Assembly (NCBI GenBank): GCA_029254745.1
Contig: JAQWWZ010000041.1
Coordinates: 1-64,000, forward strand
Length of the DNA: 64,000 bases
Direction of reading: 5' to 3'
From: Opitutales bacterium
Lineage (GTDB): Bacteria; Verrucomicrobiota; Verrucomicrobiia; Opitutales; Seribacteraceae
Below are positions 1-64,000 of the stretch, piece by piece. Numbering within the stretch: position 1 is the stretch's first letter; every line of letters starts with the position of its first letter. Below the pieces are notes generated by a model. It was not told where the DNA came from, did not search any database, and was given only the letters and a program-made list of their open reading frames with translations. The position numbers were made by a program, and so were the translations under genes.

Positions 1-755
1 GTGGCGAGAAGGGGGCGTGCATCTTTACCCTGGAAAAAGTGACGATCAATGGCATCGATTGCCCAGTCCAGTTTGCCCGAGAAAAAGGCTTCCGAGGCTT
101 CAAAAAAATCACCTTCCCCAAAGTCAGGAACCATTTCAATCACCATTTGCTCGGTGATCTCTCCACCATCTTTTCCCAGGAAGGACGATAATTTTTTTGT
201 TTCTTCCACTCCAAGCCTTGGATGAGATCCAATTTTACCGGCTAAATATTCAAGGGCACCTTGGCCAAAGCGGACATTAAAACCTTGAGCGGTTTCTTCC
301 ACAAGTCTACGAAACGCGACATCTTCTTTTTCATTTTTGGCAACATCTTCAAAGACCGAATTTTTTTGTAGCCATTTTACAAAGGCATGACTGCGGTGCA
401 CCGGGCAGGCAGAAAAAATAAGTTTTGTTTCTCCCAAGTTTCCCAAAAATGTCTTGAGGCTTTCGAGGGCTTCCTTGGAACCCTGGGCGGCACCGGTCTT
501 GGTCTGGTTTAGGAAGTTGGCCTCATTGATCCAGACCAGTTTGCCTCCACCGAAAAGGGACAGGGTTTCACCGGCGGACTTCGCTTCCTGCAGGATTCTT
601 TCCACATCATCCACCCGGTCTGCCCGGCCATCTATAATTTCCCGGGATAAATCATCCGGGAAATCTGCACAGAGTTCATCAAAAATTTCCTTGGCCCGTT
701 GGCGGACCAAGTAGTCATCGTCCCCAAGTACAGCAAATAAGGAATCCTTGGACAT
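1..755 (-). CDS. holA: DNA polymerase III subunit delta (HolA), C-terminus beyond window
   Basis: The minus strand is open from an ATG at 753-755 to the window edge, about 251 codons. The product starts MSKDSLFAVLGDDDYLVRQR and continues with the usual HolA pattern: a short N-terminal Walker-A-like region that binds no nucleotide, then 'LSLFGGGKLVWINEANFL', then an acidic, helical clamp-loader middle region. In the family, delta opens the beta sliding clamp inside the clamp-loader complex. Only the first two thirds or so is visible because the 3' end lies outside the window. It sits 46 bp downstream of cinA on the same strand and may be co-transcribed with it. No Shine-Dalgarno sequence is visible before the ATG. 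Assignment is by motif pattern only. Confidence 0.8.
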   Translation of the reverse strand, partial: MSKDSLFAVLGDDDYLVRQRAKEIFDELCADFPDDLSREIIDGRADRVDDVERILQEAKSAGETLSLFGGGKLVWINEANFLNQTKTGAAQGSKEALESLKTFLGNLGETKLIFSACPVHRSHAFVKWLQKNSVFEDVAKNEKEDVAFRRLVEETAQGFNVRFGQGALEYLAGKIGSHPRLGVEETKKLSSFLGKDGGEITEQMVIEMVPDFGEGDFFEASEAFFSGKLDWAIDAIDRHFFQGKDARPLLA

Positions 756-801
756 AGAAAATTAGGAGGGTTTGAAAAAGATAAAATCGAGGAATACTAG
801 T

Positions 802-2100
802 TTAAACTTCGATACTACCGGAATCGGCCGCCGCAAAAACTTCTTCAATTTTATATTTTCGCAGTTTCCGACGCATCCAGTCCAAAGCGGCTGTGGTGGC
901 CCGTCTCCGATTGGATGCCCGATCCCCTCGTAAATGAAGTTGCTTGGCCCATACCCCTAGGGGGGAAGCATAGCCTAAGTAGATGGATCCAACCGGTAAT
1001 AATTGAGTTCCACCCGTTGGCCCGGCAAACCCGGTGACACTGAGCCCATAATCCGCCCCAAATTTTTCACAGGCTCCCATGGCCATGGCAATGGCTACTT
1101 CTTCACTGACCGCTCCGTGTTGCTTAAGCATACTTTCCGGGACCTCAGCCACCTGGACTTTGGCATCATTGTGGTAGCAAACTGCTCCGCCGTGAAAGAC
1201 TTTTGAGATTCCAGCAATTTCTGTAAATTGAGAGGATAACAGACCCCCCGTGCAGGATTCTGCGACCGCGAGGGTTTTGTTTAAGCCTCGAAGTTCCCGG
1301 AAAATGACTTCGGCCAGGGTACGATCTCCAAAGCATACAAAGTCTTCCCCTAGCAATTCCCTGCACTTATCGGCAAGCTCGTGAAGCTTTTCTTCCGATA
1401 ATATATCCGAATCATGGGAGCTGAGGCGAAGGTCAACCATACCGGCATGAGCACAATAGCCGACAATGAGGCCATCGGTATCGTTGAGTATGGGCTCGAC
1501 CATCTCGGCGAGGGCAGACTCCCCTAAGCCAGCGGTACGAATCTGGAGATAACAATCAATCTCAGGAAAAATACCTTCTTTTTGCAGGCGGGGAACCACT
1601 TGATCCTCAAACATGGGGTGCATTTCCCGGGCGGGTCCTGGAAGCATGACCAAAATTTTCCCATCCTTTTTAAGAAAGAGGCCGGGTGCGGTTCCGTAGG
1701 GGTTGGATAAGACCTCTGCATTCTCAAATCGATTGCATTGCTTGAGATTGCTTTCCGGCATCTCACGGTGGAGGGATGAAAAGCGTTCCTTAATGGCCTG
1801 CTCAATTGACGGGTCATAAATAAGTTTTTCTCCCAGAGCTTCAGCGATGGACTCACGGGTCAAATCATCCGAGGTGGGGCCGAGACCGCCGGTGGTGATG
1901 ATGAGATCTGACCTTTTCCAGCAATCGGAGAAAAAGAGATGGATATCATCCGGTTGGTCACGGATTACCAGGTTTGCCGCGGGCTCGATACCATGGTGGG
2001 CAAATTGAACACCCAAATAGGTAAGGTGGGCATTTTCACGAATTCCAAGGAGAAGTTCATCTCCCAAGGTTATGGTTTCTACTCGAATAGGAGAACTCAT
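802..2100 (-). CDS. cinA: CinA family protein (MoCF-like domain plus PncC nicotinamide-nucleotide amidase domain)
   Basis: The 432-residue product has full length for CinA. The N-terminal molybdopterin-binding-like domain shows GDELLLG at residues 12-18 and TTGGLGPTSDD near residue 70. In the family this half carries ADP-ribose pyrophosphatase activity. The C-terminal PncC domain (about 270-415) has AVAESCTGGLLSS and SVTGFAGPTGGT, the usual NMN deamidase signatures for pyridine-nucleotide salvage. The gene is divergent from uvrC, with 86 bp between the two starts, and lies upstream of holA on minus. The motif usually read GTELLLGQ is GDELLLGI here, a minor change. Confidence 0.93.
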   Translation of the reverse strand: MSSPIRVETITLGDELLLGIRENAHLTYLGVQFAHHGIEPAANLVIRDQPDDIHLFFSDCWKRSDLIITTGGLGPTSDDLTRESIAEALGEKLIYDPSIEQAIKERFSSLHREMPESNLKQCNRFENAEVLSNPYGTAPGLFLKKDGKILVMLPGPAREMHPMFEDQVVPRLQKEGIFPEIDCYLQIRTAGLGESALAEMVEPILNDTDGLIVGYCAHAGMVDLRLSSHDSDILSEEKLHELADKCRELLGEDFVCFGDRTLAEVIFRELRGLNKTLAVAESCTGGLLSSQFTEIAGISKVFHGGAVCYHNDAKVQVAEVPESMLKQHGAVSEEVAIAMAMGACEKFGADYGLSVTGFAGPTGGTQLLPVGSIYLGYASPLGVWAKQLHLRGDRASNRRRATTAALDWMRRKLRKYKIEEVFAAADSGSIEV

Positions 2101-2186
2101 GTTTGTTCTTTGTTCAGGCTGGGTTTAATTTTGAGTATTGTCTATGTACCATTTTGTAAAGTAGGCAAGAGTGGAAAATATAGCCA

Positions 2187-3671
2187 ATGCAAAATCAGAT
2201 AAATGAAATGCGTAAAATCGCCCGAGGTCTACCCTCGAGTCCTGGGGTATACCTAATGAAGGATCGACTGGGGCATGTAATCTATGTGGGAAAAGCAAAA
2301 AATATAAAAAAAAGGGTGAGCAGTTACTTTCAGGGATCCCGGCGGTTTATCCGGGCTCAACCTAAGATTGCGGCGATGGTAGAAATGGTCTGTGAGATAC
2401 AGATACACCAAACACAGAACGAGACGGAAGCCCTTTTGTTGGAAGGTAAATTAATCAAAGAATACAAGCCTCGCTACAATACAGACTTCACTGATGATAA
2501 ACAATTTTTACAGGTTCGGGTAGACTTACAAAATGAAATGCCTCGCTTTCGGCTTTGCCGGAATAAGAAAGAGGATGGTGCTCATTACTATGGGCCTTTT
2601 GCTCAGGCTGGTATGCTGCGATCGACCCTTTCAGAAATGAGAAAGAAATTTGGTATCCTGCTATCGGATGCAAACCCGGTAAAAGTGGGAGATGGGCGAT
2701 ATAAATTGTACGATGATGCCCGGGCTGAAATCTTTGCCGGCCACAATGAGACCACCACCGAAGAATATGGGAAGCGGGTGGAAGAGGCATGTTCTTTTTT
2801 GGAAGGTCGTGCCAAAAGCTGGCTTTCGGAGTTGAGGGAAAGCATGCTTACTGCGGCTGCAAACATGGACTTTGAACGGGCGGCTTACCTAAGGGATATG
2901 GCAGATGCGATGGCCAAAACAATTGGGCGAAACCGAAAATTTACCCGTTCTTGGCCCAAGGCGGAGGAAGATGAGGGGCCAGCCCTTGAAAGGATAGGGG
3001 AAGTCTTGCACCTAGAGCGGGCCCCGCAAGCGATTGAATGTTTTGATATTTCCCATGTTTCCGGAACCTTTGTGGTGGCTTCCATGGTCCGTTTTCAAAA
3101 CGGGAAGCCAGATAAGCGAGCGTATCGAAGATTTAAAATTCGGGCCTTTGAAGGGAATGATGATTTTCGGGCAATGCAGGAAGTGGTGGGCCGAAGGTAT
3201 GGCAGGCTGCATGAGGAGGGTACGGCCTTTCCCGATCTTGTGGTGATCGATGGAGGTATTGGCCAAGTGAGGGCAGCCCTGAAAGCATTTTTACTGATTA
3301 ATGCGGAACCGCCCCCGATTATTGGCCTCGCGAAAAGAGAGGAAACCGTGGTTTTTCCCGATGAGCGGGGAGAATTAAAATTGGAATTTCGGGATCCTGC
3401 CCTGCGTTTATTGCAACGGGCACGAGATGAAGCACACCGATTTGCCAATCAGTTTAATGCAGACCTGCGAAGTAAGAGAATAAAGGAGTCGATATTGGAT
3501 GATTTCCCCGGGTTAGGGAAGGTGAGAAGATCCGCTTTACTTACCCATTTTGGTTCTCTGGAGAAAATGAAAAAGGCGAGCGTGGAAGATATGCAACGGG
3601 TTGAAGGAATTGGGGAAAAATTTGCCAAAAATCTCAATCAATTTTTACAAAGTGGAAAGATCACTTCTTAG
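2187..3671 (+). CDS. uvrC: UvrABC excinuclease subunit C, short form lacking the iron-sulfur cysteines
   Basis: UvrC makes both incisions in nucleotide excision repair. The protein has 494 residues, against about 600 in E. coli. Visible in order are the GIY-YIG nuclease (GVYLMKD at 20-26, VIYVGKAKNIKKR at 31-43), a UvrB-binding UVR segment (about 214-247), the RNase H-like second nuclease domain (ECFDISHVSG, then DLVVIDGGIGQV) and two C-terminal helix-hairpin-helix motifs (FPGLGKVRR and VEGIGEKFAK). The block that normally carries four cysteines for a 4Fe-4S cluster, about residues 152-200, has none of them. The start could also be the Met at residue 8, since neither start has an SD. The gene is divergent from cinA. 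Confidence 0.96.
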   Translation: MQNQINEMRKIARGLPSSPGVYLMKDRLGHVIYVGKAKNIKKRVSSYFQGSRRFIRAQPKIAAMVEMVCEIQIHQTQNETEALLLEGKLIKEYKPRYNTDFTDDKQFLQVRVDLQNEMPRFRLCRNKKEDGAHYYGPFAQAGMLRSTLSEMRKKFGILLSDANPVKVGDGRYKLYDDARAEIFAGHNETTTEEYGKRVEEACSFLEGRAKSWLSELRESMLTAAANMDFERAAYLRDMADAMAKTIGRNRKFTRSWPKAEEDEGPALERIGEVLHLERAPQAIECFDISHVSGTFVVASMVRFQNGKPDKRAYRRFKIRAFEGNDDFRAMQEVVGRRYGRLHEEGTAFPDLVVIDGGIGQVRAALKAFLLINAEPPPIIGLAKREETVVFPDERGELKLEFRDPALRLLQRARDEAHRFANQFNADLRSKRIKESILDDFPGLGKVRRSALLTHFGSLEKMKKASVEDMQRVEGIGEKFAKNLNQFLQSGKITS

Positions 3672-3768
3672 ACTTTGTGGGAGAAAAAGTAGAGCCTTGG
3701 GTGAAAAGTATTTTTATGGGTATACACGATAACTTCTTTCATCTGTTTCTTATCTAAAGTTTGGGGAA

Positions 3769-4965
3769 ATGCAGGATCCAAAAATAAAGTGCCTGAAACG
3801 ATTAGCTGTCGAAATACAAGCAAGAGTAAAGGTTGCAAAAGCTCAGCCTGTAGTCTTGCAATCCATGTCGACCTACATCTTGGCTTACGAGCAAATGTTG
3901 ATGCACCGCCATTGGCTGGGTGTTCGGATCGACAGAGGAGAACCGGACAGAGAACCTGTGCCTAAGCCGGAAATGCGTACCATGTTACGACCTATTGGGG
4001 ATATCGTCGTATGGACGGATACCCAAGGGGATGAACTGCTCATGGTTTTTATCCGGGATGTACTATCAGGATTGATTGCAGGGTGCTCCGTTACCCTCAC
4101 ACTTATCGGTGGGGATGAATATGATCATGAGGTGCTTTACCTCCTCCAAAAAAGTTGGAAGGTTGCGGGCTGGCAGGAAAATGCATTCCAGGTATCAATC
4201 CAGGATAATCTCGAAGCTTTTAAGGGAGATGCAGGGTATTTATCATGCCAGGCTCTAGTATTTGATTTTGTGGATCGCAAAAGGGGGGAGGCTGCCAAGA
4301 GGGTTGTGGGGCAATGGGATAAAGTGATACCTTGTTTTGAAAATAGACGGGCGGCCAACCTTTCCCTTTTTCTTCCCTGGATTCCGCAGGGTGAACTGAT
4401 GGAATTGTTGAAGCAAACTATCGGGTATTTGGACGGAAGTAATCCCGGGATATTTCATCGCGGAGCCTTGATTCTATGCCCTGATCTGGTGATAGATGAT
4501 TGGCTCGTTATAGTTTCTGAGTGCCTTGAAAACTGGAATATTGAAGTTAAGAACGCAAAAGATATCAGGGAGGATTTCCAAAATGAAAAAATCACTCCCG
4601 GAAACTTGCAGGGGCATCTGTATTTGGTTCCCTACAGCAACTTGGAAGATTGTATTGAGCTCGTAAGATATCTGCCCGAGACCCGGCCAATTCAAGTGTT
4701 TGGGACCGGCACAGCGAAGCAGCCAACCGAGCGCTTGATAGATGAAGTCGAACTCAAAGCTAGCCTGCTTTCCTTGGGTTGTTTTCCTCGCTGTGAAGAT
4801 TTATTTTTCCTTCCAGCCATAGCTTTTCCAAGTTGTGGAGATTTGGAACTGAATGAACAGGTAGCGGAAATGTTATTGGTTTCGAGGTTTATGCGCCCGG
4901 TATGCTTTCAGCAAGTTCCAGATGAATACTTGCCTCGGGAGCTGATGAGATCTAAGAAAAGCTAG
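3769..4965 (+). CDS. Protein of unknown function, possibly a degenerate aldehyde-dehydrogenase-like fold
   Basis: I do not recognise this 398-residue protein with confidence. It has no signal peptide and no obvious membrane segment. One stretch (about 74-140) alternates like the cofactor-binding part of aldehyde dehydrogenases: a proline and aromatic entry (RPIGDIVVWT), a helix ending in GLIAGCSVTLTLIGG where ALDHs have LAAGNTVVLKP, then a helix and a short strand. Near the C-terminus NLEDCIELVRYL followed by PIQVFGTG resembles the ALDH 'dEAI.lan...glaasvft' segment. No catalytic Cys/Glu motif of ALDH is evident, so any such relationship would be to an inactive regulatory-type copy. The gene is followed 6 bp later by the NPF-repeat gene on the same strand. 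It could equally be an unrelated lineage-specific protein. Confidence 0.7.
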   Translation: MQDPKIKCLKRLAVEIQARVKVAKAQPVVLQSMSTYILAYEQMLMHRHWLGVRIDRGEPDREPVPKPEMRTMLRPIGDIVVWTDTQGDELLMVFIRDVLSGLIAGCSVTLTLIGGDEYDHEVLYLLQKSWKVAGWQENAFQVSIQDNLEAFKGDAGYLSCQALVFDFVDRKRGEAAKRVVGQWDKVIPCFENRRAANLSLFLPWIPQGELMELLKQTIGYLDGSNPGIFHRGALILCPDLVIDDWLVIVSECLENWNIEVKNAKDIREDFQNEKITPGNLQGHLYLVPYSNLEDCIELVRYLPETRPIQVFGTGTAKQPTERLIDEVELKASLLSLGCFPRCEDLFFLPAIAFPSCGDLELNEQVAEMLLVSRFMRPVCFQQVPDEYLPRELMRSKKS

Positions 4966-4971
4966 CCTCTT

Positions 4972-5934
4972 ATGATCCGGTATACCTTTAAATCCCTCAC
5001 GCTTTGTATTTGCTTGGTCTACACATCCATGGCTGTCCCGGTCAAGAAAGAGGGCCGGTCCATGGGTATTTTAGTCGCGAAAGGAGAGGCCTGGGTCGAT
5101 CTTAAGGAAGACAATGGGTTTCAGCACAGATATCTTGTACCGTGGACAGGGGGAGCTCCAAGCAAGGGGGGCAGGTTTGATGCTCAAATGCTTGATTTGA
5201 TTGCTGCCACAGTTGTGGGCAATCGGGTGGAAGTAAAATGGAAATTTGATGGCCATCTCAGGCTGGTGGATATAGCCGTGATTGTACCCGTGGAAAAAGA
5301 GGGAGTATTTGTGGGAAGTTTGATTGAAATTGGAGATCATTGGGTAGATTTTCAAAACCCGGATGACCGGATCCCTTGGCGTTTTTATTTGCGGTGGGTA
5401 GGAGGGTATCCTGAAAACGGAGGTGGTTACGATGGACACTCCCGGGAAGAACTCATAGCTCAAAAGCAAGAACCTCTATTCCGTTTCCATTGGACTTATG
5501 ATACACGACCTCGTTTTGAAGGTCTATTGAGATTGGAGGATTACCAAGAGCCCCTTTTTTATCAGGGAAAAAAAGAAGAACCAGCACCGGTAGGTGAACC
5601 CCAAGTGCCATCTACCCCCGGGATTAACCCCTTTGATACCCAACCTGCTCCGAAGGTAAACCCCTTTGATATGAAGGGTGCCCCAGTAGGGAATCCTTTC
5701 GATCAATCTGATCCCCCTGCGCAAATAAATCCTTTTGATATATCCAATGCCCCTCAGGGGAATCCCTTTGAACAGGCTGCTCCCGTGGTCTCACCTCCGC
5801 CTAGTGGTAATCCCTTTGAGCAAGCCGCCCCTGCTTCCATCGTGAATCCCTTTGATCTCGAGCCAATGCCCAAGGATAAACCGGAAAAGCCTGCGGCTAA
5901 TGGAGACAATCCATTCGATCTTATCGGGAAATAG
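4972..5934 (+). CDS. Secreted protein with duplicated N-terminal domain and eight NPF[D/E] repeats
   Basis: A hydrophobic N-terminus (FKSLTLCICLVYTSMA) suggests export. Two similar segments follow (about residues 32-100 and 105-187). Both share a 'GxLVxxG..WVDx' start, a W(V/T)GG(Y/A)P.(N/K)GG centre and a final (H/L)LRL(V/E)D, so this looks like an internal duplication. From about 205 to the end the protein is Pro/Asn/Phe-rich, with eight copies of NPFD or NPFE spaced 12-20 residues apart in a low-complexity linker. I know no bacterial function for such repeats. It starts 6 bp after the preceding gene, probably in the same transcript, and is convergent with the next gene. Confidence 0.75.
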   Translation: MIRYTFKSLTLCICLVYTSMAVPVKKEGRSMGILVAKGEAWVDLKEDNGFQHRYLVPWTGGAPSKGGRFDAQMLDLIAATVVGNRVEVKWKFDGHLRLVDIAVIVPVEKEGVFVGSLIEIGDHWVDFQNPDDRIPWRFYLRWVGGYPENGGGYDGHSREELIAQKQEPLFRFHWTYDTRPRFEGLLRLEDYQEPLFYQGKKEEPAPVGEPQVPSTPGINPFDTQPAPKVNPFDMKGAPVGNPFDQSDPPAQINPFDISNAPQGNPFEQAAPVVSPPPSGNPFEQAAPASIVNPFDLEPMPKDKPEKPAANGDNPFDLIGK

Positions 5935-5959
5935 GCAGGCGGAATTGGCAGGCAAATTA

Positions 5960-7315
5960 CTAAGGGGATGCTTTCCAGTTTGCCAAGTTTGATTTTCCGC
6001 GCAGGAAAAGTTTGGATCCGTTATGTAAAAGCCAATCAGCCTCGCTGGAGTTACCCTGATCCCAATCACGGGAAATTTTCATTCTTTTGGCAAATATACG
6101 GTTTTCTAAAGTATCGGTTGTGGTTTTGAGCGGGCTGCTCCAAAAAATATCGATAATTTCTCCTTTATCATTTAGTCCGACAATGTCAACGGAGGCACCT
6201 TGGTTGATAAATACCGGAATTTTAGGATCTTCACTCAGGTCAAGTTGTACCATCCATTCTTGGGCAAAAGGGACAATCTCATCGAGATAGGTCTCGTAAG
6301 TTGTTTTGGGGAAACTCTTGGGCAGCAAGAAACCATCCAAGTTTCTAACTGCAAAGCTTTGAATGTGGGATGACCAAATTGGAACAATTTCATTTCCCCG
6401 GTTATCAACAGTAAACACGAGGGCTGGTTCCTTGTCCGGGTTTCGATAGGAGGGGATTTCAAGAATGGTCTTTTTGGCTTCATCAATCGCACGCGAAAAT
6501 CCATCCCGTGTTGTCGGGTGTATCCCATCCAATCTTTTCTTGCCTGGTAATACCACAACTAACCCGGTTGCCCTGGGGTAATAGAACTTTTGCCGATGTT
6601 GAAGTTGTCCCCTGCTTTGGTTGGAATCGCTGAAAAAGCCTTCTTCTTTTAAAAGCTCATCGAGGGAAAGGTTTTGTTTTCCGGGGTGAAAATATGCCCG
6701 GTATTGACCTATGGGGTAATCCTCTTTGAAGGTTGATTCCAACCGGAGATGATTTTTGACCTTAATTTCCCGTGGATTGACTTTTTTTGAGGAGAATATT
6801 TTACTTAGTCTTTCCGATGAAAAGAAAGGTTTACTCGATCTTACCTCACTCAATTTATCATAAAATCGGGAAATGTCGCTGATAGATGAAGGGTAGTACA
6901 ATGTGAAATTTCCATCCAATTTGTCCTCTTTGAAGTTTTTTCGGTAAACTAACTCTCCAGTTTTTCCGTAGGCAGTAAAGGTGCCATCTCTCATACCCCG
7001 AGAGTAAATTCCAGTGAGTTCGGGAAGCCCATTACTCTGCCAAAATTCCATTTTTCCATCCTTTAAACCGTTGACAAATCCTATCTCAAAACGAATTTGT
7101 CCATTTTCATGTTTGTCAGTTACATAAGCTCGCTTTCCAGTGCCAAAAGGCTTTTCTTCTCCAATAGCGAATAGAATTTCATTTCCTTTTTCATCTTTTC
7201 GGTATTCCACATCATCGGAGGAAAGCTTTTTTTCCGAGCAAGACCCAAAGGTGAAAATAATGATTCCAATGCATAAAAGTTGGAGCGCTTTCGATTGTGA
7301 GGTGTAAGATAACAT
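5960..7315 (-). CDS. Predicted lipoprotein with YwqK/MORN-like repeats
   Basis: The 451-residue product has an N-terminal signal with lipobox FTFGSC, giving a predicted lipidated Cys near residue 27. About residues 75-150 contain tandem MORN-variant (YwqK-type) units: ENGQIRFEIGFVNGLKDGKM, then an 'NGLPELTGIYSRGMRDG' unit and a 'TGELVYRKNFKEDKLDG' unit. The remaining 300 residues carry no motif I recognise. They may form a periplasmic alpha/beta domain and are predicted soluble. YwqK-like repeats are common in surface lipoproteins, and the family label 'antitoxin' is only an annotation habit. The gene ends 25 bp from the convergent NPF-repeat gene. Function is not known. Confidence 0.8.
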   Translation of the reverse strand: MLSYTSQSKALQLLCIGIIIFTFGSCSEKKLSSDDVEYRKDEKGNEILFAIGEEKPFGTGKRAYVTDKHENGQIRFEIGFVNGLKDGKMEFWQSNGLPELTGIYSRGMRDGTFTAYGKTGELVYRKNFKEDKLDGNFTLYYPSSISDISRFYDKLSEVRSSKPFFSSERLSKIFSSKKVNPREIKVKNHLRLESTFKEDYPIGQYRAYFHPGKQNLSLDELLKEEGFFSDSNQSRGQLQHRQKFYYPRATGLVVVLPGKKRLDGIHPTTRDGFSRAIDEAKKTILEIPSYRNPDKEPALVFTVDNRGNEIVPIWSSHIQSFAVRNLDGFLLPKSFPKTTYETYLDEIVPFAQEWMVQLDLSEDPKIPVFINQGASVDIVGLNDKGEIIDIFWSSPLKTTTDTLENRIFAKRMKISRDWDQGNSSEADWLLHNGSKLFLRGKSNLANWKASP

Positions 7316-7364
7316 AAGGGATACTTTTATTACGATACTCTGCTCAAAATCCGCAATGGCAAAC

Positions 7365-8141
7365 TTATTGGTTACGGGAACGTACCTGGTCCGCGATTTC
7401 TATAATGTCTTCAACCGGAAGGGTAACGATCGCGGAAGGCCGTCCCATTTCCATTTTGTAAACCGCAATGCCAAGCCATTTACCCTCGTTGCTAAAAACT
7501 GGGGTTCCAGGCTCAGTGTTTTCGATCACAAAGTAAGGTCGGGGTTTTTGGATGATCGCATTTACCCACCCCCTCCGAAGGGTTGATTGGCGGTACAGGT
7601 TACGCCCGAGCTTAGCGATTGAAACCACCTCATCTAAGACAGTGGGCGTGGGAGCTTTTTTGGAAATACCGGGAACGGTAGAAAATGGAGTGCTTTTTGC
7701 ATCTTTCTCAGGATTTGAAATGGGTAAAAGGTAGGCAAGGTCAAGGTCCACATCTTTCAGCAAAAGTCGGGCAGGTATTTCGGTCCCGTCCTGCATTAAA
7801 ATCAGGACTTCGGTATAGTGCACTTGTACAGAAGCACCGGGAGAGCGAAGGCGTGAAAGAATGCTGGATGTAGGGTCGACTTTGGTAAGGGAAAGAACCG
7901 TAAGCCCATCGTCTGCAATAATGGTACCTAGAGCTTCCAGTTTCTGTTCCTGAGGAGGAAGGCTTCTACCGCCCGCACTCACTTCCACCCGAACTGTGGC
8001 CGATACCCAGGTTACACAATTTGCATGATTTTTGAGCAGGGATCTCCACTGGGTTTCCGCTTGCGTGGAAGCATGCGTGGATAGTGACGAAAAAATAAGG
8101 CTCAACAAGAAAAGAATGTATGGTTTCATAACGAAAATCAT
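7365..8141 (-). CDS. Secreted HtrA-like protein without catalytic residues (pseudoprotease)
   Basis: The start at 8139-8141 overlaps the stop of the upstream HtrA gene as ATGA, suggesting translational coupling. An ATG at 8127-8129 is also possible. A signal peptide follows (PYILFLLSLIFSSLSTHA). The rest resembles the trypsin-like core of HtrA: LGTIIADDGLTVLSLT (strand with the 'GSGviis..G.ilTn' pattern), then VDLDLAYL at the Asp position, and a TEPGTPVFSNEG..LGI segment where HtrA has GNSGGPL. The catalytic His and Ser are absent (LSLTKVD and EPGTPVF). It has no PDZ domain. Likely role by inference: a partner or regulator of the adjacent active protease, or a binding protein. Confidence 0.75.
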   Translation of the reverse strand: MIFVMKPYILFLLSLIFSSLSTHASTQAETQWRSLLKNHANCVTWVSATVRVEVSAGGRSLPPQEQKLEALGTIIADDGLTVLSLTKVDPTSSILSRLRSPGASVQVHYTEVLILMQDGTEIPARLLLKDVDLDLAYLLPISNPEKDAKSTPFSTVPGISKKAPTPTVLDEVVSIAKLGRNLYRQSTLRRGWVNAIIQKPRPYFVIENTEPGTPVFSNEGKWLGIAVYKMEMGRPSAIVTLPVEDIIEIADQVRSRNQ

Positions 8142-10159
8142 TGAGGTTGATCCCAATCGGGTTCCAATTCTAGAAAGAGTGTGTGGATACCCCGCCGGAT
8201 AAAGAATAAAACCTGCTTTTTTTGGTCTGTAACCAATTCCATCATAATTTGTTTGAAGGCCTGAATGGAACCAATGGGCTTATCATCCACACGCAAAAGT
8301 AAGTCACCTTGGCGTAAACCAGCAAGGGCTCCCCATCCGGCTGGTTCCACATTTTCGACCATCAATCCTGATTGGTTTAAATCAAGGCGCCGGTTAACTC
8401 GATCTGCAAAGGATAAATCCCGTAAGGTAAACTCGAATGTCTCTTCTTCGTGCTTTGGAAGCTCATTGGGAGGATCCGGTTTTTTGGTCAGGTTGGCTCG
8501 CCATGATATAGGCTCTTTTCCTCTGAGCCCACTCAGTTCGATGACTGCGTCCGTTTTGTATTGCTTGATCATATTACCGAAAACTTCTGCATCCTCCACC
8601 CGGTGAGCCATAATGATTTGCCCATCCAGGCGGAAGATTAAGTCACCCGCCTGGATGCCTGCTTTTTGGGCAGGAGTTTTGGGATATACTTGAGCTACGC
8701 GAATCCCGCGGGTTGTGAGTGGTAATCCGAGTGCTGTGGATAATTCCCGGGTCATGACTTGCGTGGAAATACCAAGCCAAGGCTTCCAGGCCTGCACCGG
8801 TTGATTTTCCTCTGCTTCAGGACCAATCTTAACAACGGTTAAAAGCTTGGCTAAGTTTCTTTCAAAACTTACGAGGGTGGGAACAGGCTCAGCCTGACCA
8901 CGGGTAATTTTACGACTTACATCAAGAAGGTCGTGGATCGATCTTACAGGCTTGTCGTTTACGGATACGATAACATCACCGGGACTTAGGCTTGGCTTGG
9001 CACTGGCAGATGGACCTCCTCGGTTTGTGGAATGTACCTGAACTCCTCGTTTGTTTTCCCTCAGTGCTTCCAAGGATGACATCAGGGTGAAGTTTCGTAC
9101 CGTAATACCCCAACTTTTAACTTCAATTTCTTTGGCATAGGCAGGTTCCTTGGGAGCGGGAGTAATTTGCCATTTTACGGGCTTCCCCTTGCGAAAACCG
9201 TGTATCCAAAGTTTTTGATTTGCTGGTCGGGAATAGACCAGCTGATTAAAGACGGGGATATCTTCCGGTATACGGGCCGATACATTGGTACCAGCATACT
9301 TCGTGATAATGTCCCCTGCTTTAATCTCCGAAAGATCAGCAGGTGAGTCACTGATGACGCCGGCAACAAGTACACCTGAGAGGTTTTCTTCGATCATCGG
9401 TTGGCATTCTAAGCCAACCCAGGAACGAGAGACATATCCCTGTTTTTCCAATTCTTGTGCGACATTTTTTGCCAAGTTGGATGGAATAGCCCCCCCGAGG
9501 CTGCCGATACCCACTTCATTTATACCAATGATCTTTCCATTCTTGTCAACCAGAGGTCCTCCGCTATTTCCTGGGTAAATCACTGCATCATGACCAAGCC
9601 AACGAACAAGTTCTCCCACGTTTTCACCATCGAGCCGAAAAGAACGGCTACTTGCAGAAATCAAAGCGGTGTTGGAAATAATTCCTTTGGTCACTGATTG
9701 AGAAAGTCCGGCCGGGCTGCCCATAGCAAAGCACATATCCCCCACATTTACTTTGTCTGAGTTTCCAAAATCAGCTGTTTTTATAGGTGTAGCCTTTGGG
9801 TCTCTTTCATCTAGGCGTAAGCGAAGCAAGGCAAGGTCGGTCATGGCATCTGCCCCTAGTAAGTCTGCCATAACCTCTTCTCCATCCGAAAGACGACAGG
9901 TCAACCTCGATGCTTTTCCAGCCACATGATGATTGGTTAAAACTAATCCATTCTTGCTGATAATTACTCCACTTCCAGTCGACCGAGACTTCATCATTCT
10001 CCCCCCCGAACCTTGTTCGGACACTACTTCAATTCTAACAATTGCCTGATAAACATCTTTAATTTCCTTCCGGATGGATTCGGAAGAGGGTACTGCGGGT
10101 AGCAGGCATCCAAAACAGAGTGAAAAAGGAATTAGACACAAACGAAGTAGAAGAGACAT
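8138..10159 (-). CDS. Periplasmic HtrA/Do-like serine protease with four PDZ-like domains
   Basis: The product has 673 residues with an N-terminal signal. The S1C trypsin-like core keeps the full triad: His78 in LTNHHVA, Asp108 in MTDLALLRL and Ser199 in GNSGGPL. Four PDZ-like segments follow at about 240-340, 350-445, 460-565 and 585-670, with PDZ pockets such as 'AGIQAGDLIFRLDG' and 'AGLRQGDLLLRVDD'. DegP has two, so this is an extended family member. Such proteases degrade or refold damaged envelope proteins. The gene overlaps the start of a catalytically dead paralogue by 4 bp. It is divergent from the AI-2E transporter gene, with 114 bp between them. A Cys in the signal region (LCFGC) is not a good lipobox. 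Confidence 0.92.
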   Translation of the reverse strand: MSLLLRLCLIPFSLCFGCLLPAVPSSESIRKEIKDVYQAIVRIEVVSEQGSGGRMMKSRSTGSGVIISKNGLVLTNHHVAGKASRLTCRLSDGEEVMADLLGADAMTDLALLRLRLDERDPKATPIKTADFGNSDKVNVGDMCFAMGSPAGLSQSVTKGIISNTALISASSRSFRLDGENVGELVRWLGHDAVIYPGNSGGPLVDKNGKIIGINEVGIGSLGGAIPSNLAKNVAQELEKQGYVSRSWVGLECQPMIEENLSGVLVAGVISDSPADLSEIKAGDIITKYAGTNVSARIPEDIPVFNQLVYSRPANQKLWIHGFRKGKPVKWQITPAPKEPAYAKEIEVKSWGITVRNFTLMSSLEALRENKRGVQVHSTNRGGPSASAKPSLSPGDVIVSVNDKPVRSIHDLLDVSRKITRGQAEPVPTLVSFERNLAKLLTVVKIGPEAEENQPVQAWKPWLGISTQVMTRELSTALGLPLTTRGIRVAQVYPKTPAQKAGIQAGDLIFRLDGQIIMAHRVEDAEVFGNMIKQYKTDAVIELSGLRGKEPISWRANLTKKPDPPNELPKHEEETFEFTLRDLSFADRVNRRLDLNQSGLMVENVEPAGWGALAGLRQGDLLLRVDDKPIGSIQAFKQIMMELVTDQKKQVLFFIRRGIHTLFLELEPDWDQPQ

Positions 10160-10273
10160 GATAATTTAAGCGTTGCTGGTCCGAGGAATCGTTTTATTTT
10201 AACCCATAGAGGTTAGAAAGAAGCAGACTTCTTATTAAATATCAAATGGCAAGCAAACAAAAGGAGGGATTCA

Positions 10274-11647
10274 ATGAGTAGTAAAAATAAGACAGATATT
10301 TTGCTCGGTGAACGGCAACGCCAGTTCATCGCATTTGTTTTATGCTTTGCGGGTGTTCTCACCCTAGGCTGTTTAGTCGCGGTTGTGATATTTATTTTAA
10401 ACCAAGCATTTTCTTTATTTGCGGGAGTAATTTGGTCCCTCGCTCTTTCTGGGATGTTGGCCATTTTGCTTCGCCCATTAGTATCGTTGCTGGAGGTGAA
10501 GCTTGGACTGGGCCGAATCTTTGCAATCTTAGCCCTGTATTGCTTGGTGATCGCAAGTGCTGGTGGGGTAACTTGGTTTTTAGGTGCCAAAGTTTTACAA
10601 CAGTCCCAGGAGTTTATTGGAGATGCATCTGAATGGCCTGAGCGTTTAGAGGAAAAAGGGAAGCAACATTTGCCTCCCGATACATGGGATGCAGTGTCCG
10701 GGCACTTTTTGGCATTCAAAGATTATTGGCAGAATATGTTAGCTGTCGATGGAAGGGTTACAAAATTGGATCTCAGCCCTGGCCACAAGGAAATTTATCA
10801 TGCCCTCAATCCAGAAGAGCTCACAATTTTTCACAACCTTGATACCCTGGAGCGGGATGAGTTTTTCGAATTGAATCCCATGGAACGTCGAACCCAATAC
10901 TTGGTGCAAAAAAACTTGGAACGGAAAAACCAGTCGATGGAAATAATCGAAAAACAAAGTGAGCAAATTGCAGTCAAATCTGCAGAAGTTCTACAATCTG
11001 CCTGGGATGGTCTGCTCGGCGTATTTACCCAGATTACTTTTCTGGCAGTTATTCCTATCTATCTTTTTTATTTCCTGAGCTCTAACCGCAACCTGCTTGA
11101 CGATTTGGGGAAGGAACTCACCTTTTTTTCAGATTCAGTGCGTGAAGATGTGATTTTTTTAATTCGAGAATTTGTTGGGATCCTGGTGGCATTTTTTCGG
11201 GGCCAGTTGTTGATCGGGGTGTTGATGGGGATTGGTTATTCCATTGGGTTTAGTCTGAGTGGTTTAAAATTTGGGATTACTCTTGGCCTCCTGTTTGGAT
11301 TACTAAATATCGTACCTTACCTGGGATCCATTGTCGGGGTATGCGTGACTCTGCTGGTTGCCTATTTCCAACCCGATGGCATCGCAGAAAGTGGACAGTG
11401 GAATGTTTTATTTAGCTGTGCCGCTTCTTTTATCGTGGTGCAATTAATTGAGAGCTACTATCTGACACCTAAGATTATGGGGCAACAAACGGGGCTTCAT
11501 CCTGTAGTGGTGATTGTTTCCATATTCTTTTGGGGTACAGCCTTGGGGGGAATCCTTGGCATGATTTTTGGTATTCCTTTAACTGCATTTATCATCATCG
11601 CGTGGCGTTTGTTGCGAAGGAAATATTTCAGCGGCTCCCAGTGCTAG
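10274..11647 (+). CDS. AI-2E family (PerM-like) inner-membrane transporter
   Basis: The 457-residue protein has two N-terminal membrane segments, a soluble middle of about 140 residues, then further helices with the family hallmarks LLFGLLNIVPYLGSIVG, YYLTPKIMG and LGGILGMIFGIPLTA. The family was named for autoinducer-2 export, but members also move Na+/H+ or small organics, so the substrate here is unknown. The start is decided by an unusually strong SD, AAGGAGG at 10261-10267, 6 bp before the ATG. The soluble insert (about 115-235) is longer than in most relatives. The gene stands alone between divergent htrA and dnaE. Confidence 0.9.
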   Translation: MSSKNKTDILLGERQRQFIAFVLCFAGVLTLGCLVAVVIFILNQAFSLFAGVIWSLALSGMLAILLRPLVSLLEVKLGLGRIFAILALYCLVIASAGGVTWFLGAKVLQQSQEFIGDASEWPERLEEKGKQHLPPDTWDAVSGHFLAFKDYWQNMLAVDGRVTKLDLSPGHKEIYHALNPEELTIFHNLDTLERDEFFELNPMERRTQYLVQKNLERKNQSMEIIEKQSEQIAVKSAEVLQSAWDGLLGVFTQITFLAVIPIYLFYFLSSNRNLLDDLGKELTFFSDSVREDVIFLIREFVGILVAFFRGQLLIGVLMGIGYSIGFSLSGLKFGITLGLLFGLLNIVPYLGSIVGVCVTLLVAYFQPDGIAESGQWNVLFSCAASFIVVQLIESYYLTPKIMGQQTGLHPVVVIVSIFFWGTALGGILGMIFGIPLTAFIIIAWRLLRRKYFSGSQC

Positions 11648-11778
11648 GTCGGAAAAATTAAATATTCGCTTGGGTTGTATGATTGGTTTTTCTGCCCTCA
11701 TTTCTTTTGTGAGCAAGATTACCTTGAAAGGTGAGTCATATTTTTGGATGAATAGGATCTACCCACTCGATTATACCC

Positions 11779-14700
11779 ATGGCTACCAAAGATAAAGATT
11801 TCGTACACCTTCATGTTCATTCGGATTTCAGCTTATTGGATGGTTGCTGTCGAATGGACAGGTTAATGGATCGTGCGGTGGAGTTGGGCATGTCTGCCAT
11901 GGCTCTCACAGACCACGGTAATCTTTTTGGAACCATCTCTTTTATCAAACAAGCGGAAAAGCGTGGGATAAAACCGATTATTGGTTGCGAAGGATATATG
12001 GTTACAGACCATAAAAATGATGAGAAGCCAGGGCGTGAAAATCATAAATCTTATCACCTTGGTTTGTTAGCAAAAGATTATGAGGGCTACAGGAACTTGT
12101 CCAAAGTTGTTTCGGATGCCCATGTTGATGGCTTTTACTACCGCCCACGGACTGATTTGGAGACGCTTGCAGAATTTTCCAAAGGATTAATCGGGTTCAC
12201 AGGTTGTATGCAGGGCTGGATTCCTCAACTGATTCTAAAAGGCAAAGAGGGGGAGGCTGAGAAAGCCATGGGGCAGATGGTTGATATTTTTGGGAAAGAA
12301 AATTACTTTGTCGAACTTCACAATCATGGCATTGAAGAACAAGCTCAATTGGTGCCTGAACTATTGAAGTTGGCTAAGCAATTTGATCTCAAAGTAATTG
12401 CCTCCAATGATGTGCACTATGTGAAGGGGGAAGATTGGGCACCCCATGACGCCTTGCTTTGTATCCAAACTGGTTCCAAGCTTGATGACCCCAACCGAAT
12501 GCGATACGAAGCCCGTGAGTTCTATCTAAAATCGCGACAAGAAATGGAGGAACTTTTTAAAGAAGCTCCTGAGTCGATCATCAATACATTTGCGGTGGCT
12601 GAAATGTGTGATGTTAAGCTTCCTTTTGGTGAAAATAATTATCCCGTTTTTACTCTCCCTCCGGAAATTTCTACCACGGTCTCCGATAATGTAGAATATT
12701 TAAAAAACCAATGCATTGAAGGTATGCAGGAACGCTATGAATTGGGGTACCTTGCACCCAGTGATCGTGATGAGCATGCGGAGGGCAAAGATCATGAGCT
12801 TAGTGAGCGGATTGATTATGAATTGGGAGTGATCGCAAAAACCGGTTTTAATGATTACTTTTTAATCGTTGCTGACTTTATGCTTTGGGCAAGAGAGCAG
12901 GGTATACCGGTTGGTCCAGGTCGAGGTTCAGGGGCTGGTTGTCTCGTGGCTTATTTGCTTGGCATTACTGATGTTGATCCCCTTCGCTTTGGTCTCTTGT
13001 TTGAGAGATTTCTTAATCCTGAAAGAGTTTCACCACCTGACTTTGATATTGATTTTTGTATGCGTCGAAGAGGGGAAGTAATCGAATACGTCAGAGAAAA
13101 ATATGGCCGTGATTGTGTGGCCAATATCATAACTTTTGGAACATTTGGAGCCAAGATGGTGATGCGAGATGTCGCCAGAGTTCGTGACCTACCTTATGCC
13201 GAGGCAGATAAATTGGCCAAAATGGTACCAGATGACTTGAATATTTCCTTGGACGATGCCCTGGCCAAAAGTCCTGAGTTTAGAGCGGAATATGAGAATA
13301 ATCCCATTGCTACCCAAATTGTTGATACAGGGCGGGTAATTGAAGGAATGGTTCGAAATGTTGGAACCCATGCCGCGGGTGTAATTATTGCAGACCGTCC
13401 CCTCAAAGAGCTTGTACCCTTGACCACTCAAGATGGCGTGCTCACCACTCAATTCCCCAAAGATCCCGTGGAGGATTTAGGCCTGTTGAAAATGGACTTT
13501 TTAGGTTTGAAGACCTTGACTGTTATCGCTGAGGCCGAGATTCATATTCGAAAAAAAGAAGGATTGGAAGACTTTCGGGTGGCCACGCTACCCCTTGAGG
13601 ATGAGCTTACATTTAAGCTCTTGAATGAAGCACGCACGATTGGTGTTTTTCAGTTGGAGTCTGAAGGGATGCGCCGATTATGCAGGCAAATGACGATATC
13701 TAATGTGGATGAAATCATTGCCTTGATTGCCCTATACCGCCCAGGGCCTATGGATTGGATTCCAGATTACATCAAGGGAAAAGAAGATCCTTCCACCATA
13801 AAGTTTCCCCATCCATTGCTGGAAGATGTGTGTGCTGAGACTTACGGCGTTATGGTTTACCAAGAACAGGTGATGGAGGCGGCACGACGGATTGCCGGTT
13901 ACACCCTGGGAGGTGCTGATATCCTACGTCGTGCGATGGGCAAGAAAAAGCCTGAGGAGATGGCCAAGCAACGGGAGATTTTTGTCAAGGGGGCCAAGGA
14001 AACCAATAAAATCGAGTCCAAGAAAGCCAATGATATTTTTAATATTTTGGAAAAATTTGCTGGGTATGGCTTTAACAAATCCCACTCTGCGGCATATGGC
14101 ATAATTAGCTACCAGACTGCATTCTTAAAAGCGAATCACCCTGTAGATTTTATGGCAGGTGTCTTGGCTTGTGAACTTGGAAATTCAGACAAACTATCTC
14201 ATTTTATCGCAGAGTGCTCCGAGATGGGAATCGAAGTATTTGGACCAGATGTTAATGAATCCGGTGAGAACTTTACTCCACTCGATCCCAAGGGAGATGG
14301 CTTGGGTTCAATTCGTTTCGGGTTGGCCGCAGTCAAAGGTGTGGGGGATGTTGCCGGAAAAATAATAGTCGAAGAACGAGAGAAAAATGGATCGTATGAG
14401 GGTTTTATTGACTTGGTCGGTCGAGTAGATGGTAAGGCGGTAAACAAGAGGGTATTGGAATGCCTTATCAAAACTGGAGGATTTGATGCACTAGAAGGCA
14501 ATCGAGCGGCTTTGCTTGCTGATTTGGACCGGGCGATGGGCGAAGCTCAATTAAGAAGAAAGGACCGTGAGGCCGGCCAAGTAAACCTTTTTGATTTGAT
14601 GGGGGGGGGAGATGAGAATGGAAATGAGCCGGCTAATGATTTTTCGCCTGCAGCTAAACTTCCGGATGTACCCGAGATTGATGAGTTAGAGAAACTAAAG

Positions 14701-15375
14701 TTAGAAAAAGAATTACTGGGGTTCTTTTTGTCAGGTCATCCGGTTGATACACTTTGTGGCTTGGGCCCTCTTTTAGATACCATTAAAGCCGAGGATCTTG
14801 AAAACCTTGAAGGTAAAAGATCTTTCAGGTTATGTGGGGTGATTGCTGACTTGGAGCGCAGGTATACGAAGAAAGATGCACGTCCTTGGGCTCGCTTTAC
14901 TTTGATGACCAAAGAAAAAGATTTTTCTCTCCCCATGTTTACGGAAGCGTATGAACAATATGGGCCAAAATTAGAAGAAGGTATTATTGTCCTGGTCGAA
15001 GGTGTGGCATCTCACCGAGATGGGGAAACCCGAATGACCGTAACTTCCTCTTTGCCTCTGGATACCGCTCTTATAAATATTGTTGAGGAAGTGACATGGT
15101 TGCTCGATCCCGATGATGAAGAAACGGTACCTTTTTTGGAAGCCATTTTTGCTTTGGGAGATAAAGGCTTAGGTAAGACATTAGTACGCTTAGGCTTTGC
15201 CAAAGAAAATGAAACCGATGGCCTCGTCGTTGAAGCGGATGATCGTTTTACCATGAGATTAACCACTGAATTGTTTCGTGAATGGCGAATGAAGAAACCA
15301 GTTCGAGGTGCTCGGGTTACAATCAAACCTCCTGACCCTCCCCAGGAAAGAACTTATGGCAGACGATCGGGTTGA
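11779..15375 (+). CDS. dnaE: DNA polymerase III subunit alpha
   Basis: The product has 1198 residues, normal for DnaE1. It begins with a PHP domain ([15 protein letters not shown] at about 8-22), continues with the palm containing the catalytic aspartates ([15 protein letters not shown] near residue 420) and GRGSGAG upstream, then [11 protein letters not shown] in the finger region, a helix-hairpin-helix region and a C-terminal OB fold. This is the replicative polymerase that synthesises both strands in the holoenzyme with delta (holA, also in this window). The ATG follows a 131-bp gap after the transporter gene. No intein or frameshift is seen. Confidence 0.98.
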
Positions 15376-15436
15376 ATTTTAATATTCTTACTTCCTTGAC
15401 CATCTGAATACTTTTGTTACTTTTGAACCTTTTATT

Positions 15437-15637
15437 ATGACTATCGAAATTAAATTACGTAAAGGTGAACCCATTGATCGTGCTATTCGTCGATTGAAAA
15501 AGCGCTTGGACCGAGAAGGTGTCATCCGTGATGTGAGAGCCAAAAGGTATTTTGAAAAGCCCTCTGATAAAAAGCGTATTGCCCGTAAAGTTGCGGCTTT
15601 TACCCAAATGTTACGCACCCGATACGAAAAAATGTAA
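15437..15637 (+). CDS. rpsU: 30S ribosomal protein S21
   Basis: The 66-residue basic protein begins MTIEIKLRKGEPIDRAIRRL and ends with a helical Lys/Arg tail, matching S21 in length and pattern (KKRLDREGVIRDVR, YFEKPSDKKR). S21 sits on the platform of the small subunit next to the 3' end of 16S rRNA and helps initiation. The gene is 61 bp after dnaE and is followed at once by a hairpin with a T-run, so it probably forms the end of a transcript. No SD is visible. The protein carries no anti-SD helper signature that I can judge. Confidence 0.97.
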   Translation: MTIEIKLRKGEPIDRAIRRLKKRLDREGVIRDVRAKRYFEKPSDKKRIARKVAAFTQMLRTRYEKM

Positions 15638-15640
15638 TTT

Positions 15641-15668
15641 CAGCAACCCTGTGTTGTTGGATTTTTTC
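15641..15668 (+). terminator. Rho-independent terminator after rpsU
   Basis: A 7-bp stem pairs CAGCAAC (15641-15647) with GTTGTTG (15653-15659), including one G-T pair, around a 5-nt loop. TTTTTT follows at 15662-15667. It begins 3 bp after the rpsU stop and separates rpsU from the cyclase/TIR module. Confidence 0.65.
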
Positions 15669-15706
15669 TCGTAAGTCTCACATTTGTTCTCTTAACTAAT
15701 TGGATC

Positions 15707-17665
15707 ATGTCCCAATTAGCCAAGAGGCAAACCCTCAGTCTTCGCCAGCAATGGCGTGTTTTTGATAAACAAAATGCTTCCTCCAAGGCCTATTCTGACC
15801 TGTCAGGCAGGATGATCCAAGTCGGGGAGTTTCTTCTGGCTCATGATGTAGCCAAAGATGGTCTAGGAAAGCACAAAAACGACCGGTTGCTTTCGCAAAA
15901 AGCAGCTCATGCACTTTGTAAAGCTGGCTCTCCCATGATGGCCACAAAAATTCTGGAAGGATTGGTCACTTCTGGAGTGAGAGATGTGGAAACCCAAAGC
16001 TTACTTGCAAGTGCTTACAAAGACCTTTGCGAGTATTCAAGCAATCCGGAAAACAAGTCGCACTATGCAGAGCTTGCTATTTACAGGTATAAAGAAGCTT
16101 TTGTTGCCCAGTTGGAAAAAGCTGAAAAAGGAAGCGATAACCTCGAAAGCCAATATTATCCCTGTATTAATGTGGCATTCATGCATTTTGTTTTGCACAA
16201 CCTGCCTAAGGCGCACAAATACGCAAATTTTGCACGAGAAATTTGTCGTACTCTCAGGCAACGAGGAGATGGGTCTTACTGGGTTCTTGCAACAGAAGCC
16301 GAGGCAAGTCTTCTTTTGGGAGAAATTAATGAAGCCATCACCACTTATTCCACCGCAGTGAATCTTGAGGATGCTCAACCCTCCCATATTGCCAGTACCC
16401 GGAAGCAAGCATTGCAAATTTCTTCTCTCTACCGTGATTCTTCCATACGCGAGCAAGTAAGTGAAGCCTTTCCGGTCTTAGGCATTGTAGCATGCTCTGG
16501 GCATGTGATTGATAATGCAGATGGTAATCGTCGGTTTCCTCCTGAAGCTGAAAAGATTGCCAAGCAAAGAATCGAAGAGAAGCTTGAGCAAATGGGGGCA
16601 AATTGTGGCTATAGTTCCGCCGCCTGCGGTACTGATATTTTATTTCTGGAGACCATGATTGAACGCGGAGGGGAGACTCATGTTTTTCTTCCTTTTGCCA
16701 AAGATGAATTTATAGAAACAAGCGTAAGAAGAGCAGGTGGTGATTGGGTGTCACGGCTGGAAAATGTTTTAGATCATGCAACCTCTGTGCACTATGTTAC
16801 CCATGAAGGGTATTACGGAGATGATTCTTTATTTTCCTTCTGTAATCAGGTCATGATTGGCTTTGCGGCAATGCGTGGTCGTGGTCTGGACGAAGATCCA
16901 CAACTTTTAGTTTTCTGGGATGGCAAACCCGGTTCGGTTGGCGGCACCGGAGAATTAGTAAAATCTTGGCAGTCTGCTTTTAATGAGCCTGTGGTTATTG
17001 ATGCAAATGAAGTGCTTACCGACCTGCCTAGCTTAAAGGCGGGGAGAGTTGTCGAATCACCGACTACTTCCGATTACTCGAAAGATGGATTCGGGGATGC
17101 GCTTCAACCCATCCGGTCGGTTAAAACAATGATTTTTGCAGATGCTGCAGGTTTCAGCCAAATAACAGAAGATTTAACCAGCCAATTTGTAGAAGCTTTT
17201 CATGGGGGAGTTTCTCAAATAATCGATAAACTTCCCCAACAGCCATCCTTTGTAAATACCTGGGGAGATAGTTTTTTCGCTGTTTTTGAGGATCTTGAAA
17301 GTGCTCTGAAGCTTGCCCTGGGTATGAGGGATTATTTTACAGATGGCAGGTGGTCTGAGTGGTTACCAAACGGAAATATGGATGTGCGGATTTCCATGCA
17401 TGCGGGACCGGCTTACGAAGAATTTGACCCGATTCTTAAAAAAAGAAACTTTTTTGGCAGCCATGTAAATCAAGCTGCCCGCATCGAGCCAATTGTACTG
17501 CCTGGCTCTGTGTTTGTTTCAGAGACAGTTGCTGCCCTAATTTCGTTTGGTTATGAAGAATATGATTTTGAATATGCGGGCAATATCGATTTGGCCAAGA
17601 ATTACGGGACATATCCAGTGTATATTCTTCAAAGAAAAGGTTATTCGGATAAATTAATTTCATAA
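15707..17665 (+). CDS. TPR + SLOG-like Rossmann + class III nucleotidyl cyclase
   Basis: The 652-residue protein is soluble. Residues about 30-245 are helical TPR-like repeats (AIYRYKEAFVAQL, ANFAREICRTLR, EINEAITTYSTAVNL) of the type annotated as TRAFs-binding. Residues about 256-430 look like a SLOG-type Rossmann domain (LGIVACSGHVID, then YSSAACGTDILFLE at 302-315). Residues about 471-640 form a class III cyclase with both metal aspartates: D479 in MIFADAAGFS and D521 in NTWGDSFFAVF. The transition-state pair N588/R592 lies in VNQAARIE. The canonical adenine-recognising Lys and Asp positions are N517 and N581, so the product base is uncertain. The TIR-FGE gene starts 6 bp downstream. The role is inferred to be making a nucleotide signal for the TIR partner. 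It sits between housekeeping genes. Confidence 0.88.
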   Translation: MSQLAKRQTLSLRQQWRVFDKQNASSKAYSDLSGRMIQVGEFLLAHDVAKDGLGKHKNDRLLSQKAAHALCKAGSPMMATKILEGLVTSGVRDVETQSLLASAYKDLCEYSSNPENKSHYAELAIYRYKEAFVAQLEKAEKGSDNLESQYYPCINVAFMHFVLHNLPKAHKYANFAREICRTLRQRGDGSYWVLATEAEASLLLGEINEAITTYSTAVNLEDAQPSHIASTRKQALQISSLYRDSSIREQVSEAFPVLGIVACSGHVIDNADGNRRFPPEAEKIAKQRIEEKLEQMGANCGYSSAACGTDILFLETMIERGGETHVFLPFAKDEFIETSVRRAGGDWVSRLENVLDHATSVHYVTHEGYYGDDSLFSFCNQVMIGFAAMRGRGLDEDPQLLVFWDGKPGSVGGTGELVKSWQSAFNEPVVIDANEVLTDLPSLKAGRVVESPTTSDYSKDGFGDALQPIRSVKTMIFADAAGFSQITEDLTSQFVEAFHGGVSQIIDKLPQQPSFVNTWGDSFFAVFEDLESALKLALGMRDYFTDGRWSEWLPNGNMDVRISMHAGPAYEEFDPILKKRNFFGSHVNQAARIEPIVLPGSVFVSETVAALISFGYEEYDFEYAGNIDLAKNYGTYPVYILQRKGYSDKLIS

Positions 17666-17671
17666 GTCTTT

Positions 17672-19156
17672 ATGGATTCCTTTCATTCTGCTCATAGCTC
17701 GGCTGATGTACCTTCTCCCTTTGAGTCTTATTCCGGTGATGGTCCTTATTCTTTCATTAGCTATGCCCATGCAGATAAGGTAAAAGTATATAAAACAATT
17801 CGTGAATTTAAGACTAAAGGTATAAATGTTTGGTTTGATGAAGGAATACCACCGGCGGGTGAGTGGGTAGACGAACTCGCCCAAGCCATTAAAAAATCAT
17901 CAGCTTTTGTTGTCTTTGTTTCTCATCGATCTGCGGATTCTAGGTATGTTCGTATGGAAGTGCAATATGCCTTAAGTGAGCAAAAAGAGATCCTCACTAT
18001 TTTTCTGGAGGATACTAAATTACCCCCTGGGCTTTCCTTGTGCCTCCAGCAATTTCAGTCCATCTCGGTGTCGGAAAAAAATTGGATGGAAAGTGCGTGC
18101 AAAGCTTTGCTTCAAAGACAGGATGCTGTTGCAACTAACCGCTCAAATGGGAGATCTGAACCAGAACTTGTCGACGAGGAGGAAGTTGACTATGGTTTGG
18201 AACTCTGGTCATTTTGGAATAAAGCACAGGCTGTGCAAAACAAGAGATTTGAACGGCGCGGTAACCTCTCACCTCCTCAAGCTTTGCCTGTTCACGAAAG
18301 TGTCTCAGAAAATGTTGTGCCTGAATTAAATTCTACCAGCCTGCAAGATGCTCACCCCATTCCCTTTCCGCAGGATTTTGAAAAAACAAGACATCCATTT
18401 GCAGTGGATGTCTCCATAACACCTCAACAGACCAAAGAAAAACAAGAATTTCATGAACATCATGTGAATGATTATGCCGGAGTTTTTAAGTGGATTCCTC
18501 CCGGTAAGATTACCATCTTGGTACCATATTCGGATGAACGCAGGCTTGTTCATGTACGAGATGGTTTTTGGCTTGGCGAGTTTGTGATCACCCAATCTGT
18601 ATACTCAAAGCTTATGGGATCAAATCCCAGTTTTACCGAGTTGGGCTTGGGTGAAAATTCTGAAAATTATCCTGTAAATAACATTTCCTGGCTCGATGCG
18701 GTCTCTTTTTGCCGTGCCCTTACCATGCTCGCTCAAAATGAAGGACAACTGCCAGCTAAACATGAGTACAGACTGCCGACAGAAGTGGAGTGGGAATATG
18801 CTTGCCGGGCTGGTTCCCAAACAGATTTTTATTTTGGGGATGAACCAACTGTTTTACATAATCATGGATGGTTTCGTGGGAACAGTCGCAAAAAAATGCA
18901 CCCCGTTGGCTTAAAGTCACCAAATTCATGGGGTCTCTTTGATCTCCATGGTAATGTTAGAGAGTGGGTTGGGAATTCTTTCGTAAATACTCTTCTTAAC
19001 GATAGCGAACAAGATGAGTTCAGGATCAGCCGAGGTGGGGCATACATGAAGCCAGCGATTGAATGTAAATCATCTTCTAGATCCACCAATTCGTTACACC
19101 ATCGCTTTCGTAATCTTGGGTTCCGGGTAGCTTTAGCCTCAACCGCTAAGGTCTAG
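17672..19156 (+). CDS. TIR domain fused to FGE-sulfatase-like domain (candidate effector)
   Basis: The 494-residue protein has no signal peptide. Residues about 25-148 form a bacterial TIR domain: YSFISYAHAD, a WFDEGIPPAGEW loop, then AFVVFVSHRSADSRYVRMEVQYAL with E96 at the position of the catalytic Glu of TIR NADases. A charged, low-complexity linker (150-265) leads to an FGE-sulfatase/fGS domain (about 270-490) with IPPGKITI, LGEFVITQSVYSKLMG, YRLPTEVEWEYACRAG, HGNVREWVGN and SRGGAY. The FGE active-site cysteine pair is not present in the usual form (only C465 follows GGAY), so it is more likely a binding module than a formylglycine maker. It is tightly linked to the cyclase gene. Likely NAD+-depleting or signalling effector, by inference. 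Confidence 0.9.
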   Translation: MDSFHSAHSSADVPSPFESYSGDGPYSFISYAHADKVKVYKTIREFKTKGINVWFDEGIPPAGEWVDELAQAIKKSSAFVVFVSHRSADSRYVRMEVQYALSEQKEILTIFLEDTKLPPGLSLCLQQFQSISVSEKNWMESACKALLQRQDAVATNRSNGRSEPELVDEEEVDYGLELWSFWNKAQAVQNKRFERRGNLSPPQALPVHESVSENVVPELNSTSLQDAHPIPFPQDFEKTRHPFAVDVSITPQQTKEKQEFHEHHVNDYAGVFKWIPPGKITILVPYSDERRLVHVRDGFWLGEFVITQSVYSKLMGSNPSFTELGLGENSENYPVNNISWLDAVSFCRALTMLAQNEGQLPAKHEYRLPTEVEWEYACRAGSQTDFYFGDEPTVLHNHGWFRGNSRKKMHPVGLKSPNSWGLFDLHGNVREWVGNSFVNTLLNDSEQDEFRISRGGAYMKPAIECKSSSRSTNSLHHRFRNLGFRVALASTAKV

Positions 19157-19230
19157 GATTCTGATTCCTTGCCAGGGAATTGTTTTCCCATTGTCTTTGC
19201 ATTTAAAAAAAGGCATGAATATTCCCTGCC

Positions 19231-20718
19231 ATGAACAAAAATTTATCCCCTGAGAAAGAAAAAAGCAAAAGTTTAGATGGAAGCGATCAGGTCGCTGTCA
19301 GAAAAGATAAATTAGACCGAATGCGTGAAATGGGTATAGATCCTTTTCGCTCGAATTGGGATCAAACCCATGTCTCAATAGAAGCGGTTTCCCTGCTCCA
19401 AGAAGATGAAGAACTTGGGCCTGAGGTTTCAGTTGCTGGGCGTATCATTGCTTTTCGTTTGATGGGTAAGGCATCTTTTATCAAGATCTTGGATCGAGCA
19501 GGTAAGATACAATCCTATGTCAGGAAGGATGAAATTGGAGAGGATGAATATGCCTTATTTAAAAAATTAGATTTGGGTGACTTTATTGGAATTAGAGGGC
19601 CACTTTTCAGAACAAAAACTGGAGAGGTTACCATTCGGGCGCAGGAATACAGACTCGTGTCCAAAGCACTTCGGCCATTGCCAGAAAAATGGCATGGACT
19701 TACAGACAATGAACAAATTTATCGGCAGCGATATTTGGATCTTGTAGTCAATGATGATTCCCGCGAACGCTTTCGGGCGAGGAGCAAAATCATTCGCGAG
19801 ATTCGAGAATTCTTCTGGAGTCGTGATTTCCTTGAAGTTGAAACCCCAATGCTTCAGTCGGTTTCAGGTGGAGCTGCAGCTCGTCCATTCCGTACACATT
19901 TTAATGCGTTGGATTGTGATTTTTCCATGAGGATTGCTTTGGAATTGCACCTGAAACGTCTTTTGGTCGGTGGGTTTGACCGGGTGTTTGAAGTGGGGCG
20001 GGTGTTTCGAAATGAAGGACTTTCCAGACGTCATAATCCGGAATTTACCATGCTTGAGGCCTACCAGGCTTATTCGGATTATCGTGGCATGATGGAACTA
20101 ACCCAGTCCTTGATCCAGCAAGTTGCTCAGAATGCACTCGGTTCCTTAACCTTAGATCGCACCGGAGGCGAACCCATTGAACTTTCTGGTAAGTGGCGGG
20201 AAGCCAAGTACAAAGATCTGATCATCGATGCGGTCGGAAGGGATGACTGGTTTGAATTACCCAAAGTGGCAAAACTAGAAAAAGCGAAAGAATTAAAGAT
20301 CGAAGTAGATCCAGCCTTGGAAGATTTTGAAGTTACTAATGATGTCTTTGAGAAAGTGATTGAACATACTTTAATCCAACCCACTTTTGTGACTCACATC
20401 CCGCGTGAACTTTGCCCACTTGCGAAGATTACAGAAGCAGACTCTTCCACGATTGATGTTTTTGAACTTTGTATTAACGGGCAGGAAATTGCACCTGCTT
20501 ACTCCGAACAAAATGACCCTGCGGTCCAGCGTGAGGCATTTATGAAACAAGTTGGGGAGGAAACACAGGAATTGGATGATGATTTTCTTACTGCACTGGA
20601 GCATGGCATGCCACCGGCAGGAGGGATGGGGATGGGGATCGACCGCCTGGTTATCTTTCTTACCAATGCGGCCAATATTCGGGATACGATTCTTTTCCCA
20701 ACCCTTCGACCATCTTGA
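19231..20718 (+). CDS. lysS: Lysyl-tRNA synthetase, class II
   Basis: The 495-residue product is standard for bacterial class II LysRS. An N-terminal OB fold (SVAGRIIAFRLMGKASFIKI) binds the anticodon. Motif 1 (REFFWSRDFLEVETPML), motif 2 (FRNEGLSRRHNPEFTMLE) and motif 3 (GMGMGIDRLVIFL) form the catalytic core that charges tRNA-Lys. The usual 'GFSELND' stretch reads APAYSEQND. The family tolerates this, but the change of Gly/Phe to Ala/Tyr is slightly unusual. The gene follows the TIR gene by 74 bp without a visible terminator and is 41 bp from the next plus-strand gene. Confidence 0.97.
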   Translation: MNKNLSPEKEKSKSLDGSDQVAVRKDKLDRMREMGIDPFRSNWDQTHVSIEAVSLLQEDEELGPEVSVAGRIIAFRLMGKASFIKILDRAGKIQSYVRKDEIGEDEYALFKKLDLGDFIGIRGPLFRTKTGEVTIRAQEYRLVSKALRPLPEKWHGLTDNEQIYRQRYLDLVVNDDSRERFRARSKIIREIREFFWSRDFLEVETPMLQSVSGGAAARPFRTHFNALDCDFSMRIALELHLKRLLVGGFDRVFEVGRVFRNEGLSRRHNPEFTMLEAYQAYSDYRGMMELTQSLIQQVAQNALGSLTLDRTGGEPIELSGKWREAKYKDLIIDAVGRDDWFELPKVAKLEKAKELKIEVDPALEDFEVTNDVFEKVIEHTLIQPTFVTHIPRELCPLAKITEADSSTIDVFELCINGQEIAPAYSEQNDPAVQREAFMKQVGEETQELDDDFLTALEHGMPPAGGMGMGIDRLVIFLTNAANIRDTILFPTLRPS

Positions 20719-20759
20719 TTCGTGCTAGATCCCATTATCTTTTATCGCCTCACCTGTAA

Positions 20760-21218
20760 ATGAGCGATCGGAGAAAAGGTTATCCCATTTTAATAAAGCC
20801 TATTTGGTGGAGACAGCTTTGTTTTACCTTCTTTCTCTTAATTTGTGCTATTTTCTTTGCCTTTATAAATTTCCTGGGAACTTTTTTAAGCTGGCTAATC
20901 ACATTGCTGATGTTGCTTTCAGCCGCTTTAAATTTACTAGATCAGATCTTCTCGTGGTCTCGTCTAAAGATTGATCATAAAGGCTATGATTTGAGAACTT
21001 GGTGGACCCGCAAGCGATATGGGCATCAAGAAATTAAAAGCTTTGAATTAGATCATTACATGCATCGGCCATTAATCTTTATAAATTTTAAAAAATCAAA
21101 AGATTCAAAGAGAGGAAAACTGAGTTTACCCTTTCCCTGTGCATTTGGGCGACCCGTTGAGGAAATCTTTAAAATCCTACAAAAATCTTTAGATAAAACA
21201 CCCCGCCCACTTTCATAG
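20760..21218 (+). CDS. Small membrane protein of unknown function, PH-like C-terminus
   Basis: The 152-residue protein has two hydrophobic segments (about 20-38 and 42-62: FFLLICAIFFAFINF, LITLLMLLSAALNLL). A short cytoplasmic-type domain follows, LKIDHKGYDLRTWWTRKRYGHQEIKSFEL. This resembles the strands of bacterial PH (bPH2/'DUF304') domains, which often occur as two membrane helices plus one PH fold. I cannot name a function. The gene lies downstream of lysS and converges with ccsA. Confidence 0.6.
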   Translation: MSDRRKGYPILIKPIWWRQLCFTFFLLICAIFFAFINFLGTFLSWLITLLMLLSAALNLLDQIFSWSRLKIDHKGYDLRTWWTRKRYGHQEIKSFELDHYMHRPLIFINFKKSKDSKRGKLSLPFPCAFGRPVEEIFKILQKSLDKTPRPLS

Positions 21219-21234
21219 GGCATATATCCGGGGG

Positions 21235-23469
21235 TTATTTTAAGAAGGGCTGCTTTTTCCTAAAAAGCAAACAGATGGGTGTGACCATGTAGGCCACGCA
21301 AATAAAAACCATTTGGGATACAATAAAACTCATCAAAGGATTAAAAGCTTTATCCATAAAGCCATATGAGTGAAGGCCAACACCAAGCATATTTGTGCCA
21401 AACCAAGACCAGGCCGTGACCACATTCCCAAAGATTGCGAGGCAAGCGATTCCCCTAATCTTGGCAATACCTGCCCATCGGGCATGAAGTATAATGGCAT
21501 TCCATATCACGATGAGAAGCGCCCCATTTTCCTTGGCGTCCCATCCCCAGAACCGTCCCCAGGATTGATCGGCCCAGATACCACCCAGCACCGTACCGAC
21601 GAGGCTGAAAAAGAGAGAGAAACAGGTGATGCCAAAGATCATGGATCCCAATGTTTTTTCTAGTTGTTTACGGGAGGAGGAAAGAAGGGTCGATAACTTA
21701 TTATCACTATTATCGGAAACAAGGACTTGATGGATGAAGTAATAAAATATGTAAGCAAGCCCAAGAAATCCAGCAAGGAATGTGGTGGAGTATCCAATGG
21801 TAACTGTGACTACGTGTGTCGCCAACCAAAAGTTGGAGTCGAGCACTGCTCTCATCATCTCCATGGTGTCTCCGGTTGGGTTTAGGGAAGAATCAAGGCT
21901 TAGGTTATGGGCAATTACAAGGCTACCAAAACCAACCATTGCCCCCATGGAGGAAGCAATGCCAAGACGCACATATTTTTCGGTAAACCAGCAAAGCAGT
22001 ACCGCACCCCACCCGATAAAAAGGGCAGATGAATAGAGATTTGTGACGGGGGGTCTTCCTTCAATATACATTCTACCCAGGAGTCCAAAGGTGTGGGCAA
22101 TGAGAATGATTAGGGTGAGGTGGTAGGCTACATTTTTAAAACTTTTTGAATGCTGGGCATTGAACTTGGGGGTGTTGATAGTCAGGCAGAACCAGGACAG
22201 GCATGAGGAGAGGAAAATGATGATGTAGGCAACGGAACTGCGGTAAAAAGGTTCATATTCGTTGAATGTTTTTTCGAATCCAATCTTGGTAACTTGATCG
22301 GGGGCTCTTTTCTCACATAGTTCACGGATTAAGGAAACTGCTTCATTAAAGCCAGTCGGGTCATTAGCTACATAGGCTTGACGAAGCTTTTCATATAAGG
22401 AAAGGATGGGATCAATCCCAGTTCGTAGCTTGATTGCCTCTGCATACTGGGCAGCAAATAGAGCAGTCGGGTTGAGCTTTTCCTTGGTGAGGATGAAATT
22501 TACTCTTTCCAGTAAAGGTCCCCGTTCTGTACGAACTAAATCCTGCAGTAAGGAAGCAAATTGGGTGGGATCAAGGTTTCGCTTTTGCTCTGAGTCAAGG
22601 GGTTCCTCTCCCACGAGAGACTCTCCAACTTTTCTCCACCTTTTCTTTTGGTCACCTAATTCTGGTGGAACCGGGAAAAATTCAGACCACAAGTTGGACC
22701 TGGAGTAATGATCCAGCAAAAATACAACTTTTGCAAATGCATCACTTCCAATACGTATTGTACTCGGATCCTGGGATATCGCATCAGTGATGGAGCGAAA
22801 GCGAGAGTACTCGTCGGTACGATCTTTGTCTCTAGCAGAATCAAAAAAGAAAGTAACCAGATCAAGGTCTTCTGTCATTTTAGTTCCCGGCGGAGGTGCC
22901 GGAGGAGAGAGGGTGTGTTTTAATTTTCTGTAAAGCAGAACACTCCGATAAAGATCAATAATGTTTTGATCAAAGCTGTCCTGTTTTTCGCGTTCTAATT
23001 TTCCAGAATCTCGAGCACTTTTATCAATCTCTTCCAGAAAGGGTTTTAATTCGTTGTAGGAATAATATTTTCCATCCCGGACAAGTTTTCGGTTCAGAAG
23101 ACCAAGCACTTGGTCATGATCAATAACAAAGGTTTTTAGTCTGTCTGCTTCTTCAGGGTTGAGCAGAACATTTGCAAGCCATGAGATTGCTGGAATTTTT
23201 GTACCATTTTGGTCCAAAGCAGTTCTCTTGTTCCGTAAGACAAGTAAGGTATTACGGGCAACACTATCCAAGGGTTTAACCCTCCCGCCTCGCAGGACAG
23301 GTATCCGAGAAAAGGCTTCCAGATCAATGATTTCTGCATTGGGTGCGGGCTCAGGCTTTACGAAGTCGAGCAAAGAAGCCTTGGTTGTACCAAAAGGTAA
23401 AATTGCTAAATATAACCCTACAGCAAAAAAAGCACTGGGTATGAGAGGGTATCTTTTCAAAAACTTCAT
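21235..23469 (-). CDS. ccsA: Cytochrome c biogenesis protein CcsA-like, with long N-terminal periplasmic extension
   Basis: The product has 744 residues. The C-terminal 280 residues are the CcsA/CcmC-like heme-handling core with several membrane helices and the WWD signature WGRFWGWDAKENGA, plus conserved His residues (LATHVVTVTIGYS, ILHARWAG). The preceding 450 residues hold an N-terminal anchor (about 8-28), then a soluble, charged region with no motif I know (TPSTLRIGSD-like helices). Plain CcsA/ResC proteins have about 320-400 residues. With ResB it forms the system II cytochrome c synthase that moves heme to apocytochromes. The start overlaps the ResB stop by 4 bp (23466-23469). Confidence 0.9.
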   Translation of the reverse strand: MKFLKRYPLIPSAFFAVGLYLAILPFGTTKASLLDFVKPEPAPNAEIIDLEAFSRIPVLRGGRVKPLDSVARNTLLVLRNKRTALDQNGTKIPAISWLANVLLNPEEADRLKTFVIDHDQVLGLLNRKLVRDGKYYSYNELKPFLEEIDKSARDSGKLEREKQDSFDQNIIDLYRSVLLYRKLKHTLSPPAPPPGTKMTEDLDLVTFFFDSARDKDRTDEYSRFRSITDAISQDPSTIRIGSDAFAKVVFLLDHYSRSNLWSEFFPVPPELGDQKKRWRKVGESLVGEEPLDSEQKRNLDPTQFASLLQDLVRTERGPLLERVNFILTKEKLNPTALFAAQYAEAIKLRTGIDPILSLYEKLRQAYVANDPTGFNEAVSLIRELCEKRAPDQVTKIGFEKTFNEYEPFYRSSVAYIIIFLSSCLSWFCLTINTPKFNAQHSKSFKNVAYHLTLIILIAHTFGLLGRMYIEGRPPVTNLYSSALFIGWGAVLLCWFTEKYVRLGIASSMGAMVGFGSLVIAHNLSLDSSLNPTGDTMEMMRAVLDSNFWLATHVVTVTIGYSTTFLAGFLGLAYIFYYFIHQVLVSDNSDNKLSTLLSSSRKQLEKTLGSMIFGITCFSLFFSLVGTVLGGIWADQSWGRFWGWDAKENGALLIVIWNAIILHARWAGIAKIRGIACLAIFGNVVTAWSWFGTNMLGVGLHSYGFMDKAFNPLMSFIVSQMVFICVAYMVTPICLLFRKKQPFLK

Positions 23470-24749
23470 GCCGATACTTTCGATTGCTTACGGAGAAAAT
23501 TGATAAGGTGGAAACTGAATTGCCAAAGAAGCCCGACGGATAAAAGAATACAGGCAATGTAAGGCACCAACCAGCTTGGGTTGCGGATAACTTGAAAAAC
23601 TGTGTAGTCGGCAGCTTTGTTCATTTGGTATTGATAAAAGGTCTTACCGCCATGACGAAGGGGTGTGTTCATGTAGACTAGGGCTTTTCTTTTTTGCCCA
23701 CTTTCTAAGTTCAAGTTTACATGACTTTCAAAATTGTGAGGTATATCTGTGCCTTGGTAAAATTCGTTTTCTATTTTGAGTAGCTCAATAGAGTAGGGGA
23801 GGTATTCACGGATGGACCGAAGTTCCACACCCCATAATCTTCCCTCATGGCGCAAGGGTTGAAAAGCCATGCCTTCAAGTTTGGTATGAACAAATTTCCA
23901 CCTGTCATTTCCTGCAGGGTGAGCAACCGCCAACCAGGTGCCCAATTCTTCACTGCCGTTAACGAGTTGAAAAACAAGATAACCAAAATTCGCCGCATCG
24001 TTGCTGTAGTCTTCATCCCGTGGACTCAGACTAAGATTTGCACTCGCTCCAATGCCACGGTTTACATCCATGGTGATTTTACTCCTCTGTGCGGCGGATT
24101 CTTTGAAGTCGAAACTACAATTTGGCCCAAATGCTTTGACCCGCACTTTAAACGGAAAACCTGGCACCCGCAGAGTACTCCCAGGTTTGAGTAGTTCTTC
24201 GGGGATCGATACAACTTTGCTACGGTTGGCATCGGTTACATCGGTAAGGGCGAGTTCTACTCCGTGAAAGCGTTCGATATAATCACTCGATTCTCCTTTG
24301 TTTATCTGCATTCGAGACTCCACTTGAATGGCTTGTGTTGTCATTTGGCCAATGAGAAGGAGAATAATGCCGAGGTGAATGATTTGGATACCAATTTTTT
24401 TTCCAGACCATTGAAAACGGGTAACGAATGCGGCAATGAGGTTGATGATTAAAAGCCCGCCCAGAAGATAACCCCCAGGAATGGGAAGGGGTACCACAGA
24501 TAAAAAACTTCCACCCCAAAATTGTTCAGGGTAATACCATATGCCATAAAAGCTCTCAAAATACTCAGCTTGTGCCCCACGAATACCGATACGTACCTGC
24601 TCCAATGTTGCCACAAATATGAGAATCATGGAGAGGCTGAGCAGGGTAAGAGTAAGACGAACGGAAGCAAAGGGAACCACCCACGGAAAAGCTTTTTGGC
24701 GAGCTCCTACTGTGTAAGCACTTTTCTTTTTTTTGGACTGATTGTTCAT
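23466..24749 (-). CDS. resB: ResB/Ccs1-like cytochrome c biogenesis protein
   Basis: The 427-residue protein has three N-terminal membrane segments (VRLTLTLLSLSMILIFVATLEQ near residue 35, GGYLLGGLLIINLIAAFV near 95, KIGIQIIHLGIILLLIGQM near 120). A large periplasmic domain follows, with NTPLRHGGKTFYQYQMNK, a ResB hallmark, then a last helix. ResB is the partner of CcsA in system II cytochrome c maturation, holding apocytochrome and keeping heme accessible. The gene is between the lipoprotein gene (31 bp upstream) and ccsA (4-bp overlap), which supports an operon. Confidence 0.92.
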   Translation of the reverse strand: MNNQSKKKKSAYTVGARQKAFPWVVPFASVRLTLTLLSLSMILIFVATLEQVRIGIRGAQAEYFESFYGIWYYPEQFWGGSFLSVVPLPIPGGYLLGGLLIINLIAAFVTRFQWSGKKIGIQIIHLGIILLLIGQMTTQAIQVESRMQINKGESSDYIERFHGVELALTDVTDANRSKVVSIPEELLKPGSTLRVPGFPFKVRVKAFGPNCSFDFKESAAQRSKITMDVNRGIGASANLSLSPRDEDYSNDAANFGYLVFQLVNGSEELGTWLAVAHPAGNDRWKFVHTKLEGMAFQPLRHEGRLWGVELRSIREYLPYSIELLKIENEFYQGTDIPHNFESHVNLNLESGQKRKALVYMNTPLRHGGKTFYQYQMNKAADYTVFQVIRNPSWLVPYIACILLSVGLLWQFSFHLINFLRKQSKVSA

Positions 24750-24779
24750 TGGAAGATAATACGGATGGTTTTAAGCAAA

Positions 24780-25808
24780 TCAATGATCATGGAAGCAGAC
24801 AGTTGTAAGTAAATTGAGAAAGTTTTCTTTCTCAACTTTTGCAAGGCTTGTGTCTCCCATGATTTTAAAAAACCAGGACCGGGACTTTCCAAATAAAAGA
24901 GCACCATAAATTGTCTTTTCAGTGTTTTCAGCGAGGAAGAGATGAGCATCTTTCTCGTCTATACTGTACGATGTCAGATAGGGCGTGCTTTCCAAACTTT
25001 CAATTTTGGGCAATTCTATCTGAGTAAGCCAGCGATTTACATTGGATTGCAACCCACCCACATCCCCAGGGAAGGAAGTGATTGAAAAATCAAGCTCATT
25101 TCCATCTTCATCGCTCACAGTGTAGCTGGCAATTCGAACGGTGGAAGCCTTACCGGTAATCCAATGGTCAGGGGCATCCCAGGTAGGTGCGCCCGTTGGC
25201 TTATCTGTAGGTGCTGCGGAAATGGGACGGGGAGCACGGATAACCTTTTTACCAGCCCGTACTGTGGTTGAATCGAGAAAGGAGATAAAAGAATTCATTT
25301 CTTGGTCGATTAATGCGGCGTTGGCTACAAATGGAAAAAGCCAGGTTTCATCTTTTTGCCTAAGGACTGCAAGAAGGGCTGTTTTGGGATCACTGGGACT
25401 ATCTCTCTCGGTTAAGTGAATCCACTCAAATTTTTTCTGCCCCACTTTTTTAGTGGTCAATACTTGGGAGAGGGTATCTTCCTTAAACTTTTCATACCCG
25501 AGTTCCATACCAAACATATTGGTAATTGAGAGAGTTGATACGGCTTCCCTGAAAGGCATTACTCCAATCCGTCCTTGAGGACCAGAATTTGTTTTTACAT
25601 GGAAGGATCCGGCCATAGGGCCAGAAAGTTCTGGGTTTTCACCCCAATTAGGTGGGAGTTTCCATGCAACCACGGGCCCTTCGTATTCCGGAGGGATGTA
25701 GTAGGTTTGAATTTCTGTCTCTTCTGTGCAGGAAGTTAGGCAAAGAAGAGAGAAAAATAAAAGATTGCTAGCACCGATCTTGAAAATGTTTTGGGAATTT
25801 AAATACAT
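24780..25808 (-). CDS. Predicted lipoprotein of unknown function, two-repeat domain
   Basis: The 342-residue protein has a lipobox, SLLCLTSCTEE, so lipidation at about Cys28 is predicted. Two similar halves are visible. The first (about 48-192) begins PVVAWKLPPNWGENP and ends NSFISFLDS. The second (about 205-342) begins PTWDAPDHWITGKASTVRIASYTV, contains GGLQSNVNRWLTQIELP and ends KENFLNLLTT. The second half resembles a family common in Verrucomicrobiota and Planctomycetes secreted proteins, often near respiratory genes, but I know no function. The gene precedes resB and ccsA on minus and probably shares their transcript, so a role in c-type cytochrome assembly or the envelope is a guess. Confidence 0.75.
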   Translation of the reverse strand: MYLNSQNIFKIGASNLLFFSLLCLTSCTEETEIQTYYIPPEYEGPVVAWKLPPNWGENPELSGPMAGSFHVKTNSGPQGRIGVMPFREAVSTLSITNMFGMELGYEKFKEDTLSQVLTTKKVGQKKFEWIHLTERDSPSDPKTALLAVLRQKDETWLFPFVANAALIDQEMNSFISFLDSTTVRAGKKVIRAPRPISAAPTDKPTGAPTWDAPDHWITGKASTVRIASYTVSDEDGNELDFSITSFPGDVGGLQSNVNRWLTQIELPKIESLESTPYLTSYSIDEKDAHLFLAENTEKTIYGALLFGKSRSWFFKIMGDTSLAKVEKENFLNLLTTVCFHDH

Positions 25809-25860
25809 AGAGTCTCAATATGCATTCGAGGTGAGAGAGGGCAACTCGAAGGCATTTCGA

Positions 25861-26964
25861 TTAAGCATTGCATTTAAAGAGGGCGACATCTCCATCCATA
25901 AAAATGTACTCTTTCCCTTCGAGACGGAGTTTTCCGTTTTCACGGGCAACCTGCATCGATCCCGCCTCGATTAAGTCGTGATAGGAAACAACCTCAGCTT
26001 TGATGAATTTCTTTTCGAAATCAGTATGGATCACGCCCGCACACTGAGGGGCGGTCATTCCTTTTTTAAAAGTCCAGGCTCGGGCCTCTTTTTCCCCTGC
26101 GGTCAAATAGCTGGCCAGACCAAGTAAATCATAAGTTCCCCGAATCAAAGAAGTCACTCCTGAGTCATCCACTCCCATCGCTTCAAGATATTCTTTGGAT
26201 TCTTCTTCAGAAAGGTCAGATAACTCTTCTTCCATTTTTGCAGAAATAACACAGCAATTTGCATCCTGTTGCTTACTTGCCCATTCTTGGAAGGCAGCAA
26301 GATTTGGGTTAGATTTCGGGTCTGCAGTTTCTTCTTCCTTTAGGTTGCACGCATAGAGCATTGGTTTGGAACTGAGCAAACAGAAAGATTTTATCCGGGC
26401 CCGTTCATCCTCGTCCATTTCCAATAAATTTGCTGGCTTACCCTCGTTTAAGTGGGGGATCAGTCTATCGAGTAAAGCAACATTAGCGGTTGCCTCCTTA
26501 TCCTTGCCCCTTGCTTTTTTATCATTCTTTTGAAGCTGTCCCGATGCTGACTCAACATCCGCAAGTATCAATTCGGTCATAATGACCTCCGCATCAGCAA
26601 TCGGGTCAACCCTACCCATGTTGTGAATGACATCATCATCTTCAAAGCAACGGACTACATGAACGATTGCGTCCACCTCCCTGACATTTGCCAAGAATTT
26701 ATTTCCCAGACCTTCCCCTCTACTTGCACCTTCGACTAGTCCGGCAATATCAACCATTTCAATCGCAGCAGGGATGACAGTAGAAGTTCCCACAAGCGTT
26801 GCAATAGGTTGTAATCGAGAATCCGGAACTTGAACCACACCGACATTTGGGTCAATTGTGCAAAATGGATAATTGGCAGCCTCCGCTTTGCGGGTCTTTG
26901 TAAGGGCGTTAAAAAGGGTGCTTTTGCCAACATTGGGCAAACCGACGATTCCTGCTTTTAGCAT
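25861..26964 (-). CDS. ychF: Redox-regulated ATPase YchF (Obg-like)
   Basis: The 367-residue protein shows the P-loop GLPNVGKSTLFNAL (residues 7-20), the G3 motif VDIAGLVEGASRGEGLGNKFL and a C-terminal TGS-like domain ending FKCNA. These are the classic YchF features. YchF binds ribosomes and hydrolyses ATP better than GTP, acting in translation and oxidative stress response. Length is typical (363 in E. coli). The gene stands alone, 52 bp upstream of the lipoprotein gene of the same strand and divergent from tRNA-His. Confidence 0.97.
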   Translation of the reverse strand: MLKAGIVGLPNVGKSTLFNALTKTRKAEAANYPFCTIDPNVGVVQVPDSRLQPIATLVGTSTVIPAAIEMVDIAGLVEGASRGEGLGNKFLANVREVDAIVHVVRCFEDDDVIHNMGRVDPIADAEVIMTELILADVESASGQLQKNDKKARGKDKEATANVALLDRLIPHLNEGKPANLLEMDEDERARIKSFCLLSSKPMLYACNLKEEETADPKSNPNLAAFQEWASKQQDANCCVISAKMEEELSDLSEEESKEYLEAMGVDDSGVTSLIRGTYDLLGLASYLTAGEKEARAWTFKKGMTAPQCAGVIHTDFEKKFIKAEVVSYHDLIEAGSMQVARENGKLRLEGKEYIFMDGDVALFKCNA

Positions 26965-27044
26965 AATAATGAAAAAAGGACCAACTATGTCGTAGCTTGC
27001 CTATTTGGTCAAGAATCCATCCGACCCCGACCTTCCCTTTGGAA

Positions 27045-27072
27045 TTGACGAAAGTAGGATGATAACTAAGTT
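27045..27072 (+). promoter_or_regulatory. Possible sigma-70-like promoter for tRNA-His
   Basis: TTGACG at 27045-27050 and TAAGTT at 27067-27072 are separated by 16 bp and lie 13 bp before the tRNA 5' end. The -35 element and following AAAGT are identical to the TTGACGAAAGT preceding mraZ (40465-40475). This is pattern matching only. Confidence 0.35.
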
Positions 27073-27085
27073 AAGTATTCTTTGT

Positions 27086-27163
27086 GGCGATAGTAGCTCA
27101 GTTGGTTAGAGCACCGGCTTGTGGTGCCGGGGGTCGCGGGTTCGAATCCCGTCTTTCGCCCCA
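27086..27163 (+). tRNA. tRNA-His (GTG anticodon)
   Basis: The cloverleaf is complete: G-1 at 27086 opposite C73 at 27160 (the His identity pair), D arm TAGCTCAGTTGGTTAGAGC, anticodon GTG in CTTGTGGTG, T loop TTCGAAT, and encoded CCA at 27161-27163. One acceptor-stem position (T5 opposite T68) is a mismatch. T-rich CTTTTTT follows directly at 27164-27170 and can act as terminator. The gene is single, divergent from ychF. Confidence 0.97.
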
Positions 27164-27404
27164 CTTTTTTATCGGTGATGTGTGTAATATATTAGCTTTG
27201 AGAGCCAGAAAAAATAAATCTGTACCTGTAAGTTAAAAAAACTTTACTAATTGACTGCTTATTACTTTCTAAAATTAAGATTTGTTACATATACAGACCT
27301 TCCAACTAGTCACTTGTAAAAAACTTCTATTTTACTCATTTGTGTCTGCATTTGGAAACTTAGATCCAAGTTTTTTATATCCCTGTTGCCAATCACCCAA
27401 TTAG

Positions 27405-27626
27405 CTAAGACGCGGATATTCCTATCTCTTCTGCGGTGTGGATCATCAATACATTGAGGAAGGTGTTAATTTTCGAGAGATCAATTAGGATGCAAAGGAA
27501 TGGATGAGTCACCTCGATTATTATCCATGTGAAGGCGAACATTCTGTGATAGGAAATGAAACAAAAAGTTATGGAATGTTCCCTGATAGAGAAAAAGATT
27601 ACGGATTAATTTGTTCTTTTTTCTGA
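27405..27626 (+). pseudogene. Possible coding remnant, weakly sulfotransferase-like
   Basis: One frame reads as plausible protein across a single in-frame TAG at 27486-27488. Before it lies YSYLFCGVDHQYIEEG, after it DAKEWMSHLDYYPCEGEHSV followed by IGNETKSYGMFPDREKD and a TGA. The second part has the feel of bacterial sulfotransferases (W...hF, then a 'viGe.tpsY...p' segment). No start codon with a SD is seen, and there is no continuation of the family's PAPS-binding loops. Treat as a guess. Confidence 0.22.
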
Positions 27627-27717
27627 TCGGACAAATATTTATGGGACATTAAAAAAACTCCACCTACGCATTAATTATGTCCGCAAACTCAGATACAAAA
27701 GTTCGTTCATTTCTAAC

Positions 27718-27831
27718 ATGATTGTGGCCATCCACTTGGAACAAAAAGACGAAGGGCCACAATCAGGTCATACTTTTCGAGTAATCCTATGGATTGTAGC
27801 GTTGGTAATAATTATTTCTTTCTCCCAATGA
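27718..27831 (+). CDS. Possible 37-residue membrane miniprotein
   Basis: The ATG frame encodes MIVAIHLEQKDEGPQSGH followed by a hydrophobic stretch, VILWIVALVIIISF, and a stop. The frame stays open upstream to 27610 without an ATG, so this may instead be the tail of a lost gene. No SD is visible. A small single-pass protein is possible but unsupported. Confidence 0.15.
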   Translation: MIVAIHLEQKDEGPQSGHTFRVILWIVALVIIISFSQ

Positions 27832-28015
27832 GTGTACTGGGGAGGACAGGCTTAGGACTGCACCCGAGAAAGTGTTGAGTTGAACTAGCACCAAATAAGA
27901 CTGGCAGACCCACACTTCGATTGTACAGGTAAGTACAAAATTGACGGGTGGGTTGAGCGTCTAGATTCTTTTGTCAGGGTTAATCCTCATTAGATACTCA
28001 CCGATGTAATCCATT

Positions 28016-28822
28016 TTATATTTTGCCTTCTAGTTTTTCTCGTATGGATTTTCGTACTTTCTCCCCGGTGAAATCAAGAAAGGTAACGATGATTAACATA
28101 CAGATTAAGACGAGGGAGAACTTATTCCAGCTTTCTGCAGATTCTGCATAAAGTTTGAGGTGAAGCCCAATACCACCAGCTCCGACATAGCCAATAATAC
28201 TAGCAGACCTGACATTGTATTCTAGCATCCATAAGCAATGACTCCAAATGACCGGTCTGAGATTTGGCCATAAACCATATTGAAAGGCCTGCCAACGGCT
28301 GGAGCCCAAGGACTGAAGAGCTTTCTGGGCTTTTAAGTCAGCGGACTCAAAGGCTTCACTGAAAAACTTGGCAAGATAGCCGGTGCTGTAAAAAGAAAGG
28401 GCGATCACGCCTGCAAGGGAATTTGACCCAACTAATACAACAGCCAATATCGCCCATAGGAGGCTGGGAATGGTTCGGATGATATTTAAAAGCATTCGCG
28501 TGATAAAAACCAACCATCTCGGACTGATGGTCCGGGCTGCCCCGAAAGATAGGAAGAGTGAAAAAATAGATGCCAGAAAGGTGGAGATACCCGCAATCTG
28601 TACCGTTTCCCAAAGCCCTTCCATGGTCTGACCAAGAATGGACCAGTCGGGCGGAAAAAATTGGTCAGTAAAGCGAAGAAAGTTTCCCCAATAATCCAAG
28701 TTACGGCCCGAACCTTCCAAAGCCGGGACAGAGCTGGCAGCGAGCAATAAAAACAGGATAAAAGTAACACCCGGAAGATCCAATCGGTTGTACCAAGGCA
28801 TACTTTTCATTTCAGGGGTCAT
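28016..28822 (-). CDS. phnE: Phosphonate-type ABC transporter permease (PhnE family)
   Basis: The 268-residue permease has about six membrane helices and the EAA-like loop SADLKAQKALQSLGSSRWQAFQYGLWPN. It also has the PhnE pattern RTIPSLLWAILAVVLVGSN and GYVGAGGIGLHL. It pairs with PhnC and PhnD. The start overlaps the phnC stop by 4 bp (28819-28822). Ligand could be phosphonate, phosphite or phosphate. No C-P lyase or other phosphonate catabolic gene is visible in the window. Confidence 0.93.
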   Translation of the reverse strand: MTPEMKSMPWYNRLDLPGVTFILFLLLAASSVPALEGSGRNLDYWGNFLRFTDQFFPPDWSILGQTMEGLWETVQIAGISTFLASIFSLFLSFGAARTISPRWLVFITRMLLNIIRTIPSLLWAILAVVLVGSNSLAGVIALSFYSTGYLAKFFSEAFESADLKAQKALQSLGSSRWQAFQYGLWPNLRPVIWSHCLWMLEYNVRSASIIGYVGAGGIGLHLKLYAESAESWNKFSLVLICMLIIVTFLDFTGEKVRKSIREKLEGKI

Positions 28823-29511
28823 GCCTTTTGGGGGGTATTAATCAAAACATTCCACTTTTCTGGCTTTTCGGGATCGACCTGAATGATTTTGTCCGCGAAT
28901 TGAGCGACTTGATCGAGGTCGTGCAGAGAGCATATAACACAAGCATCTTGGGCCATGGCATATTCTTTTAGCATACCTAAGGTAATCTCCGCCCACTTCC
29001 TATCCAAGCTAGCCACAGGCTCATCTGCCAATAAAATCGATGGTTGTGCAAGCAGGGTGCGGGCAATTGCCAATCTCTGCCTCTCTCCGCGGGATAATGT
29101 GGATGTCCATTGATGTAGTTTTCCTTCGAGTCCAAGTCTTTGGAGTAAAGAAATGGCTTTGCTTTTTTCCTCCTCCGGGAATCCAAGCAGTGTTTGGAAA
29201 GAAGAGTGGCGATAGAGGCATCCACTGAGTACATTTTTTAAGGTGGATGAACCTTCTGCAAGCTGTAAATCTTGATGAATCATACCAATTGGCAGGGGGG
29301 TGGTCGTATGAGTAATAACTTGTCCACCAGCCAGAGGGATGTCCCCGGCTACTCCCCGTAAAAGAGTTGTTTTCCCTGAGCCTGAGCTCCCCACGAGGGC
29401 AATGAACTCACCTTTACTTACAGAAAAGGAAAGGTCCTGAGCAAGCCAGCGGTCACCGATACGAAGTCTGAGGTGTTTACCCTCGATCAAGCATCTTTCT
29501 TTCCCTTTCAA
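28819..29511 (-). CDS. phnC: Phosphonate-type ABC transporter ATP-binding protein (PhnC family)
   Basis: The 230-residue ATPase has Walker A GSSGSGKTTLL, the signature LSRGERQRLAIARTLL, Walker B ILLADEPVASLD and the switch His in CSLHDLDQV. Length is slightly short for PhnC. It powers import by PhnE of ligand delivered by PhnD. The gene is between phnD (12 bp upstream) and phnE (overlapping). Confidence 0.93.
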   Translation of the reverse strand: MKGKERCLIEGKHLRLRIGDRWLAQDLSFSVSKGEFIALVGSSGSGKTTLLRGVAGDIPLAGGQVITHTTTPLPIGMIHQDLQLAEGSSTLKNVLSGCLYRHSSFQTLLGFPEEEKSKAISLLQRLGLEGKLHQWTSTLSRGERQRLAIARTLLAQPSILLADEPVASLDRKWAEITLGMLKEYAMAQDACVICSLHDLDQVAQFADKIIQVDPEKPEKWNVLINTPQKA

Positions 29512-29523
29512 AAGTCCTAAAAG

Positions 29524-30459
29524 TTATAATTTCAGGGTCTCTTGTAAAAGAAGTGCTTCCCGGGTAACTTTAAGATGTTCATCTTCATCCACTTCTATGA
29601 GTTTACCGTTAAATATTCTGTCTCGCAGAGCAGGGTTTTCTTGATTCATTTCAAGGAGAGCTTTCTTTAAAATCCGGCGGTCGTTGGAGGACATTGTTGA
29701 GCGAATGCACAAAGTATGAGCTGGAACCGGGCCTTGTTCTTGGATTATTCGGAGTTTCACTTTTTGGGCATCGTCGAGGTATTTATTATTTCCCTTAAAT
29801 ACATAATCACTGACCGCAGCTGCCTCTACTTCTCCTGAAAGTACTTTTTCAACCGCGGATACATATCCCGTGCCATATAAGGTAAGAGAAAAATAGTCGG
29901 TGAGAGATTTTTCAGCACCAACTAAGCCTTTCTTCATCATATCCCATGTGGGTATAAGGTAGCCGGATGTACTGGAGCGACTGGCAAACGCAACCGGTTT
30001 TCCTTGTAGGTCTGATACGGATTGGTAAGGCTTTTCTTTCTTGGTGAGCCAGACACTTTGGTAGTGAGATTTACCATTTTTCAGGTGTACTAGTAATACA
30101 CTCGCTGTTTCTTGGCCAACATTGCGGGCTGCATCCGTTGAACTGAGGTATCCTATGTCAAGGGTTCCGTTTCGAAAAGATTCGACGACAATGCTCGAGT
30201 CAGTAGGTATTAAAATTTCAACCGGGCGGTTCAACTTTTGAGATAAGTAAACCTGCAAATCCTGTTTTTCGATCAACATGCTGGCGGGTTGCTTGTTAGC
30301 TTTTAATGCAATTACAAGTTTTTTTAGACTGAGCTCAGTTCTATTTTCCTCCCCTGTAATCACTTCCTCCGGGGCACTACAGGACCAGATGCACAAGCTA
30401 CTCAGAAAAAATAGGACATGGGTGGAAGTCGAAACTCTTTTGGAAATAAAACTTTTCAT
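29524..30459 (-). CDS. phnD: PhnD-family phosphate/phosphonate/phosphite-binding lipoprotein
   Basis: The 311-residue protein has a lipobox in LCIWSCSAPEE (Cys near residue 27). The PhnD family pattern follows: QDLQVYLSQKLNRPVEI, an 'RNGTLDIGYLSST' segment, AFASRSSTSGYLIPTW near the ligand pocket, and AAVSDYVFK. It captures the ligand in the periplasm for PhnE/PhnC. First gene of the three on minus, 70 bp after waaA on the same strand. Confidence 0.92.
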   Translation of the reverse strand: MKSFISKRVSTSTHVLFFLSSLCIWSCSAPEEVITGEENRTELSLKKLVIALKANKQPASMLIEKQDLQVYLSQKLNRPVEILIPTDSSIVVESFRNGTLDIGYLSSTDAARNVGQETASVLLVHLKNGKSHYQSVWLTKKEKPYQSVSDLQGKPVAFASRSSTSGYLIPTWDMMKKGLVGAEKSLTDYFSLTLYGTGYVSAVEKVLSGEVEAAAVSDYVFKGNNKYLDDAQKVKLRIIQEQGPVPAHTLCIRSTMSSNDRRILKKALLEMNQENPALRDRIFNGKLIEVDEDEHLKVTREALLLQETLKL

Positions 30460-30529
30460 AAAAAACGCTTATTGATACTCAGTCTCAATAAGGATTATTG
30501 TGAATTGGTCAATAAATGAATGAAAAATT

Positions 30530-31819
30530 TTATTTTCTCAGGGCCTCGGTAATGGTGTCGGATGTAAAGATAGAAGGGGAGCCTTGTTTATCCATCCACT
30601 TCTTAGCCCTATTTTTTAGCTCGGTCCTTTTTACTCTGTCATGGGCAAGTAGCCTAAGTGCTTTGACCACATCTCCCTTGGTTTTACATCCAATGGCAGC
30701 GTGGTGCAAAAACATATCCGTGCAGGTCTCATGGAAATTTTGAAAATGGGGACCGACAACTAAGGGAATTTGCAGAGCAACTGGCTCAATTGGATTTTGG
30801 CCACCATGATTGGGTGGCAATGTCTTCCCCATAAATCCAATATCAGCCACTCGGATTAGTAGGGAAAGTTCTCCCGTGGTATCTCCTAGGTAGACCACAT
30901 TCCCGTCGGGTACGGATTGTTTTTGGGTTCGGACATGGTTGGGGAGTTCACAAGTTTGGAGGGTTTTAATCACATCATTTCGTCTTTCTGCATGCCTTGG
31001 TACTAAAAGCAGGCGAACATCTAGATTTTCCAATCGAAGGCTTTGGGTAATTTCAATAAGCATCCTTTCTTCACCAGGCCAGGTAGAGATACCAGCAATA
31101 ACAATGGAATCTTGATCAAAGCCAAATTCTTTGATTAATGATGCCCGATCTGTGGAGGCAGTTTGCGAGAGGTCAACGGCATCAATCTTTAAGTTCCCTG
31201 ATGTTAGGGCTTGGGCCGAACGCAGACCCAGAGATTTCCACCTTTTTGTTTGTCTTTCGGAGGCGGTGATTACTTGCAAGTTATTGGGTAAAAGCAGTGG
31301 GTGTAGCCAGTTTAGTTTACTGAGCCTGGAGAAAGAACGGTCGGATAACCTGGCGTTAATGATGATGAGGGGAATCCCTCTTTTTTTAGCCTGATGAAAA
31401 TGCTCAGGCCATAGTTCGCTGTCGACCATTACAATCAGGTCCGGCTCAATTTGCTTCCATGCTTTTTGGGAAAAAAGAAACCAGTCAAGAGGGAAGGGCC
31501 CGTGAGCTTTTACTTGGTTACCAAATTTTTTTTCTGCTGTTTCAAGTCCAGTACTTGTAGTTCCCGAAAGAATGATTTCAAAGTTTTCCTTTTGAAAAAG
31601 TAAATGTAAGAGTTTTGTGATAGATGAGACCTCCCCCACGCTTACGGCTTGAATCCAAATCCTTTTTTTCCCGTTTTCTTTTTTTCCCAGCTTTGGCCAC
31701 ATCCCGAGGCGATATCGCAACTTTTTTTGGTAGCCTCCACGCCGAAGCATTCTTCTCAAATAATATGGTGAAAGAAGAATAGCTAGTACAGGGAAAAGAA
31801 TACGATATAAAATAATCAC
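30530..31819 (-). CDS. waaA: 3-deoxy-D-manno-octulosonic acid (Kdo) transferase
   Basis: The 429-residue glycosyltransferase starts with a membrane anchor (MIILYRILFPVLAILLSPYYLRR). It then shows the GT30 features WIQAVSVGEV (with the catalytic Glu), FPLDW, DSELWPE and NARLSDRSF, and later GHNP/HGGQNPIEP. WaaA adds Kdo to lipid A precursor, so the cell makes lipopolysaccharide. The gene is divergent from trpA and upstream of phnD on minus. Confidence 0.96.
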   Translation of the reverse strand: MIILYRILFPVLAILLSPYYLRRMLRRGGYQKKLRYRLGMWPKLGKKENGKKRIWIQAVSVGEVSSITKLLHLLFQKENFEIILSGTTSTGLETAEKKFGNQVKAHGPFPLDWFLFSQKAWKQIEPDLIVMVDSELWPEHFHQAKKRGIPLIIINARLSDRSFSRLSKLNWLHPLLLPNNLQVITASERQTKRWKSLGLRSAQALTSGNLKIDAVDLSQTASTDRASLIKEFGFDQDSIVIAGISTWPGEERMLIEITQSLRLENLDVRLLLVPRHAERRNDVIKTLQTCELPNHVRTQKQSVPDGNVVYLGDTTGELSLLIRVADIGFMGKTLPPNHGGQNPIEPVALQIPLVVGPHFQNFHETCTDMFLHHAAIGCKTKGDVVKALRLLAHDRVKRTELKNRAKKWMDKQGSPSIFTSDTITEALRK

Positions 31820-31899
31820 TGCAAATTCGTTAAAGATCCTCTCTTTACCATTGCCAAATATGCCTTGGGTACGAGATTATTCCTCCTTTTTTCAAAGAT

Positions 31900-32715
31900 A
31901 TGGAGACAAACGATAGAATCGCTGAACTTTTTTCCACCTGCAAGGATGCAAACCGGGCTGCCTTTATTGGTTATGTCTGTGCTTGTGATCCAGACTTCGA
32001 TACATCTTTAGAGGTTTGCCGAAGTTTGATTAACAATGGGGTCGATATTTTAGAACTTGGAGTTCCTTTCTCTGACCCCCTTGCCGATGGGATGACAAAT
32101 CAACTTGCGGCCCAGAGAGCGTTGGAGTCAGGTTGCACGGGAGAGGATGTGTTTAAACTGGTCGGTGCTATTCGAGAATTTTCCAATATCCCCATTGTTT
32201 TCTACACCTATTATAATTTAATTTACTCTCAGGGTGTTGATAAATATGTGGCAACGGCTAAGGAGGTTGGAGTAGATGGAATGCTTACACTCGACTTGCC
32301 GCCAGAAGAGTCAACTGAGTTAGTAGAATCCTGCCAAAAGTATGGTATGAAAAATATTTTCATTGTGGCTCCGACTACTCCAGTATCGAGAATACCGATT
32401 ATAGTGAAACAGGCATCTGGCTTTGTTTACTATGTATCCCGGGAGGGTGTGACTGGGGTTCGCAATGACCTAGCCGGCGACCTTGACCAACGAGTAAAGG
32501 AGATCCGCAGGCATACAGATTTGCCTGTCGTTGTTGGGTTTGGCATATCCACGCCAGAACAAGTGAAAGGAGTAGCTGCATGCTCGGACGGTGTTGTTGT
32601 AGGAAGTGTGCTGGTAAATTGTATCTCAGAGAACCTAGGGAACCGGGATTCCATTCTTGAAAATATTGGTATGAAATCTCGATTGCTAACGACTGAAGTA
32701 TTGGAAAAAGTGTAG
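31900..32715 (+). CDS. trpA: Tryptophan synthase alpha subunit
   Basis: The 271-residue TIM-barrel protein contains the signature LELGVPFSDPLADG with catalytic Glu and Asp (E. coli Glu49 and Asp60 equivalents), then FYTYYNLIYSQG, DLPPEES and FVYYVSREGVTG. TrpA cleaves indole-3-glycerol phosphate to indole and glyceraldehyde-3-phosphate, passing indole to TrpB. No other trp gene is adjacent, so it is uncoupled from trpB here. The next gene, miaA, begins 16 bp after its stop. Confidence 0.97.
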   Translation: METNDRIAELFSTCKDANRAAFIGYVCACDPDFDTSLEVCRSLINNGVDILELGVPFSDPLADGMTNQLAAQRALESGCTGEDVFKLVGAIREFSNIPIVFYTYYNLIYSQGVDKYVATAKEVGVDGMLTLDLPPEESTELVESCQKYGMKNIFIVAPTTPVSRIPIIVKQASGFVYYVSREGVTGVRNDLAGDLDQRVKEIRRHTDLPVVVGFGISTPEQVKGVAACSDGVVVGSVLVNCISENLGNRDSILENIGMKSRLLTTEVLEKV

Positions 32716-32731
32716 CTCTTTCTTGTCGTTC

Positions 32732-33673
32732 ATGTCTACAGATCAAGGCACAATTTATGTAATTGCCGGAGTAACCGCAGCCGGGAAAACAGAGTTGGCT
32801 CTTTCATGGGCGGAGAAAAGCGGAGCGGAGATTCTAGCCTGTGATTCGATCTCCATTTATAAAGGGCTGGATATTGGTTCAGCGAAGCCTGACCAAGAGC
32901 AACGAAATCGGGTGCCGCATCATGGCATAGATCTTTTTGATATATCTCATGCTTGTGATGTGGGGCAATTTTCATCTCATGCTTTTCAGACGGTTGATGA
33001 AATTAATAAAAGGGGGCATCCCATCTTGGTGGTGGGGGGAAGTGGATTTTATCTTCAATCTTTTTTTCAGCCAGTAGTTGATGATATTGAGGTCACCCAA
33101 GAGGTAAGAGATGAGGTCCAATCCTTTTATGAAAAGCATGGATTGCCTCCCTTGGTTGAAAGGTTGAGGGAGTTGAACTCTGGTGGGCTTAATGGTTTAG
33201 ATTACCTAAATCCGCGCCGAGTGACTCGTGCCCTAGAGAGGTGCCTGGTATCGGGTAAATCATTGGTTACCCTAAAAGCGGAATTTGATGCTAAGCCAAA
33301 ACCATTCTCGGGCTTTTCCAAAAAAGTTATTTGGCTGGATCGTGAAAACTCTGATTTAGAGGAACGAATTGAACAGCGTACCCAGAAAATGCTTGATGAT
33401 GGACTCTTAGAAGAAACTGCGCGGCTGTTGGATCAGGGGCTGTTAGAGAATGGACCCGCTTCCAACTCCGTGGGCTACCGAGAGGCAGTTGCTTGCTTGA
33501 AGGGTACTCTTACTCATCAGGATTTGAAATTACAAATCATGTCAGCGACAAGAAAACTTGTTTCCAAGCAAAGAAAATGGTTCCGTAAACATCTCCCTCT
33601 TGGATCTCGATACATTTTAGAAAAAAAATGTGCAGTTCAACCGGATGATTTAATTTGGCATACAGGCTCTTGA
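32732..33673 (+). CDS. miaA: tRNA dimethylallyltransferase MiaA
   Basis: The protein has 313 residues from the ATG at 32732. A TTG three codons upstream is also open, but the ATG is preferred because trpA ends just before. P-loop GVTAAGKTELAL, CDSISIYKGLDIGSAKPDQ and GGSGFYLQS are MiaA hallmarks. It adds dimethylallyl to A37 of tRNAs reading UNN codons, aiding codon pairing. Together with trpA and nadK it forms a same-strand group of housekeeping genes. C-terminal Lys/Arg-rich tail (TRKLVSKQRKWFRKHLP) fits tRNA binding. Confidence 0.96.
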   Translation: MSTDQGTIYVIAGVTAAGKTELALSWAEKSGAEILACDSISIYKGLDIGSAKPDQEQRNRVPHHGIDLFDISHACDVGQFSSHAFQTVDEINKRGHPILVVGGSGFYLQSFFQPVVDDIEVTQEVRDEVQSFYEKHGLPPLVERLRELNSGGLNGLDYLNPRRVTRALERCLVSGKSLVTLKAEFDAKPKPFSGFSKKVIWLDRENSDLEERIEQRTQKMLDDGLLEETARLLDQGLLENGPASNSVGYREAVACLKGTLTHQDLKLQIMSATRKLVSKQRKWFRKHLPLGSRYILEKKCAVQPDDLIWHTGS

Positions 33674-33729
33674 CCCGTATCCATTCCTCTGACTAAATTA
33701 GCCTTGTTTGTGAAATATTTGTCATTTAA

Positions 33730-34548
33730 GTGAAACCTCTGCGAAATATTGCTATTCTCTCAAATGCATCTCAAAATGGTGCAGAAAAAGCCGGTTTTCA
33801 GCTCAAGAAAATAGCCGAGAGTCATGGCATTATGGTGAAGTTATCGGAAGACTTTCCAGTTCCTGACAAGTTTTTAGACGGTATGGATGCTTGTTTTGTA
33901 ATGGGTGGAGATGGTACATTGCTGAGCCTACTAGACCAAGGGGTGAAGTATGGGGTTCCGGTGGCGGGTGTTCGATATGGTAAGCTTGGTTTTCTGGCTA
34001 CTTTTTCACCGGAAGGTTTAGAGACTCAAATGCCCCAAATTTTTAATGGAGATTATACGATTGGTTCGAGAAGTCTCTTATCATTTCAGGAAAAAGGAGG
34101 GGATATAAAACTTGCCCTGAATGATTTGGTTGTAAAAAGCGGATCCAATGGTCGTTTGGCTCGTTTTTCAGTTTTTGCAGATGATGAGCCTGTCGCAGAT
34201 TATGCCTGTGATGGGATCGTTTTTTCAACGCCCACGGGCTCAACCGCATATAATTTAGCTGCTGGTGGACCGGTTGCCCATCCTCATGCTCGTGTTGTGC
34301 TGATGACCCCAATTTCTGCTCATACCCTGACCAGCCGGAGTGTTATTTTTCCCAGTGGCGTTACCTTGCGGGTTCAGTCAAATAACAATCCTGACACCCC
34401 TCTTGTCTCTGCTGATGGACAGCCGGCATTTTCGTCGATGCCGAATTTTCCTTTGGAGGTATCCGCCTCCGAATTGACCTTTCCGTTGCTTGAAGAGTTG
34501 AACCACTCGCACTTTAGGGTTTTACGAAATAAACTTAAATGGGATTAA
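33730..34548 (+). CDS. nadK: NAD kinase
   Basis: The 272-residue product begins at GTG (33730). The GGDGTLL motif (VMGGDGTLLSLL) and DGIVFSTPTGSTAYNLAAGGP are the ATP-NAD kinase signatures. The protein phosphorylates NAD to NADP. It lies 56 bp after miaA. No SD is visible before the GTG. An ATG start is not available nearby. Confidence 0.96.
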   Translation: MKPLRNIAILSNASQNGAEKAGFQLKKIAESHGIMVKLSEDFPVPDKFLDGMDACFVMGGDGTLLSLLDQGVKYGVPVAGVRYGKLGFLATFSPEGLETQMPQIFNGDYTIGSRSLLSFQEKGGDIKLALNDLVVKSGSNGRLARFSVFADDEPVADYACDGIVFSTPTGSTAYNLAAGGPVAHPHARVVLMTPISAHTLTSRSVIFPSGVTLRVQSNNNPDTPLVSADGQPAFSSMPNFPLEVSASELTFPLLEELNHSHFRVLRNKLKWD

Positions 34549-34572
34549 GCTCAAAATAATACTCTTAGATTT

Positions 34573-36210
34573 ATGCTTTCATCAGGTACGCGTATTGGTC
34601 CATCTAGAATAATTTCTTGGTTGGGAGACGGTTCGTGTGGTCAAAGTTATGAATGTATTGAAACAGATGGGGAGAGTAAGGGAGAAAAAGTCTACGCAAA
34701 GTTAATCCATCGAGAGATTTCTGAAAGTAAGGGATTTGAAGACTATTTTCTTCAGGAATGTCAGGCACTGGAGCAACTTGAGGGACCTGGTATTTGGCCC
34801 ATTCAAAAATTTGGAGTTATGAAGTGGAAGCATTGGATTTATTATCCTTGGCTTCAGGGGCACAGTATGATGATTGGCAAGCCATCTGCCCACGATGAAG
34901 AAGATGGAGGGGAAGAGGTTTTACTTAGGTCACTTGGAGATTTTTTAGAACACAAGCCTGAAGAAATGAACCCAGATACATTACTGGGAATTATGATTTT
35001 TTTACACCAAGCCGTGCATCGTGCTCACTTAGGCGGTGTAGTTCATGGCAATTTAAAGCCTCGTAATATTCTTGTGGAGTGGAGTGGGGCAGGAAAGGTA
35101 AAAGCATGGATTACCGAATTTGGATTATGGAAGATGAATGCTTTTGCTACCATAAGGCAAGAAGAGACCGATACCCTTGGTATTTTCATGAATCTGGATG
35201 TTCAGGAGTCGGTTGCAGCAGCAGCAAAGTTTCGCCCGGAGGGGGTGTCGTCAACAGATATTCCTGATGAAAAATGGGACCTTTGTGGCTTAGGACAAAT
35301 TGTTCACTGGATCGTAGACAAGAAAGGCCTTAGGCAAGATGCGGACTGGAAAGAGTGGATGGCCTGGGCAGTGCAAGCCGCTTCTGTCACCGGTTTCCCC
35401 TCTGTTGCTCACTCCATGCATGCCTTGCCCGGTATGGGGGATATCGCTCAGTATGGTCTTAAGTTGGAGGGCGAAAATGATTCGGTCAAAATTGACCCGG
35501 AAGAAGTGAGGGCCAAAAGAGAGTTAGAGTGGAGCTTTCAGGAAAAAAGAGATAACCTTCGATTCCGGCGTAACATGACCGCGTTTGTCGGAGGGATCTG
35601 CCTTGTTGTATCTCTTGTGTCTATGGCATATAATTTCTTTCGCCCTTCGCCTTGGACGGAGTACTCAATAGACGGTATATTGGACAGTTATCAATTGGGT
35701 GCAGGGATTTTCAGTGGTCAGGCTTGGGGTATTGTTCCAGCTGCCTATGATAGTGATCATAAAGGAGGACAGGATGTAGTTGGAGAGTGGGAGAAGGAAG
35801 ACGGTTTTTTAAAGCTCAGCTTTAGGAAATTTAAGATAAAGCCAAATGATGAAGGTGATAAAAAACTTTGGCAGTATATTGGTACAGGCAAGACAAGTCC
35901 GGATGATTATCACAACTGGCAAGATTACCTCCGTTTTGATCGTTCAAGAGAGGCCCTAATCCTCGTAAAAAGAGTTGATGACAGAAATGAGTACAAACCA
36001 GGGCGTCGTGGTAGCGATGCCCCACGACTCTTTCCTTCCGAACGATTTTCTGGCAAGGGTGCAATTAAAAAAGCCGAATTAGCTTTCATTAACCGAAGTG
36101 GTAAAAGTCTTAATTGGACCTTCTTTTTTGGGATAGGATTTTTACTTGCAGCGTCACTTTATCATCGAGAGACCAAAAAAATAGAGGCGGAACAAAGCGG
36201 AAAGGATTGA
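34573..36210 (+). CDS. Membrane-anchored kinase-like protein, probable pseudokinase
   Basis: The 545-residue protein has an N-terminal eukaryotic-like kinase fold: glycine loop GDGSCGQSYE at 18-27, the ATP-binding Lys in VYAK (K43), the alpha-C Glu (E62) and VVHGNLKPRNIL at 156-167. The catalytic Asp of HRD is Asn (N160), and the DFG Asp is Glu (TEFG, E182). N165, a metal ligand, is kept. A helix near 335-357 (TAFVGGICLVVSLVSMAYNFF) separates it from a soluble domain (358-518) of unknown function, and a last hydrophobic segment (about 519-534) follows. It probably acts as a scaffold or binds nucleotide without phosphotransfer. It starts 24 bp after nadK. Confidence 0.8.
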   Translation: MLSSGTRIGPSRIISWLGDGSCGQSYECIETDGESKGEKVYAKLIHREISESKGFEDYFLQECQALEQLEGPGIWPIQKFGVMKWKHWIYYPWLQGHSMMIGKPSAHDEEDGGEEVLLRSLGDFLEHKPEEMNPDTLLGIMIFLHQAVHRAHLGGVVHGNLKPRNILVEWSGAGKVKAWITEFGLWKMNAFATIRQEETDTLGIFMNLDVQESVAAAAKFRPEGVSSTDIPDEKWDLCGLGQIVHWIVDKKGLRQDADWKEWMAWAVQAASVTGFPSVAHSMHALPGMGDIAQYGLKLEGENDSVKIDPEEVRAKRELEWSFQEKRDNLRFRRNMTAFVGGICLVVSLVSMAYNFFRPSPWTEYSIDGILDSYQLGAGIFSGQAWGIVPAAYDSDHKGGQDVVGEWEKEDGFLKLSFRKFKIKPNDEGDKKLWQYIGTGKTSPDDYHNWQDYLRFDRSREALILVKRVDDRNEYKPGRRGSDAPRLFPSERFSGKGAIKKAELAFINRSGKSLNWTFFFGIGFLLAASLYHRETKKIEAEQSGKD

Positions 36211-36242
36211 ACTCCATAAAACCAACCCTTATCAGTACAATA

Positions 36243-37010
36243 ATGAATCTTCTTTGGGCTAGGCTTGTCAGATCATATTTTTTGTATTCCATTCCGTTTC
36301 TTTTTGCCTCTTGTACTAATCGATCACCAGAAGGCGAGTTCAGCGGAGAAATCAAAGATTGGGTTCATGAGGTATTTCAAGGCAAATATGTCACGGCCGA
36401 AGATGAAAGCCCAATAGAGCTCACTTTGCGACAAACACCGAACGGGATGCTTGCCGAGATGACATTTCAACATCCGCAACTGAAATTGATCAAGCGGAGA
36501 GGAACCTGGGAAGTCGGAGACGGTGAGCGTGTTATTCGATTTAATGATGATAAAAGCCCGTCAGAATATTATCTTATAAAAAGAGGGGTACGCTTTGCCT
36601 TTCAAACAAAGGAGGGATTGAGTAACGAGGATGGATCACCGATTTTGTTGATGAGAAATGTTGGTGTATCAAGAAAATCATCTTACCCGTTGGAGATTAA
36701 AATGATGCAAGGTGGAGAAGCGGTTGTAAAAGGGGGGGCAGCTAAATCTTTTCTGTCGAGGGAGTGGAGGCAGGCGGGTCAAGGTTTTGTAGTGATTACA
36801 AAATTACCGGCTGAAAATAATGGTAAAGATTCAGATTCCTTGGAGACCTATAAATATTTCCTGGAGTGGGGAGGGGAGAATTCTCAAGATCTTATCCTCA
36901 AGAAAATCGTGCTCACGAGACCTTTCCTTAAAAAAGATGGTACCAAGCGCCAAAGTTGGATGAGTTCATTGATTTTTAACGATAATCCAAGGCTTAAGAG
37001 GAAGGGGTAG
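36243..37010 (+). CDS. Predicted lipoprotein, possibly NlpE-like
   Basis: The ATG at 36243 gives 255 residues. A longer in-frame start at 36114 (TTG) would overlap the kinase-like gene and precede the signal, so it is rejected. A signal with lipobox PFLFASC follows. The pattern 'GKYVTAEDESPIELTLRQTPNG', then an 'RRGTWEVGDGERVIRF' strand pair and a C-terminal basic tail is loosely like NlpE/DUF4377-type beta-barrel lipoproteins that bind small ligands or sense envelope stress. The assignment is weak. It lies 32 bp after the pseudokinase gene. Confidence 0.7.
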   Translation: MNLLWARLVRSYFLYSIPFLFASCTNRSPEGEFSGEIKDWVHEVFQGKYVTAEDESPIELTLRQTPNGMLAEMTFQHPQLKLIKRRGTWEVGDGERVIRFNDDKSPSEYYLIKRGVRFAFQTKEGLSNEDGSPILLMRNVGVSRKSSYPLEIKMMQGGEAVVKGGAAKSFLSREWRQAGQGFVVITKLPAENNGKDSDSLETYKYFLEWGGENSQDLILKKIVLTRPFLKKDGTKRQSWMSSLIFNDNPRLKRKG

Positions 37011-37087
37011 GTGTTTTTTGACCTTTGGTCTAAGGTTTGACGTCTTGGTAAAGTTCGGCATCATTACCGCTTTTATTCTTTATTCTC

Positions 37088-39610
37088 ATGATTACAGCAC
37101 TTCAAAATTTTACTGCAAAAAGGGGACGCCCCTTTTTCTTTTTCCTCCTCATTGTTGTTGGGGTATCTTTTGTCCTTTACCTCTCACAGGGTACATCTGT
37201 CTTTGACTTTTTCCCAGACCCCAATCGTGAGAAAAAAGAATTTTATGGTTCTGACTTCAATGATCCTGACCAACGAAGGTTGCTTTCGATTACGAACCAA
37301 GTTGCTGCAGACTTGGGTGCTATATTACCTCCGACTCGTGATGTACTTGAAAAAGCAGATGCTCGTTATTTTGAAAGTTTGCAGAATCAGCTTAGGGCTG
37401 CTTATCAACCAGAGAATCGAGATAAAGTTGACCAGGGAACATTACAAAATATGTTTGGGTATATGCAATCTTGGAGGAATTTCCCAGATGCAGTCAAAGT
37501 GATGGCAATTGCAAGGAGCGGGAATTATGATTTTGAGTTTTCTGATGCCTCGATTCGCACGAAGCTTATCATGGACAGCCTTGCAGACGAGTTGAATTTT
37601 ATGCCCTTGGATGTTAATAATCCCTCAATTAATTCCTACTATCACGATTTTGTTACTCAACTAAACCCGGTGTTGAGCGAGGATGAAAATCGTAGTACTG
37701 CTTTTACGAATATTGCCAGGTATCGCGGAGTTGCCCCTAGAGATGTAGATGCCATTCTTTACTCTCACTTCCGTTCCCACCAGTTGGATCGTTCATTCAC
37801 ACAAGCAGGTTACACTCTGGATACAGAGGGCGAAATTGAAATGCATCGTGATCAATTTGCATGGGATGCAGAGGCTATCTCTCTGTCGTCAGATGATTTT
37901 CCATTTAACAGCCCAGCCTTGGCCTCGATCAGCTTTCAATCCATCCCGAAAGTGGGAAACAAAATTTCCATAGACTTGGGCCGTGCTAATGCCAGCTTTG
38001 AGTTTGTTGGTACTCCCAAGGATGCCAACGGTTCTTCTTATTTTGTTACCCTTGGCAAAAATATCGAAACATCTCTTCGGGCACTCAACAAAAAGATCCT
38101 AAAATCAAAGCTCAACCTCAAAACTCGCTTATCTACAAAATCCATTTCCCTGTTGGTTGAGAACGGCGCATTGTCGAGAAAGAATCCATCTTTTACTTCC
38201 AATTCTAAATCACTTGCCTTTGACTACTCATTGGAATCTAAACTTAAGTCATTTTATGACGAAGTTAAAACAGCCCCCCAGTTTGTTGAGCCTGCTCAAA
38301 CTTATGCTTCGGTCGTAAACTTTGACTCAAGCAACTTTTACACCCCGTTTCCTGAGCCTGATGAGGTGAGAATGCAATCGTATTTCGAGAGAAACAAAAT
38401 GCTTTTCGAACCCTTACCCCAAGCCCCATCTTTGGATTCCTTACAGAAAAAATCGGGGGCAAAGGGACCTGAAGGAGAAAGAGGGGCTGATGGGAACAGT
38501 ACAAAAGCCGGGGGTAAACTTTTACTCACCCAGACCTCGGATGCAGACTTGAACAATTCACAAACCCCTTTAGTTGCTTATGAAGATGTCAAAGAAGAAG
38601 TCCGAAAGAGAATTATGGAGGGAGACAAGCTTGATGCAGATAGAGAAGCGAGTGAATTGGCTAAGGAGTCAGCCCTTGCGTTTTTGGAAGCGATTAATGC
38701 ATTAGGCGATCGTTTACACTCGTCTTATGAGAGTTATCCACAAATTCGACAGTCTAAAGAACTTCTTGAGAGTCTAAAAGTGTCGGGCGGAAAATTAAAC
38801 CGAGTAAAGTTTTCAAGTAAGGACATGGGACTACAGTCTCGCATCCTTGGGCTGGAAACCAGGGCCAGTGAAAGAAAAGCGAATCGAAATCCTTTAAAAG
38901 AAGTGGAAGAACTTACTGAAAAAAGATTTTTTACCCGTTCGATTCGACAAACTCAAAAAGGGTATGCTGTTTTTATTTTAGATCGAAAAACCGAAGAATC
39001 CATCAGTGTATTTGAAAAGGCAGACTTCAGGCTACTGTACCGCGAGTATCTTAAAAAAATGAAAACCATTGAGTTTGGGAAATGGATCGACACTCAGTTT
39101 GAGAAAATTGCCAAGACAGGCTCTTCTTTTTCATTGGGAAGCAAAGTTGCTTTTAAGGCAAAGAGTGCACCAGCCATTCGCTCATCTTATGACAGGAAAA
39201 GTTCTAAGATTAGAAATCAACTGCAAGATCTGCAAAATGAAAGAAGTGATATCAGTTCTGCTGAGCAGGAAAAAAATGCGACTAAGGCTCAAAACGCTAG
39301 AAAATCTGAGCTCGATAAGCAAATCGAAGATTTACGTGAATTACAGGGTGTTGTTAACAGTCAAAGACTTCTCAGTAATCAATTGATTGAGGTAGTTGAC
39401 ACCATGGAACCAGACGGCCAATGGGTAGAGCAGGAGAGAACCGAAGGCAGTGCTTTCTTTGTTAAGCTTACTGGTGTCTACACGCTGCGAAATCAGAATG
39501 CGGATAAAGAACAACTCAAGAACCGGGTAAGTAACTTGGAGTATTCCAGAGCGGAAGTGGCACGAAGTCTAATTCTCGACGATTTGATTGCTTCTGGATC
39601 AAGCCAGTAA
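37088..39610 (+). CDS. Large membrane-anchored periplasmic protein, PpiD/SurA-like (tentative)
   Basis: The 840-residue protein starts with an N-terminal anchor (PFFFFLLIVVGVSFVLYL at 15-32). The rest is periplasmic, helical and charged. The general layout, one anchor plus a SurA-N-like helical region and a long tail, fits PpiD-type chaperones, and Verrucomicrobiota have such proteins. No clear parvulin rotamase motif was found. About residues 700-760 form a coiled coil rich in Glu/Gln/Arg (NQLQDLQNERSDI). It is followed by tlyA on the opposite strand, 3 bp away. Confidence 0.6.
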   Translation: MITALQNFTAKRGRPFFFFLLIVVGVSFVLYLSQGTSVFDFFPDPNREKKEFYGSDFNDPDQRRLLSITNQVAADLGAILPPTRDVLEKADARYFESLQNQLRAAYQPENRDKVDQGTLQNMFGYMQSWRNFPDAVKVMAIARSGNYDFEFSDASIRTKLIMDSLADELNFMPLDVNNPSINSYYHDFVTQLNPVLSEDENRSTAFTNIARYRGVAPRDVDAILYSHFRSHQLDRSFTQAGYTLDTEGEIEMHRDQFAWDAEAISLSSDDFPFNSPALASISFQSIPKVGNKISIDLGRANASFEFVGTPKDANGSSYFVTLGKNIETSLRALNKKILKSKLNLKTRLSTKSISLLVENGALSRKNPSFTSNSKSLAFDYSLESKLKSFYDEVKTAPQFVEPAQTYASVVNFDSSNFYTPFPEPDEVRMQSYFERNKMLFEPLPQAPSLDSLQKKSGAKGPEGERGADGNSTKAGGKLLLTQTSDADLNNSQTPLVAYEDVKEEVRKRIMEGDKLDADREASELAKESALAFLEAINALGDRLHSSYESYPQIRQSKELLESLKVSGGKLNRVKFSSKDMGLQSRILGLETRASERKANRNPLKEVEELTEKRFFTRSIRQTQKGYAVFILDRKTEESISVFEKADFRLLYREYLKKMKTIEFGKWIDTQFEKIAKTGSSFSLGSKVAFKAKSAPAIRSSYDRKSSKIRNQLQDLQNERSDISSAEQEKNATKAQNARKSELDKQIEDLRELQGVVNSQRLLSNQLIEVVDTMEPDGQWVEQERTEGSAFFVKLTGVYTLRNQNADKEQLKNRVSNLEYSRAEVARSLILDDLIASGSSQ

Positions 39611-39613
39611 TTG

Positions 39614-40372
39614 TTAATCCCCCTTTTTTTTCCAGGCTAAGAAATATTCAAGGTTTCCATCTGAACCATGGGGGCTGGCTTCTTTCTCTTGGATCAGGCT
39701 AGATCCCTCAAGCTGTTCCCTGGAGAATGCTAAAATTTCTTTTTTGACTCGTTCATGAGTTTCGTTTGACCGAATCACTCCCTTTGATTCCGACGCTTCT
39801 TCTCGGGTACATTCAAACTGTGGTTTCACCAAAGAGATTAATATACCCTCAGCTGCCACAAAATTCCATGCTTGTGGCAAAACTTTTTGTAGAGATATAA
39901 AAGATAGGTCCATTACGACCAAAGGAAAGGGTGCCCCTTCAATATCCTCTTTACTTAAGTGTCGCAGATTCACTTTTTCAAAATTTTGAACCCTTTCATC
40001 TATTCTCAGCTTGTAGTGGAGCTGACCATGCCCAACATCTACACAAATTGCCTGCCTTGCCCCCATTTGTAATAAGCAATCAGTAAAGCCTCCAGTAGAA
40101 GCACCTAAATCAAGGACAGACATACCGGATGGGTTAATTTGAGAATCTTTCAGGAAATTTTCCATCTTGAGCCCACCTCGTCCAACATATTTGAGTGGAG
40201 TTTTTACAAAAACTGGGGCGTCAACTGTAAGGGATCTACTGGCCTTATCCAGTCTTTCGGTTCCTTTCCATATTTGACCGGCAAGGATTAACGCTTTCGC
40301 TTGGGCCCTGCTTTCACAATGGCCCTGCAGTACAAGTAGTTCATCTAGGCGCTTTTTCCCGATCTTTTTCAT
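39614..40372 (-). CDS. tlyA: TlyA family rRNA methyltransferase
   Basis: The 252-residue product has an S4 domain at the N-terminus (KRLDELLVLQGHCESRAQAKALI) and an FtsJ-like S-adenosylmethionine fold (VLDLGASTGGFTDCLLQMGA, CVDVGHGQL, VMDLSFISLQ). TlyA 2'-O-methylates cytidines in rRNA and affects capreomycin sensitivity in mycobacteria. Older annotation calls it hemolysin, which is misleading. It is divergent from mraZ. Confidence 0.93.
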   Translation of the reverse strand: MKKIGKKRLDELLVLQGHCESRAQAKALILAGQIWKGTERLDKASRSLTVDAPVFVKTPLKYVGRGGLKMENFLKDSQINPSGMSVLDLGASTGGFTDCLLQMGARQAICVDVGHGQLHYKLRIDERVQNFEKVNLRHLSKEDIEGAPFPLVVMDLSFISLQKVLPQAWNFVAAEGILISLVKPQFECTREEASESKGVIRSNETHERVKKEILAFSREQLEGSSLIQEKEASPHGSDGNLEYFLAWKKKGD

Positions 40373-40470
40373 AGAGCCATCAAAAAAGAGTAGGAGGATC
40401 TCAACCGCAATGCTCGAATTTTTTAATAATAAATAAACTTTTTTTTAAAAATTTGAAATACTACTTGACG

Positions 40471-40520
40471 AAAGTGGGTTAAAATGGGTAAAAGTGGTGA
40501 GTAATGGTAAATGTAGGTTA
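40471..40520 (+). promoter_or_regulatory. MraZ-type operator upstream of mraZ: 10-bp spaced TGGG repeats
   Basis: Successive 10-bp blocks read AAAGTGGGTT, AAAATGGGTA, AAAGTGGTGA, GTAATGGTAA and ATGTAGGTTA, so a TGGG-type core recurs on one face of the helix about every turn. MraZ is known to bind repeated TGGGN elements before its own operon, acting as autorepressor. A TTGACG (40465-40470) lies just ahead, a likely -35. mraZ starts 14 bp after the last block. The DNA periodicity is seen directly, the function is inferred. Confidence 0.8.
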
Positions 40521-40534
40521 AATGGATAGTGGAA

Positions 40535-40981
40535 ATGTCGGAAAGCGGAACAACATTCTTTGTAGGAGAGTTCACTCATGCCCTAGACCCCAAGGGCAGG
40601 CTGACGATTCCTTCAAAATGGAGGATATCCGGAGGGGAGAATACCTACCTCGCACTTCCGAATCCAGGAGGATACATTACTGTTTATCCGCCGAAAATGG
40701 TGGCTCGATTGGAGGAAAAAGTTGCGGAAGCAAGCTTCAGCGATACGCGGACTCAAGCTTTATTGATGGAGCTTTTTTCCAAGGCGCACTCCTTTGGTTG
40801 CGACAAGCAGGGTCGTATCAATTTAAACGACAAATTGCTGGAGCATGCAGGCATAAAAGGAAAGGCTGTGTTGGTTGGGAACTTTTCAGCTTTTGCTATA
40901 TGGTCGGAGGATCAGTATGAGAATCGAGAGACTGCAGATCAGAGGAACATTTTTGATGCGATGAGGGAGTTGGGGCTATGA
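40535..40981 (+). CDS. mraZ: Transcriptional regulator MraZ
   Basis: The protein has 148 residues from the ATG at 40535. A GTG two codons earlier is also open. Two AbrB/SpoVT-like domains are visible: [20 protein letters not shown] in the first half and [20 protein letters not shown] in the second. MraZ is the autoregulator of the dcw cluster that follows. The operator repeats immediately upstream support this. The reading ends with a TGA sharing bases with an ATG of a small open frame. Confidence 0.95.
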
Positions 40982-41121
40982 GGATTAAGAACTTGTTAGG
41001 GATGACTTTTAGGGTGGTTGTCCGACGAAGGGGAATGAGTTCATTTCTTGCCTGGCTCCCTTGCGCTTCTTTTTATAAGAACGTGAGTCGGAGGAGGTAC
41101 AATGTATTGTGGTGCGGTTGA
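40978..41121 (+). CDS. Possible 47-residue coupled ORF between mraZ and rsmH
   Basis: The ATG at 40978-40980 shares bases with the mraZ TGA (ATGA), and the frame runs to TGA at 41119-41121 across the 120-bp gap and into the start of rsmH. The product is basic (VVVRRRG, SRRRYN) with a short hydrophobic stretch ([12 protein letters not shown]). No homologue is known to me. It could be an ordinary gap with chance openness, and the overlap with the rsmH start argues for caution. Confidence 0.2.
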
Positions 41122-42073
41122 GTTTGTTTGCTCTCCATCAGCGGTGAGTCACATACCGGTATTGCTTGATGAATGTATGGCTTTTCTTGAGCCTGGTCAT
41201 GGTGGTCACTTTGCTGACTTGACTTTTGGTGGTGGTGGGCACAGTAGGGCGATATTGGAGGCACACCCTGAGAATACATTGATGGCCATGGATTGTGATC
41301 CTGATGCTACAGATCGTAGTCTCTCAGTTGCCAAGGATTTTGATCAGCGTTTTCGGTTTGAAGACCGATCATTTATTGATTTTGACCAAGTTTCTTCAGA
41401 GGGAGATTTTCACGGTGTTCTCATGGACTTGGGGATTTCATCATTTCAGTTGATGGAGCCTACAAAGGGTTTTTCTTTTAGGCTAGATGCACCTATCGAT
41501 ATGAGGCTTAACCCTCGTGAGGGTCAGAGTGCTGCAGATTTTCTTGAAACTGCATCTCGTGAAAGTCTAGTTAGGGCTGTAAGGGAGTATGGAGAAGAGC
41601 GTAGGTGGAATCGTGTTGTTAATGCTATAATAAATGCACGAGGTACTGGTGTTTTAGGTCGCACGATGAGTGCCGCAGAGCTAGTTGCTAGTGCAGTAGG
41701 AGGGCATCGTTCACGCCAAAGGATTCATCCGGCAACCAAGACGTTTCAGGGTATTAGAATTGCGATTAATGGTGAGCTGGAGGCTTTGGCTTTAACTTTG
41801 CCAAAAGCTTTTAGAGGGCTAAAGCCAGGAGGTGTGCTTGCCGTTATATCATTCCACTCATTAGAGGATAGAATCGTAAAGCGATTTATGAGAAAAATGG
41901 CAGGCAGGCCCGAGCACAGAGGAGATTCGAGGTTAATAGATGAAAGAACTTCTTACGGTGAGTTGATTAAGTCCAAGGCGGTTTTTCCATCCAAAGAAGA
42001 GGTGGAGGCAAACCCCAAAAGCAGGTCTGCTAGATTGCGAGTTTTGAGGAAAATAAGGAACCCGCAACTGTAA
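41102..42073 (+). CDS. rsmH: 16S rRNA (cytosine1402-N4)-methyltransferase
   Basis: The 323-residue product carries HIPVLLDECMAFLEP, the SAM motif ADLTFGGGGHSRAIL and GVLMDLGISSFQLMEPTKGFSF, with SFHSLEDRIVKRFM at the end. RsmH methylates C1402 of 16S rRNA in the decoding centre. The ATG at 41102 is chosen because AGGAGGT lies at 41092-41098. A GTG at codon 15 would start nearer the usual 'HIPVLL' beginning but has no SD. Second recognised gene of the dcw cluster. Confidence 0.95.
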   Translation: MYCGAVEFVCSPSAVSHIPVLLDECMAFLEPGHGGHFADLTFGGGGHSRAILEAHPENTLMAMDCDPDATDRSLSVAKDFDQRFRFEDRSFIDFDQVSSEGDFHGVLMDLGISSFQLMEPTKGFSFRLDAPIDMRLNPREGQSAADFLETASRESLVRAVREYGEERRWNRVVNAIINARGTGVLGRTMSAAELVASAVGGHRSRQRIHPATKTFQGIRIAINGELEALALTLPKAFRGLKPGGVLAVISFHSLEDRIVKRFMRKMAGRPEHRGDSRLIDERTSYGELIKSKAVFPSKEEVEANPKSRSARLRVLRKIRNPQL

Positions 42074-42077
42074 CGAA

Positions 42078-42431
42078 ATGAGTAATCGTTCTATCATTAT
42101 AATACTTAGCTTAATTTCAGTGTTAGGAGCTGGTTCGATTGGGTTAGTATGGTTAAGGATGGAAATCTCAACTATAGCAAAAGAGTGTGGTGATCTTGAA
42201 GATGAATTAGAAATTATAGCACGGGAAGTTCATGAGCTGAGAGCGCAGAAATCCAGGGCTATGCGTCCTTCTTCTCTAGCTTCTATGGTGAGCGGAAGAC
42301 TTTCTATGCCAAACTCCAGGTTGACCTTTCATGTGAGCGGAGATGATATAAGAAGACGGCTTGGTACTCTGCCAAATGTAGCTACAGTTGATAGATTCAA
42401 TTCTGCAGGGGAGTTTGCGGGGACTAGGTGA
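42078..42431 (+). CDS. ftsL: FtsL-like cell division protein
   Basis: The 117-residue protein has one N-terminal membrane helix (SIIIILSLISVLGAGSIGLVWL at about 5-26). A short coiled coil follows (EISTIAKECGDLEDELEIIAREVHELRAQ at about 30-58), then a Ser/Arg-rich tail. Position between rsmH and ftsI and this topology fit FtsL, which works with FtsB and FtsQ to activate FtsW/FtsI. Sequence is too divergent to name by motif. It ends 1 bp before the ftsI ATG. Confidence 0.75.
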   Translation: MSNRSIIIILSLISVLGAGSIGLVWLRMEISTIAKECGDLEDELEIIAREVHELRAQKSRAMRPSSLASMVSGRLSMPNSRLTFHVSGDDIRRRLGTLPNVATVDRFNSAGEFAGTR

Positions 42432-42432
42432 A

Positions 42433-44238
42433 ATGAAGAGTATCTTTGTTTCTCCTGTTCGATTTTATTTAGTTTTCCTATCCATCGCTTTCGCTTTTTG
42501 CTTCTTAGGTGGACGGCTTTATTATCTCCAGGTTCACCAATCCGAGAAATATAGTAAGTTTGCACTTGGAGCCCGTAAAAACTTTATCAGCATCGATGCA
42601 AGGCGTGGAGATATTGTAGATAAAAAAGGGAATTTACTCGCAAGTACGCGTTCTGTGGTCACCGTTGGGCTAGATCCACATTCTGTCGAAAATAAAGAAG
42701 ATTGGAAATATGTAGAGCTCGCCAAACTTTTAGAGCTACCGATTGAAAACATTCAGGAAGCAATTGCTCGAAAAATAAGAAAAAGCGGTAAACTTGGAGA
42801 AAAGATTTCAAAAGTAAGGTGGGTAAAGTTAAAAGATGAAGTGGATGAAGGAACTTATCGTAAGATACAGTTTTTACGCGTCAAAGGGGTGTATGGTAAT
42901 TTTAAGCATTCAAGGATTTATCCAAACCGCAATTTAGCAAGTCACATATTAGGCTTTGTAAATAAAGAAGGTGTTCCTGCTATGGGGGTAGAGCGCTTGG
43001 CTGATTATTATCTACGGGGACAGGATGGTTGGAGGGAAAGTGAGAAAGATGGAAGGCGAAGAGAAATGCCCCAGTATCGTTCTTTTGAGGTTGCTGAAAG
43101 AGCAGGTTTAAATGTTGAGCTAAGTTTGGATCGCATAATGCAAGGTATTGTTGAAAAGGAATTAAAGTACATTATTGATGAATTTAATCCGTTAAGTGCC
43201 AGTATTATTGTTGGAGATCCTCGTAACGGATCAATCCTGGCATTAGGAAATGTACCGGATTTTGACCCTAATCATTTTAATAAGTATGAATTAGCAACGC
43301 AAAGAAACCGTGCTGTTTCAGACCTTTACGAACCAGGCTCTACTTTTAAAATTGTGCCTGTATGTGGTGCACTGAATGAAGGAATTGTTCATGGTCAGCA
43401 AATTATCGATTGCTCAGTTTCTACATATCAAAACGGTAGCAGAAGATTAAGATTACCAAGTGATCATCATCCTCTTGGTAAAATAAGCGTTCACAAAATT
43501 GTACAGAAATCAAGCAATCGTGGAGCTGCACAATTGGGCATAAGATTAGGTGCAAATAGGTTGTATAATTATTGCACAAGGTTTGGCTTTGGGAAAAAAA
43601 CAGATTTCGGAATAGGTGGTGAAAGAAAAGGAATGCTGCATCATCCATCAAAATGGGATGGTTTAACCATTACTAGGTTACCAATGGGTCACTCCGTAAG
43701 TGTGACCCCGATGCAAGTACATGTAGCGATGTCAGCTGTTGCAAATAAAGGTATATTAATGAAGCCAAGATTTATAAACCGAGTATTCGATGAAAAAGGA
43801 AAAACAGTCGTTTCATTTGAACCAAAACCGGTACGAAGGGTAGTTTCTTCTAAGGTTGCTCAAAATGTCACTTCTATGCTGGTTGATGTTGTGTCAGTTG
43901 AGGGGACAGCAAGGCAAGCTATGATAGAAGGATTTTCGGTTGCTGGAAAAACAGGAACTACCCAAAAGATTATAGACGGTAAGTATTCAAATAGGCACCA
44001 TGTTGCTTCTTTTGCCGGGTATTTCCCTGCAAATAATCCGAGATTGATGATAACCATTGTTGTGGATGAACCTAAAATGAAAAAAGGAAGATTAGGATAC
44101 GGAGGCAGTGTTGCTGGACCATCCTTTCAGCGCATCGGAAAACAAATGATAAGTTATCTCGGATTAAAGCCTGAAGGTAAAAAGGAAATAGTCAGAACAG
44201 AACTGGCAGCAAAATTTAAAAAATCACAAGCCCTTTAA
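42433..44238 (+). CDS. ftsI: Peptidoglycan transpeptidase FtsI (PBP3)
   Basis: The ATG at 42433 yields 601 residues. Upstream frame is rejected because it overlaps the ftsL tail. N-terminal anchor (FYLVFLSIAFAFCFLGGRLYYL), a dimerisation domain with RRGDIVDKKGNLLA, then the class B PBP active-site motifs: STFK (S303), SSN and AGKTGTT. It crosslinks septal peptidoglycan with FtsW. No PASTA domain is seen. It is followed 13 bp later by murE. Confidence 0.95.
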   Translation: MKSIFVSPVRFYLVFLSIAFAFCFLGGRLYYLQVHQSEKYSKFALGARKNFISIDARRGDIVDKKGNLLASTRSVVTVGLDPHSVENKEDWKYVELAKLLELPIENIQEAIARKIRKSGKLGEKISKVRWVKLKDEVDEGTYRKIQFLRVKGVYGNFKHSRIYPNRNLASHILGFVNKEGVPAMGVERLADYYLRGQDGWRESEKDGRRREMPQYRSFEVAERAGLNVELSLDRIMQGIVEKELKYIIDEFNPLSASIIVGDPRNGSILALGNVPDFDPNHFNKYELATQRNRAVSDLYEPGSTFKIVPVCGALNEGIVHGQQIIDCSVSTYQNGSRRLRLPSDHHPLGKISVHKIVQKSSNRGAAQLGIRLGANRLYNYCTRFGFGKKTDFGIGGERKGMLHHPSKWDGLTITRLPMGHSVSVTPMQVHVAMSAVANKGILMKPRFINRVFDEKGKTVVSFEPKPVRRVVSSKVAQNVTSMLVDVVSVEGTARQAMIEGFSVAGKTGTTQKIIDGKYSNRHHVASFAGYFPANNPRLMITIVVDEPKMKKGRLGYGGSVAGPSFQRIGKQMISYLGLKPEGKKEIVRTELAAKFKKSQAL

Positions 44239-44251
44239 TTGAAAAAAAGCT

Positions 44252-45790
44252 ATGAATACCAAACAGCAAAACCTTGAATCACTAAAAGACATCCATCATC
44301 GATTTTCAGAAACAGTTAGCTTAAATCGATTAACTGGTGAAGATGAACGAGGAGGGATGAATGAATCATCTGCTAGAGTGACCTCTCTAGTCACAGATAG
44401 CCGAAGGGTTACTCCTGGTTCTGCCTTTTTTGCCATTCGTGGATTACGAGCAAACGGAGAAGAATTTATTGATGAAGCAATCCACCGGGGTGCTCAAGTA
44501 CTTGTAGGAGAGGACCTTGACTTCGACGCTCATCCAGGGGTCGCTAAGGTACAGGTTGCTGATTCTAGAAAAGCTTTAGCTAAAATGGCTAGAAGGTATC
44601 ATGGTTATCCCGATAAAAATATAAAAGTAGTTGGAATAACAGGTACAAACGGAAAAACAACAGTTTCAACATTAACACGACACTTACTTGAAGAACCAGG
44701 TAAACCTGTTGGATTAATTGGAACGGTGAAATATCATCTTGGTGATCGGGAGCTTCCCTCCTTTAGGACTACCCCTGAAGCTTCAGATCTCTATCCCATG
44801 TTAAGAAGCATGCTTGCAGGAGGCTGTTCAGAGGCTGTGATGGAAGTAAGTTCTCATGGTATACACCAATCTCGAGTAGCTGAAATGGAAATGGAAGTGG
44901 TTACCTTTCTAAATCTTACCCGTGATCATTTGGATTACCATAGTAATATGGAATCTTACTTTCGCGAAAAGCGGAAGATTTTTAATGGCGAAAATGGAAG
45001 TTTGCCCAAAGTTGCAATCATAAACGGAGATTGTCCCTATGGCCAGAGACTGATGGAGGAATTACCTCCTCAAGTCCGTGTTCTATCTTTTGGATTGGAG
45101 GATCATAATTTGTTTCGCGCAAAAAATATAAATCTAGAAGCAACTGGGACTGAATTTCTTCTTGAATCTCCTGAGGGGTCGATGGTTATTAAAAGCCCAT
45201 TGTTGGGTAGATACAACATAATGAATTTACTCGCAGCTCTTTCAATCCTGCATGCAATGGGACGATCAATACCAGATGCAATACGAAAAATTGGTGCATT
45301 TGAAGGTGTTGATGGAAGAATGGAGACAGTTGATGACGGTCAGCCTTATAATGTAGTCGTTGATTATGCTCACACTCCGGATGCACTAAGAAATGCATTG
45401 GGAATGTTAAGAGAGTGCACAGAAGGAAAATTGCACCTTGTTTTTGGATGCGGAGGAGATCGGGATAAAGGGAAACGCCTAGAAATGACAAGAGTTGCTT
45501 GTGCTGGTGCAGATCAAGTATGGGCGACTGCTGATAATCCACGTACTGAATCTCTTGAAGATATTTTTAAGGATATGAAGAAAGGTCAGACACGTGGTGC
45601 TAAAATTTCATTTATTGATGATCGAAGAAGAGCCATCAGTCTCGCCCTTGATCAAGCAAATAAAGGTGATTGTGTTTTAATTGCGGGGAAGGGGCACGAA
45701 TGCTTTCAGGAGGTTCAATACACTGCAATTCCGTTTGATGATAGGAAAGTAGCCAAGGAACTAATTCAAGTGAAATCTCTGACCTGTTAA
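44252..45790 (+). CDS. murE: UDP-MurNAc-tripeptide synthetase MurE, meso-diaminopimelate type
   Basis: The 512-residue product starts at ATG 44252. ATP loop GITGTNGKTTVST, TTPEASDLYPML, VMEVSSHGIHQSRV and the lid NLTRDHLDYH are MurE features. ADNPRTESLEDI near the C-terminus carries DNPR, the motif that marks meso-DAP rather than lysine addition. The cell therefore likely has DAP-type peptidoglycan. The stop overlaps murF's ATG (TAATG). Confidence 0.95.
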   Translation: MNTKQQNLESLKDIHHRFSETVSLNRLTGEDERGGMNESSARVTSLVTDSRRVTPGSAFFAIRGLRANGEEFIDEAIHRGAQVLVGEDLDFDAHPGVAKVQVADSRKALAKMARRYHGYPDKNIKVVGITGTNGKTTVSTLTRHLLEEPGKPVGLIGTVKYHLGDRELPSFRTTPEASDLYPMLRSMLAGGCSEAVMEVSSHGIHQSRVAEMEMEVVTFLNLTRDHLDYHSNMESYFREKRKIFNGENGSLPKVAIINGDCPYGQRLMEELPPQVRVLSFGLEDHNLFRAKNINLEATGTEFLLESPEGSMVIKSPLLGRYNIMNLLAALSILHAMGRSIPDAIRKIGAFEGVDGRMETVDDGQPYNVVVDYAHTPDALRNALGMLRECTEGKLHLVFGCGGDRDKGKRLEMTRVACAGADQVWATADNPRTESLEDIFKDMKKGQTRGAKISFIDDRRRAISLALDQANKGDCVLIAGKGHECFQEVQYTAIPFDDRKVAKELIQVKSLTC

Positions 45791-47199
45791 TGCCTTTTTT
45801 TATTCCAGAGCAATTATCCTCATGGTCAGGGGGTAAGTGGCATGATTTGCCAAAAGACCCTGTTCGTGGTTTCTCTATAGATGCAAGAAACCTTGAAGAG
45901 GGAGAAATGTTTGTCGCTATCGAAGCAGAAAGAGATGGACACGACTATGTTGAGCAAGCTTTGGAAAATGGTGCTTCTTCTGCACTAGTCAATCGATTAC
46001 AACTTCATATTCCTATTCCACAACTTTTAGTAGAAAATACGCTGAAAGCTTTTCAGGAAATCGCATTAACTCATCGAAATGACTTTCAAGGGCTGATTAC
46101 TGGGATCACTGGAAGCTGTGGGAAAACGACAACCAAAGAAGTGCTGAGTTTACTTTTAGGTCGTAATTGTCATCGAACGGAGGGAAATTTCAATAACTAC
46201 CTTGGGGTACCTTTAACTCTGTCTAAACTCGATTTGTCCAATGATTATGGAGTCATTGAAGTTGGGATAAATAAAATTGGAGAAATGTCTGAATTAGCAA
46301 GAATTTTATCTCCCAATTTGGTGCTTATTACAATGATAGGCATTTCGCATCTTGAAGGACTCGTTAATCTTGAAACAATCGCATCTGAAAAAGCAAAGAT
46401 TTTTGAGGATTCCTTTGTTGAACCAAAGGTTATTTTTCATCACGAATGCCTACAATACGAACCGTTCAGGTTATGGAGACAAAAAGGAAACCCCCATGTT
46501 ACTTTAATCGAAGGAGATGTAGATAATCAAAGGCTCTCCTGCAGTACTGCTTTTTACGAAATTTGGACTGAAACAAACACAATAGGGGACTCATGTATGC
46601 TACGGCTTTGGCGTCATGAGTCCCCGGTTCTCGTGACTCCCATTCCTGCTGGATCTAGGGGAATGCACAAAAATATTGCTCTTTCTATACTTGCCGCCTG
46701 CGAGCAAGGAATAAGCCACCAAAGAATTTCCGAACGCCTACCCCAATATCGCCCTTCGACCTTGAGAGCAGCAAGCTTTCTTGGTCGGGGGCGGACCTAT
46801 TTTGTTGATTGTTATAACGCAAACCCTTCCTCAATGAAGGATAGTATTGAGTTCTTCTCCACCAAATTTCAAGGAACTCCCAAGCTGTATGTTTTTGGGG
46901 GTATGGAGGAACTTGGTGAGCAGGGAATGAGTTTACATGAAGAAGTTGGTGCTACCACAAAAGTAGAACCTGCTGATCTTTTTGTTATGATTGGAGAGAA
47001 AGCTTCTTGGATTGCGCCGGGACTATTGAGCAGTGGTGCAGTACCAGAGCAATTAATGATATTAAAAGATTTGGACTCTGCCCGTTCATTAGTTGAGGAC
47101 TTTCATGGGGCAGTTTTACTTAAAGGGAGCAGATCCCACGGTCTTGAAGAGCTCTTGCCTTCTTGGGCCGTTGAAGAAGAAAAGGGTCTAGAGTGCTGA
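45790..47199 (+). CDS. murF: UDP-MurNAc-pentapeptide synthetase MurF
   Basis: The 469-residue product has the N-terminal segment that binds UDP-MurNAc-tripeptide (FSIDARNLEEGEMFVAI), the P-loop GITGSCGKTTTKEV, EGNFNNYLGVPLTL and a C-terminal VDCYNANPSSM. MurF adds D-Ala-D-Ala made by Ddl (downstream). The P-loop has Ser-Cys where many have Ser-Ser/Asn, acceptable. Its end overlaps mraY's ATG by 7 bp. Confidence 0.95.
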   Translation: MPFFIPEQLSSWSGGKWHDLPKDPVRGFSIDARNLEEGEMFVAIEAERDGHDYVEQALENGASSALVNRLQLHIPIPQLLVENTLKAFQEIALTHRNDFQGLITGITGSCGKTTTKEVLSLLLGRNCHRTEGNFNNYLGVPLTLSKLDLSNDYGVIEVGINKIGEMSELARILSPNLVLITMIGISHLEGLVNLETIASEKAKIFEDSFVEPKVIFHHECLQYEPFRLWRQKGNPHVTLIEGDVDNQRLSCSTAFYEIWTETNTIGDSCMLRLWRHESPVLVTPIPAGSRGMHKNIALSILAACEQGISHQRISERLPQYRPSTLRAASFLGRGRTYFVDCYNANPSSMKDSIEFFSTKFQGTPKLYVFGGMEELGEQGMSLHEEVGATTKVEPADLFVMIGEKASWIAPGLLSSGAVPEQLMILKDLDSARSLVEDFHGAVLLKGSRSHGLEELLPSWAVEEEKGLEC

Positions 47200-48329
47200 G
47201 TTATTTGCAGTTCTATGAGTCATTTTTTGGCCCCTTACGTTTATTTCAGTTTATTTCTGTACGAGCAATTTTTGCTGGTATAACTGCTTTACTAATCGGA
47301 TATTTTATAGGTCCGACTCTTATAAAATATTTGCAGGCCTTTGGAGCAAGGCAGGCCTTTCGTAATAAGGACGAGGTCGGAGATTTAGCTGAATTACATG
47401 AGTCTAAAGCAAAGACCCCAACCATGGGAGGATTACTTATATTCGGTTCCGTATTGTTTTCAGTCTTTTTATGGGCTGAGCCGAATGTGTACGTGGTAGC
47501 AGCAATGGTAGCCTATATTCTTCTGACTTTTGTAGGCTTTACCGATGACTATTTGAAAGTGGCTAAAAAAGATAGTAAGGGACTTGCCGGAAGATATAAG
47601 TTAATGGGGCAACTCTTTACCACTGGGGCCTTCCTTTTTATATTATTGGGCCCTTGGTCTGAATACCTTTCCGGAGTGGACGGAAATGCAACAGGTAGTG
47701 CCACAAAAATGAAGGAGCTTTGGGTCCCATTTTATAAAGACCCGCTTCTTTTGGCCATGCCCCTGGTTGTAGTTTTCTTGTTTTTTCTCATTACCCTGAC
47801 AGGAGCAAGCAATGCGATTAATTTGACTGACGGCTTGGATGGACTAGCGATTGGTTGCACCGTGACCGTCGCGTTAAGTTACGGGATTATGGCGTATGCT
47901 TCAGGCAACTATTTAATCGCAGATTATTTGAAAATTAGTTGGGTTCCAGGTTCTGGTGAGCTGACTGTTTTGTGTGCAGCATTACTGGGTGGCAGCTTGT
48001 CTTTTCTTTGGTACAACGCACATCCTGCTGAAATGTTTATGGGAGATACTGGTTCCCTTGCCATTGGAGGCTTGGTCGGAGCCATTGCTTTAATGGTTCA
48101 TCAGCCCCTGACTCTAATTATTGTTGGCGGAATCTTTGTGATTGAAGCAGGATCGGTAATTATCCAAGTAGCTTCATTTAAAAGCCGAGGCAAAAGAGTA
48201 TTTTTAATGTCTCCGATTCATCACCATTTTGAGCTAAAAGGCTGGAAGGAGACTAAAGTCGTAATTCGATTTTGGATCCTTTCGCTTTTATTTGCTCTTG
48301 TTGGCCTTGCCACTTTGAAACTTCGTTAA
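47193..48329 (+). CDS. mraY: Phospho-MurNAc-pentapeptide transferase MraY
   Basis: The 378-residue integral membrane enzyme has about ten helices with KAKTPTMGGLLI, FTDDYLK, NAINLTDGLDGLAIG and PIHHHFELKGWKE, the conserved MraY loops holding the Mg-binding Asp residues and HHH motif. MraY attaches phospho-MurNAc-pentapeptide to undecaprenyl phosphate to make lipid I. Its start overlaps murF. Confidence 0.97.
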   Translation: MLSYLQFYESFFGPLRLFQFISVRAIFAGITALLIGYFIGPTLIKYLQAFGARQAFRNKDEVGDLAELHESKAKTPTMGGLLIFGSVLFSVFLWAEPNVYVVAAMVAYILLTFVGFTDDYLKVAKKDSKGLAGRYKLMGQLFTTGAFLFILLGPWSEYLSGVDGNATGSATKMKELWVPFYKDPLLLAMPLVVVFLFFLITLTGASNAINLTDGLDGLAIGCTVTVALSYGIMAYASGNYLIADYLKISWVPGSGELTVLCAALLGGSLSFLWYNAHPAEMFMGDTGSLAIGGLVGAIALMVHQPLTLIIVGGIFVIEAGSVIIQVASFKSRGKRVFLMSPIHHHFELKGWKETKVVIRFWILSLLFALVGLATLKLR

Positions 48330-48331
48330 CG

Positions 48332-49618
48332 ATGAAAAAAAAGAGTATGCAATGGGATCAAATGAAATCAAAACCGGTAGCGGTTTTTGGGAAAGGCATA
48401 AGTGGTCAAGGAGTAGCAAGTCTTTTAAATGAATTTACCTGGTCCTATGAATTTTTTGACCAAACAGAAAAATCATTTATGGATGCAAAAGCATCACAGT
48501 ATTCGATCGTTGTAACAAGTCCTGGGTTTTTCCCCAATCACCCTTGGGTAAAGAAGGCAAAAGCATCAGGAGTGCCTGTCTATGGAGAACTTGATTTTGC
48601 CTCCACTTTCACTAATAATAAAATTGTTGCGGTTACAGGAACCAATGGAAAAACAAGCCTTGTTACTCTGCTATGCCATATTTGGAAAAAAGCGGGTAAG
48701 GCTGCTGTTTGTGCAGGAAATATAGGGACTTCATTAAGTAGCATCATTGCTCGCGGTCTCAATTCCCAAGCAACTATATTTTTGGAAGTCAGTTCCTTTC
48801 AGGCTCAAAATATAAAGTTCTTATCTCCAGATAACCTGATTTGGACAAATTTCAGCCCAGATCATCAGGATTATCACTTGTCTCTCACAGAATATTTTAA
48901 GGCCAAGTACTCATTAGTTACACAACTTAAAGGGGATGGATTCGCAATTTGCGGGTTATCTGTCCATGAATTTGCCCGCCTCAATCATTTGCCTGTTCTC
49001 AAGGAATTAAAAGGTATTAGTCGGGATTTGATATCTCATGGTGATATCCAACCAGGTAGTTTCTTTTCAACATTTCCTCAGCGTGAAAATGTCGCTCTCG
49101 CTTATAAAATCTCTCGCCAATTGGGAGTCAGTAAAAAATCTTTTTTTACTTTCCTTCAATCTTATCAGCCTGAACCTTCTCGATTAGCATGTATTGCAGA
49201 GATAGACGGTGTTTCATTTTGGAATGATTCAAAAGCAACCAATTTTTCTGCTACAATTGCTGCCTGTAAGCATTTTTCCAATCGCTTGATATGGATCGGC
49301 GGTGGCCGGGAGAAAGGTGAATCTTTAGCCGTTTTATCAAAAGCTATGCATGGGGCAATTATTCATGCTTTCTTGATAGGTGAAGTGGCATCAAAATTAT
49401 CAAAGTCTCTTCAATCACATCAAATCAAGGTAACTTGTTGCTCGACTTTAAATGAAGCGGTAAGGAAAGCATTCAGTGGAGCGAAACAGGTAACTGATAT
49501 TCTTTTTAGCCCGGCGTTTGCTAGTTTTGATATGTTTGAAAACTATATCGAACGAGGAAACATTTTCAATAAGCTCGTTTTCGATTTGAAGAAAGGGCAC
49601 ACACCTTGTACTCAATAA
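48332..49618 (+). CDS. murD: UDP-MurNAc-L-alanine:D-glutamate ligase MurD
   Basis: The ATG at 48332, 2 bp after the mraY stop, gives 428 residues. A TTG upstream at 48272 lies inside mraY and is rejected. Rossmann start VAVFGKGISGQGVASLL, P-loop VAVTGTNGKTSLVTLL, FLEVSSFQ, NFSPDHQDYH and SFWNDSKATN fit MurD. It adds D-Glu to UDP-MurNAc-L-Ala. The N-terminal region is short and divergent compared with E. coli MurD. Gene order follows the usual cluster. Confidence 0.93.
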   Translation: MKKKSMQWDQMKSKPVAVFGKGISGQGVASLLNEFTWSYEFFDQTEKSFMDAKASQYSIVVTSPGFFPNHPWVKKAKASGVPVYGELDFASTFTNNKIVAVTGTNGKTSLVTLLCHIWKKAGKAAVCAGNIGTSLSSIIARGLNSQATIFLEVSSFQAQNIKFLSPDNLIWTNFSPDHQDYHLSLTEYFKAKYSLVTQLKGDGFAICGLSVHEFARLNHLPVLKELKGISRDLISHGDIQPGSFFSTFPQRENVALAYKISRQLGVSKKSFFTFLQSYQPEPSRLACIAEIDGVSFWNDSKATNFSATIAACKHFSNRLIWIGGGREKGESLAVLSKAMHGAIIHAFLIGEVASKLSKSLQSHQIKVTCCSTLNEAVRKAFSGAKQVTDILFSPAFASFDMFENYIERGNIFNKLVFDLKKGHTPCTQ

Positions 49619-49655
49619 TACTTAGTTTGAATGAATAAAATCGAGGAATTATAAA

Positions 49656-50759
49656 ATGAAGCTCACAAAGATATTCGGTATTGTACTCTCCCTTCACGTA
49701 GGAGTTATCCTGCTCGTGATGTTCCAGCCAAGTTGCCAGACTGCTAAAAAGAAGTCAGTGGGGATTACGCCTACTGATAAAAATGTACAACTTGAGCCCA
49801 AAGCTCCAGATGCTGGTTTTAATGCAGGAGTAGCAGATACTTCTTCCCCTCCACCTTCGGTTGAGAAAAAAGAAAGACCAGAGACTGTTGAGTACACTTC
49901 TCCAACAAGACCCGCTGCTGGCCAGTTAATTGTTCCAGGGCAAGGGGCTATCGAGGCAAGACCTCTACCTCCTATTTTAGCCGAAGAAAAAACATCTACA
50001 GTAAGTTCCCCTGTCCCCCTTCGCCCTTCTGGAGTATCCATTTATAAAGTCCAGCGTGGTGACACTTTGTGGGGTATTGCCAGGAAAAAAGGGATTAGTC
50101 TATCTTCTTTGCTCTCATCGAACCCCAACCTCAATAAGAATGGCAAGTTAGATATTGGGCAGGAAATTATGATAACTGGTGGATCCTCTGCGGCCCCATC
50201 ATCAATCACAAGAGCATTGCCTGTAGTGAATGCTCCAGTCGCCACTTCTTCTGGCTCAACTTACACTGTTCAAAAAGGAGATAGCCTTTCGAGGATAGCG
50301 AGAAGGCAAGGGGTTTCACTTGGAGGATTAATGGCAGTCAATGGACTAAATAAGTCATCCATCATTCGCATTGGGCAGACACTTCAATTACCAGACAGCT
50401 CTTCACCAAACGCTTCTGTGGGTACTGCCCAACCGGTTTCTTCGGTGGTACCGGATGGTGCATCCACCCATACAGTGAAGAATGGGGACAACTTAACCAG
50501 AATCGCATCCATTTATGGTAGTTCTGTGAAGCAGATTATGCAGTGGAACGGCTTGTCAGATGCAGGAAGAATTCGGGTGGGGCAAGTATTAATTGTTTCA
50601 GCCAGCCAGCCTCAACTGACAGAGGATGCATCTATTGATTCCTTGTTATCACCAGAAAATTCAGTTCCTGTGCAACAAGATGACTCAAGCGTGGAAGGAT
50701 TTTTTAAAGGTGTCGCTGATGAAAGACCAATCATCGATGTACCAGTAGACAATCCATAA
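49656..50759 (+). CDS. Membrane-anchored protein with three LysM domains
   Basis: The 367-residue product begins with an anchor (IFGIVLSLHVGVILLVMF) and PSC that is a weak lipobox. A Pro/Ser-rich linker of about 90 residues follows, then three LysM units: YKVQRGDTLWGIARKKG (about 129-145), YTVQKGDSLSRIARRQG (about 204-220) and HTVKNGDNLTRIASIYG (about 273-289). LysM binds GlcNAc in peptidoglycan. It has no catalytic domain. It is inserted between murD and ftsW in the dcw cluster, so a role in septal wall or division is inferred. A GAGGAAT lies before the ATG. Confidence 0.88.
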   Translation: MKLTKIFGIVLSLHVGVILLVMFQPSCQTAKKKSVGITPTDKNVQLEPKAPDAGFNAGVADTSSPPPSVEKKERPETVEYTSPTRPAAGQLIVPGQGAIEARPLPPILAEEKTSTVSSPVPLRPSGVSIYKVQRGDTLWGIARKKGISLSSLLSSNPNLNKNGKLDIGQEIMITGGSSAAPSSITRALPVVNAPVATSSGSTYTVQKGDSLSRIARRQGVSLGGLMAVNGLNKSSIIRIGQTLQLPDSSSPNASVGTAQPVSSVVPDGASTHTVKNGDNLTRIASIYGSSVKQIMQWNGLSDAGRIRVGQVLIVSASQPQLTEDASIDSLLSPENSVPVQQDDSSVEGFFKGVADERPIIDVPVDNP

Positions 50760-50807
50760 AAGCGGGACTGGATTGGCATAATATATTATGGGTGTGGAAA
50801 CCAAAGA

Positions 50808-51944
50808 GTGTCGGAAACAAAAGTAGAATTTAAAGATTCAAAGGTAGGCGACTGGGTGATGATCTATGTGATCTTTGCCGCTATTAGCCTGACGATGATT
50901 GGGTTGGTCATGCTCTTCAGTGCCGGAGTTGTTCGGGGTGCTCAGGCTTTGCTTACCAAGCAAATTATTTGGCTGGCACTTTCTTTGGTTATGGGGCTGT
51001 ACGCTGCCTTCATGGATCTTGATTGGTTGCGGAGAAAATCATGGTTTGTTTTTGCTTTGTGTGTCATAGCTCTCATTCTCACCTTGGTACCCGGCATCGG
51101 AGTGAAGGTAAATGGTGCACAGCGCTGGATTGGGCTTGGAACGCTTCGAATCCAGCCTTCTGAATTTGCAAAAATTGGTTTGGTTATCATTTTAGCTGCT
51201 TATTTTTCGAACCGACACCGGGAAATTAAAAGCTTTCTTTATGGCTTCTTGATTCCATCTGCCGTGGTTGGACTTTGCTGTGGATTAATAATTTTACAGC
51301 CCGATTTTGGGACCTGCTTTTTATGCGGGGCTGTAGCTGCTACCATGATGTTTCAAGCTGGTACAAGTCTTCGGTGGCTTCTTCCGGTGGCTGGGCTCGC
51401 TGTTGTTGCATTCTCAGTTCTTGTTTATTTTGATCCAGTTCGTATTAGGCGAGTGACATCCTTTTTAGATGTGGAGGCAAATGCCAATGATAGTGCCTAC
51501 CAGCTTTGGCAGGGCATGCTCGCTTTTGGCGTGGGTGGACTAGACGGTGTTGGTCTCGGTATGGGGAGGCAGCAAATGCATTTTTTACCTGAAGCTCATA
51601 CAGACTTTATTTTTCCAGTTATTGGAGAAGAACTAGGACTTTTGGTAACGGCTGGCATTGTTATCAGCTTTTTGGTTCTTTTTGCCAGTGTTTTCCTACG
51701 CTTACGACAGGCACCTAGGCTGTATGAATATTTACTAGCAATGGGAGCTATTCTTTTTGTTACGCTGCAGGCTATTATTAACATGGGTGTGGTTACCGGT
51801 TCTCTTCCCACTAAAGGAATGTCTTTGCCATTTATAAGCTACGGTGGCTCCAACCTCATGGTTACTTTTGTATTACTTGGTTTTGTGATAAATGTACTAA
51901 AGTCTATGAATAGTCCTGAACTATTGAGGGCACGGGAATTATGA
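50808..51944 (+). CDS. ftsW: Lipid II polymerase FtsW
   Basis: The 378-residue SEDS protein has about ten helices, with QRWIGLGTLRIQPSEFAKIGLV, DFGTCFL, EAHTDFIFPVIGEELG and KGMSLPFISYGGSNLM as family features. FtsW polymerises glycan strands at the septum with FtsI. It uses a GTG start. The stop overlaps the murG start (ATGA, 51941-51944). Confidence 0.95.
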   Translation: MSETKVEFKDSKVGDWVMIYVIFAAISLTMIGLVMLFSAGVVRGAQALLTKQIIWLALSLVMGLYAAFMDLDWLRRKSWFVFALCVIALILTLVPGIGVKVNGAQRWIGLGTLRIQPSEFAKIGLVIILAAYFSNRHREIKSFLYGFLIPSAVVGLCCGLIILQPDFGTCFLCGAVAATMMFQAGTSLRWLLPVAGLAVVAFSVLVYFDPVRIRRVTSFLDVEANANDSAYQLWQGMLAFGVGGLDGVGLGMGRQQMHFLPEAHTDFIFPVIGEELGLLVTAGIVISFLVLFASVFLRLRQAPRLYEYLLAMGAILFVTLQAIINMGVVTGSLPTKGMSLPFISYGGSNLMVTFVLLGFVINVLKSMNSPELLRAREL

Positions 51945-53080
51945 GGAATGTGGTCATTGCCTGTGGAGGAACCGGGGGGCACTTAACTCCTGGCATTGCT
52001 TTGGCCCAAGAATTGGAAGAAAGAGGTTACCCTTCTTGGATGTTCATCAGCCAAAAGCAGGTGGATGCCCGGCTTTCCAAAAAATACCCCAACCTTAGTT
52101 TCCAGCCTATGCCTGGTGCCCCCCTGATTAAATCACCACTTGGTTTGGCTCGTTTTGGAGAAGGTTTTATTCGTTCCTTTGTACGGTCTCATCGTTTTTA
52201 CAGACAAATCGGAGCCGATGCTCTCGTTGGATTCGGGGGTTTTTCTACTTTTGGTCCTGCGATGGCCGCTCGGATGCGTGGGATGCCGATATTTATACAT
52301 GAAGCAAACAGAGCAGTGGGTAAAGCTGTCCGCTTTCTTGCGAGGCGGTCTTCCCGCGTTTATTTGCCAGAGGGAATGGGACTCGAAGGTATTTCACCCG
52401 AAGTAACTCGTAATATCGGGTACCCTCTTCGAAAAGAATTTCGAAAAATTCCTTTGGAGCGAGCCCGCAAGCATCTGGGGATTTCGATTAATGATCGTCT
52501 CCTTGTTGTGATTGGTGGTAGCCAGGGGGCATCATCTTTAAATCAATGGGTTAAGGATCATTTGCAGGATTTGGCTAGCGAGGGAATTTCCACTTACTGT
52601 TTGACCGGTATGGGCAAGGATAGCTCTGGAGTGGTTCAGCTCGAAGGACCAGGGTCGAAGACTATAACCAGCCGTTTTGTTTCGTTTACTGATGAAATGA
52701 ATATGGTCCTTTCTGCTGCAGATCTTGTTGTTTCTCGAGCAGGGGCAGGAGCAATTGCTGAAATCACCCGTTGCCGAGTTCCTTCCATTTTGATCCCTTA
52801 TCCTTTTGCTGCCGATAACCATCAATACCTTAATGCATCCTACTTAGAAGGAAAAGGGGGAGGCGTTGTATGTATGGATCAAGCCATAAAGACTCACCTA
52901 TTGGAGGAAGTTAAAGAAGTAATTTTTAATGAAGAATTCCGGGCAATTTTGAGAAGAAATTTATACTCAATGGATGGAGGCGATATTGGTGCGAGGATGG
53001 CCACAGATTTAATTCAGAGCTTGCAGGAATCTACCATCACAAAATCTGTACAGGGAGGAGTTTTACGAGCAGTATCATGA
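51941..53080 (+). CDS. murG: Lipid II synthase MurG (UDP-GlcNAc transferase)
   Basis: The 379-residue GT28 protein starts with ACGGTGGHLTPGIALAQEL, the GGTGGH loop, and has GGSQGASSLN and SRAGAGAIAEITRCRVPSILIPYP for UDP-GlcNAc binding. MurG converts lipid I to lipid II. Start and end both overlap neighbouring genes by 4 bp (ftsW and murCB), indicating tight translational coupling. Confidence 0.96.
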   Translation: MRNVVIACGGTGGHLTPGIALAQELEERGYPSWMFISQKQVDARLSKKYPNLSFQPMPGAPLIKSPLGLARFGEGFIRSFVRSHRFYRQIGADALVGFGGFSTFGPAMAARMRGMPIFIHEANRAVGKAVRFLARRSSRVYLPEGMGLEGISPEVTRNIGYPLRKEFRKIPLERARKHLGISINDRLLVVIGGSQGASSLNQWVKDHLQDLASEGISTYCLTGMGKDSSGVVQLEGPGSKTITSRFVSFTDEMNMVLSAADLVVSRAGAGAIAEITRCRVPSILIPYPFAADNHQYLNASYLEGKGGGVVCMDQAIKTHLLEEVKEVIFNEEFRAILRRNLYSMDGGDIGARMATDLIQSLQESTITKSVQGGVLRAVS

Positions 53081-55284
53081 AGTCTCCCAAGCAAGTATTT
53101 CTGTTAGGTGCGGGTGGAATGGGTATGGCTCCTTTGGCTCTTTACCTTCAAGGTGCTGGGATTCAAGTGGCTGCCTATGATGATCATTTTAAAGAACCTC
53201 TTCGATCTCAACTTGAGGATGCGGGGGTTGAAGTGTTGGGGGAAGCAATACCTCCGCAAGTTCCTGATTGTATTATCCGTTCAAGTGCTGTGGCTGAAGA
53301 CTGTCCTTCGCTCAAATCCTGGCATGATCGAAAAACACCCATTTTTAGAAGGGGAGAATTTCTTGCCCGCTTTACCACGGGGAAAAAGATTATGGCGGTT
53401 GTTGGGAGTCATGGTAAAACCACGACTGCAGGAATGCTTGCTTGGGGGTTGGATCAAGTGAATTTTGAATCCTCTTATTTGGTTGGAGGTGTTTTCGAGG
53501 ATGAGGGTATGCCTTGCGGTAAATTTGCAAGAGATTCATGGCTGATCATGGAGATTGATGAAAGTGATGGCACCATTGATGAGTTTTCTCCTCAAGTTAC
53601 TTTGGCACTCAACTGCGACTGGGACCATGTGGATCGTTATGCCAGCCCTCATTCCTTTTCAGATACCCTGCAATCTTTGTTCTCCCGTACCCAAGATATT
53701 GTGGTTCTTCCAAAGGGTAGTCAGATTGAGGAGTGGACGAGTACATTAGCCCATGCCCAAGTGGATACTTTTTCCTGTCCGGATGACCCCGCAGACTTTC
53801 TTACCTTCAATGCAAAAGCTGCTGTAGCTGCCGGTCATGCTATGGGAGCTGATTTATCTAAAGTAGACTTTTCAAAGTTCCCAGGAATGAAGCGTCGACA
53901 GTCAGTTTTGCATGCTGGGCCGAATCGTACAGTTATTGAAGATTATGCTCATCACCCTGCCGAAATCCAATCTTTCCTTAGCCACCGCCGTCTGATCGAT
54001 CCAAAAAGTATCATGAGGGTAGTGTTTCAACCTCACCGTTACAGTCGAACAAAGGCACTCGCCCGTCATTTTGCAGATGAACTTGCTTTGGCGGATGATC
54101 TTTTTTTACTTCCTACTTATCCGGCTTTTGAAAAGTACGATGTAGAAGGAGCGGTTGAGACCTTAGCCGCCTACTTACCCCCTCGCCTACGGGAGGCAAC
54201 AAAAGTTTTTGATAACTTTCCATCCCTTTGCGAGTCTATCGGCACCCAACCATCGACAGCCAATCGAGATCAAGTATTATTTGTAGGTGCAGGTGATTTG
54301 GACCGTTGGGCTCATGCTTTGGCTTCTCTGGAAAATGCAAACGGGGATAAGTTTGCGGCATTTTTGCTGTACCTTACTTCTCGACTTTCAAAGTCTTGCG
54401 TCCTCCGAACTCAGGAACCATTGGCTGCCAAGACCACCATGAAGGTTGGTGGAAATGCCTATTTGTATGCAGAGCCATCCCATGTTGAGGATTTACATAC
54501 CTTAGTGAATGCATCCAAACTCCTGGGGATTCCATACGTGATGATGGGGAGGGGGTCGAATTTGATTGTTCCTGATGCAGGATATGCGGGACTTGTGCTT
54601 CGTTTACGGGGTACATTTTGGAGTGAGATCACCCTTCGGGCAGAAGATACATTAGTGGTTGGAGCAGGTGCCCGCTTGCAAGAAATTTGCCGATTTGCCT
54701 GCCAAAATCAATTAAAAGGGTTTGAGTTTCTTGAAGGGATACCGGGTACATTAGGTGGGGCTCTTCGTATGAATGCAGGTGCGATGGGTTGGGAAACCTT
54801 TGATTTAGTGGAATGGGTAAGCTTCTTACTTCCTGATGGGAGTATTCGGGAAATACCAGGGACTGACTTGGAAGTGGGCTATCGATATTGTAAAGAGGCG
54901 TATGAAGGCATTGCTTTGCGTGCAAAACTAAAGGCGGATGGTAGATCTGACCATCGGGCGATTAGAAATGTTATAGATAAATTGGCTCGCCAACGACGAA
55001 TTGCTCAACCTCGGGAGGCAAGTGCAGGTTGTATATTTCGAAACCCCAAAGATGATTCTGCCGGGCTACTTATTGACCAGGCTGGACTCAAGGGTGAGCG
55101 TGAAGGTGCTGCCGTTGTTTCCAGCATGCATGCAAACTTTATTGTTAATGAAGGAGGAGCTTCAGCCGATGAGGTGATTTCTTTGATTAAGAGAGTAAGA
55201 CAACGGGTGAAGGAATCAAAAGGAAAACTTTTAGATCCCGAAGTCGATGTCCTCGGTCATAACTGGAATGAATTTCTCTCGTAG
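53077..55284 (+). CDS. murCB: Fused MurC-MurB (UDP-MurNAc-L-Ala ligase / UDP-GlcNAc-enolpyruvate reductase)
   Basis: The 735-residue protein joins two enzymes. MurC part (1 to about 440): LGAGGMGMAPLALYL, ATP loop VVGSHGKTTTAGML, EIDESDGTIDEF and DYAHHPAEI. MurB part (about 445-735), FAD-binding: KTTMKVGGNAYLY, MMGRGSNLIVPDAGY, EGIPGTLGGALRMNAGA and ASAGCIFRNP near residue 650. In that last motif Cys652 stands where many MurB have the catalytic Ser. MurB makes UDP-MurNAc and MurC adds L-Ala, so the fusion couples consecutive steps. One continuous frame, no stop. ddl follows at 8 bp. Confidence 0.94.
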   Translation: MKSPKQVFLLGAGGMGMAPLALYLQGAGIQVAAYDDHFKEPLRSQLEDAGVEVLGEAIPPQVPDCIIRSSAVAEDCPSLKSWHDRKTPIFRRGEFLARFTTGKKIMAVVGSHGKTTTAGMLAWGLDQVNFESSYLVGGVFEDEGMPCGKFARDSWLIMEIDESDGTIDEFSPQVTLALNCDWDHVDRYASPHSFSDTLQSLFSRTQDIVVLPKGSQIEEWTSTLAHAQVDTFSCPDDPADFLTFNAKAAVAAGHAMGADLSKVDFSKFPGMKRRQSVLHAGPNRTVIEDYAHHPAEIQSFLSHRRLIDPKSIMRVVFQPHRYSRTKALARHFADELALADDLFLLPTYPAFEKYDVEGAVETLAAYLPPRLREATKVFDNFPSLCESIGTQPSTANRDQVLFVGAGDLDRWAHALASLENANGDKFAAFLLYLTSRLSKSCVLRTQEPLAAKTTMKVGGNAYLYAEPSHVEDLHTLVNASKLLGIPYVMMGRGSNLIVPDAGYAGLVLRLRGTFWSEITLRAEDTLVVGAGARLQEICRFACQNQLKGFEFLEGIPGTLGGALRMNAGAMGWETFDLVEWVSFLLPDGSIREIPGTDLEVGYRYCKEAYEGIALRAKLKADGRSDHRAIRNVIDKLARQRRIAQPREASAGCIFRNPKDDSAGLLIDQAGLKGEREGAAVVSSMHANFIVNEGGASADEVISLIKRVRQRVKESKGKLLDPEVDVLGHNWNEFLS

Positions 55285-55291
55285 CATACTT

Positions 55292-56239
55292 ATGGAACTT
55301 ACAAAAAAAACCATTCACATTACTGTTTTATCCGGAGGAGTTGGCCCTGAACGAGATGTATCACTTGCATCCGGTTCCGCTGTATCGGATGCCCTGCGAA
55401 AAAATTTCAGCGTCGACTTAGTCGACATCGATGAGGCTAAAGTACCAGCCTTTCTCGATCCCAATAATACGGTCATTTTCCCGGTAATCCACGGTACTTT
55501 TGGAGAAGATGGTCGATTACAATCGCTTCTTCAAAAACAAGGCTTTTCCTTTGCAGGCAGTGAAACCAATGCCAGTCAGCTTTGCATGAATAAAGTAAGA
55601 GCGAAAAAAGTAGTCAAGGAAGCCGGTGTAAGGGTTTCTGAAGATTGCTTTTTTACAGATCCCAACACTGTTGTGGTGGATGATATACTCCGGTCCCTTG
55701 GTCCTGATCTTGTGATAAAACCTACAGATCAAGGCAGCAGTGTAGCCTTGTACATGATTCGTGGAAAAGATGAGTTATGTAAGGCACTTACCCAGTTGTC
55801 CAGTGGCAACTGGATGATCGAAAAGAGAGTTTTTGGAAGAGAATTTACAGTGGGTGTACTCGATCATATGCCTCTTGGTATAGTGGAAGTTATTCCCCAG
55901 GGAGGAGTATACGATTACAAGCGAAAGTATACCCAAGGGTCCACGGATTATAAATTTCCTGCAATTCTACCATTTGATTTAGAGGAAGAACTAAAATCCA
56001 AAGCCATGGACAGTTTTAAAGCCTGTGGCTGTCGTGATTTTGCCCGGGTAGATTTCATCGTCTGTGAAGATGGTTATTCTCACTTTCTGGAAGTGAACAC
56101 CCTGCCTGGTCTTACAGCTACTAGCCTTTTGCCCAAAAGTGCTTCCTGTTCTGGCTATGACTTTCCTAGCTTAGCCAAGCAATTGGTGCAACCAGCCATA
56201 AATAGATTTTCAAAACTTAACTTATTACCCGCAGCATGA
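55292..56239 (+). CDS. ddl: D-alanine-D-alanine ligase
   Basis: The ATG at 55292 gives 315 residues. The upstream open frame to 55247 lies inside murCB and is rejected. ATP-grasp features are VLSGGVGPERDVSLASG, a Lys in VIKPTDQGSS (TDQGSSVAL), VFGREFTVGVLD and FLEVNTLPGLTATSLLP. It provides D-Ala-D-Ala for MurF. The end overlaps ftsQ by 4 bp (56236-56239). Confidence 0.96.
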   Translation: MELTKKTIHITVLSGGVGPERDVSLASGSAVSDALRKNFSVDLVDIDEAKVPAFLDPNNTVIFPVIHGTFGEDGRLQSLLQKQGFSFAGSETNASQLCMNKVRAKKVVKEAGVRVSEDCFFTDPNTVVVDDILRSLGPDLVIKPTDQGSSVALYMIRGKDELCKALTQLSSGNWMIEKRVFGREFTVGVLDHMPLGIVEVIPQGGVYDYKRKYTQGSTDYKFPAILPFDLEEELKSKAMDSFKACGCRDFARVDFIVCEDGYSHFLEVNTLPGLTATSLLPKSASCSGYDFPSLAKQLVQPAINRFSKLNLLPAA

Positions 56240-57138
56240 AGTCACAGGACAGAAACAAAACCAACCTATCAACTTGGCGAGATCTTCGGCCTACTTCCGC
56301 CAAGAAACCAGCATCGAAAACGGCCCGGCGTAAAAGATCAATCACCTTGTTAAAGTCGTTTCTTACGTTTGTGTGCTTGGTAGGTATCATGGTGGGAGGA
56401 TGGTTTGTTACACGCTCTGAATTTTCAAAAAACTTTTATTCTTGGAATCAATTAGACCCGTCCATTGATCAAGTAATTTTTGATTCAGATGGAGTACTTG
56501 ATCACCGCTGGTTTCAAAATTGGTATGGTCCCTTGCGGGGGCGTTCGCTCATGCAAATTAATTTGCATAAACTGCAGGCTGACCTTGTCCATGAACCTCA
56601 GATTTCTTACTCCCGGGTGAGTCGGGTTTTTCCGTCAACCTTGAAAGTGGAAGTGAATGAAGAAGCTCCTGTCTTGGTTTTAAGATTAGGTAAACAGGGT
56701 GGGGGATATAAGGACTGGCTGGTTTCCTCGCAGGGTGATCTTTATCAGGGTGTGGGATACGCCCGAAATTCAATTTCCTTGCTTCCATCTCTTTCCATTT
56801 CCTCCCATCAGTTAAAACTTGATCCTGAAGGTAATGGCTTTCGCCGGTTAGATGGGATAGAAGCGGTCACCCCATTACTTGAGCTAGCCCGGCGTGAATA
56901 TCCTGGGATATACCGGGACTGGAAAATAGTGACCTATGCCAATCCCAAAGAAACAGGTCCCGGCTCTTATGTCAAAGTACGGGCGGGAAAAGTAAAATGT
57001 ATCCGTTTTTCTCCTCAAAATTATGCCGCCCAGATGAAAAGATTAAAATATCTACTCATGGAACCTGATTTTCAGCGAAAGCCAGTGGTTGAATCAATTG
57101 ATCTCTCCCATAACCGTTCTGTCTTTGCAAAGCTCTAA
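56236..57138 (+). CDS. ftsQ: FtsQ-like cell division protein
   Basis: The 300-residue protein has a basic cytoplasmic tail (KTARRKRSITLL), one membrane helix (SFLTFVCLVGIMVGGWFV at about 42-60) and a POTRA-like start (YGPLRGRSLMQINLHKLQADLVHEPQISYSRVSRVFPSTLKVEV). The 'R.FP.tL.V.V.E..P' pattern is typical of FtsQ/DivIB. It bridges the divisome in the periplasm. Position after ddl and before ftsA supports the assignment. Confidence 0.88.
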   Translation: MKSQDRNKTNLSTWRDLRPTSAKKPASKTARRKRSITLLKSFLTFVCLVGIMVGGWFVTRSEFSKNFYSWNQLDPSIDQVIFDSDGVLDHRWFQNWYGPLRGRSLMQINLHKLQADLVHEPQISYSRVSRVFPSTLKVEVNEEAPVLVLRLGKQGGGYKDWLVSSQGDLYQGVGYARNSISLLPSLSISSHQLKLDPEGNGFRRLDGIEAVTPLLELARREYPGIYRDWKIVTYANPKETGPGSYVKVRAGKVKCIRFSPQNYAAQMKRLKYLLMEPDFQRKPVVESIDLSHNRSVFAKL

Positions 57139-57182
57139 CGCCAAACTGGAAAAATTGAAAAAAATCTCAAATTTATAAGCAT

Positions 57183-58394
57183 ATGAGGAAGATAATTGGA
57201 TCTGTAGAAATTGGCACTTCGCAAGCAAAGGCCTTAGTTGGAGAAGTTGCTGAAAATGGAACCCTGCAAGTTGTTGGAATGGCTTCCCGCCCCATGGAGG
57301 GTATGAGAAAAGGAGAGATTGTTGATTTCCGCGAGGTTGCCTCATCCGTGCATGCGGCCATTGCAGATGCAGAAAAAATGTCTGGTACCACAGTTGACTC
57401 GGTTTATCTCGCCCAATCAGGTTCGCACCTCAAAGGTCGCATGCTTCATGGCTCATCTTATGTTTCTTCATCCGATAATCGTGTGGTGTCGCATGATCTC
57501 GAACGGGCTTCGCAAGAGGCTCATCGCAGGGAAGCGGAAGAAGGCCGAAATTATGTCCATTTTGTTCGCACTCCGATCCTATTGGATGGGCAGGTTCGCG
57601 ATGATCCTGTCGGTATGCATGGCAAGAAAGTAGACCTGAGTTATTGGGCGATTGATGGGGATGAGCAAGCCATGCGTTCTGCCATACATGTTATATCAAA
57701 CTACAACATCGAAGTCTCCGATCTCATTGTTTCTTCGATCGCTTCTGCAACTATGGTATCTGGACCTGACTTACGCCGTGCTGGTACTTTAGTTATAGAT
57801 TTGGGAGCGGGCGTCACCGATGTGGTGCTTTATCGTCAGGGATTTGTTGCTTACAGCGGGGTTGTACCCGTCGGCGGAGATCACATTACAGGAGATCTTA
57901 GTATGGGACTACGCATTCTTGAGCGATATGCGGAGAAGTTAAAACTGGAACACGGCAAAGCGTCCCCTGATCCTACCGATGAAAATGAAGAGGTTTGGAT
58001 GGTCGGAGACCGGACCATCGGCGACCGCTCGGTTTGCCGGAAAGCTATATCCGATGTTATTCATGTGCGTGTGGTTGAGCTTTTTGAAATTATTTATAAA
58101 GAATTAGGGCCTCTTTTATCCCCAGATGATTTAAAGGGTGGCATCTTACTCACCGGAGGAGGGTCTAAACTTCCTGGAATTGAGCAGGTGGCTTCGAAGG
58201 TGTTGGGTATGCCCGTGCGCAAGGCAGGTTTCCCACCTGGGATCGAGCCCAACCTTGCCCAACCGGAAAATGCCACGGTTCTAGGTCTTTTACATTATGG
58301 GTTACAGGACCATAGCTTGCCTGGTCAAAAACAGACTGGAAGCAATGCCGGATTTCTTGGAAAGATTGCCGAGATGGTTGGTATCAAGTCTTAA
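57183..58394 (+). CDS. ftsA: Cell division protein FtsA
   Basis: The 403-residue actin-like ATPase begins IIGSVEIGTSQAKALVGEV and has VIDLGAGVTDVVLY (phosphate-2 region) and GILLTGGGSKLPGIEQV (adenosine). The C-terminus, FLGKIAEMVGI, is the expected amphipathic membrane-targeting helix. FtsA tethers FtsZ to the membrane. Starts 44 bp after ftsQ. Confidence 0.95.
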   Translation: MRKIIGSVEIGTSQAKALVGEVAENGTLQVVGMASRPMEGMRKGEIVDFREVASSVHAAIADAEKMSGTTVDSVYLAQSGSHLKGRMLHGSSYVSSSDNRVVSHDLERASQEAHRREAEEGRNYVHFVRTPILLDGQVRDDPVGMHGKKVDLSYWAIDGDEQAMRSAIHVISNYNIEVSDLIVSSIASATMVSGPDLRRAGTLVIDLGAGVTDVVLYRQGFVAYSGVVPVGGDHITGDLSMGLRILERYAEKLKLEHGKASPDPTDENEEVWMVGDRTIGDRSVCRKAISDVIHVRVVELFEIIYKELGPLLSPDDLKGGILLTGGGSKLPGIEQVASKVLGMPVRKAGFPPGIEPNLAQPENATVLGLLHYGLQDHSLPGQKQTGSNAGFLGKIAEMVGIKS

Positions 58395-58441
58395 ATTCAA
58401 TATTGATTATCCCCCCCACGCCAATCACCAGTTAAAACGAT

Positions 58442-59719
58442 ATGAACCAAGATAATTTTCTCGAGACTGAAGTGTGTTTTTCTTCTGCCAATGAAAACCC
58501 CTGCTTGCGGGTAAAAGTGATCGGCATAGGCGGAGCCGGTCTGTCCCTTGTCGATGGGCTCACCTTGGATAACTTTCAAGGGGTTGAACAGCTCGCAATT
58601 GATGTGGATTCCCGGGCCCTTGCTGACAGTATCGCAACTGATTCTTTATTGATCGGCCGTCGCCATACTCGGGGTATGGGTACGGGGGGAGAGATTGCCA
58701 TGGGGCGGAAGATTGCGGAAGAGGAAAAGGATGTGATCCGTAAGAAACTTGAAGGCATCGATATGATATTTTTGCTGGCTGGTTTAGGTGGTGGTATGGG
58801 TGGAGGAGCTACGCCAGTCATTGCCCGCTTGGCACGGGAAGCAGGTGCATTGGTTTTTGCTTTTGCTCCCTTACCCTTTAGCTGGGAGAAAAGCAGGCAT
58901 GCCCAGGCTCAGGAATGCCTGGAAGAAGTCCGGAAGTTTGCCAACGCCGTGGTCCCCTTACCCAATGATTCCCTGCTTCAGATTGGCGGAGCTGACGCCA
59001 CGGCCCTTGAGTGCTTTGCGGAAGCCGGGCGCAATGTAAGCAAGGGAATATCTGCAGTGTGCTCCTTGGTTTTTCGCCGGGGTATGATTGATGTGGACTT
59101 TGCAGATCTTAAAAAAGCATTTAACCGCCGTGCCGGTCGCACCCTATTCGGGTATGGAGAAGGAAACGGGCAGGATGCTATACGGGAGGCATTGCGAGAG
59201 CTCATGCTCTGCCCGATGCTTCACTTGCCTGATGTATCCAAAGCGGCAGATGCGATCTTGATTCTTATTACTGGCGGGACCAGTATGGGGATGTCGGCTT
59301 TGCAGCAGGCATCGCTAGAAATTCGCGATGAATTTAAAGCCGGAGAACATGTTGTCTTTGGTGCCCATGTCGATGAAAACCTTGGAGAGCGTGTGCAGAT
59401 TGTGGTCTTGGGTGCTACCGATCTGGAAGCAGGAATGACCGCAGATGTCGCTCCCTCCGCAGATCAAGTCATGCTCGCTTCTACCAAAGCTCGACAGGCT
59501 CACGAGTCCAAGCTTCGCCAACAGCAGAAGCAAGCAGAAAAAGTGCCTGCCAAGTCTCGTAAGCAAGCCAAGAAAGACGCCCTCGAGCAAAACACCTTTG
59601 AGTTTATGGAAGAAAACAACCAACGGGGTATTTTTGATAACTCCTCTCGCAATCTTTACGAAGGAGAAGACCTTGATGTCCCTGCGTATTTGCGTCGAGG
59701 GGTGAAGATTTCGGTGTAA
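58442..59719 (+). CDS. ftsZ: Cell division GTPase FtsZ, divergent
   Basis: The 425-residue protein keeps the FtsZ layout. An N-terminal Rossmann part has VKVIGIGGAGLSLVDGL, where most FtsZ have GGGGNAV. The tubulin signature reads LGGGMGGGATP at 115-125 instead of GGGTGTG. The T7 loop is GMIDVDFADLKKAF, with Asp217 for the usual Asn and D219 and D222 kept. A linker rich in Lys/Gln (about 345-390) leads to the conserved tail DVPAYLRRGVKI, which binds FtsA. It forms the division ring. The changes lie in GTP-handling segments, so kinetics may differ. Last gene of the cluster. Confidence 0.93.
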   Translation: MNQDNFLETEVCFSSANENPCLRVKVIGIGGAGLSLVDGLTLDNFQGVEQLAIDVDSRALADSIATDSLLIGRRHTRGMGTGGEIAMGRKIAEEEKDVIRKKLEGIDMIFLLAGLGGGMGGGATPVIARLAREAGALVFAFAPLPFSWEKSRHAQAQECLEEVRKFANAVVPLPNDSLLQIGGADATALECFAEAGRNVSKGISAVCSLVFRRGMIDVDFADLKKAFNRRAGRTLFGYGEGNGQDAIREALRELMLCPMLHLPDVSKAADAILILITGGTSMGMSALQQASLEIRDEFKAGEHVVFGAHVDENLGERVQIVVLGATDLEAGMTADVAPSADQVMLASTKARQAHESKLRQQQKQAEKVPAKSRKQAKKDALEQNTFEFMEENNQRGIFDNSSRNLYEGEDLDVPAYLRRGVKISV

Positions 59720-59889
59720 GCTCTCTGTGCTATCAGGGACATCCTACCCGTAACCAATTACTGGTTCTGCCAGTTTTATTGTTATCTACTAAGCCTGCTA
59801 CTGGATTTTAAAATGGTTTTTGGCTAATCGTTGTTGTTTGTTATTCCTTATTCAGCAAGGGCTTAGACTTTTTACACACTGCTACTTTA

Positions 59890-59978
59890 GGCTTCTTGCT
59901 CTTTTTTATGCAAAAGAAGCCCGCTCTTCTTCCCATTTGATATAACCCTGGATAAGTGCTTTGGCGGGTTTTTTATTT
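59890..59978 (+). terminator. Terminator region after ftsZ
   Basis: An 8-bp stem, GGCTTCTT at 59890-59897 with AAGAAGCC at 59914-59921, has no T-tract directly after it. A second possible pairing is CCCGC (59920-59924) with GCGGG (59964-59968) around a 39-nt loop, followed by TTTTTTATTTTT. Either may end the ftsZ transcript, and the second has the T-rich tail. Confidence 0.5.
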
Positions 59979-60030
59979 TTCACATCCTTTTATAGTGATT
60001 TTTTTTGGGAGCGATGTGGTTTTAAAAAAG

Positions 60031-60060
60031 TTGTATTTTTTTTGGTATATCTGCTAATAA
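60031..60060 (+). promoter_or_regulatory. Possible sigma-70-like promoter for the FGE-like secreted protein
   Basis: TTGTAT (60031-60036) and TAATAA (60055-60060) are 18 bp apart and end 46 bp before the ATG at 60107. Surrounding DNA is AT-rich. Pattern match only. Confidence 0.35.
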
Positions 60061-60106
60061 TAAATACACATTTACCTTCAATTATTAACACAATTACATA
60101 AAAATT

Positions 60107-61525
60107 ATGAAAACAAGACTCCTCCTCTTGTCCATGATCAGTGCTTTTGCCAGTGCTGTGAATGCAGCGGCTCCGGTTGTTACCGGGGTAAGTGCTTCGC
60201 AGCGGACGAACACTAAAATCGTGGATATTACCTATAACCTAACCTTGGATGCCGGCCAAAAAGCTTTTGTTGAGCTCTGGTTTAGCCCAGATAACGGGCT
60301 CAATTATCCCATCCGTTGCCTGGGTGTAACCGGGGATGTGGATTCGAATGTATCTGGCGGTACAGGGAAAACCGTTGAATGGAACGCAGAGTCCGACTGG
60401 AATCAACAATTTACTGCCAACGGTAAAATTCGGGTCATTGGGACCTACGGTGATCAACCCTCAGGCTTTGCCGGCTCCGGGTCGGGCGGAAACACCAATA
60501 ATAATTATGGTCAGGCTGATGCCTCTATGATGACTGCCAACCTTGATACATTTGACTCTCCAATTGGTGACAAATCCTCAGAGATGAAAGACGAAGCGGG
60601 CGTTGACACAATTAAGGTGGATCCGACGGAGATAACCAATGAGAAATGGAACCAAGTAGTTGTCTGGGCCTTAGCAAATGGATATTCAGGGCTGCCCATG
60701 GGACCAGAAGTAAACGCCACTCACCCACGAACTGATGTATCTTTCTGGGAAGCGGTCAAGTGGTCGAATGCCAGATCGGAAATGGATGGCCTTATCCCAG
60801 CTTACTCAACCACAGAAGTGGAAGTAATATTTGGAGATTTTAATAACGATGGCGTCTTTATGAATAAGTTTGACCAGCCTGACGGTCCGGATGATTGGGA
60901 TAATTTTTCACAGGACACGAATAACAACGGGAGGTACGACCCCGGTGAACCTTACACTGATAGTAACGGCAACGGTAAGCCAGATCTCGACGAGTATGAA
61001 GATTTCAACGGTGATAATGTGTACAATGCTCCGACCCCCTACCGTACTGGAACCCACTCTTTAAGTGGTAAGCATTTTTTTAGTTATATCGATTTCAATG
61101 CCACAGGTTACCGTTTAATTCCACCCACTGTGATTAAGAAACTTGCTTCCGGTGGAGTCTCAGGAAAGCAATGGCCTTGGGGAGATGAATCCCCTGAATA
61201 CTACGGCAATTTTGCCTCCGAATACCATGTATCTGTTTCTGGAACTCCTCTTGACGGTCCAAGCCCAGCCACGGCAAGACCGGCTAACGGATACGGATTG
61301 AAGGACTTGATTGGTAATGTTGGTGAGCATGTAGAGAATGCGGGTCTTTCCGGATCAGATGTTTATGTATATGGGGGTTCTTATTTGGGGCTGCGCTTTT
61401 ACCACCCAGATCCTACCGTAAGCATATATGCACAAGACTCAAACTTCTTTGAGTTAGGGGGAGTGATGGATGTAAACCAGAAATCCCCTGCTATTGGGTT
61501 TCGTTGTATGGTGAAATCCGAGTAG
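60107..61525 (+). CDS. Secreted FGE-sulfatase-like protein with calcium-binding insert
   Basis: The 472-residue protein has a signal peptide (LLLLSMISAFASAVNA). A beta-rich N-terminal region follows (about 25-125), then an FGE-sulfatase domain beginning VDPTEITNEKWNQVVVWA and ending GLKDLIGNVGEHVENAG, YVYGGSYL and GFRCMVKSE. Inserted within the FGE fold (about 244-315) is an Asp/Asn-rich run with DFNNDG, DTNNNGRYDPGE, DSNGNGKPDLDE and DFNGDN, EF-hand/dockerin-like calcium loops. The active-site cysteine pair is absent (only GFRC near the end), so it is probably not a formylglycine generator. It is the first of two secreted proteins downstream of ftsZ, and its role is unknown. Confidence 0.85.
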   Translation: MKTRLLLLSMISAFASAVNAAAPVVTGVSASQRTNTKIVDITYNLTLDAGQKAFVELWFSPDNGLNYPIRCLGVTGDVDSNVSGGTGKTVEWNAESDWNQQFTANGKIRVIGTYGDQPSGFAGSGSGGNTNNNYGQADASMMTANLDTFDSPIGDKSSEMKDEAGVDTIKVDPTEITNEKWNQVVVWALANGYSGLPMGPEVNATHPRTDVSFWEAVKWSNARSEMDGLIPAYSTTEVEVIFGDFNNDGVFMNKFDQPDGPDDWDNFSQDTNNNGRYDPGEPYTDSNGNGKPDLDEYEDFNGDNVYNAPTPYRTGTHSLSGKHFFSYIDFNATGYRLIPPTVIKKLASGGVSGKQWPWGDESPEYYGNFASEYHVSVSGTPLDGPSPATARPANGYGLKDLIGNVGEHVENAGLSGSDVYVYGGSYLGLRFYHPDPTVSIYAQDSNFFELGGVMDVNQKSPAIGFRCMVKSE

Positions 61526-61573
61526 GTAACGGCTCTTTAAATCTGTCCAACGCCTAATATTTTCAGCATAATC

Positions 61574-64000
61574 ATGGAAGCCAGTCGTCTACATGCGTGG
61601 TTGCCCACACCCCGGTTGAGGAGTCCTGGGGTCCCTGGTGCCTGCCTGCTTGTATTGATTGCCTTGCATGGTTTTGCTCTGGGAAATCAGGAGAAAATAG
61701 GATTGGGTCACTCTGGTGCCTTCACCCTCGATACCATGGAGCCAAACCCGATGGTCAGTATTGGCCTGGCTGATTCCATTGGTTTTGAGTTGGACACGGG
61801 GGGAGATGATGGCACTTTCCGTATCGGAGCGGATGAGTCCATAGGTTTTATTTTAAATACCTTGGACTCTGCAAGTTCCATCGATCTTAACCAGGCTGGG
61901 TTTTCCGATTCCGGTGGCTTTCGCCTGGATACGAAAGAGGGGATTTCCGGCTTTGTGGGTACCACGGATACAGGCTTTGCGGATTCCAGTGTTTTTTCCC
62001 TGGATACATCCAGCGGAAATGCCGTGGCCTGGGATCTAAACGATACGGGGTATGCGGACTCCTCCGGTTTTCAGCTCGATACCCGAGATGATTCCTTGTT
62101 TGGGGATTCTAGTTTTTCTGATTCTGCCGGTTTCCAACTGGATACCCGGGAAACCAATGAAGTGGTTGATAGGGGCTATGCAGACTCTGGCAGTTTTCAG
62201 CTCGATACCGGCGGGCATGACGGGTCTTTGCTCTTTGGTTTTTCTGACTCTGGAAGCTTTCAGCTCGATACACGGAACAGGGATGAGGTGTACTATGGAG
62301 ATGCCAATACATCTTTTGCTGATTCATCCGGCTTTTCCTTGGATACCCGGGATGGTAATGGAGGTTCCAACTTAACCGGCGGCGAACTTGTCAGTGTAAA
62401 GGGGACAATTTTTTATGATGGTGTGGTTTCAGGTTCGGCTTATGTATGGGCCATGGAAGCCAATGGCAGTAAAGCCGCGGAAGATAAAATCAGCATTGGT
62501 GAGGGGAATTACTCCATCCTTGTGGAGAAAGGGAGAGCCTATGACCTCAAAGCCTTTATCGATGGCAATGAGAATGGCCTGGCCTCCACCGGAGAACCAT
62601 GGGGGCATTATAGAGAGTGGAATAACACCACAAACCGATTCAACCTCCTGCAAGTGGATGGTAATCTTACCCATATTCACTTCAACTTAGAGGACCGGGA
62701 TACCGACTCGGACGGCTTTCTTGACTGGGTCGAAGTAGAGGCCGGAACGGATGAAAACAATGCCAGCTCTTTCCCAAATACCTCCCCCCACTTCCAGTCT
62801 GACGGCAATTTGAGTGTTATGGAAAACCAGACTTTTGTTTTTGAGTTCAATGCTTCCGACCCGGATCAAGGGGATTCGCTTTCTTACTCCATTTTGCACG
62901 GGAATGATGCAAGCATGTTTGAGCTCAACGCATTAAGCGGTGAACTTTTACTGATCACCTCACGCGACTTTGAATTCCCCGATGACAATAATTCCGACAA
63001 TGTTTACGAATTTACGGTTCAGGTAAGCGACGGCGAGGGCAACGCTACCCTCGATGTCAATGTCACAGTCCTTGATGTGTACGAATCCAGCAAGGCTAAT
63101 CAATCTCTGAATGATTCCAACTTCATGACCGCTGTAAACATGTGGTTCAGCGACGAAGCGAATGCCACCGCTACCTATGGCCATATCAGCGACTGGAATA
63201 CCTCCGCGGTTACAAATATGTACCAAGCTTTTAAGGACAGAGTTTCTTTTAATGAAGAGATAAGCAAATGGGATGTAAGTCGGGTCAAAAATTTCAGCGG
63301 ATTCTTTCGGGGTGCCAAATCTTTCAATCAAGACATTACAAACTGGGATACATCTTCGGCCACGACATTTGCGGAGATGTTCCGGGATGCCACATCCTTT
63401 AACCAAGCGATCGGTGATTGGAATGTATCCTCTCTTCTCAGCCTGGAGAAAATCTTCTGGAGTGCCGCTGCCTTTAATCAGGATTTGAGCAATTGGGACA
63501 TTACAGGAGTCAATACAATGGGGCATATCTTTGCTTCTGCGGGTTCCCTGAGCGTGGAAAATAAGAATTTTATCCATCAGGCTTTTTCGAACAACTCAAA
63601 CTGGCCTTATGACTGGGGGATAGCATCAAACCAGGTGCCGAAATTCCAAAGTGATGGCAACCTGAGCGTTCAGGAGAACCAGGCATTTATCTACGATTTT
63701 GAGGCCCTGGATGCGGATGGGGATGTGGTCACTTACTCCCTCAATGGGGGGGGTGATGCTGCCCTGTTTGAACTGATCCCAAGCACGGGGCACTTGGCGT
63801 TTATCTCGCTGCCGGAGTATAAAAGCCCGACGGATAAAAATGGAGATAACCTCTACGAGGTGACGCTTCAAGTAAGCGATGGCCAAGCCACTGCATCCCT
63901 GAATGTGGTCGTGGAGGTAACCGAAAAAGTTGAAGTCACTCCAAACCAGGCGCCGCAATTCCACAGTGATGGCAACCTGAGCGTTCAGGAGAACCAGGCA
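61574..64000 (+). CDS. Large secreted repeat protein (FxLDT repeats, TSP3-like, cadherin-like, DUF285), 3' end beyond window
   Basis: One frame is open from ATG 61574 to the window end, 809 codons without a stop, so it is longer than shown. After a signal-like N-terminus (CLLVLIALHGFALG) come ten (S)xxFxLDT repeats (61712-62350, about residues 47-259). Next is a beta domain with DGNENGLASTGEP, then a TSP3-like DTDSDGFLDWVEVEAGTD. Two cadherin-like units follow ('GNLSVxENQxFxxxFxAxDxDxxD...', about 402-505 and 686-786), flanking a BspA-type DUF285 region (63178-63590, WDVSRVKNFSGFF, FNQDITNWDTSS). The start of a third cadherin-like unit is cut by the edge. Likely a surface adhesin or matrix protein. 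It follows the FGE-like gene by 48 bp. Confidence 0.88.
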   Translation, partial: MEASRLHAWLPTPRLRSPGVPGACLLVLIALHGFALGNQEKIGLGHSGAFTLDTMEPNPMVSIGLADSIGFELDTGGDDGTFRIGADESIGFILNTLDSASSIDLNQAGFSDSGGFRLDTKEGISGFVGTTDTGFADSSVFSLDTSSGNAVAWDLNDTGYADSSGFQLDTRDDSLFGDSSFSDSAGFQLDTRETNEVVDRGYADSGSFQLDTGGHDGSLLFGFSDSGSFQLDTRNRDEVYYGDANTSFADSSGFSLDTRDGNGGSNLTGGELVSVKGTIFYDGVVSGSAYVWAMEANGSKAAEDKISIGEGNYSILVEKGRAYDLKAFIDGNENGLASTGEPWGHYREWNNTTNRFNLLQVDGNLTHIHFNLEDRDTDSDGFLDWVEVEAGTDENNASSFPNTSPHFQSDGNLSVMENQTFVFEFNASDPDQGDSLSYSILHGNDASMFELNALSGELLLITSRDFEFPDDNNSDNVYEFTVQVSDGEGNATLDVNVTVLDVYESSKANQSLNDSNFMTAVNMWFSDEANATATYGHISDWNTSAVTNMYQAFKDRVSFNEEISKWDVSRVKNFSGFFRGAKSFNQDITNWDTSSATTFAEMFRDATSFNQAIGDWNVSSLLSLEKIFWSAAAFNQDLSNWDITGVNTMGHIFASAGSLSVENKNFIHQAFSNNSNWPYDWGIASNQVPKFQSDGNLSVQENQAFIYDFEALDADGDVVTYSLNGGGDAALFELIPSTGHLAFISLPEYKSPTDKNGDNLYEVTLQVSDGQATASLNVVVEVTEKVEVTPNQAPQFHSDGNLSVQENQA
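61712..62350 (+). repeat. Ten FxLDT protein repeats
   Basis: The motif (D)SxxFxLDT occurs ten times at 16-26 residue spacing: SGAFTLDT, SIGFELDT, SIGFILNT, SGGFRLDT, SSVFSLDT, SSGFQLDT, SAGFQLDT, SGSFQLDT (twice) and SSGFSLDT. Later copies are more alike (FQLDTR), suggesting recent expansion. Confidence 0.85.
63629..63685 (+). repeat. 57-bp direct repeat, copy 1 (with 63944-64000)
   Basis: The 57-bp stretch starting AACCAGGTGCCG and ending GAGAACCAGGCA matches 63944-64000 at 54 of 57 positions. The two copies lie 315 bp apart (105 codons), one cadherin-like unit. Confidence 0.9.
63944..64000 (+). repeat. 57-bp direct repeat, copy 2, at window edge
   Basis: Differs from 63629-63685 at only three positions (C for T, C for A, C for A). 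The array probably continues past the window. Confidence 0.9.

What the first reader, a model, noticed from the sequence alone, without database searches (positions are those of the whole stretch)
17117..17665. Class III cyclase with both purine-recognising residues changed
Seen: D479 and D521 (metal ligands) and N588/R592 (transition state) are intact. The usual adenine-specifying Lys of 'KTxGD' is Asn (N517 in NTWGD), and the Asp of 'DxxGxxVN' is also Asn (N581 in NFFGSHVN). Known: adenylate cyclases use Lys/Asp, guanylate cyclases Glu/Cys, and Pycsar cyclases deviate. Inference: the product may be cCMP, cUMP or another base, or specificity may be relaxed.
Basis: partly seen in the sequence, partly recalled or inferred. 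Interest (0 to 1): 0.7.

Follow-up and report, generated by a model that had tools for sequence, protein, structure and literature searches.

The report
ASK1-like TPR–SLOG cyclase with TIR partner
The odd cyclase residues are real, but they are the signature of a large bacterial family in which an enzyme predicted to make a cyclic nucleotide is wired to an ASK1-like sensor scaffold and, in this lineage, paired with a predicted NAD-cleaving TIR protein; its chemical product cannot be read from the sequence.

Summary
The 652-aa ORF (15707-17665, +) has D479/D521, N588/R592, N517 (NTWGD) and N581 (NFFG). The inference of a pyrimidine or relaxed product is not established. N517 and W519 occur in 77 and 78 of 81 readable homologues from many phyla, so they mark a family and not an oddity here; position 581 drifts. 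The nearest solved fold is Rv1900c, a known adenylyl cyclase that also carries Lys->Asn (literature, from memory). PycC recognition residues are absent.

The larger finding is the architecture. The protein is TPR-S scaffold (model superposes on the ASK1 central regulatory region, Z 20.3) + DprA/SLOG-like domain + cyclase. It is followed 6 bp later by a TIR-FGE protein with an intact catalytic Glu. The pair sits between dnaE-rpsU and lysS in 10 of 11 family genomes and 34 of 36 close GTDB loci, under strong purifying selection (dN/dS 0.02-0.05). Elsewhere the cyclase is sporadic, and its neighbour is repeatedly a TIR or DUF4062 protein (14/86 adjacent vs 4/243 distant genes).

Best explanation (inferred): Thoeris-like logic with a cyclase output. 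TIR makes an NAD-derived signal, TPR-S/SLOG reads it, the cyclase (probably adenylate) fires. It is not Pycsar: no cNMP-binding domain found in the partner.

The parts
15707..17665 (+). TPR-S / SLOG-like / class III cyclase protein (652 aa)
   Evidence: AF2 model pLDDT 86.7, pTM 0.85
15716..16483 (+). TPR-S scaffold (aa ~4-259), all-helical, fold of the ASK1 central regulatory region
   Evidence: PF20308 44.1 bits over 57-159; 5ulm_B Z 20.3, rmsd 3.0, 233 aligned residues
16475..17026 (+). Rossmann-like domain (aa ~257-440), DprA/SLOG-like, with SAACGTDILFLE and GHVID..RRFP motifs
   Evidence: no Pfam match; beta/alpha order in model; Foldseek to a phage DprA-like protein TMt 0.78; profile match to DprA P 0.0095, probability only 4%
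17102..17641 (+). class III cyclase domain (aa 466-645); D479, N517, W519, D521, N581, N588, R592
17672..19156 (+). partner gene: TIR (aa 28-139) + FGE/C-type-lectin-like domain (aa 293-487)
   Evidence: 6-bp gap; kept in 34 of 36 Opitutales loci of the GTDB scan
17957..17959 (+). codon of TIR catalytic Glu E96 (SARM1 E642 equivalent, from memory)
   Evidence: invariant in 28 Opitutales TIR-FGE proteins and in TIR partners from other phyla
19049..19051 (+). codon of K460, which stands where formylglycine-generating enzyme has its first active-site Cys
   Evidence: K460 nearly invariant, C465 invariant; domain nearest to DGR variable protein TvpA
15639..15661 (+). terminator-like hairpin after rpsU, upstream limit of the two-gene unit (weak)
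   Evidence: 7 found, 4.0 expected
19175..19189 (+). terminator-like hairpin between the TIR-FGE gene and lysS (weak)

Best explanation
The locus is a two-gene signalling module. Gene 1 is an ASK1-like TPR scaffold fused to a DprA/SLOG-like nucleotide-binding-type domain and a (presumably homodimeric) class III cyclase. Gene 2 is a TIR domain fused to a C-type-lectin-fold (FGE-like) domain that has lost FGE catalysis. Proposed mechanism: (i) the FGE-like domain recognises a ligand or assembles the TIR; (ii) the TIR cleaves NAD+ and releases an ADP-ribose-type signal; (iii) TPR-S/SLOG binds it, as ThsA SLOG does in Thoeris; (iv) this aligns the cyclase dimer, which makes a 3',5'-cyclic nucleotide, most likely cAMP with loose specificity; (v) one of the three cNMP-binding proteins in the genome, or another receptor, reads it. 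Shown by computation: the domains, the intact catalytic residues, the fixed operon, the recurrent TIR partnership and purifying selection. Inferred: every signalling step and the base of the product.
For: Domains. TIR catalytic Glu invariant; nearest solved TIRs are the immune proteins Cat1 and TIR-SAVED. Same-strand adjacency 6 bp apart in a fixed dnaE-rpsU-lysS context in 10 of 11 family genomes and 34 of 36 Opitutales loci. In other phyla the neighbour is again TIR or DUF4062 with a changing second domain (TPR, WD40, membrane, NACHT), 14/86 adjacent vs 4/243 distant genes, p 3.5e-6, with at least 10 label changes on the tree. Thoeris precedent: TIR product read by a SLOG domain (PMC9503650). 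TPR-S predicted to read NAD-derived signals (Burroughs & Aravind 2020, from memory; paper not held). dN/dS 0.024 for the cyclase protein, 0.049 for TIR-FGE. Three cNMP-binding proteins in the genome. cAMP favoured because Rv1900c, with the same Lys->Asn, is the nearest solved structure.
Against: Direction of signalling is not shown; the cyclase could be upstream of the TIR. One Opitutales genome (L053) keeps the cyclase but has lysS directly downstream, and most distant homologues have no TIR next door, so the TIR is not obligatory. The SLOG assignment is weak by sequence (hhalign probability 4%). The core-genome position and slow evolution do not look like a typical mobile defence system. The TIR-FGE model is poor (pLDDT 63.7). 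The TIR HMM used in the enrichment was built partly from these same neighbours.
Confidence: 0.4

Rival explanations
1. Pycsar-like order: the cyclase senses the trigger through TPR-S, makes a cyclic mononucleotide (possibly pyrimidine), and that product activates the TIR NADase as the effector, with the FGE-like domain or contact with the scaffold standing in for the missing cNMP receptor.
For: A cyclase beside a TIR with catalytic Glu is the Pycsar gene pairing (PMC11224242); the FGE-like domain is the slowest-evolving part of the pair (dN/dS 0.013), as a dedicated receptor might be.
Against: The partner shows no cNMP-binding domain in Pfam, the defining receptor of PycTIR; no PADLOC hit for the cyclase; PycC recognition residues absent; TIR absent in L053 and in most distant loci.
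Confidence: 0.22
2. ASK1-like physical signalosome: TPR-S recruits the TIR protein by direct protein contact, and TIR and cyclase are regulated in one complex for a housekeeping stress response, with no diffusible signal between them.
For: TPR-S has the fold of the ASK1 central regulatory region, which in ASK1 is an allosteric dimer scaffold (PMC10972558); the operon is a core, slowly evolving locus.
Against: Partner architectures vary widely across phyla, with the TIR as the main shared part; no interface was modelled.
Confidence: 0.2
3. The cyclase domain is a nucleotide-binding pseudo-enzyme: the changed pocket and, in many relatives, the lost catalytic Asn leave a sensor that binds NTP without cyclising it.
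For: N588 is S, T or G in 29 of 45 non-Opitutales homologues; inactive cNMP cyclase domains occur in other bacterial conflict systems (PMC7159879).
Against: Both metal Asp and R592 are invariant in the readable homologues; N588 is kept in the window's clade (36/36); active cyclases lacking this Asn exist (Rv1900c, Ma1120).
Confidence: 0.12

Closest known systems
TPR-S (PF20308) conflict/signalling proteins; ASK1 (MAP3K5) central regulatory region
   Same: TPR-S scores above the Pfam cut-off; the model superposes on ASK1 5ulm (Z 20.3, 233 residues).
   Different: Output is a class III cyclase and not a kinase; a DprA/SLOG-like domain lies between scaffold and enzyme; ASK1's thioredoxin-binding and PH domains were not seen.
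Mycobacterium tuberculosis Rv1900c (LipJ) cyclase domain
   Same: Closest solved fold and highest identity in the structural list (27%); same Lys->Asn at the base-specifying position (from memory).
   Different: Rv1900c has His for the catalytic Asn and an alpha/beta hydrolase upstream; the window keeps Asn588 and has Trp at 519 and Asn at 581.
Thoeris (ThsB TIR + ThsA SLOG-SIR2)
   Same: TIR gene next to a protein with a SLOG-like domain; TIR scores above the ThsB_TIR Pfam cut-off (36.6 vs 21.2).
   Different: The output enzyme is a cyclase, not a SIR2 NADase; TPR-S scaffold and FGE-like domain are extra.
Pycsar (PycC + PycTIR/PycTM)
   Same: Class III-type cyclase paired with a TIR protein.
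   Different: No cNMP-binding domain found in the TIR protein; PycC specificity residues and stand-alone architecture absent; core-genome locus.
TvpA and other DGR variable proteins / FGS-domain effectors
   Same: FGE-like domain is closest to T. denticola TvpA among solved structures (E 1e-24).
   Different: Here the domain is extremely conserved, the opposite of diversified.

Membership tests
Class III nucleotidyl cyclase | Cyclase homology domain above curated cut-off | tested here: met
   PF00211 45.6 bits vs 21.9; Foldseek and VIA matches Z about 20-22
Class III nucleotidyl cyclase | Two metal-binding Asp and transition-state Asn/Arg | tested here: met
   D479, D521, N588, R592
Adenylate cyclase by canonical residues | Lys and Asp specifying adenine | tested here: not met
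   N517 and N581; family-wide for N517
Adenylate cyclase by activity | Makes cAMP from ATP | not testable with these tools
   needs an enzyme assay
Guanylate cyclase by canonical residues | Glu and Cys/small residue | tested here: not met
   Asn at the Glu position (Glu in only 2 of 81 homologues)
Pycsar | Partner carries a cyclic-nucleotide-binding domain | tested here: not met
   Pfam on the partner: FGE and TIR, plus a weak sub-cut-off HIT-like hit
Pycsar | PycC pyrimidine-recognition residues | tested here: not met
   F477, N517, W519, F524 where EaPycC has F100, R142, Q144 and AnPycC has F60, K104, F109; BcPycC set also absent
Thoeris | TIR protein of ThsB type | tested here: met
   PF08937 36.6 bits vs 21.2; PADLOC ThsB E 9e-8
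Thoeris | ThsA with SIR2 and SLOG | tested here: not met
   no SIR2 match in either protein
TPR-S family / ASK1-like scaffold | TPR-S domain with the ASK1 CRR fold | tested here: met
   PF20308 44.1 bits vs 27.6; 5ulm_B Z 20.3
SLOG superfamily | DprA/LOG-type Rossmannoid fold and motif | tested here: inconclusive
   Foldseek TMt 0.78 to a phage DprA-like protein; hhalign P 0.0095, probability 4%; LOG profile no match; no Pfam match
TIR NADase | Catalytic Glu in the helix after the LS motif | tested here: met
   E96 invariant
TIR NADase | NAD+ cleavage | not testable with these tools
   needs an assay
Formylglycine-generating enzyme | Two active-site Cys | tested here: not met
   Lys460 at the first Cys position; only C465 kept (FGE motif from memory)

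The most novel reading that the evidence does not exclude
The N-x-W cyclases are an uncharacterised specificity class: N517, W519 and the residue at 581 form a base pocket unlike adenylate, guanylate or PycC enzymes and make a non-adenine (perhaps pyrimidine or mixed) cyclic nucleotide in response to an NAD-derived signal from the TIR partner, so one messenger system is relayed into another.
Probability: 0.15. Interest if true: 0.8.

Novelty: new variant of a known kind. Interest (0 to 1): 0.5.

Why it matters
If the relay is right, this is a bacterial ASK1-like signalosome in which a TIR-derived NAD signal is turned into a cyclic mononucleotide, linking two immune-type messenger systems that are usually studied apart. 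The locus is fixed in a marine Opitutales family, so it also offers a case where a conflict-type module has become core. For enzymology, the N-x-W signature defines a widespread, apparently unassayed group of class III cyclases whose product can be tested directly. A negative result would still be useful: it would show that deviation from Lys/Asp does not predict a new base.

Tried and rejected
1) Pyrimidine product from residues alone: rejected as an inference, because N517/W519 are family-wide, 581 is variable, PycC residues are absent and Rv1900c is a Lys->Asn precedent. 2) Pycsar membership: rejected, no cNMP-binding domain in the partner. 3) Mobile or phage-borne element: 28 pattern matches in viral contigs, none a homologue; only two plasmid records with good coverage, at 25% identity. 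4) Pseudogene or assembly artefact: rejected by dN/dS and conservation; the 'stop inside' flags look like natural C-terminal stops. 5) PDB sequence search of the middle domain: only an irrelevant weak hit; the structural list was filled by cyclases, so no statement that the fold is unknown. 6) Reading Rv1900c residues from a PDB alignment: two routes failed; the original papers are not held. 7) TIR-FGE model too poor to search.

Full report
OBSERVATION. Pfam finds TPR-S (57-159) and a class III cyclase (474-639), both above curated cut-offs; the next gene, 6 bp downstream, is TIR (28-139) + FGE-sulfatase (293-487).

IS THE SUBSTITUTION SPECIAL? A scan of GTDB genomes gave 284 related stretches, of which 78 distinct loci were kept, from Verrucomicrobiota, Spirochaetota, Pseudomonadota, Planctomycetota, Cyanobacteriota, Chloroflexota and others. 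Across 81 readable sequences N517 occurs in 77 and W519 in 78. Position 581 is N in all 36 readable Opitutales rows but N 21, T 11, S 7, G 3 and single A, M, E in 45 others. N588 is kept in the window's clade but is S, T or G in 29 of 45 others. D479, G520, D521, R561, P568, G584 and R592 are invariant. So N-T-W-G-D is the signature of a family, and the second 'purine' position is not fixed. Other class III cyclases found alongside also depart from Lys/Asp (for example D and Q in L016), so deviation is common.

WHAT BASE? AlphaFold2 gives a good model (pLDDT 86.7, pTM 0.85). The top Foldseek hit among solved structures is Rv1900c, also the highest-identity cyclase in the VIA list (1ybu, 27%, Z 20.9). 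From memory (Sinha et al. 2005, not held), Rv1900c has Asn at the Lys position and makes mainly cAMP with some cGMP; PMC4886424 confirms its mixed activity and its lost catalytic Asn. Ma1120, with Ala for that Asn, is also an active adenylyl cyclase (PMC4215837). In pyrimidine cyclases the recognition residues lie two before metal 1, four and two before metal 2, and just after it: EaPycC F100/R142/Q144, AnPycC F60/K104/F109, BcPycC Y50/D94/R97 (PMC11224242). Placing these against the two metal Asp (my reading), the window has F477, N517, W519, S522, F524: the shared Phe is ordinary, F524 matches AnPycC F109, and the polar PycC residues are missing. My estimate: mainly cAMP 0.55, mixed purine 0.2, pyrimidine or other 0.15, inactive 0.1.

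THE REST OF THE PROTEIN. Residues 4-259 superpose on the ASK1 central regulatory region (5ulm_B, Z 20.3, rmsd 3.0, 233 residues). This agrees with the proposal, recalled from Burroughs & Aravind 2020 (not held), that TPR-S reads NAD-derived signals and entered the ASK signalosome. Residues about 257-440 form a Rossmann-like domain without a Pfam match. In the viral structure library, where cyclases are fewer, it most plausibly accounts for a match to a phage DprA-like protein (TMt 0.78, rmsd 3.2), and the best of four profile comparisons is to DprA (P 0.0095, probability 4%). I call it SLOG-like, not proven.

THE PARTNER. The TIR keeps the catalytic Glu (E96) in all 28 Opitutales copies aligned and in partners from other phyla; nearest solved TIRs are Cat1 and TIR-SAVED. 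The FGE-like domain is nearest to the DGR variable protein TvpA, has Lys where FGE has its first catalytic Cys, and evolves slowest of all parts (dN/dS 0.013, against 0.137 for the linker). It is more likely a binding domain than an enzyme.

CONTEXT. In 10 of 11 family genomes the order is dnaE, rpsU, cyclase, TIR-FGE, lysS (rpsU read from the window sequence); 34 of 36 GTDB loci of the clade have the TIR-FGE gene, one is cut by a contig end and one (L053) lacks it. In the wider class the cyclase is sporadic (31 of 286 genomes). Outside the clade, immediate neighbours are TIR or DUF4062 proteins in 14 of 86 cases against 4 of 243 genes further off (p 3.5e-6); the TIR partner's second domain is TPR, WD40, a membrane domain or unknown. 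The label changes 11 times on the tree, at least 10 forced by supported branches, so the pairing recurs. Caveats: the TIR profile was trained on some of these neighbours, and the loci are not fully independent.

MECHANISM. The most economical reading is Thoeris logic (TIR product read by a SLOG domain, PMC9503650) with a cyclase as output. The genome has three cNMP-binding proteins that could read cAMP. The opposite direction and a purely physical complex remain open. Whether the role is antiviral or physiological is not decided: the domains are conflict-type, the evolution is core-type.

VERDICT. Observation confirmed; interpretation partly supported; new variant of a known kind.

Noticed in passing
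window 42388-59719: Complete-looking division and cell-wall (dcw) cluster: PBP, Mur ligases, MraY-type transferase, FtsW, a MurC-MurB fusion-like 735-aa ORF, Ddl, FtsA. The fused Mur-ligase/MurB ORF (53077-55284) is the only unusual part.
   Followed up: partly
L053 (contig CACMZN010000026.1): Opitutales genome that keeps the TPR-S-SLOG-cyclase but has lysS directly downstream, so the TIR-FGE gene is missing at this site.
   Followed up: partly
L094 7868-12289: Cyclase paired with a 1473-aa DUF4062-NACHT-TPR protein in an Opitutae genome outside the window's clade: a different sensor swapped into the partner slot.
   Followed up: no
L113 7954-9180: Gene after the cyclase homologue in a planctomycete matches the Cys-loop (neurotransmitter-gated) channel membrane region.
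   Followed up: no
L111, L119: Two planctomycete homologues have E-D-R-G-D instead of N-T-W-G-D, with Glu at the base-specifying position as in guanylate cyclases.
   Followed up: no
L016-L018 (cyclases in the same order): Another cyclase group with D at the Lys position (VVDTAGDS) and Q at the Asp position (QIFG), a second non-canonical pair.
   Followed up: no
L134 (Caballeronia plasmid pSBC2-4) and L135 (Tolypothrix plasmid): Plasmid-borne relatives or fragments with TIR genes nearby: one TIR gene a few genes upstream in L134, one directly after a cyclase fragment in L135.
   Followed up: no

Follow-up and report, generated by a model that had tools for sequence, protein, structure and literature searches.

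The last few kilobases of the window, by which we mean the whole 64,000-nt stretch of an Opitutales genome analysed here, probably encode a modular, exported cell-surface adhesin, in which a stable N-terminal platform of FxLDT repeats is followed by exchangeable binding modules and whose gene adjoins that of a secreted FGE-like partner (Table 1). Export and surface display are predicted from sequence features. The reading frame begins at 61574 on the forward strand and, as an earlier note on this DNA had reported, is open to the window edge at 64000, over 809 codons. The window belongs to contig C49 (G000 genome; 2.45 Mb in 72 contigs), which ends at 64798, and the flanking sequence holds no early stop: the frame stays open for the 798 nt past the window, giving 1,075 codons in total. 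In a sister genome, the Opitutales MAG G038, the whole gene neighbourhood is assembled in one piece and reads ftsA-type gene, ftsZ-type gene, FGE-like gene, FxLDT gene, 318-aa gene and NhaP-type antiporter (names assigned by eye). The neighbours in our genome agree, with ftsA, ftsZ and the FGE-like gene lying before the FxLDT gene on C49, and the 318-aa gene and antiporter after it on contig C9, which opens with the remainder of the FxLDT gene (nt 3-1529, 508 codons, stop at C9:1529). When aligned to the sister gene, the penultimate base of C49 falls on position 4640 and base 6 of C9 on position 4642. Most likely, C49 continues into C9, which would make a gene of ~1,580 codons that ends ~2.3 kb past the window, with the window ORF as its 5′ part and about two thirds of its length reached by the end of C49. 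The joint is based on synteny without bridging sequence, and the gap may hold additional modules. The earlier description of the protein as very large is to be tempered: with an end expected so soon after the window edge, the gene appears large rather than giant.

Table 1. Features of the FxLDT surface-protein locus (window coordinates unless a contig is named)
Feature	Position	Strand	Basis or remark
FGE-like partner gene, 472 aa	60107..61525	+	PF03781, 36.5 bits
FxLDT surface-protein gene	61574..64000, on to 64798 (C49), then most likely C9 nt 3-1529	+	open frame, synteny
N-terminal segment, likely signal peptide	61574..61687	+	sequence read by eye
FxLDT repeat block, ten units	61688..62389	+	motif positions and spacing; no family match
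CnaB/carboxypeptidase-regulatory-like (by eye) plus TSP3/calcium-loop-like stretch	62390..62778	+	matches at residues 272-416
Cadherin-like unit 1	62779..63088	+	PF00028
DUF285/PARCEL (BspA-type) repeats, 75-bp spacing	63104..63620	+	PF03382, TIGR02167
Cadherin-like unit 2	63628..63942	+	absent at the corresponding place in sister G038
Cadherin-like unit 3, start	63943..64000, to ~64257 on contig	+	counterpart of the sister's single unit

What is the FxLDT block? The ten repeats counted previously are all present, nine as exact FxLDT and one as FILNT, within the first 272 residues, the F of each motif lying at residues 50, 71, 92, 116, 141, 166, 187, 208, 229, and 254 (spacings of 21, 21, 24, 25, 25, 21, 21, 21, and 25 residues). 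A unit hence measures 21 or 24–25 residues and follows the consensus G[FY]xDSxxFxLDT, then a variable linker. In 2,000 shuffles of the first 290 residues, exact FxLDT occurred 0.03 times on average and at most once, compared to nine times in the actual sequence. Pfam, NCBIfam, PHROGs, and PDB sequences contain no match to the block, in line with the earlier failure to name a family for it. The ten units of G000 and the ten of G038 correspond one to one, with 17–21 of 21 residues identical in positional counterparts and no more than 13 of 21 in different units (off-diagonal comparisons). Unit number has thus stayed the same since the split from the sister, and the units are old in the window lineage. 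The block is moreover under purifying selection, with pN 0.05 and pS 0.235 between the two genomes (corrected ratio 0.18; 0.12 for the core 12-mers and 0.24 for the linkers). The growth and shrinkage that had been proposed for these repeats finds no support in the window lineage.

Judged by our searches, the FxLDT repeat is nearly confined to one Opitutales family. A protein search was positive in 14 of 42 genomes of the own family; a profile search returned 17 of 372 genomes of the order (15 in the own family and 2 in another) and, across the phylum, 2 of 387 genomes, the own genome being among the two; and scanning genome contigs with a three-row FxLDT alignment retrieved two loci only, in G038 and G013. 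In most loci with the gene start assembled, the repeats lie near the N-terminus after a start that resembles a signal peptide by eye, and in G007, G076, and G034 they are found further inside the protein. Arrays elsewhere have 2 to 19 units in view, several of them running off contigs. Some are tandems at the DNA level: the G005 array has a period of 63 bp (15.7 copies, 71% match), a second G005 contig an FxLDT tandem with a 252-bp period (87% match), and the G037 array a period of 75 bp (4.1 copies, 89% match). The two G005 loci, L051 (G005:C70) and L011 (G005:C100), show 19 and 9 FxLDT-type units in 63-bp tandems that run off contig ends, one with the 252-bp super-period. Across genomes, 8 of 20 arrays lie within 50 nt of a contig end, as against 0.19 expected and a simulation maximum of 4 (the count would be 9 of 20 with G024, which we excluded, its match having overrun the array and its last unit ending ~200 nt from the contig end). 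Such clustering would be produced by arrays exceeding the read length, but it is only a hint.

This wide range of unit numbers, the 63- and 75-bp tandems with 71–89% match, and the crowding at contig ends would all suit a tandem array that expands and contracts freely, as in a length-variation adhesin, with the constancy between our two genomes owed to chance. We consider this unlikely for the window gene, whose units resemble their positional counterparts in G038 more than each other and in whose FxLDT block a tandem-repeat search at the DNA level gave no array. An eight-unit block with nearly the same spacing, furthermore, is shared by G029 and G024 of the own genus and G013 of another genus. 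By eye, the eight units of G024 resemble a four-unit set taken twice.

A fixed unit number and spacing in two genera would also fit a defined fold, and the block might accordingly be a folded ligand-binding or enzymatic β-hairpin domain rather than a stalk. The fold prediction suggested previously was run on the block with AlphaFold and yielded no usable fold (mean pLDDT 53.7 for three rows comprising the window and relatives, 44.4 for six rows of four-unit stretches), although the low-confidence models contain short strand pairs in each unit. As no enzyme family was matched in the four libraries searched, the block is rich in G, D, S, and T, and unit number varies widely in other genomes, we regard the folded-domain reading as improbable too. 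Because the AlphaFold models are poor, "stalk" is likewise a guess.

Behind the FxLDT block follow modules of better-known types. The CnaB-like/TSP3-like region (residues 272-416) recurs in other proteins of the genus, with TSP3_bac remaining below threshold in the window gene (13.9 bits versus 25). DUF285 between cadherin-like units, as proposed before, is substantiated by PF03382 (155.2 bits, E 7e-46, cut-off 25) and TIGR02167 (35.9 bits versus a cut-off of 30), and the cadherin model PF00028 matches in two stretches (71.3 bits versus 28.8). The part on C9 adds at least one further cadherin-like unit and then a W-rich C-terminal domain (L047:1170-1526, G000:C9), which is present in 27 of 27 genomes of the genus with 21 matches in G000 and is without a Pfam match; the names "W-rich" and "CnaB-like" were assigned by eye. 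We infer that the W-rich domain is a candidate sorting or anchoring part. The own genome also encodes a paralog of at least 1,505 aa on C60 (L004:13520-18037), in which FGE, cadherin, TSP3, LamG, DUF285, four HYR-type Ig units, and a similar W-rich end make up the same modules in a different order.

Relative to G038, the window gene differs by whole modules. The two genes align unbroken to position 1529 in both and resume at 1546 in G000 and 3265 in G038, the sister having an additional ~1.7 kb segment between cadherin 1 and DUF285 that comprises an FGE domain, a HYR-type Ig domain (PF16403), and a LamG domain. After DUF285, G038 has one cadherin as opposed to two in G000. Synonymous divergence from the sister is about twice as high in cadherin 1, which adjoins the joint of the FGE-HYR-LamG segment, as in other parts of the gene (pS 0.50, versus 0.24 in the FxLDT block, 0.22 in the region after the block, and 0.31 in DUF285), as expected if cadherin 1 had been replaced by recombination. 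We found no third close relative assembled across the FGE-LamG difference. Could these differences be artefacts of a decaying or assembly-chimeric ORF? In favour of this are the MAG origin of the data, contig ends inside repetitive genes, and a stop inside the sister's variable repeat (see below). However, the frame is open for 1,075 codons on C49 and another 508 on C9 and is kept across both module differences, which, together with corrected pN/pS of 0.07–0.22 in the four modules tested between G000 and G038, makes this very unlikely. The earlier picture of a modular adhesin remodelled by recombination thus stands in part: the protein is modular, probably exported, and different from its G038 counterpart by entire modules, but its FxLDT count is constant and a recent duplication is not seen.

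The latter had been proposed from a direct repeat at 315-bp spacing. This repeat exists and is slightly better than described, its best 57-bp register (63637/63952) having two differences instead of three. Yet, similarity between the copies covers 131 bp at 88.5% identity (BLAST), and the remaining ~184 bp of the unit have strongly diverged: between 63628-63942 and 63943-64257, the first five 21-bp blocks have 18–21 identical positions, the sixth 14, and the other nine 5–16. With only ~131 of 315 bp alike, this block-by-block identity rules out a recent duplication of the 315-bp unit. The sister's single cadherin after DUF285 shares 82 of 107 residues with cadherin 3 and 54 of 107 with cadherin 2. 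Because of both the block divergence and this closer kinship to cadherin 3, cadherin 2 is an additional unit of some age with a direct repeat at its flanks, and no fresh copy. Its presence fits either a loss in the sister or a gain here, with the repeated sequence as the site of recombination. By eye, G031:C190, which was left out of the cadherin identity table, also has a tandem pair of cadherins that show the same motif.

Immediately upstream lies the FGE-like partner gene, with a signal peptide and an Ig-like N-terminal part (both by eye) and then an FGE/SUMF1-like domain. An ortholog sits directly upstream of the FxLDT gene in nine of nine genomes with both sides assembled (G000, G038, G029, G013, G024, G025, G028, G040, and G058, the last from another family); G022, G031, G032, G033, and G035, where the contig ends too soon, are omitted from this count, and FGE matches of lower score elsewhere were not taken as orthologs. 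The FxLDT loci looked at in G005, G037, and G004 show no FGE-like match, but there the array runs to the contig end and the upstream side is missing. The G007 repeats are embedded in a longer ORF without an FGE-like match, and G034 has only a weak FGE match, farther away; G002, G006, G076, and G493 were not part of the check. The FGE-like and FxLDT genes hence form a conserved pair in genomes from two families of the order. FGE, a sulfatase-modifying enzyme, has an active-site cysteine pair in its FGE domain. The cysteines of the partner are residues 71 and 467 of 472 only, and the PF03781 match, spanning 167-409, contains none. The partner therefore seems to lack the active-site pair and is more likely lectin-like; it is probably a secreted, non-enzymatic protein of C-type-lectin fold. 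Its last 115 aligned columns are the most diverged between G000 and G038 (27/40, 29/40, and 25/35 identical, versus 30–39/40 earlier).

The FGE domain within the G038 FxLDT gene leads to a diversity-generating retroelement (DGR). The final stretch of this domain occurs repeatedly in G038, in ten variable-repeat-like copies including itself, plus a template. The latter is the A-rich copy on G038:C10, next to which lies a reverse transcriptase (RVT_1, 66 bits); its A fraction is 0.24–0.27 compared to 0.13–0.22 in the other copies in G038, G000, and G024. The variable repeat of the G038 FxLDT gene differs from the template at 19 of 31 adenines versus 7 of 94 other bases (p 3e-9), and the adenine bias recurs in all 12 copies compared with the G038 template (p 7.5e-06 to 1.8e-11; nine of the ten of G038, two of G000, and one of G024, leaving out a truncated C15 copy and the G028 copies). 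The G038 element as a whole (L076:3726-4896 on G038:C10, and L045:11505-11665) has about ten dispersed variable repeats, several of which then continue in frame. That of the FxLDT gene is followed by ~1,300 codons in the same frame and is internal by architecture, but besides the seven changes at non-adenine sites it contains an in-frame stop that, if real, would end the product there; the gene may be broken in G038, or the stop may be an error that arose when a mixed population was collapsed into one consensus. Moreover, none of the nine G038 copies compared aligns to the template without a gap, and the ORFs of L076 break near variable repeats: either the MAG consensus mixes variants, or some G038 targets are broken. 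An intact ORF of 1,020 aa in G028 bears variable repeats at residues 574-607 (internal) and 983-1016 (end).

We reject a DGR acting on the window gene itself, as its 1,075-codon ORF has neither an FGE match nor a variable repeat and the G000 assembly no reverse transcriptase match; such a match was obtained in 7 of 27 genomes of the genus. The element may have been lost from G000 or be unassembled, and because the assembly gave no reverse transcriptase match, diversification cannot be claimed for the window gene. The G038 variable repeat matches G000 on C68 and C26 only, outside the window gene. On these two contigs, FGE genes end in DGR-type variable repeats (L081:205-333 on C68 and L082:5038-5167 on C26), each gene being cut ~200–230 nt upstream by a contig end.

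How might the protein work? On our preferred reading of a modular surface adhesin, the order would be signal peptide, FxLDT block, CnaB-like/TSP3-like region, cadherin 1, DUF285/PARCEL, cadherins 2 and 3, the cadherin-like unit or units on C9, and the W-rich end. The FxLDT block would act as a β-rich stalk or platform of fixed size, and the W-rich end would serve for sorting or anchoring. DUF285, LamG, FGE, and cadherin units would be modules for binding or spacing that can replace one another, the exchange occurring through recombination where cadherin and linker sequences are repeated. In G038, the same scaffold could display a hypermutable binding face, since the FGE domain of the extra segment carries a DGR variable repeat. 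More tentatively, non-catalytic FGE-like protein and FxLDT adhesin might together constitute a two-gene Opitutales surface-recognition system, with an internal DGR lectin cassette gained or lost between sister species by recombination. If true, module exchange would switch DGR diversity on and off for one adhesin, and variable repeats would act inside long genes rather than at their ends; the 1,020-aa ORF in G028 supports internal repeats.

Regarding DGRs in general, Roux et al. 2021 (PMC8144416) describe targets as near-universally carrying the variable repeat at the C-terminus and link this placement to cis-acting DNA needed for retrohoming, which is why the internal repeats deserve attention: they make it testable whether retrohoming needs a C-terminal target flanked by intergenic DNA. 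Searching the DGR literature under "opitut" returned nothing. The comparison of G000 and G038 offers a concrete example of an adhesin scaffold that carries a DGR-target cassette in one species and lacks it in its sister. Interest would increase if movement of such a cassette into and out of the FxLDT scaffold were demonstrated.

Compared to known systems, the G038 ortholog resembles the DGR targets of C-type-lectin fold (PMC8144416) in that the 3′ part of an FGE domain differs from an A-rich template mainly at adenines; the window gene departs from them in lacking an FGE domain, and G038 in having its variable repeat internal instead of C-terminal. With PARCEL/DUF285 (BspA-type) surface proteins, for which Roske et al. 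2010 (PMC2996958) proposed intra-genomic shuffling of the repeats, the window gene shares 75-bp, 25-residue repeats in a predicted surface protein. Here, in contrast, the PARCEL repeats make up a single module, which stands between cadherins and comes after an FxLDT block. Bacterial cadherin-domain adhesins (PF00028 and relatives) are alike in cadherin-like units, multidomain architecture, and a likely signal peptide, to which the window gene adds the N-terminal FxLDT block, a fixed upstream FGE-like partner, and the W-rich C-terminal domain. Among the titles and abstract openings listed for DUF285, BspA, and cadherins and for cadherin or giant proteins of Verrucomicrobia, none deals with this protein. 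Its domain kit of cadherin, DUF285, LamG, FGE, and HYR is common, but for the FxLDT repeat the libraries searched contain no model. Being an unnamed repeat in conserved pairing with an FGE-like gene, FxLDT could be registered as a family and studied as a unit.
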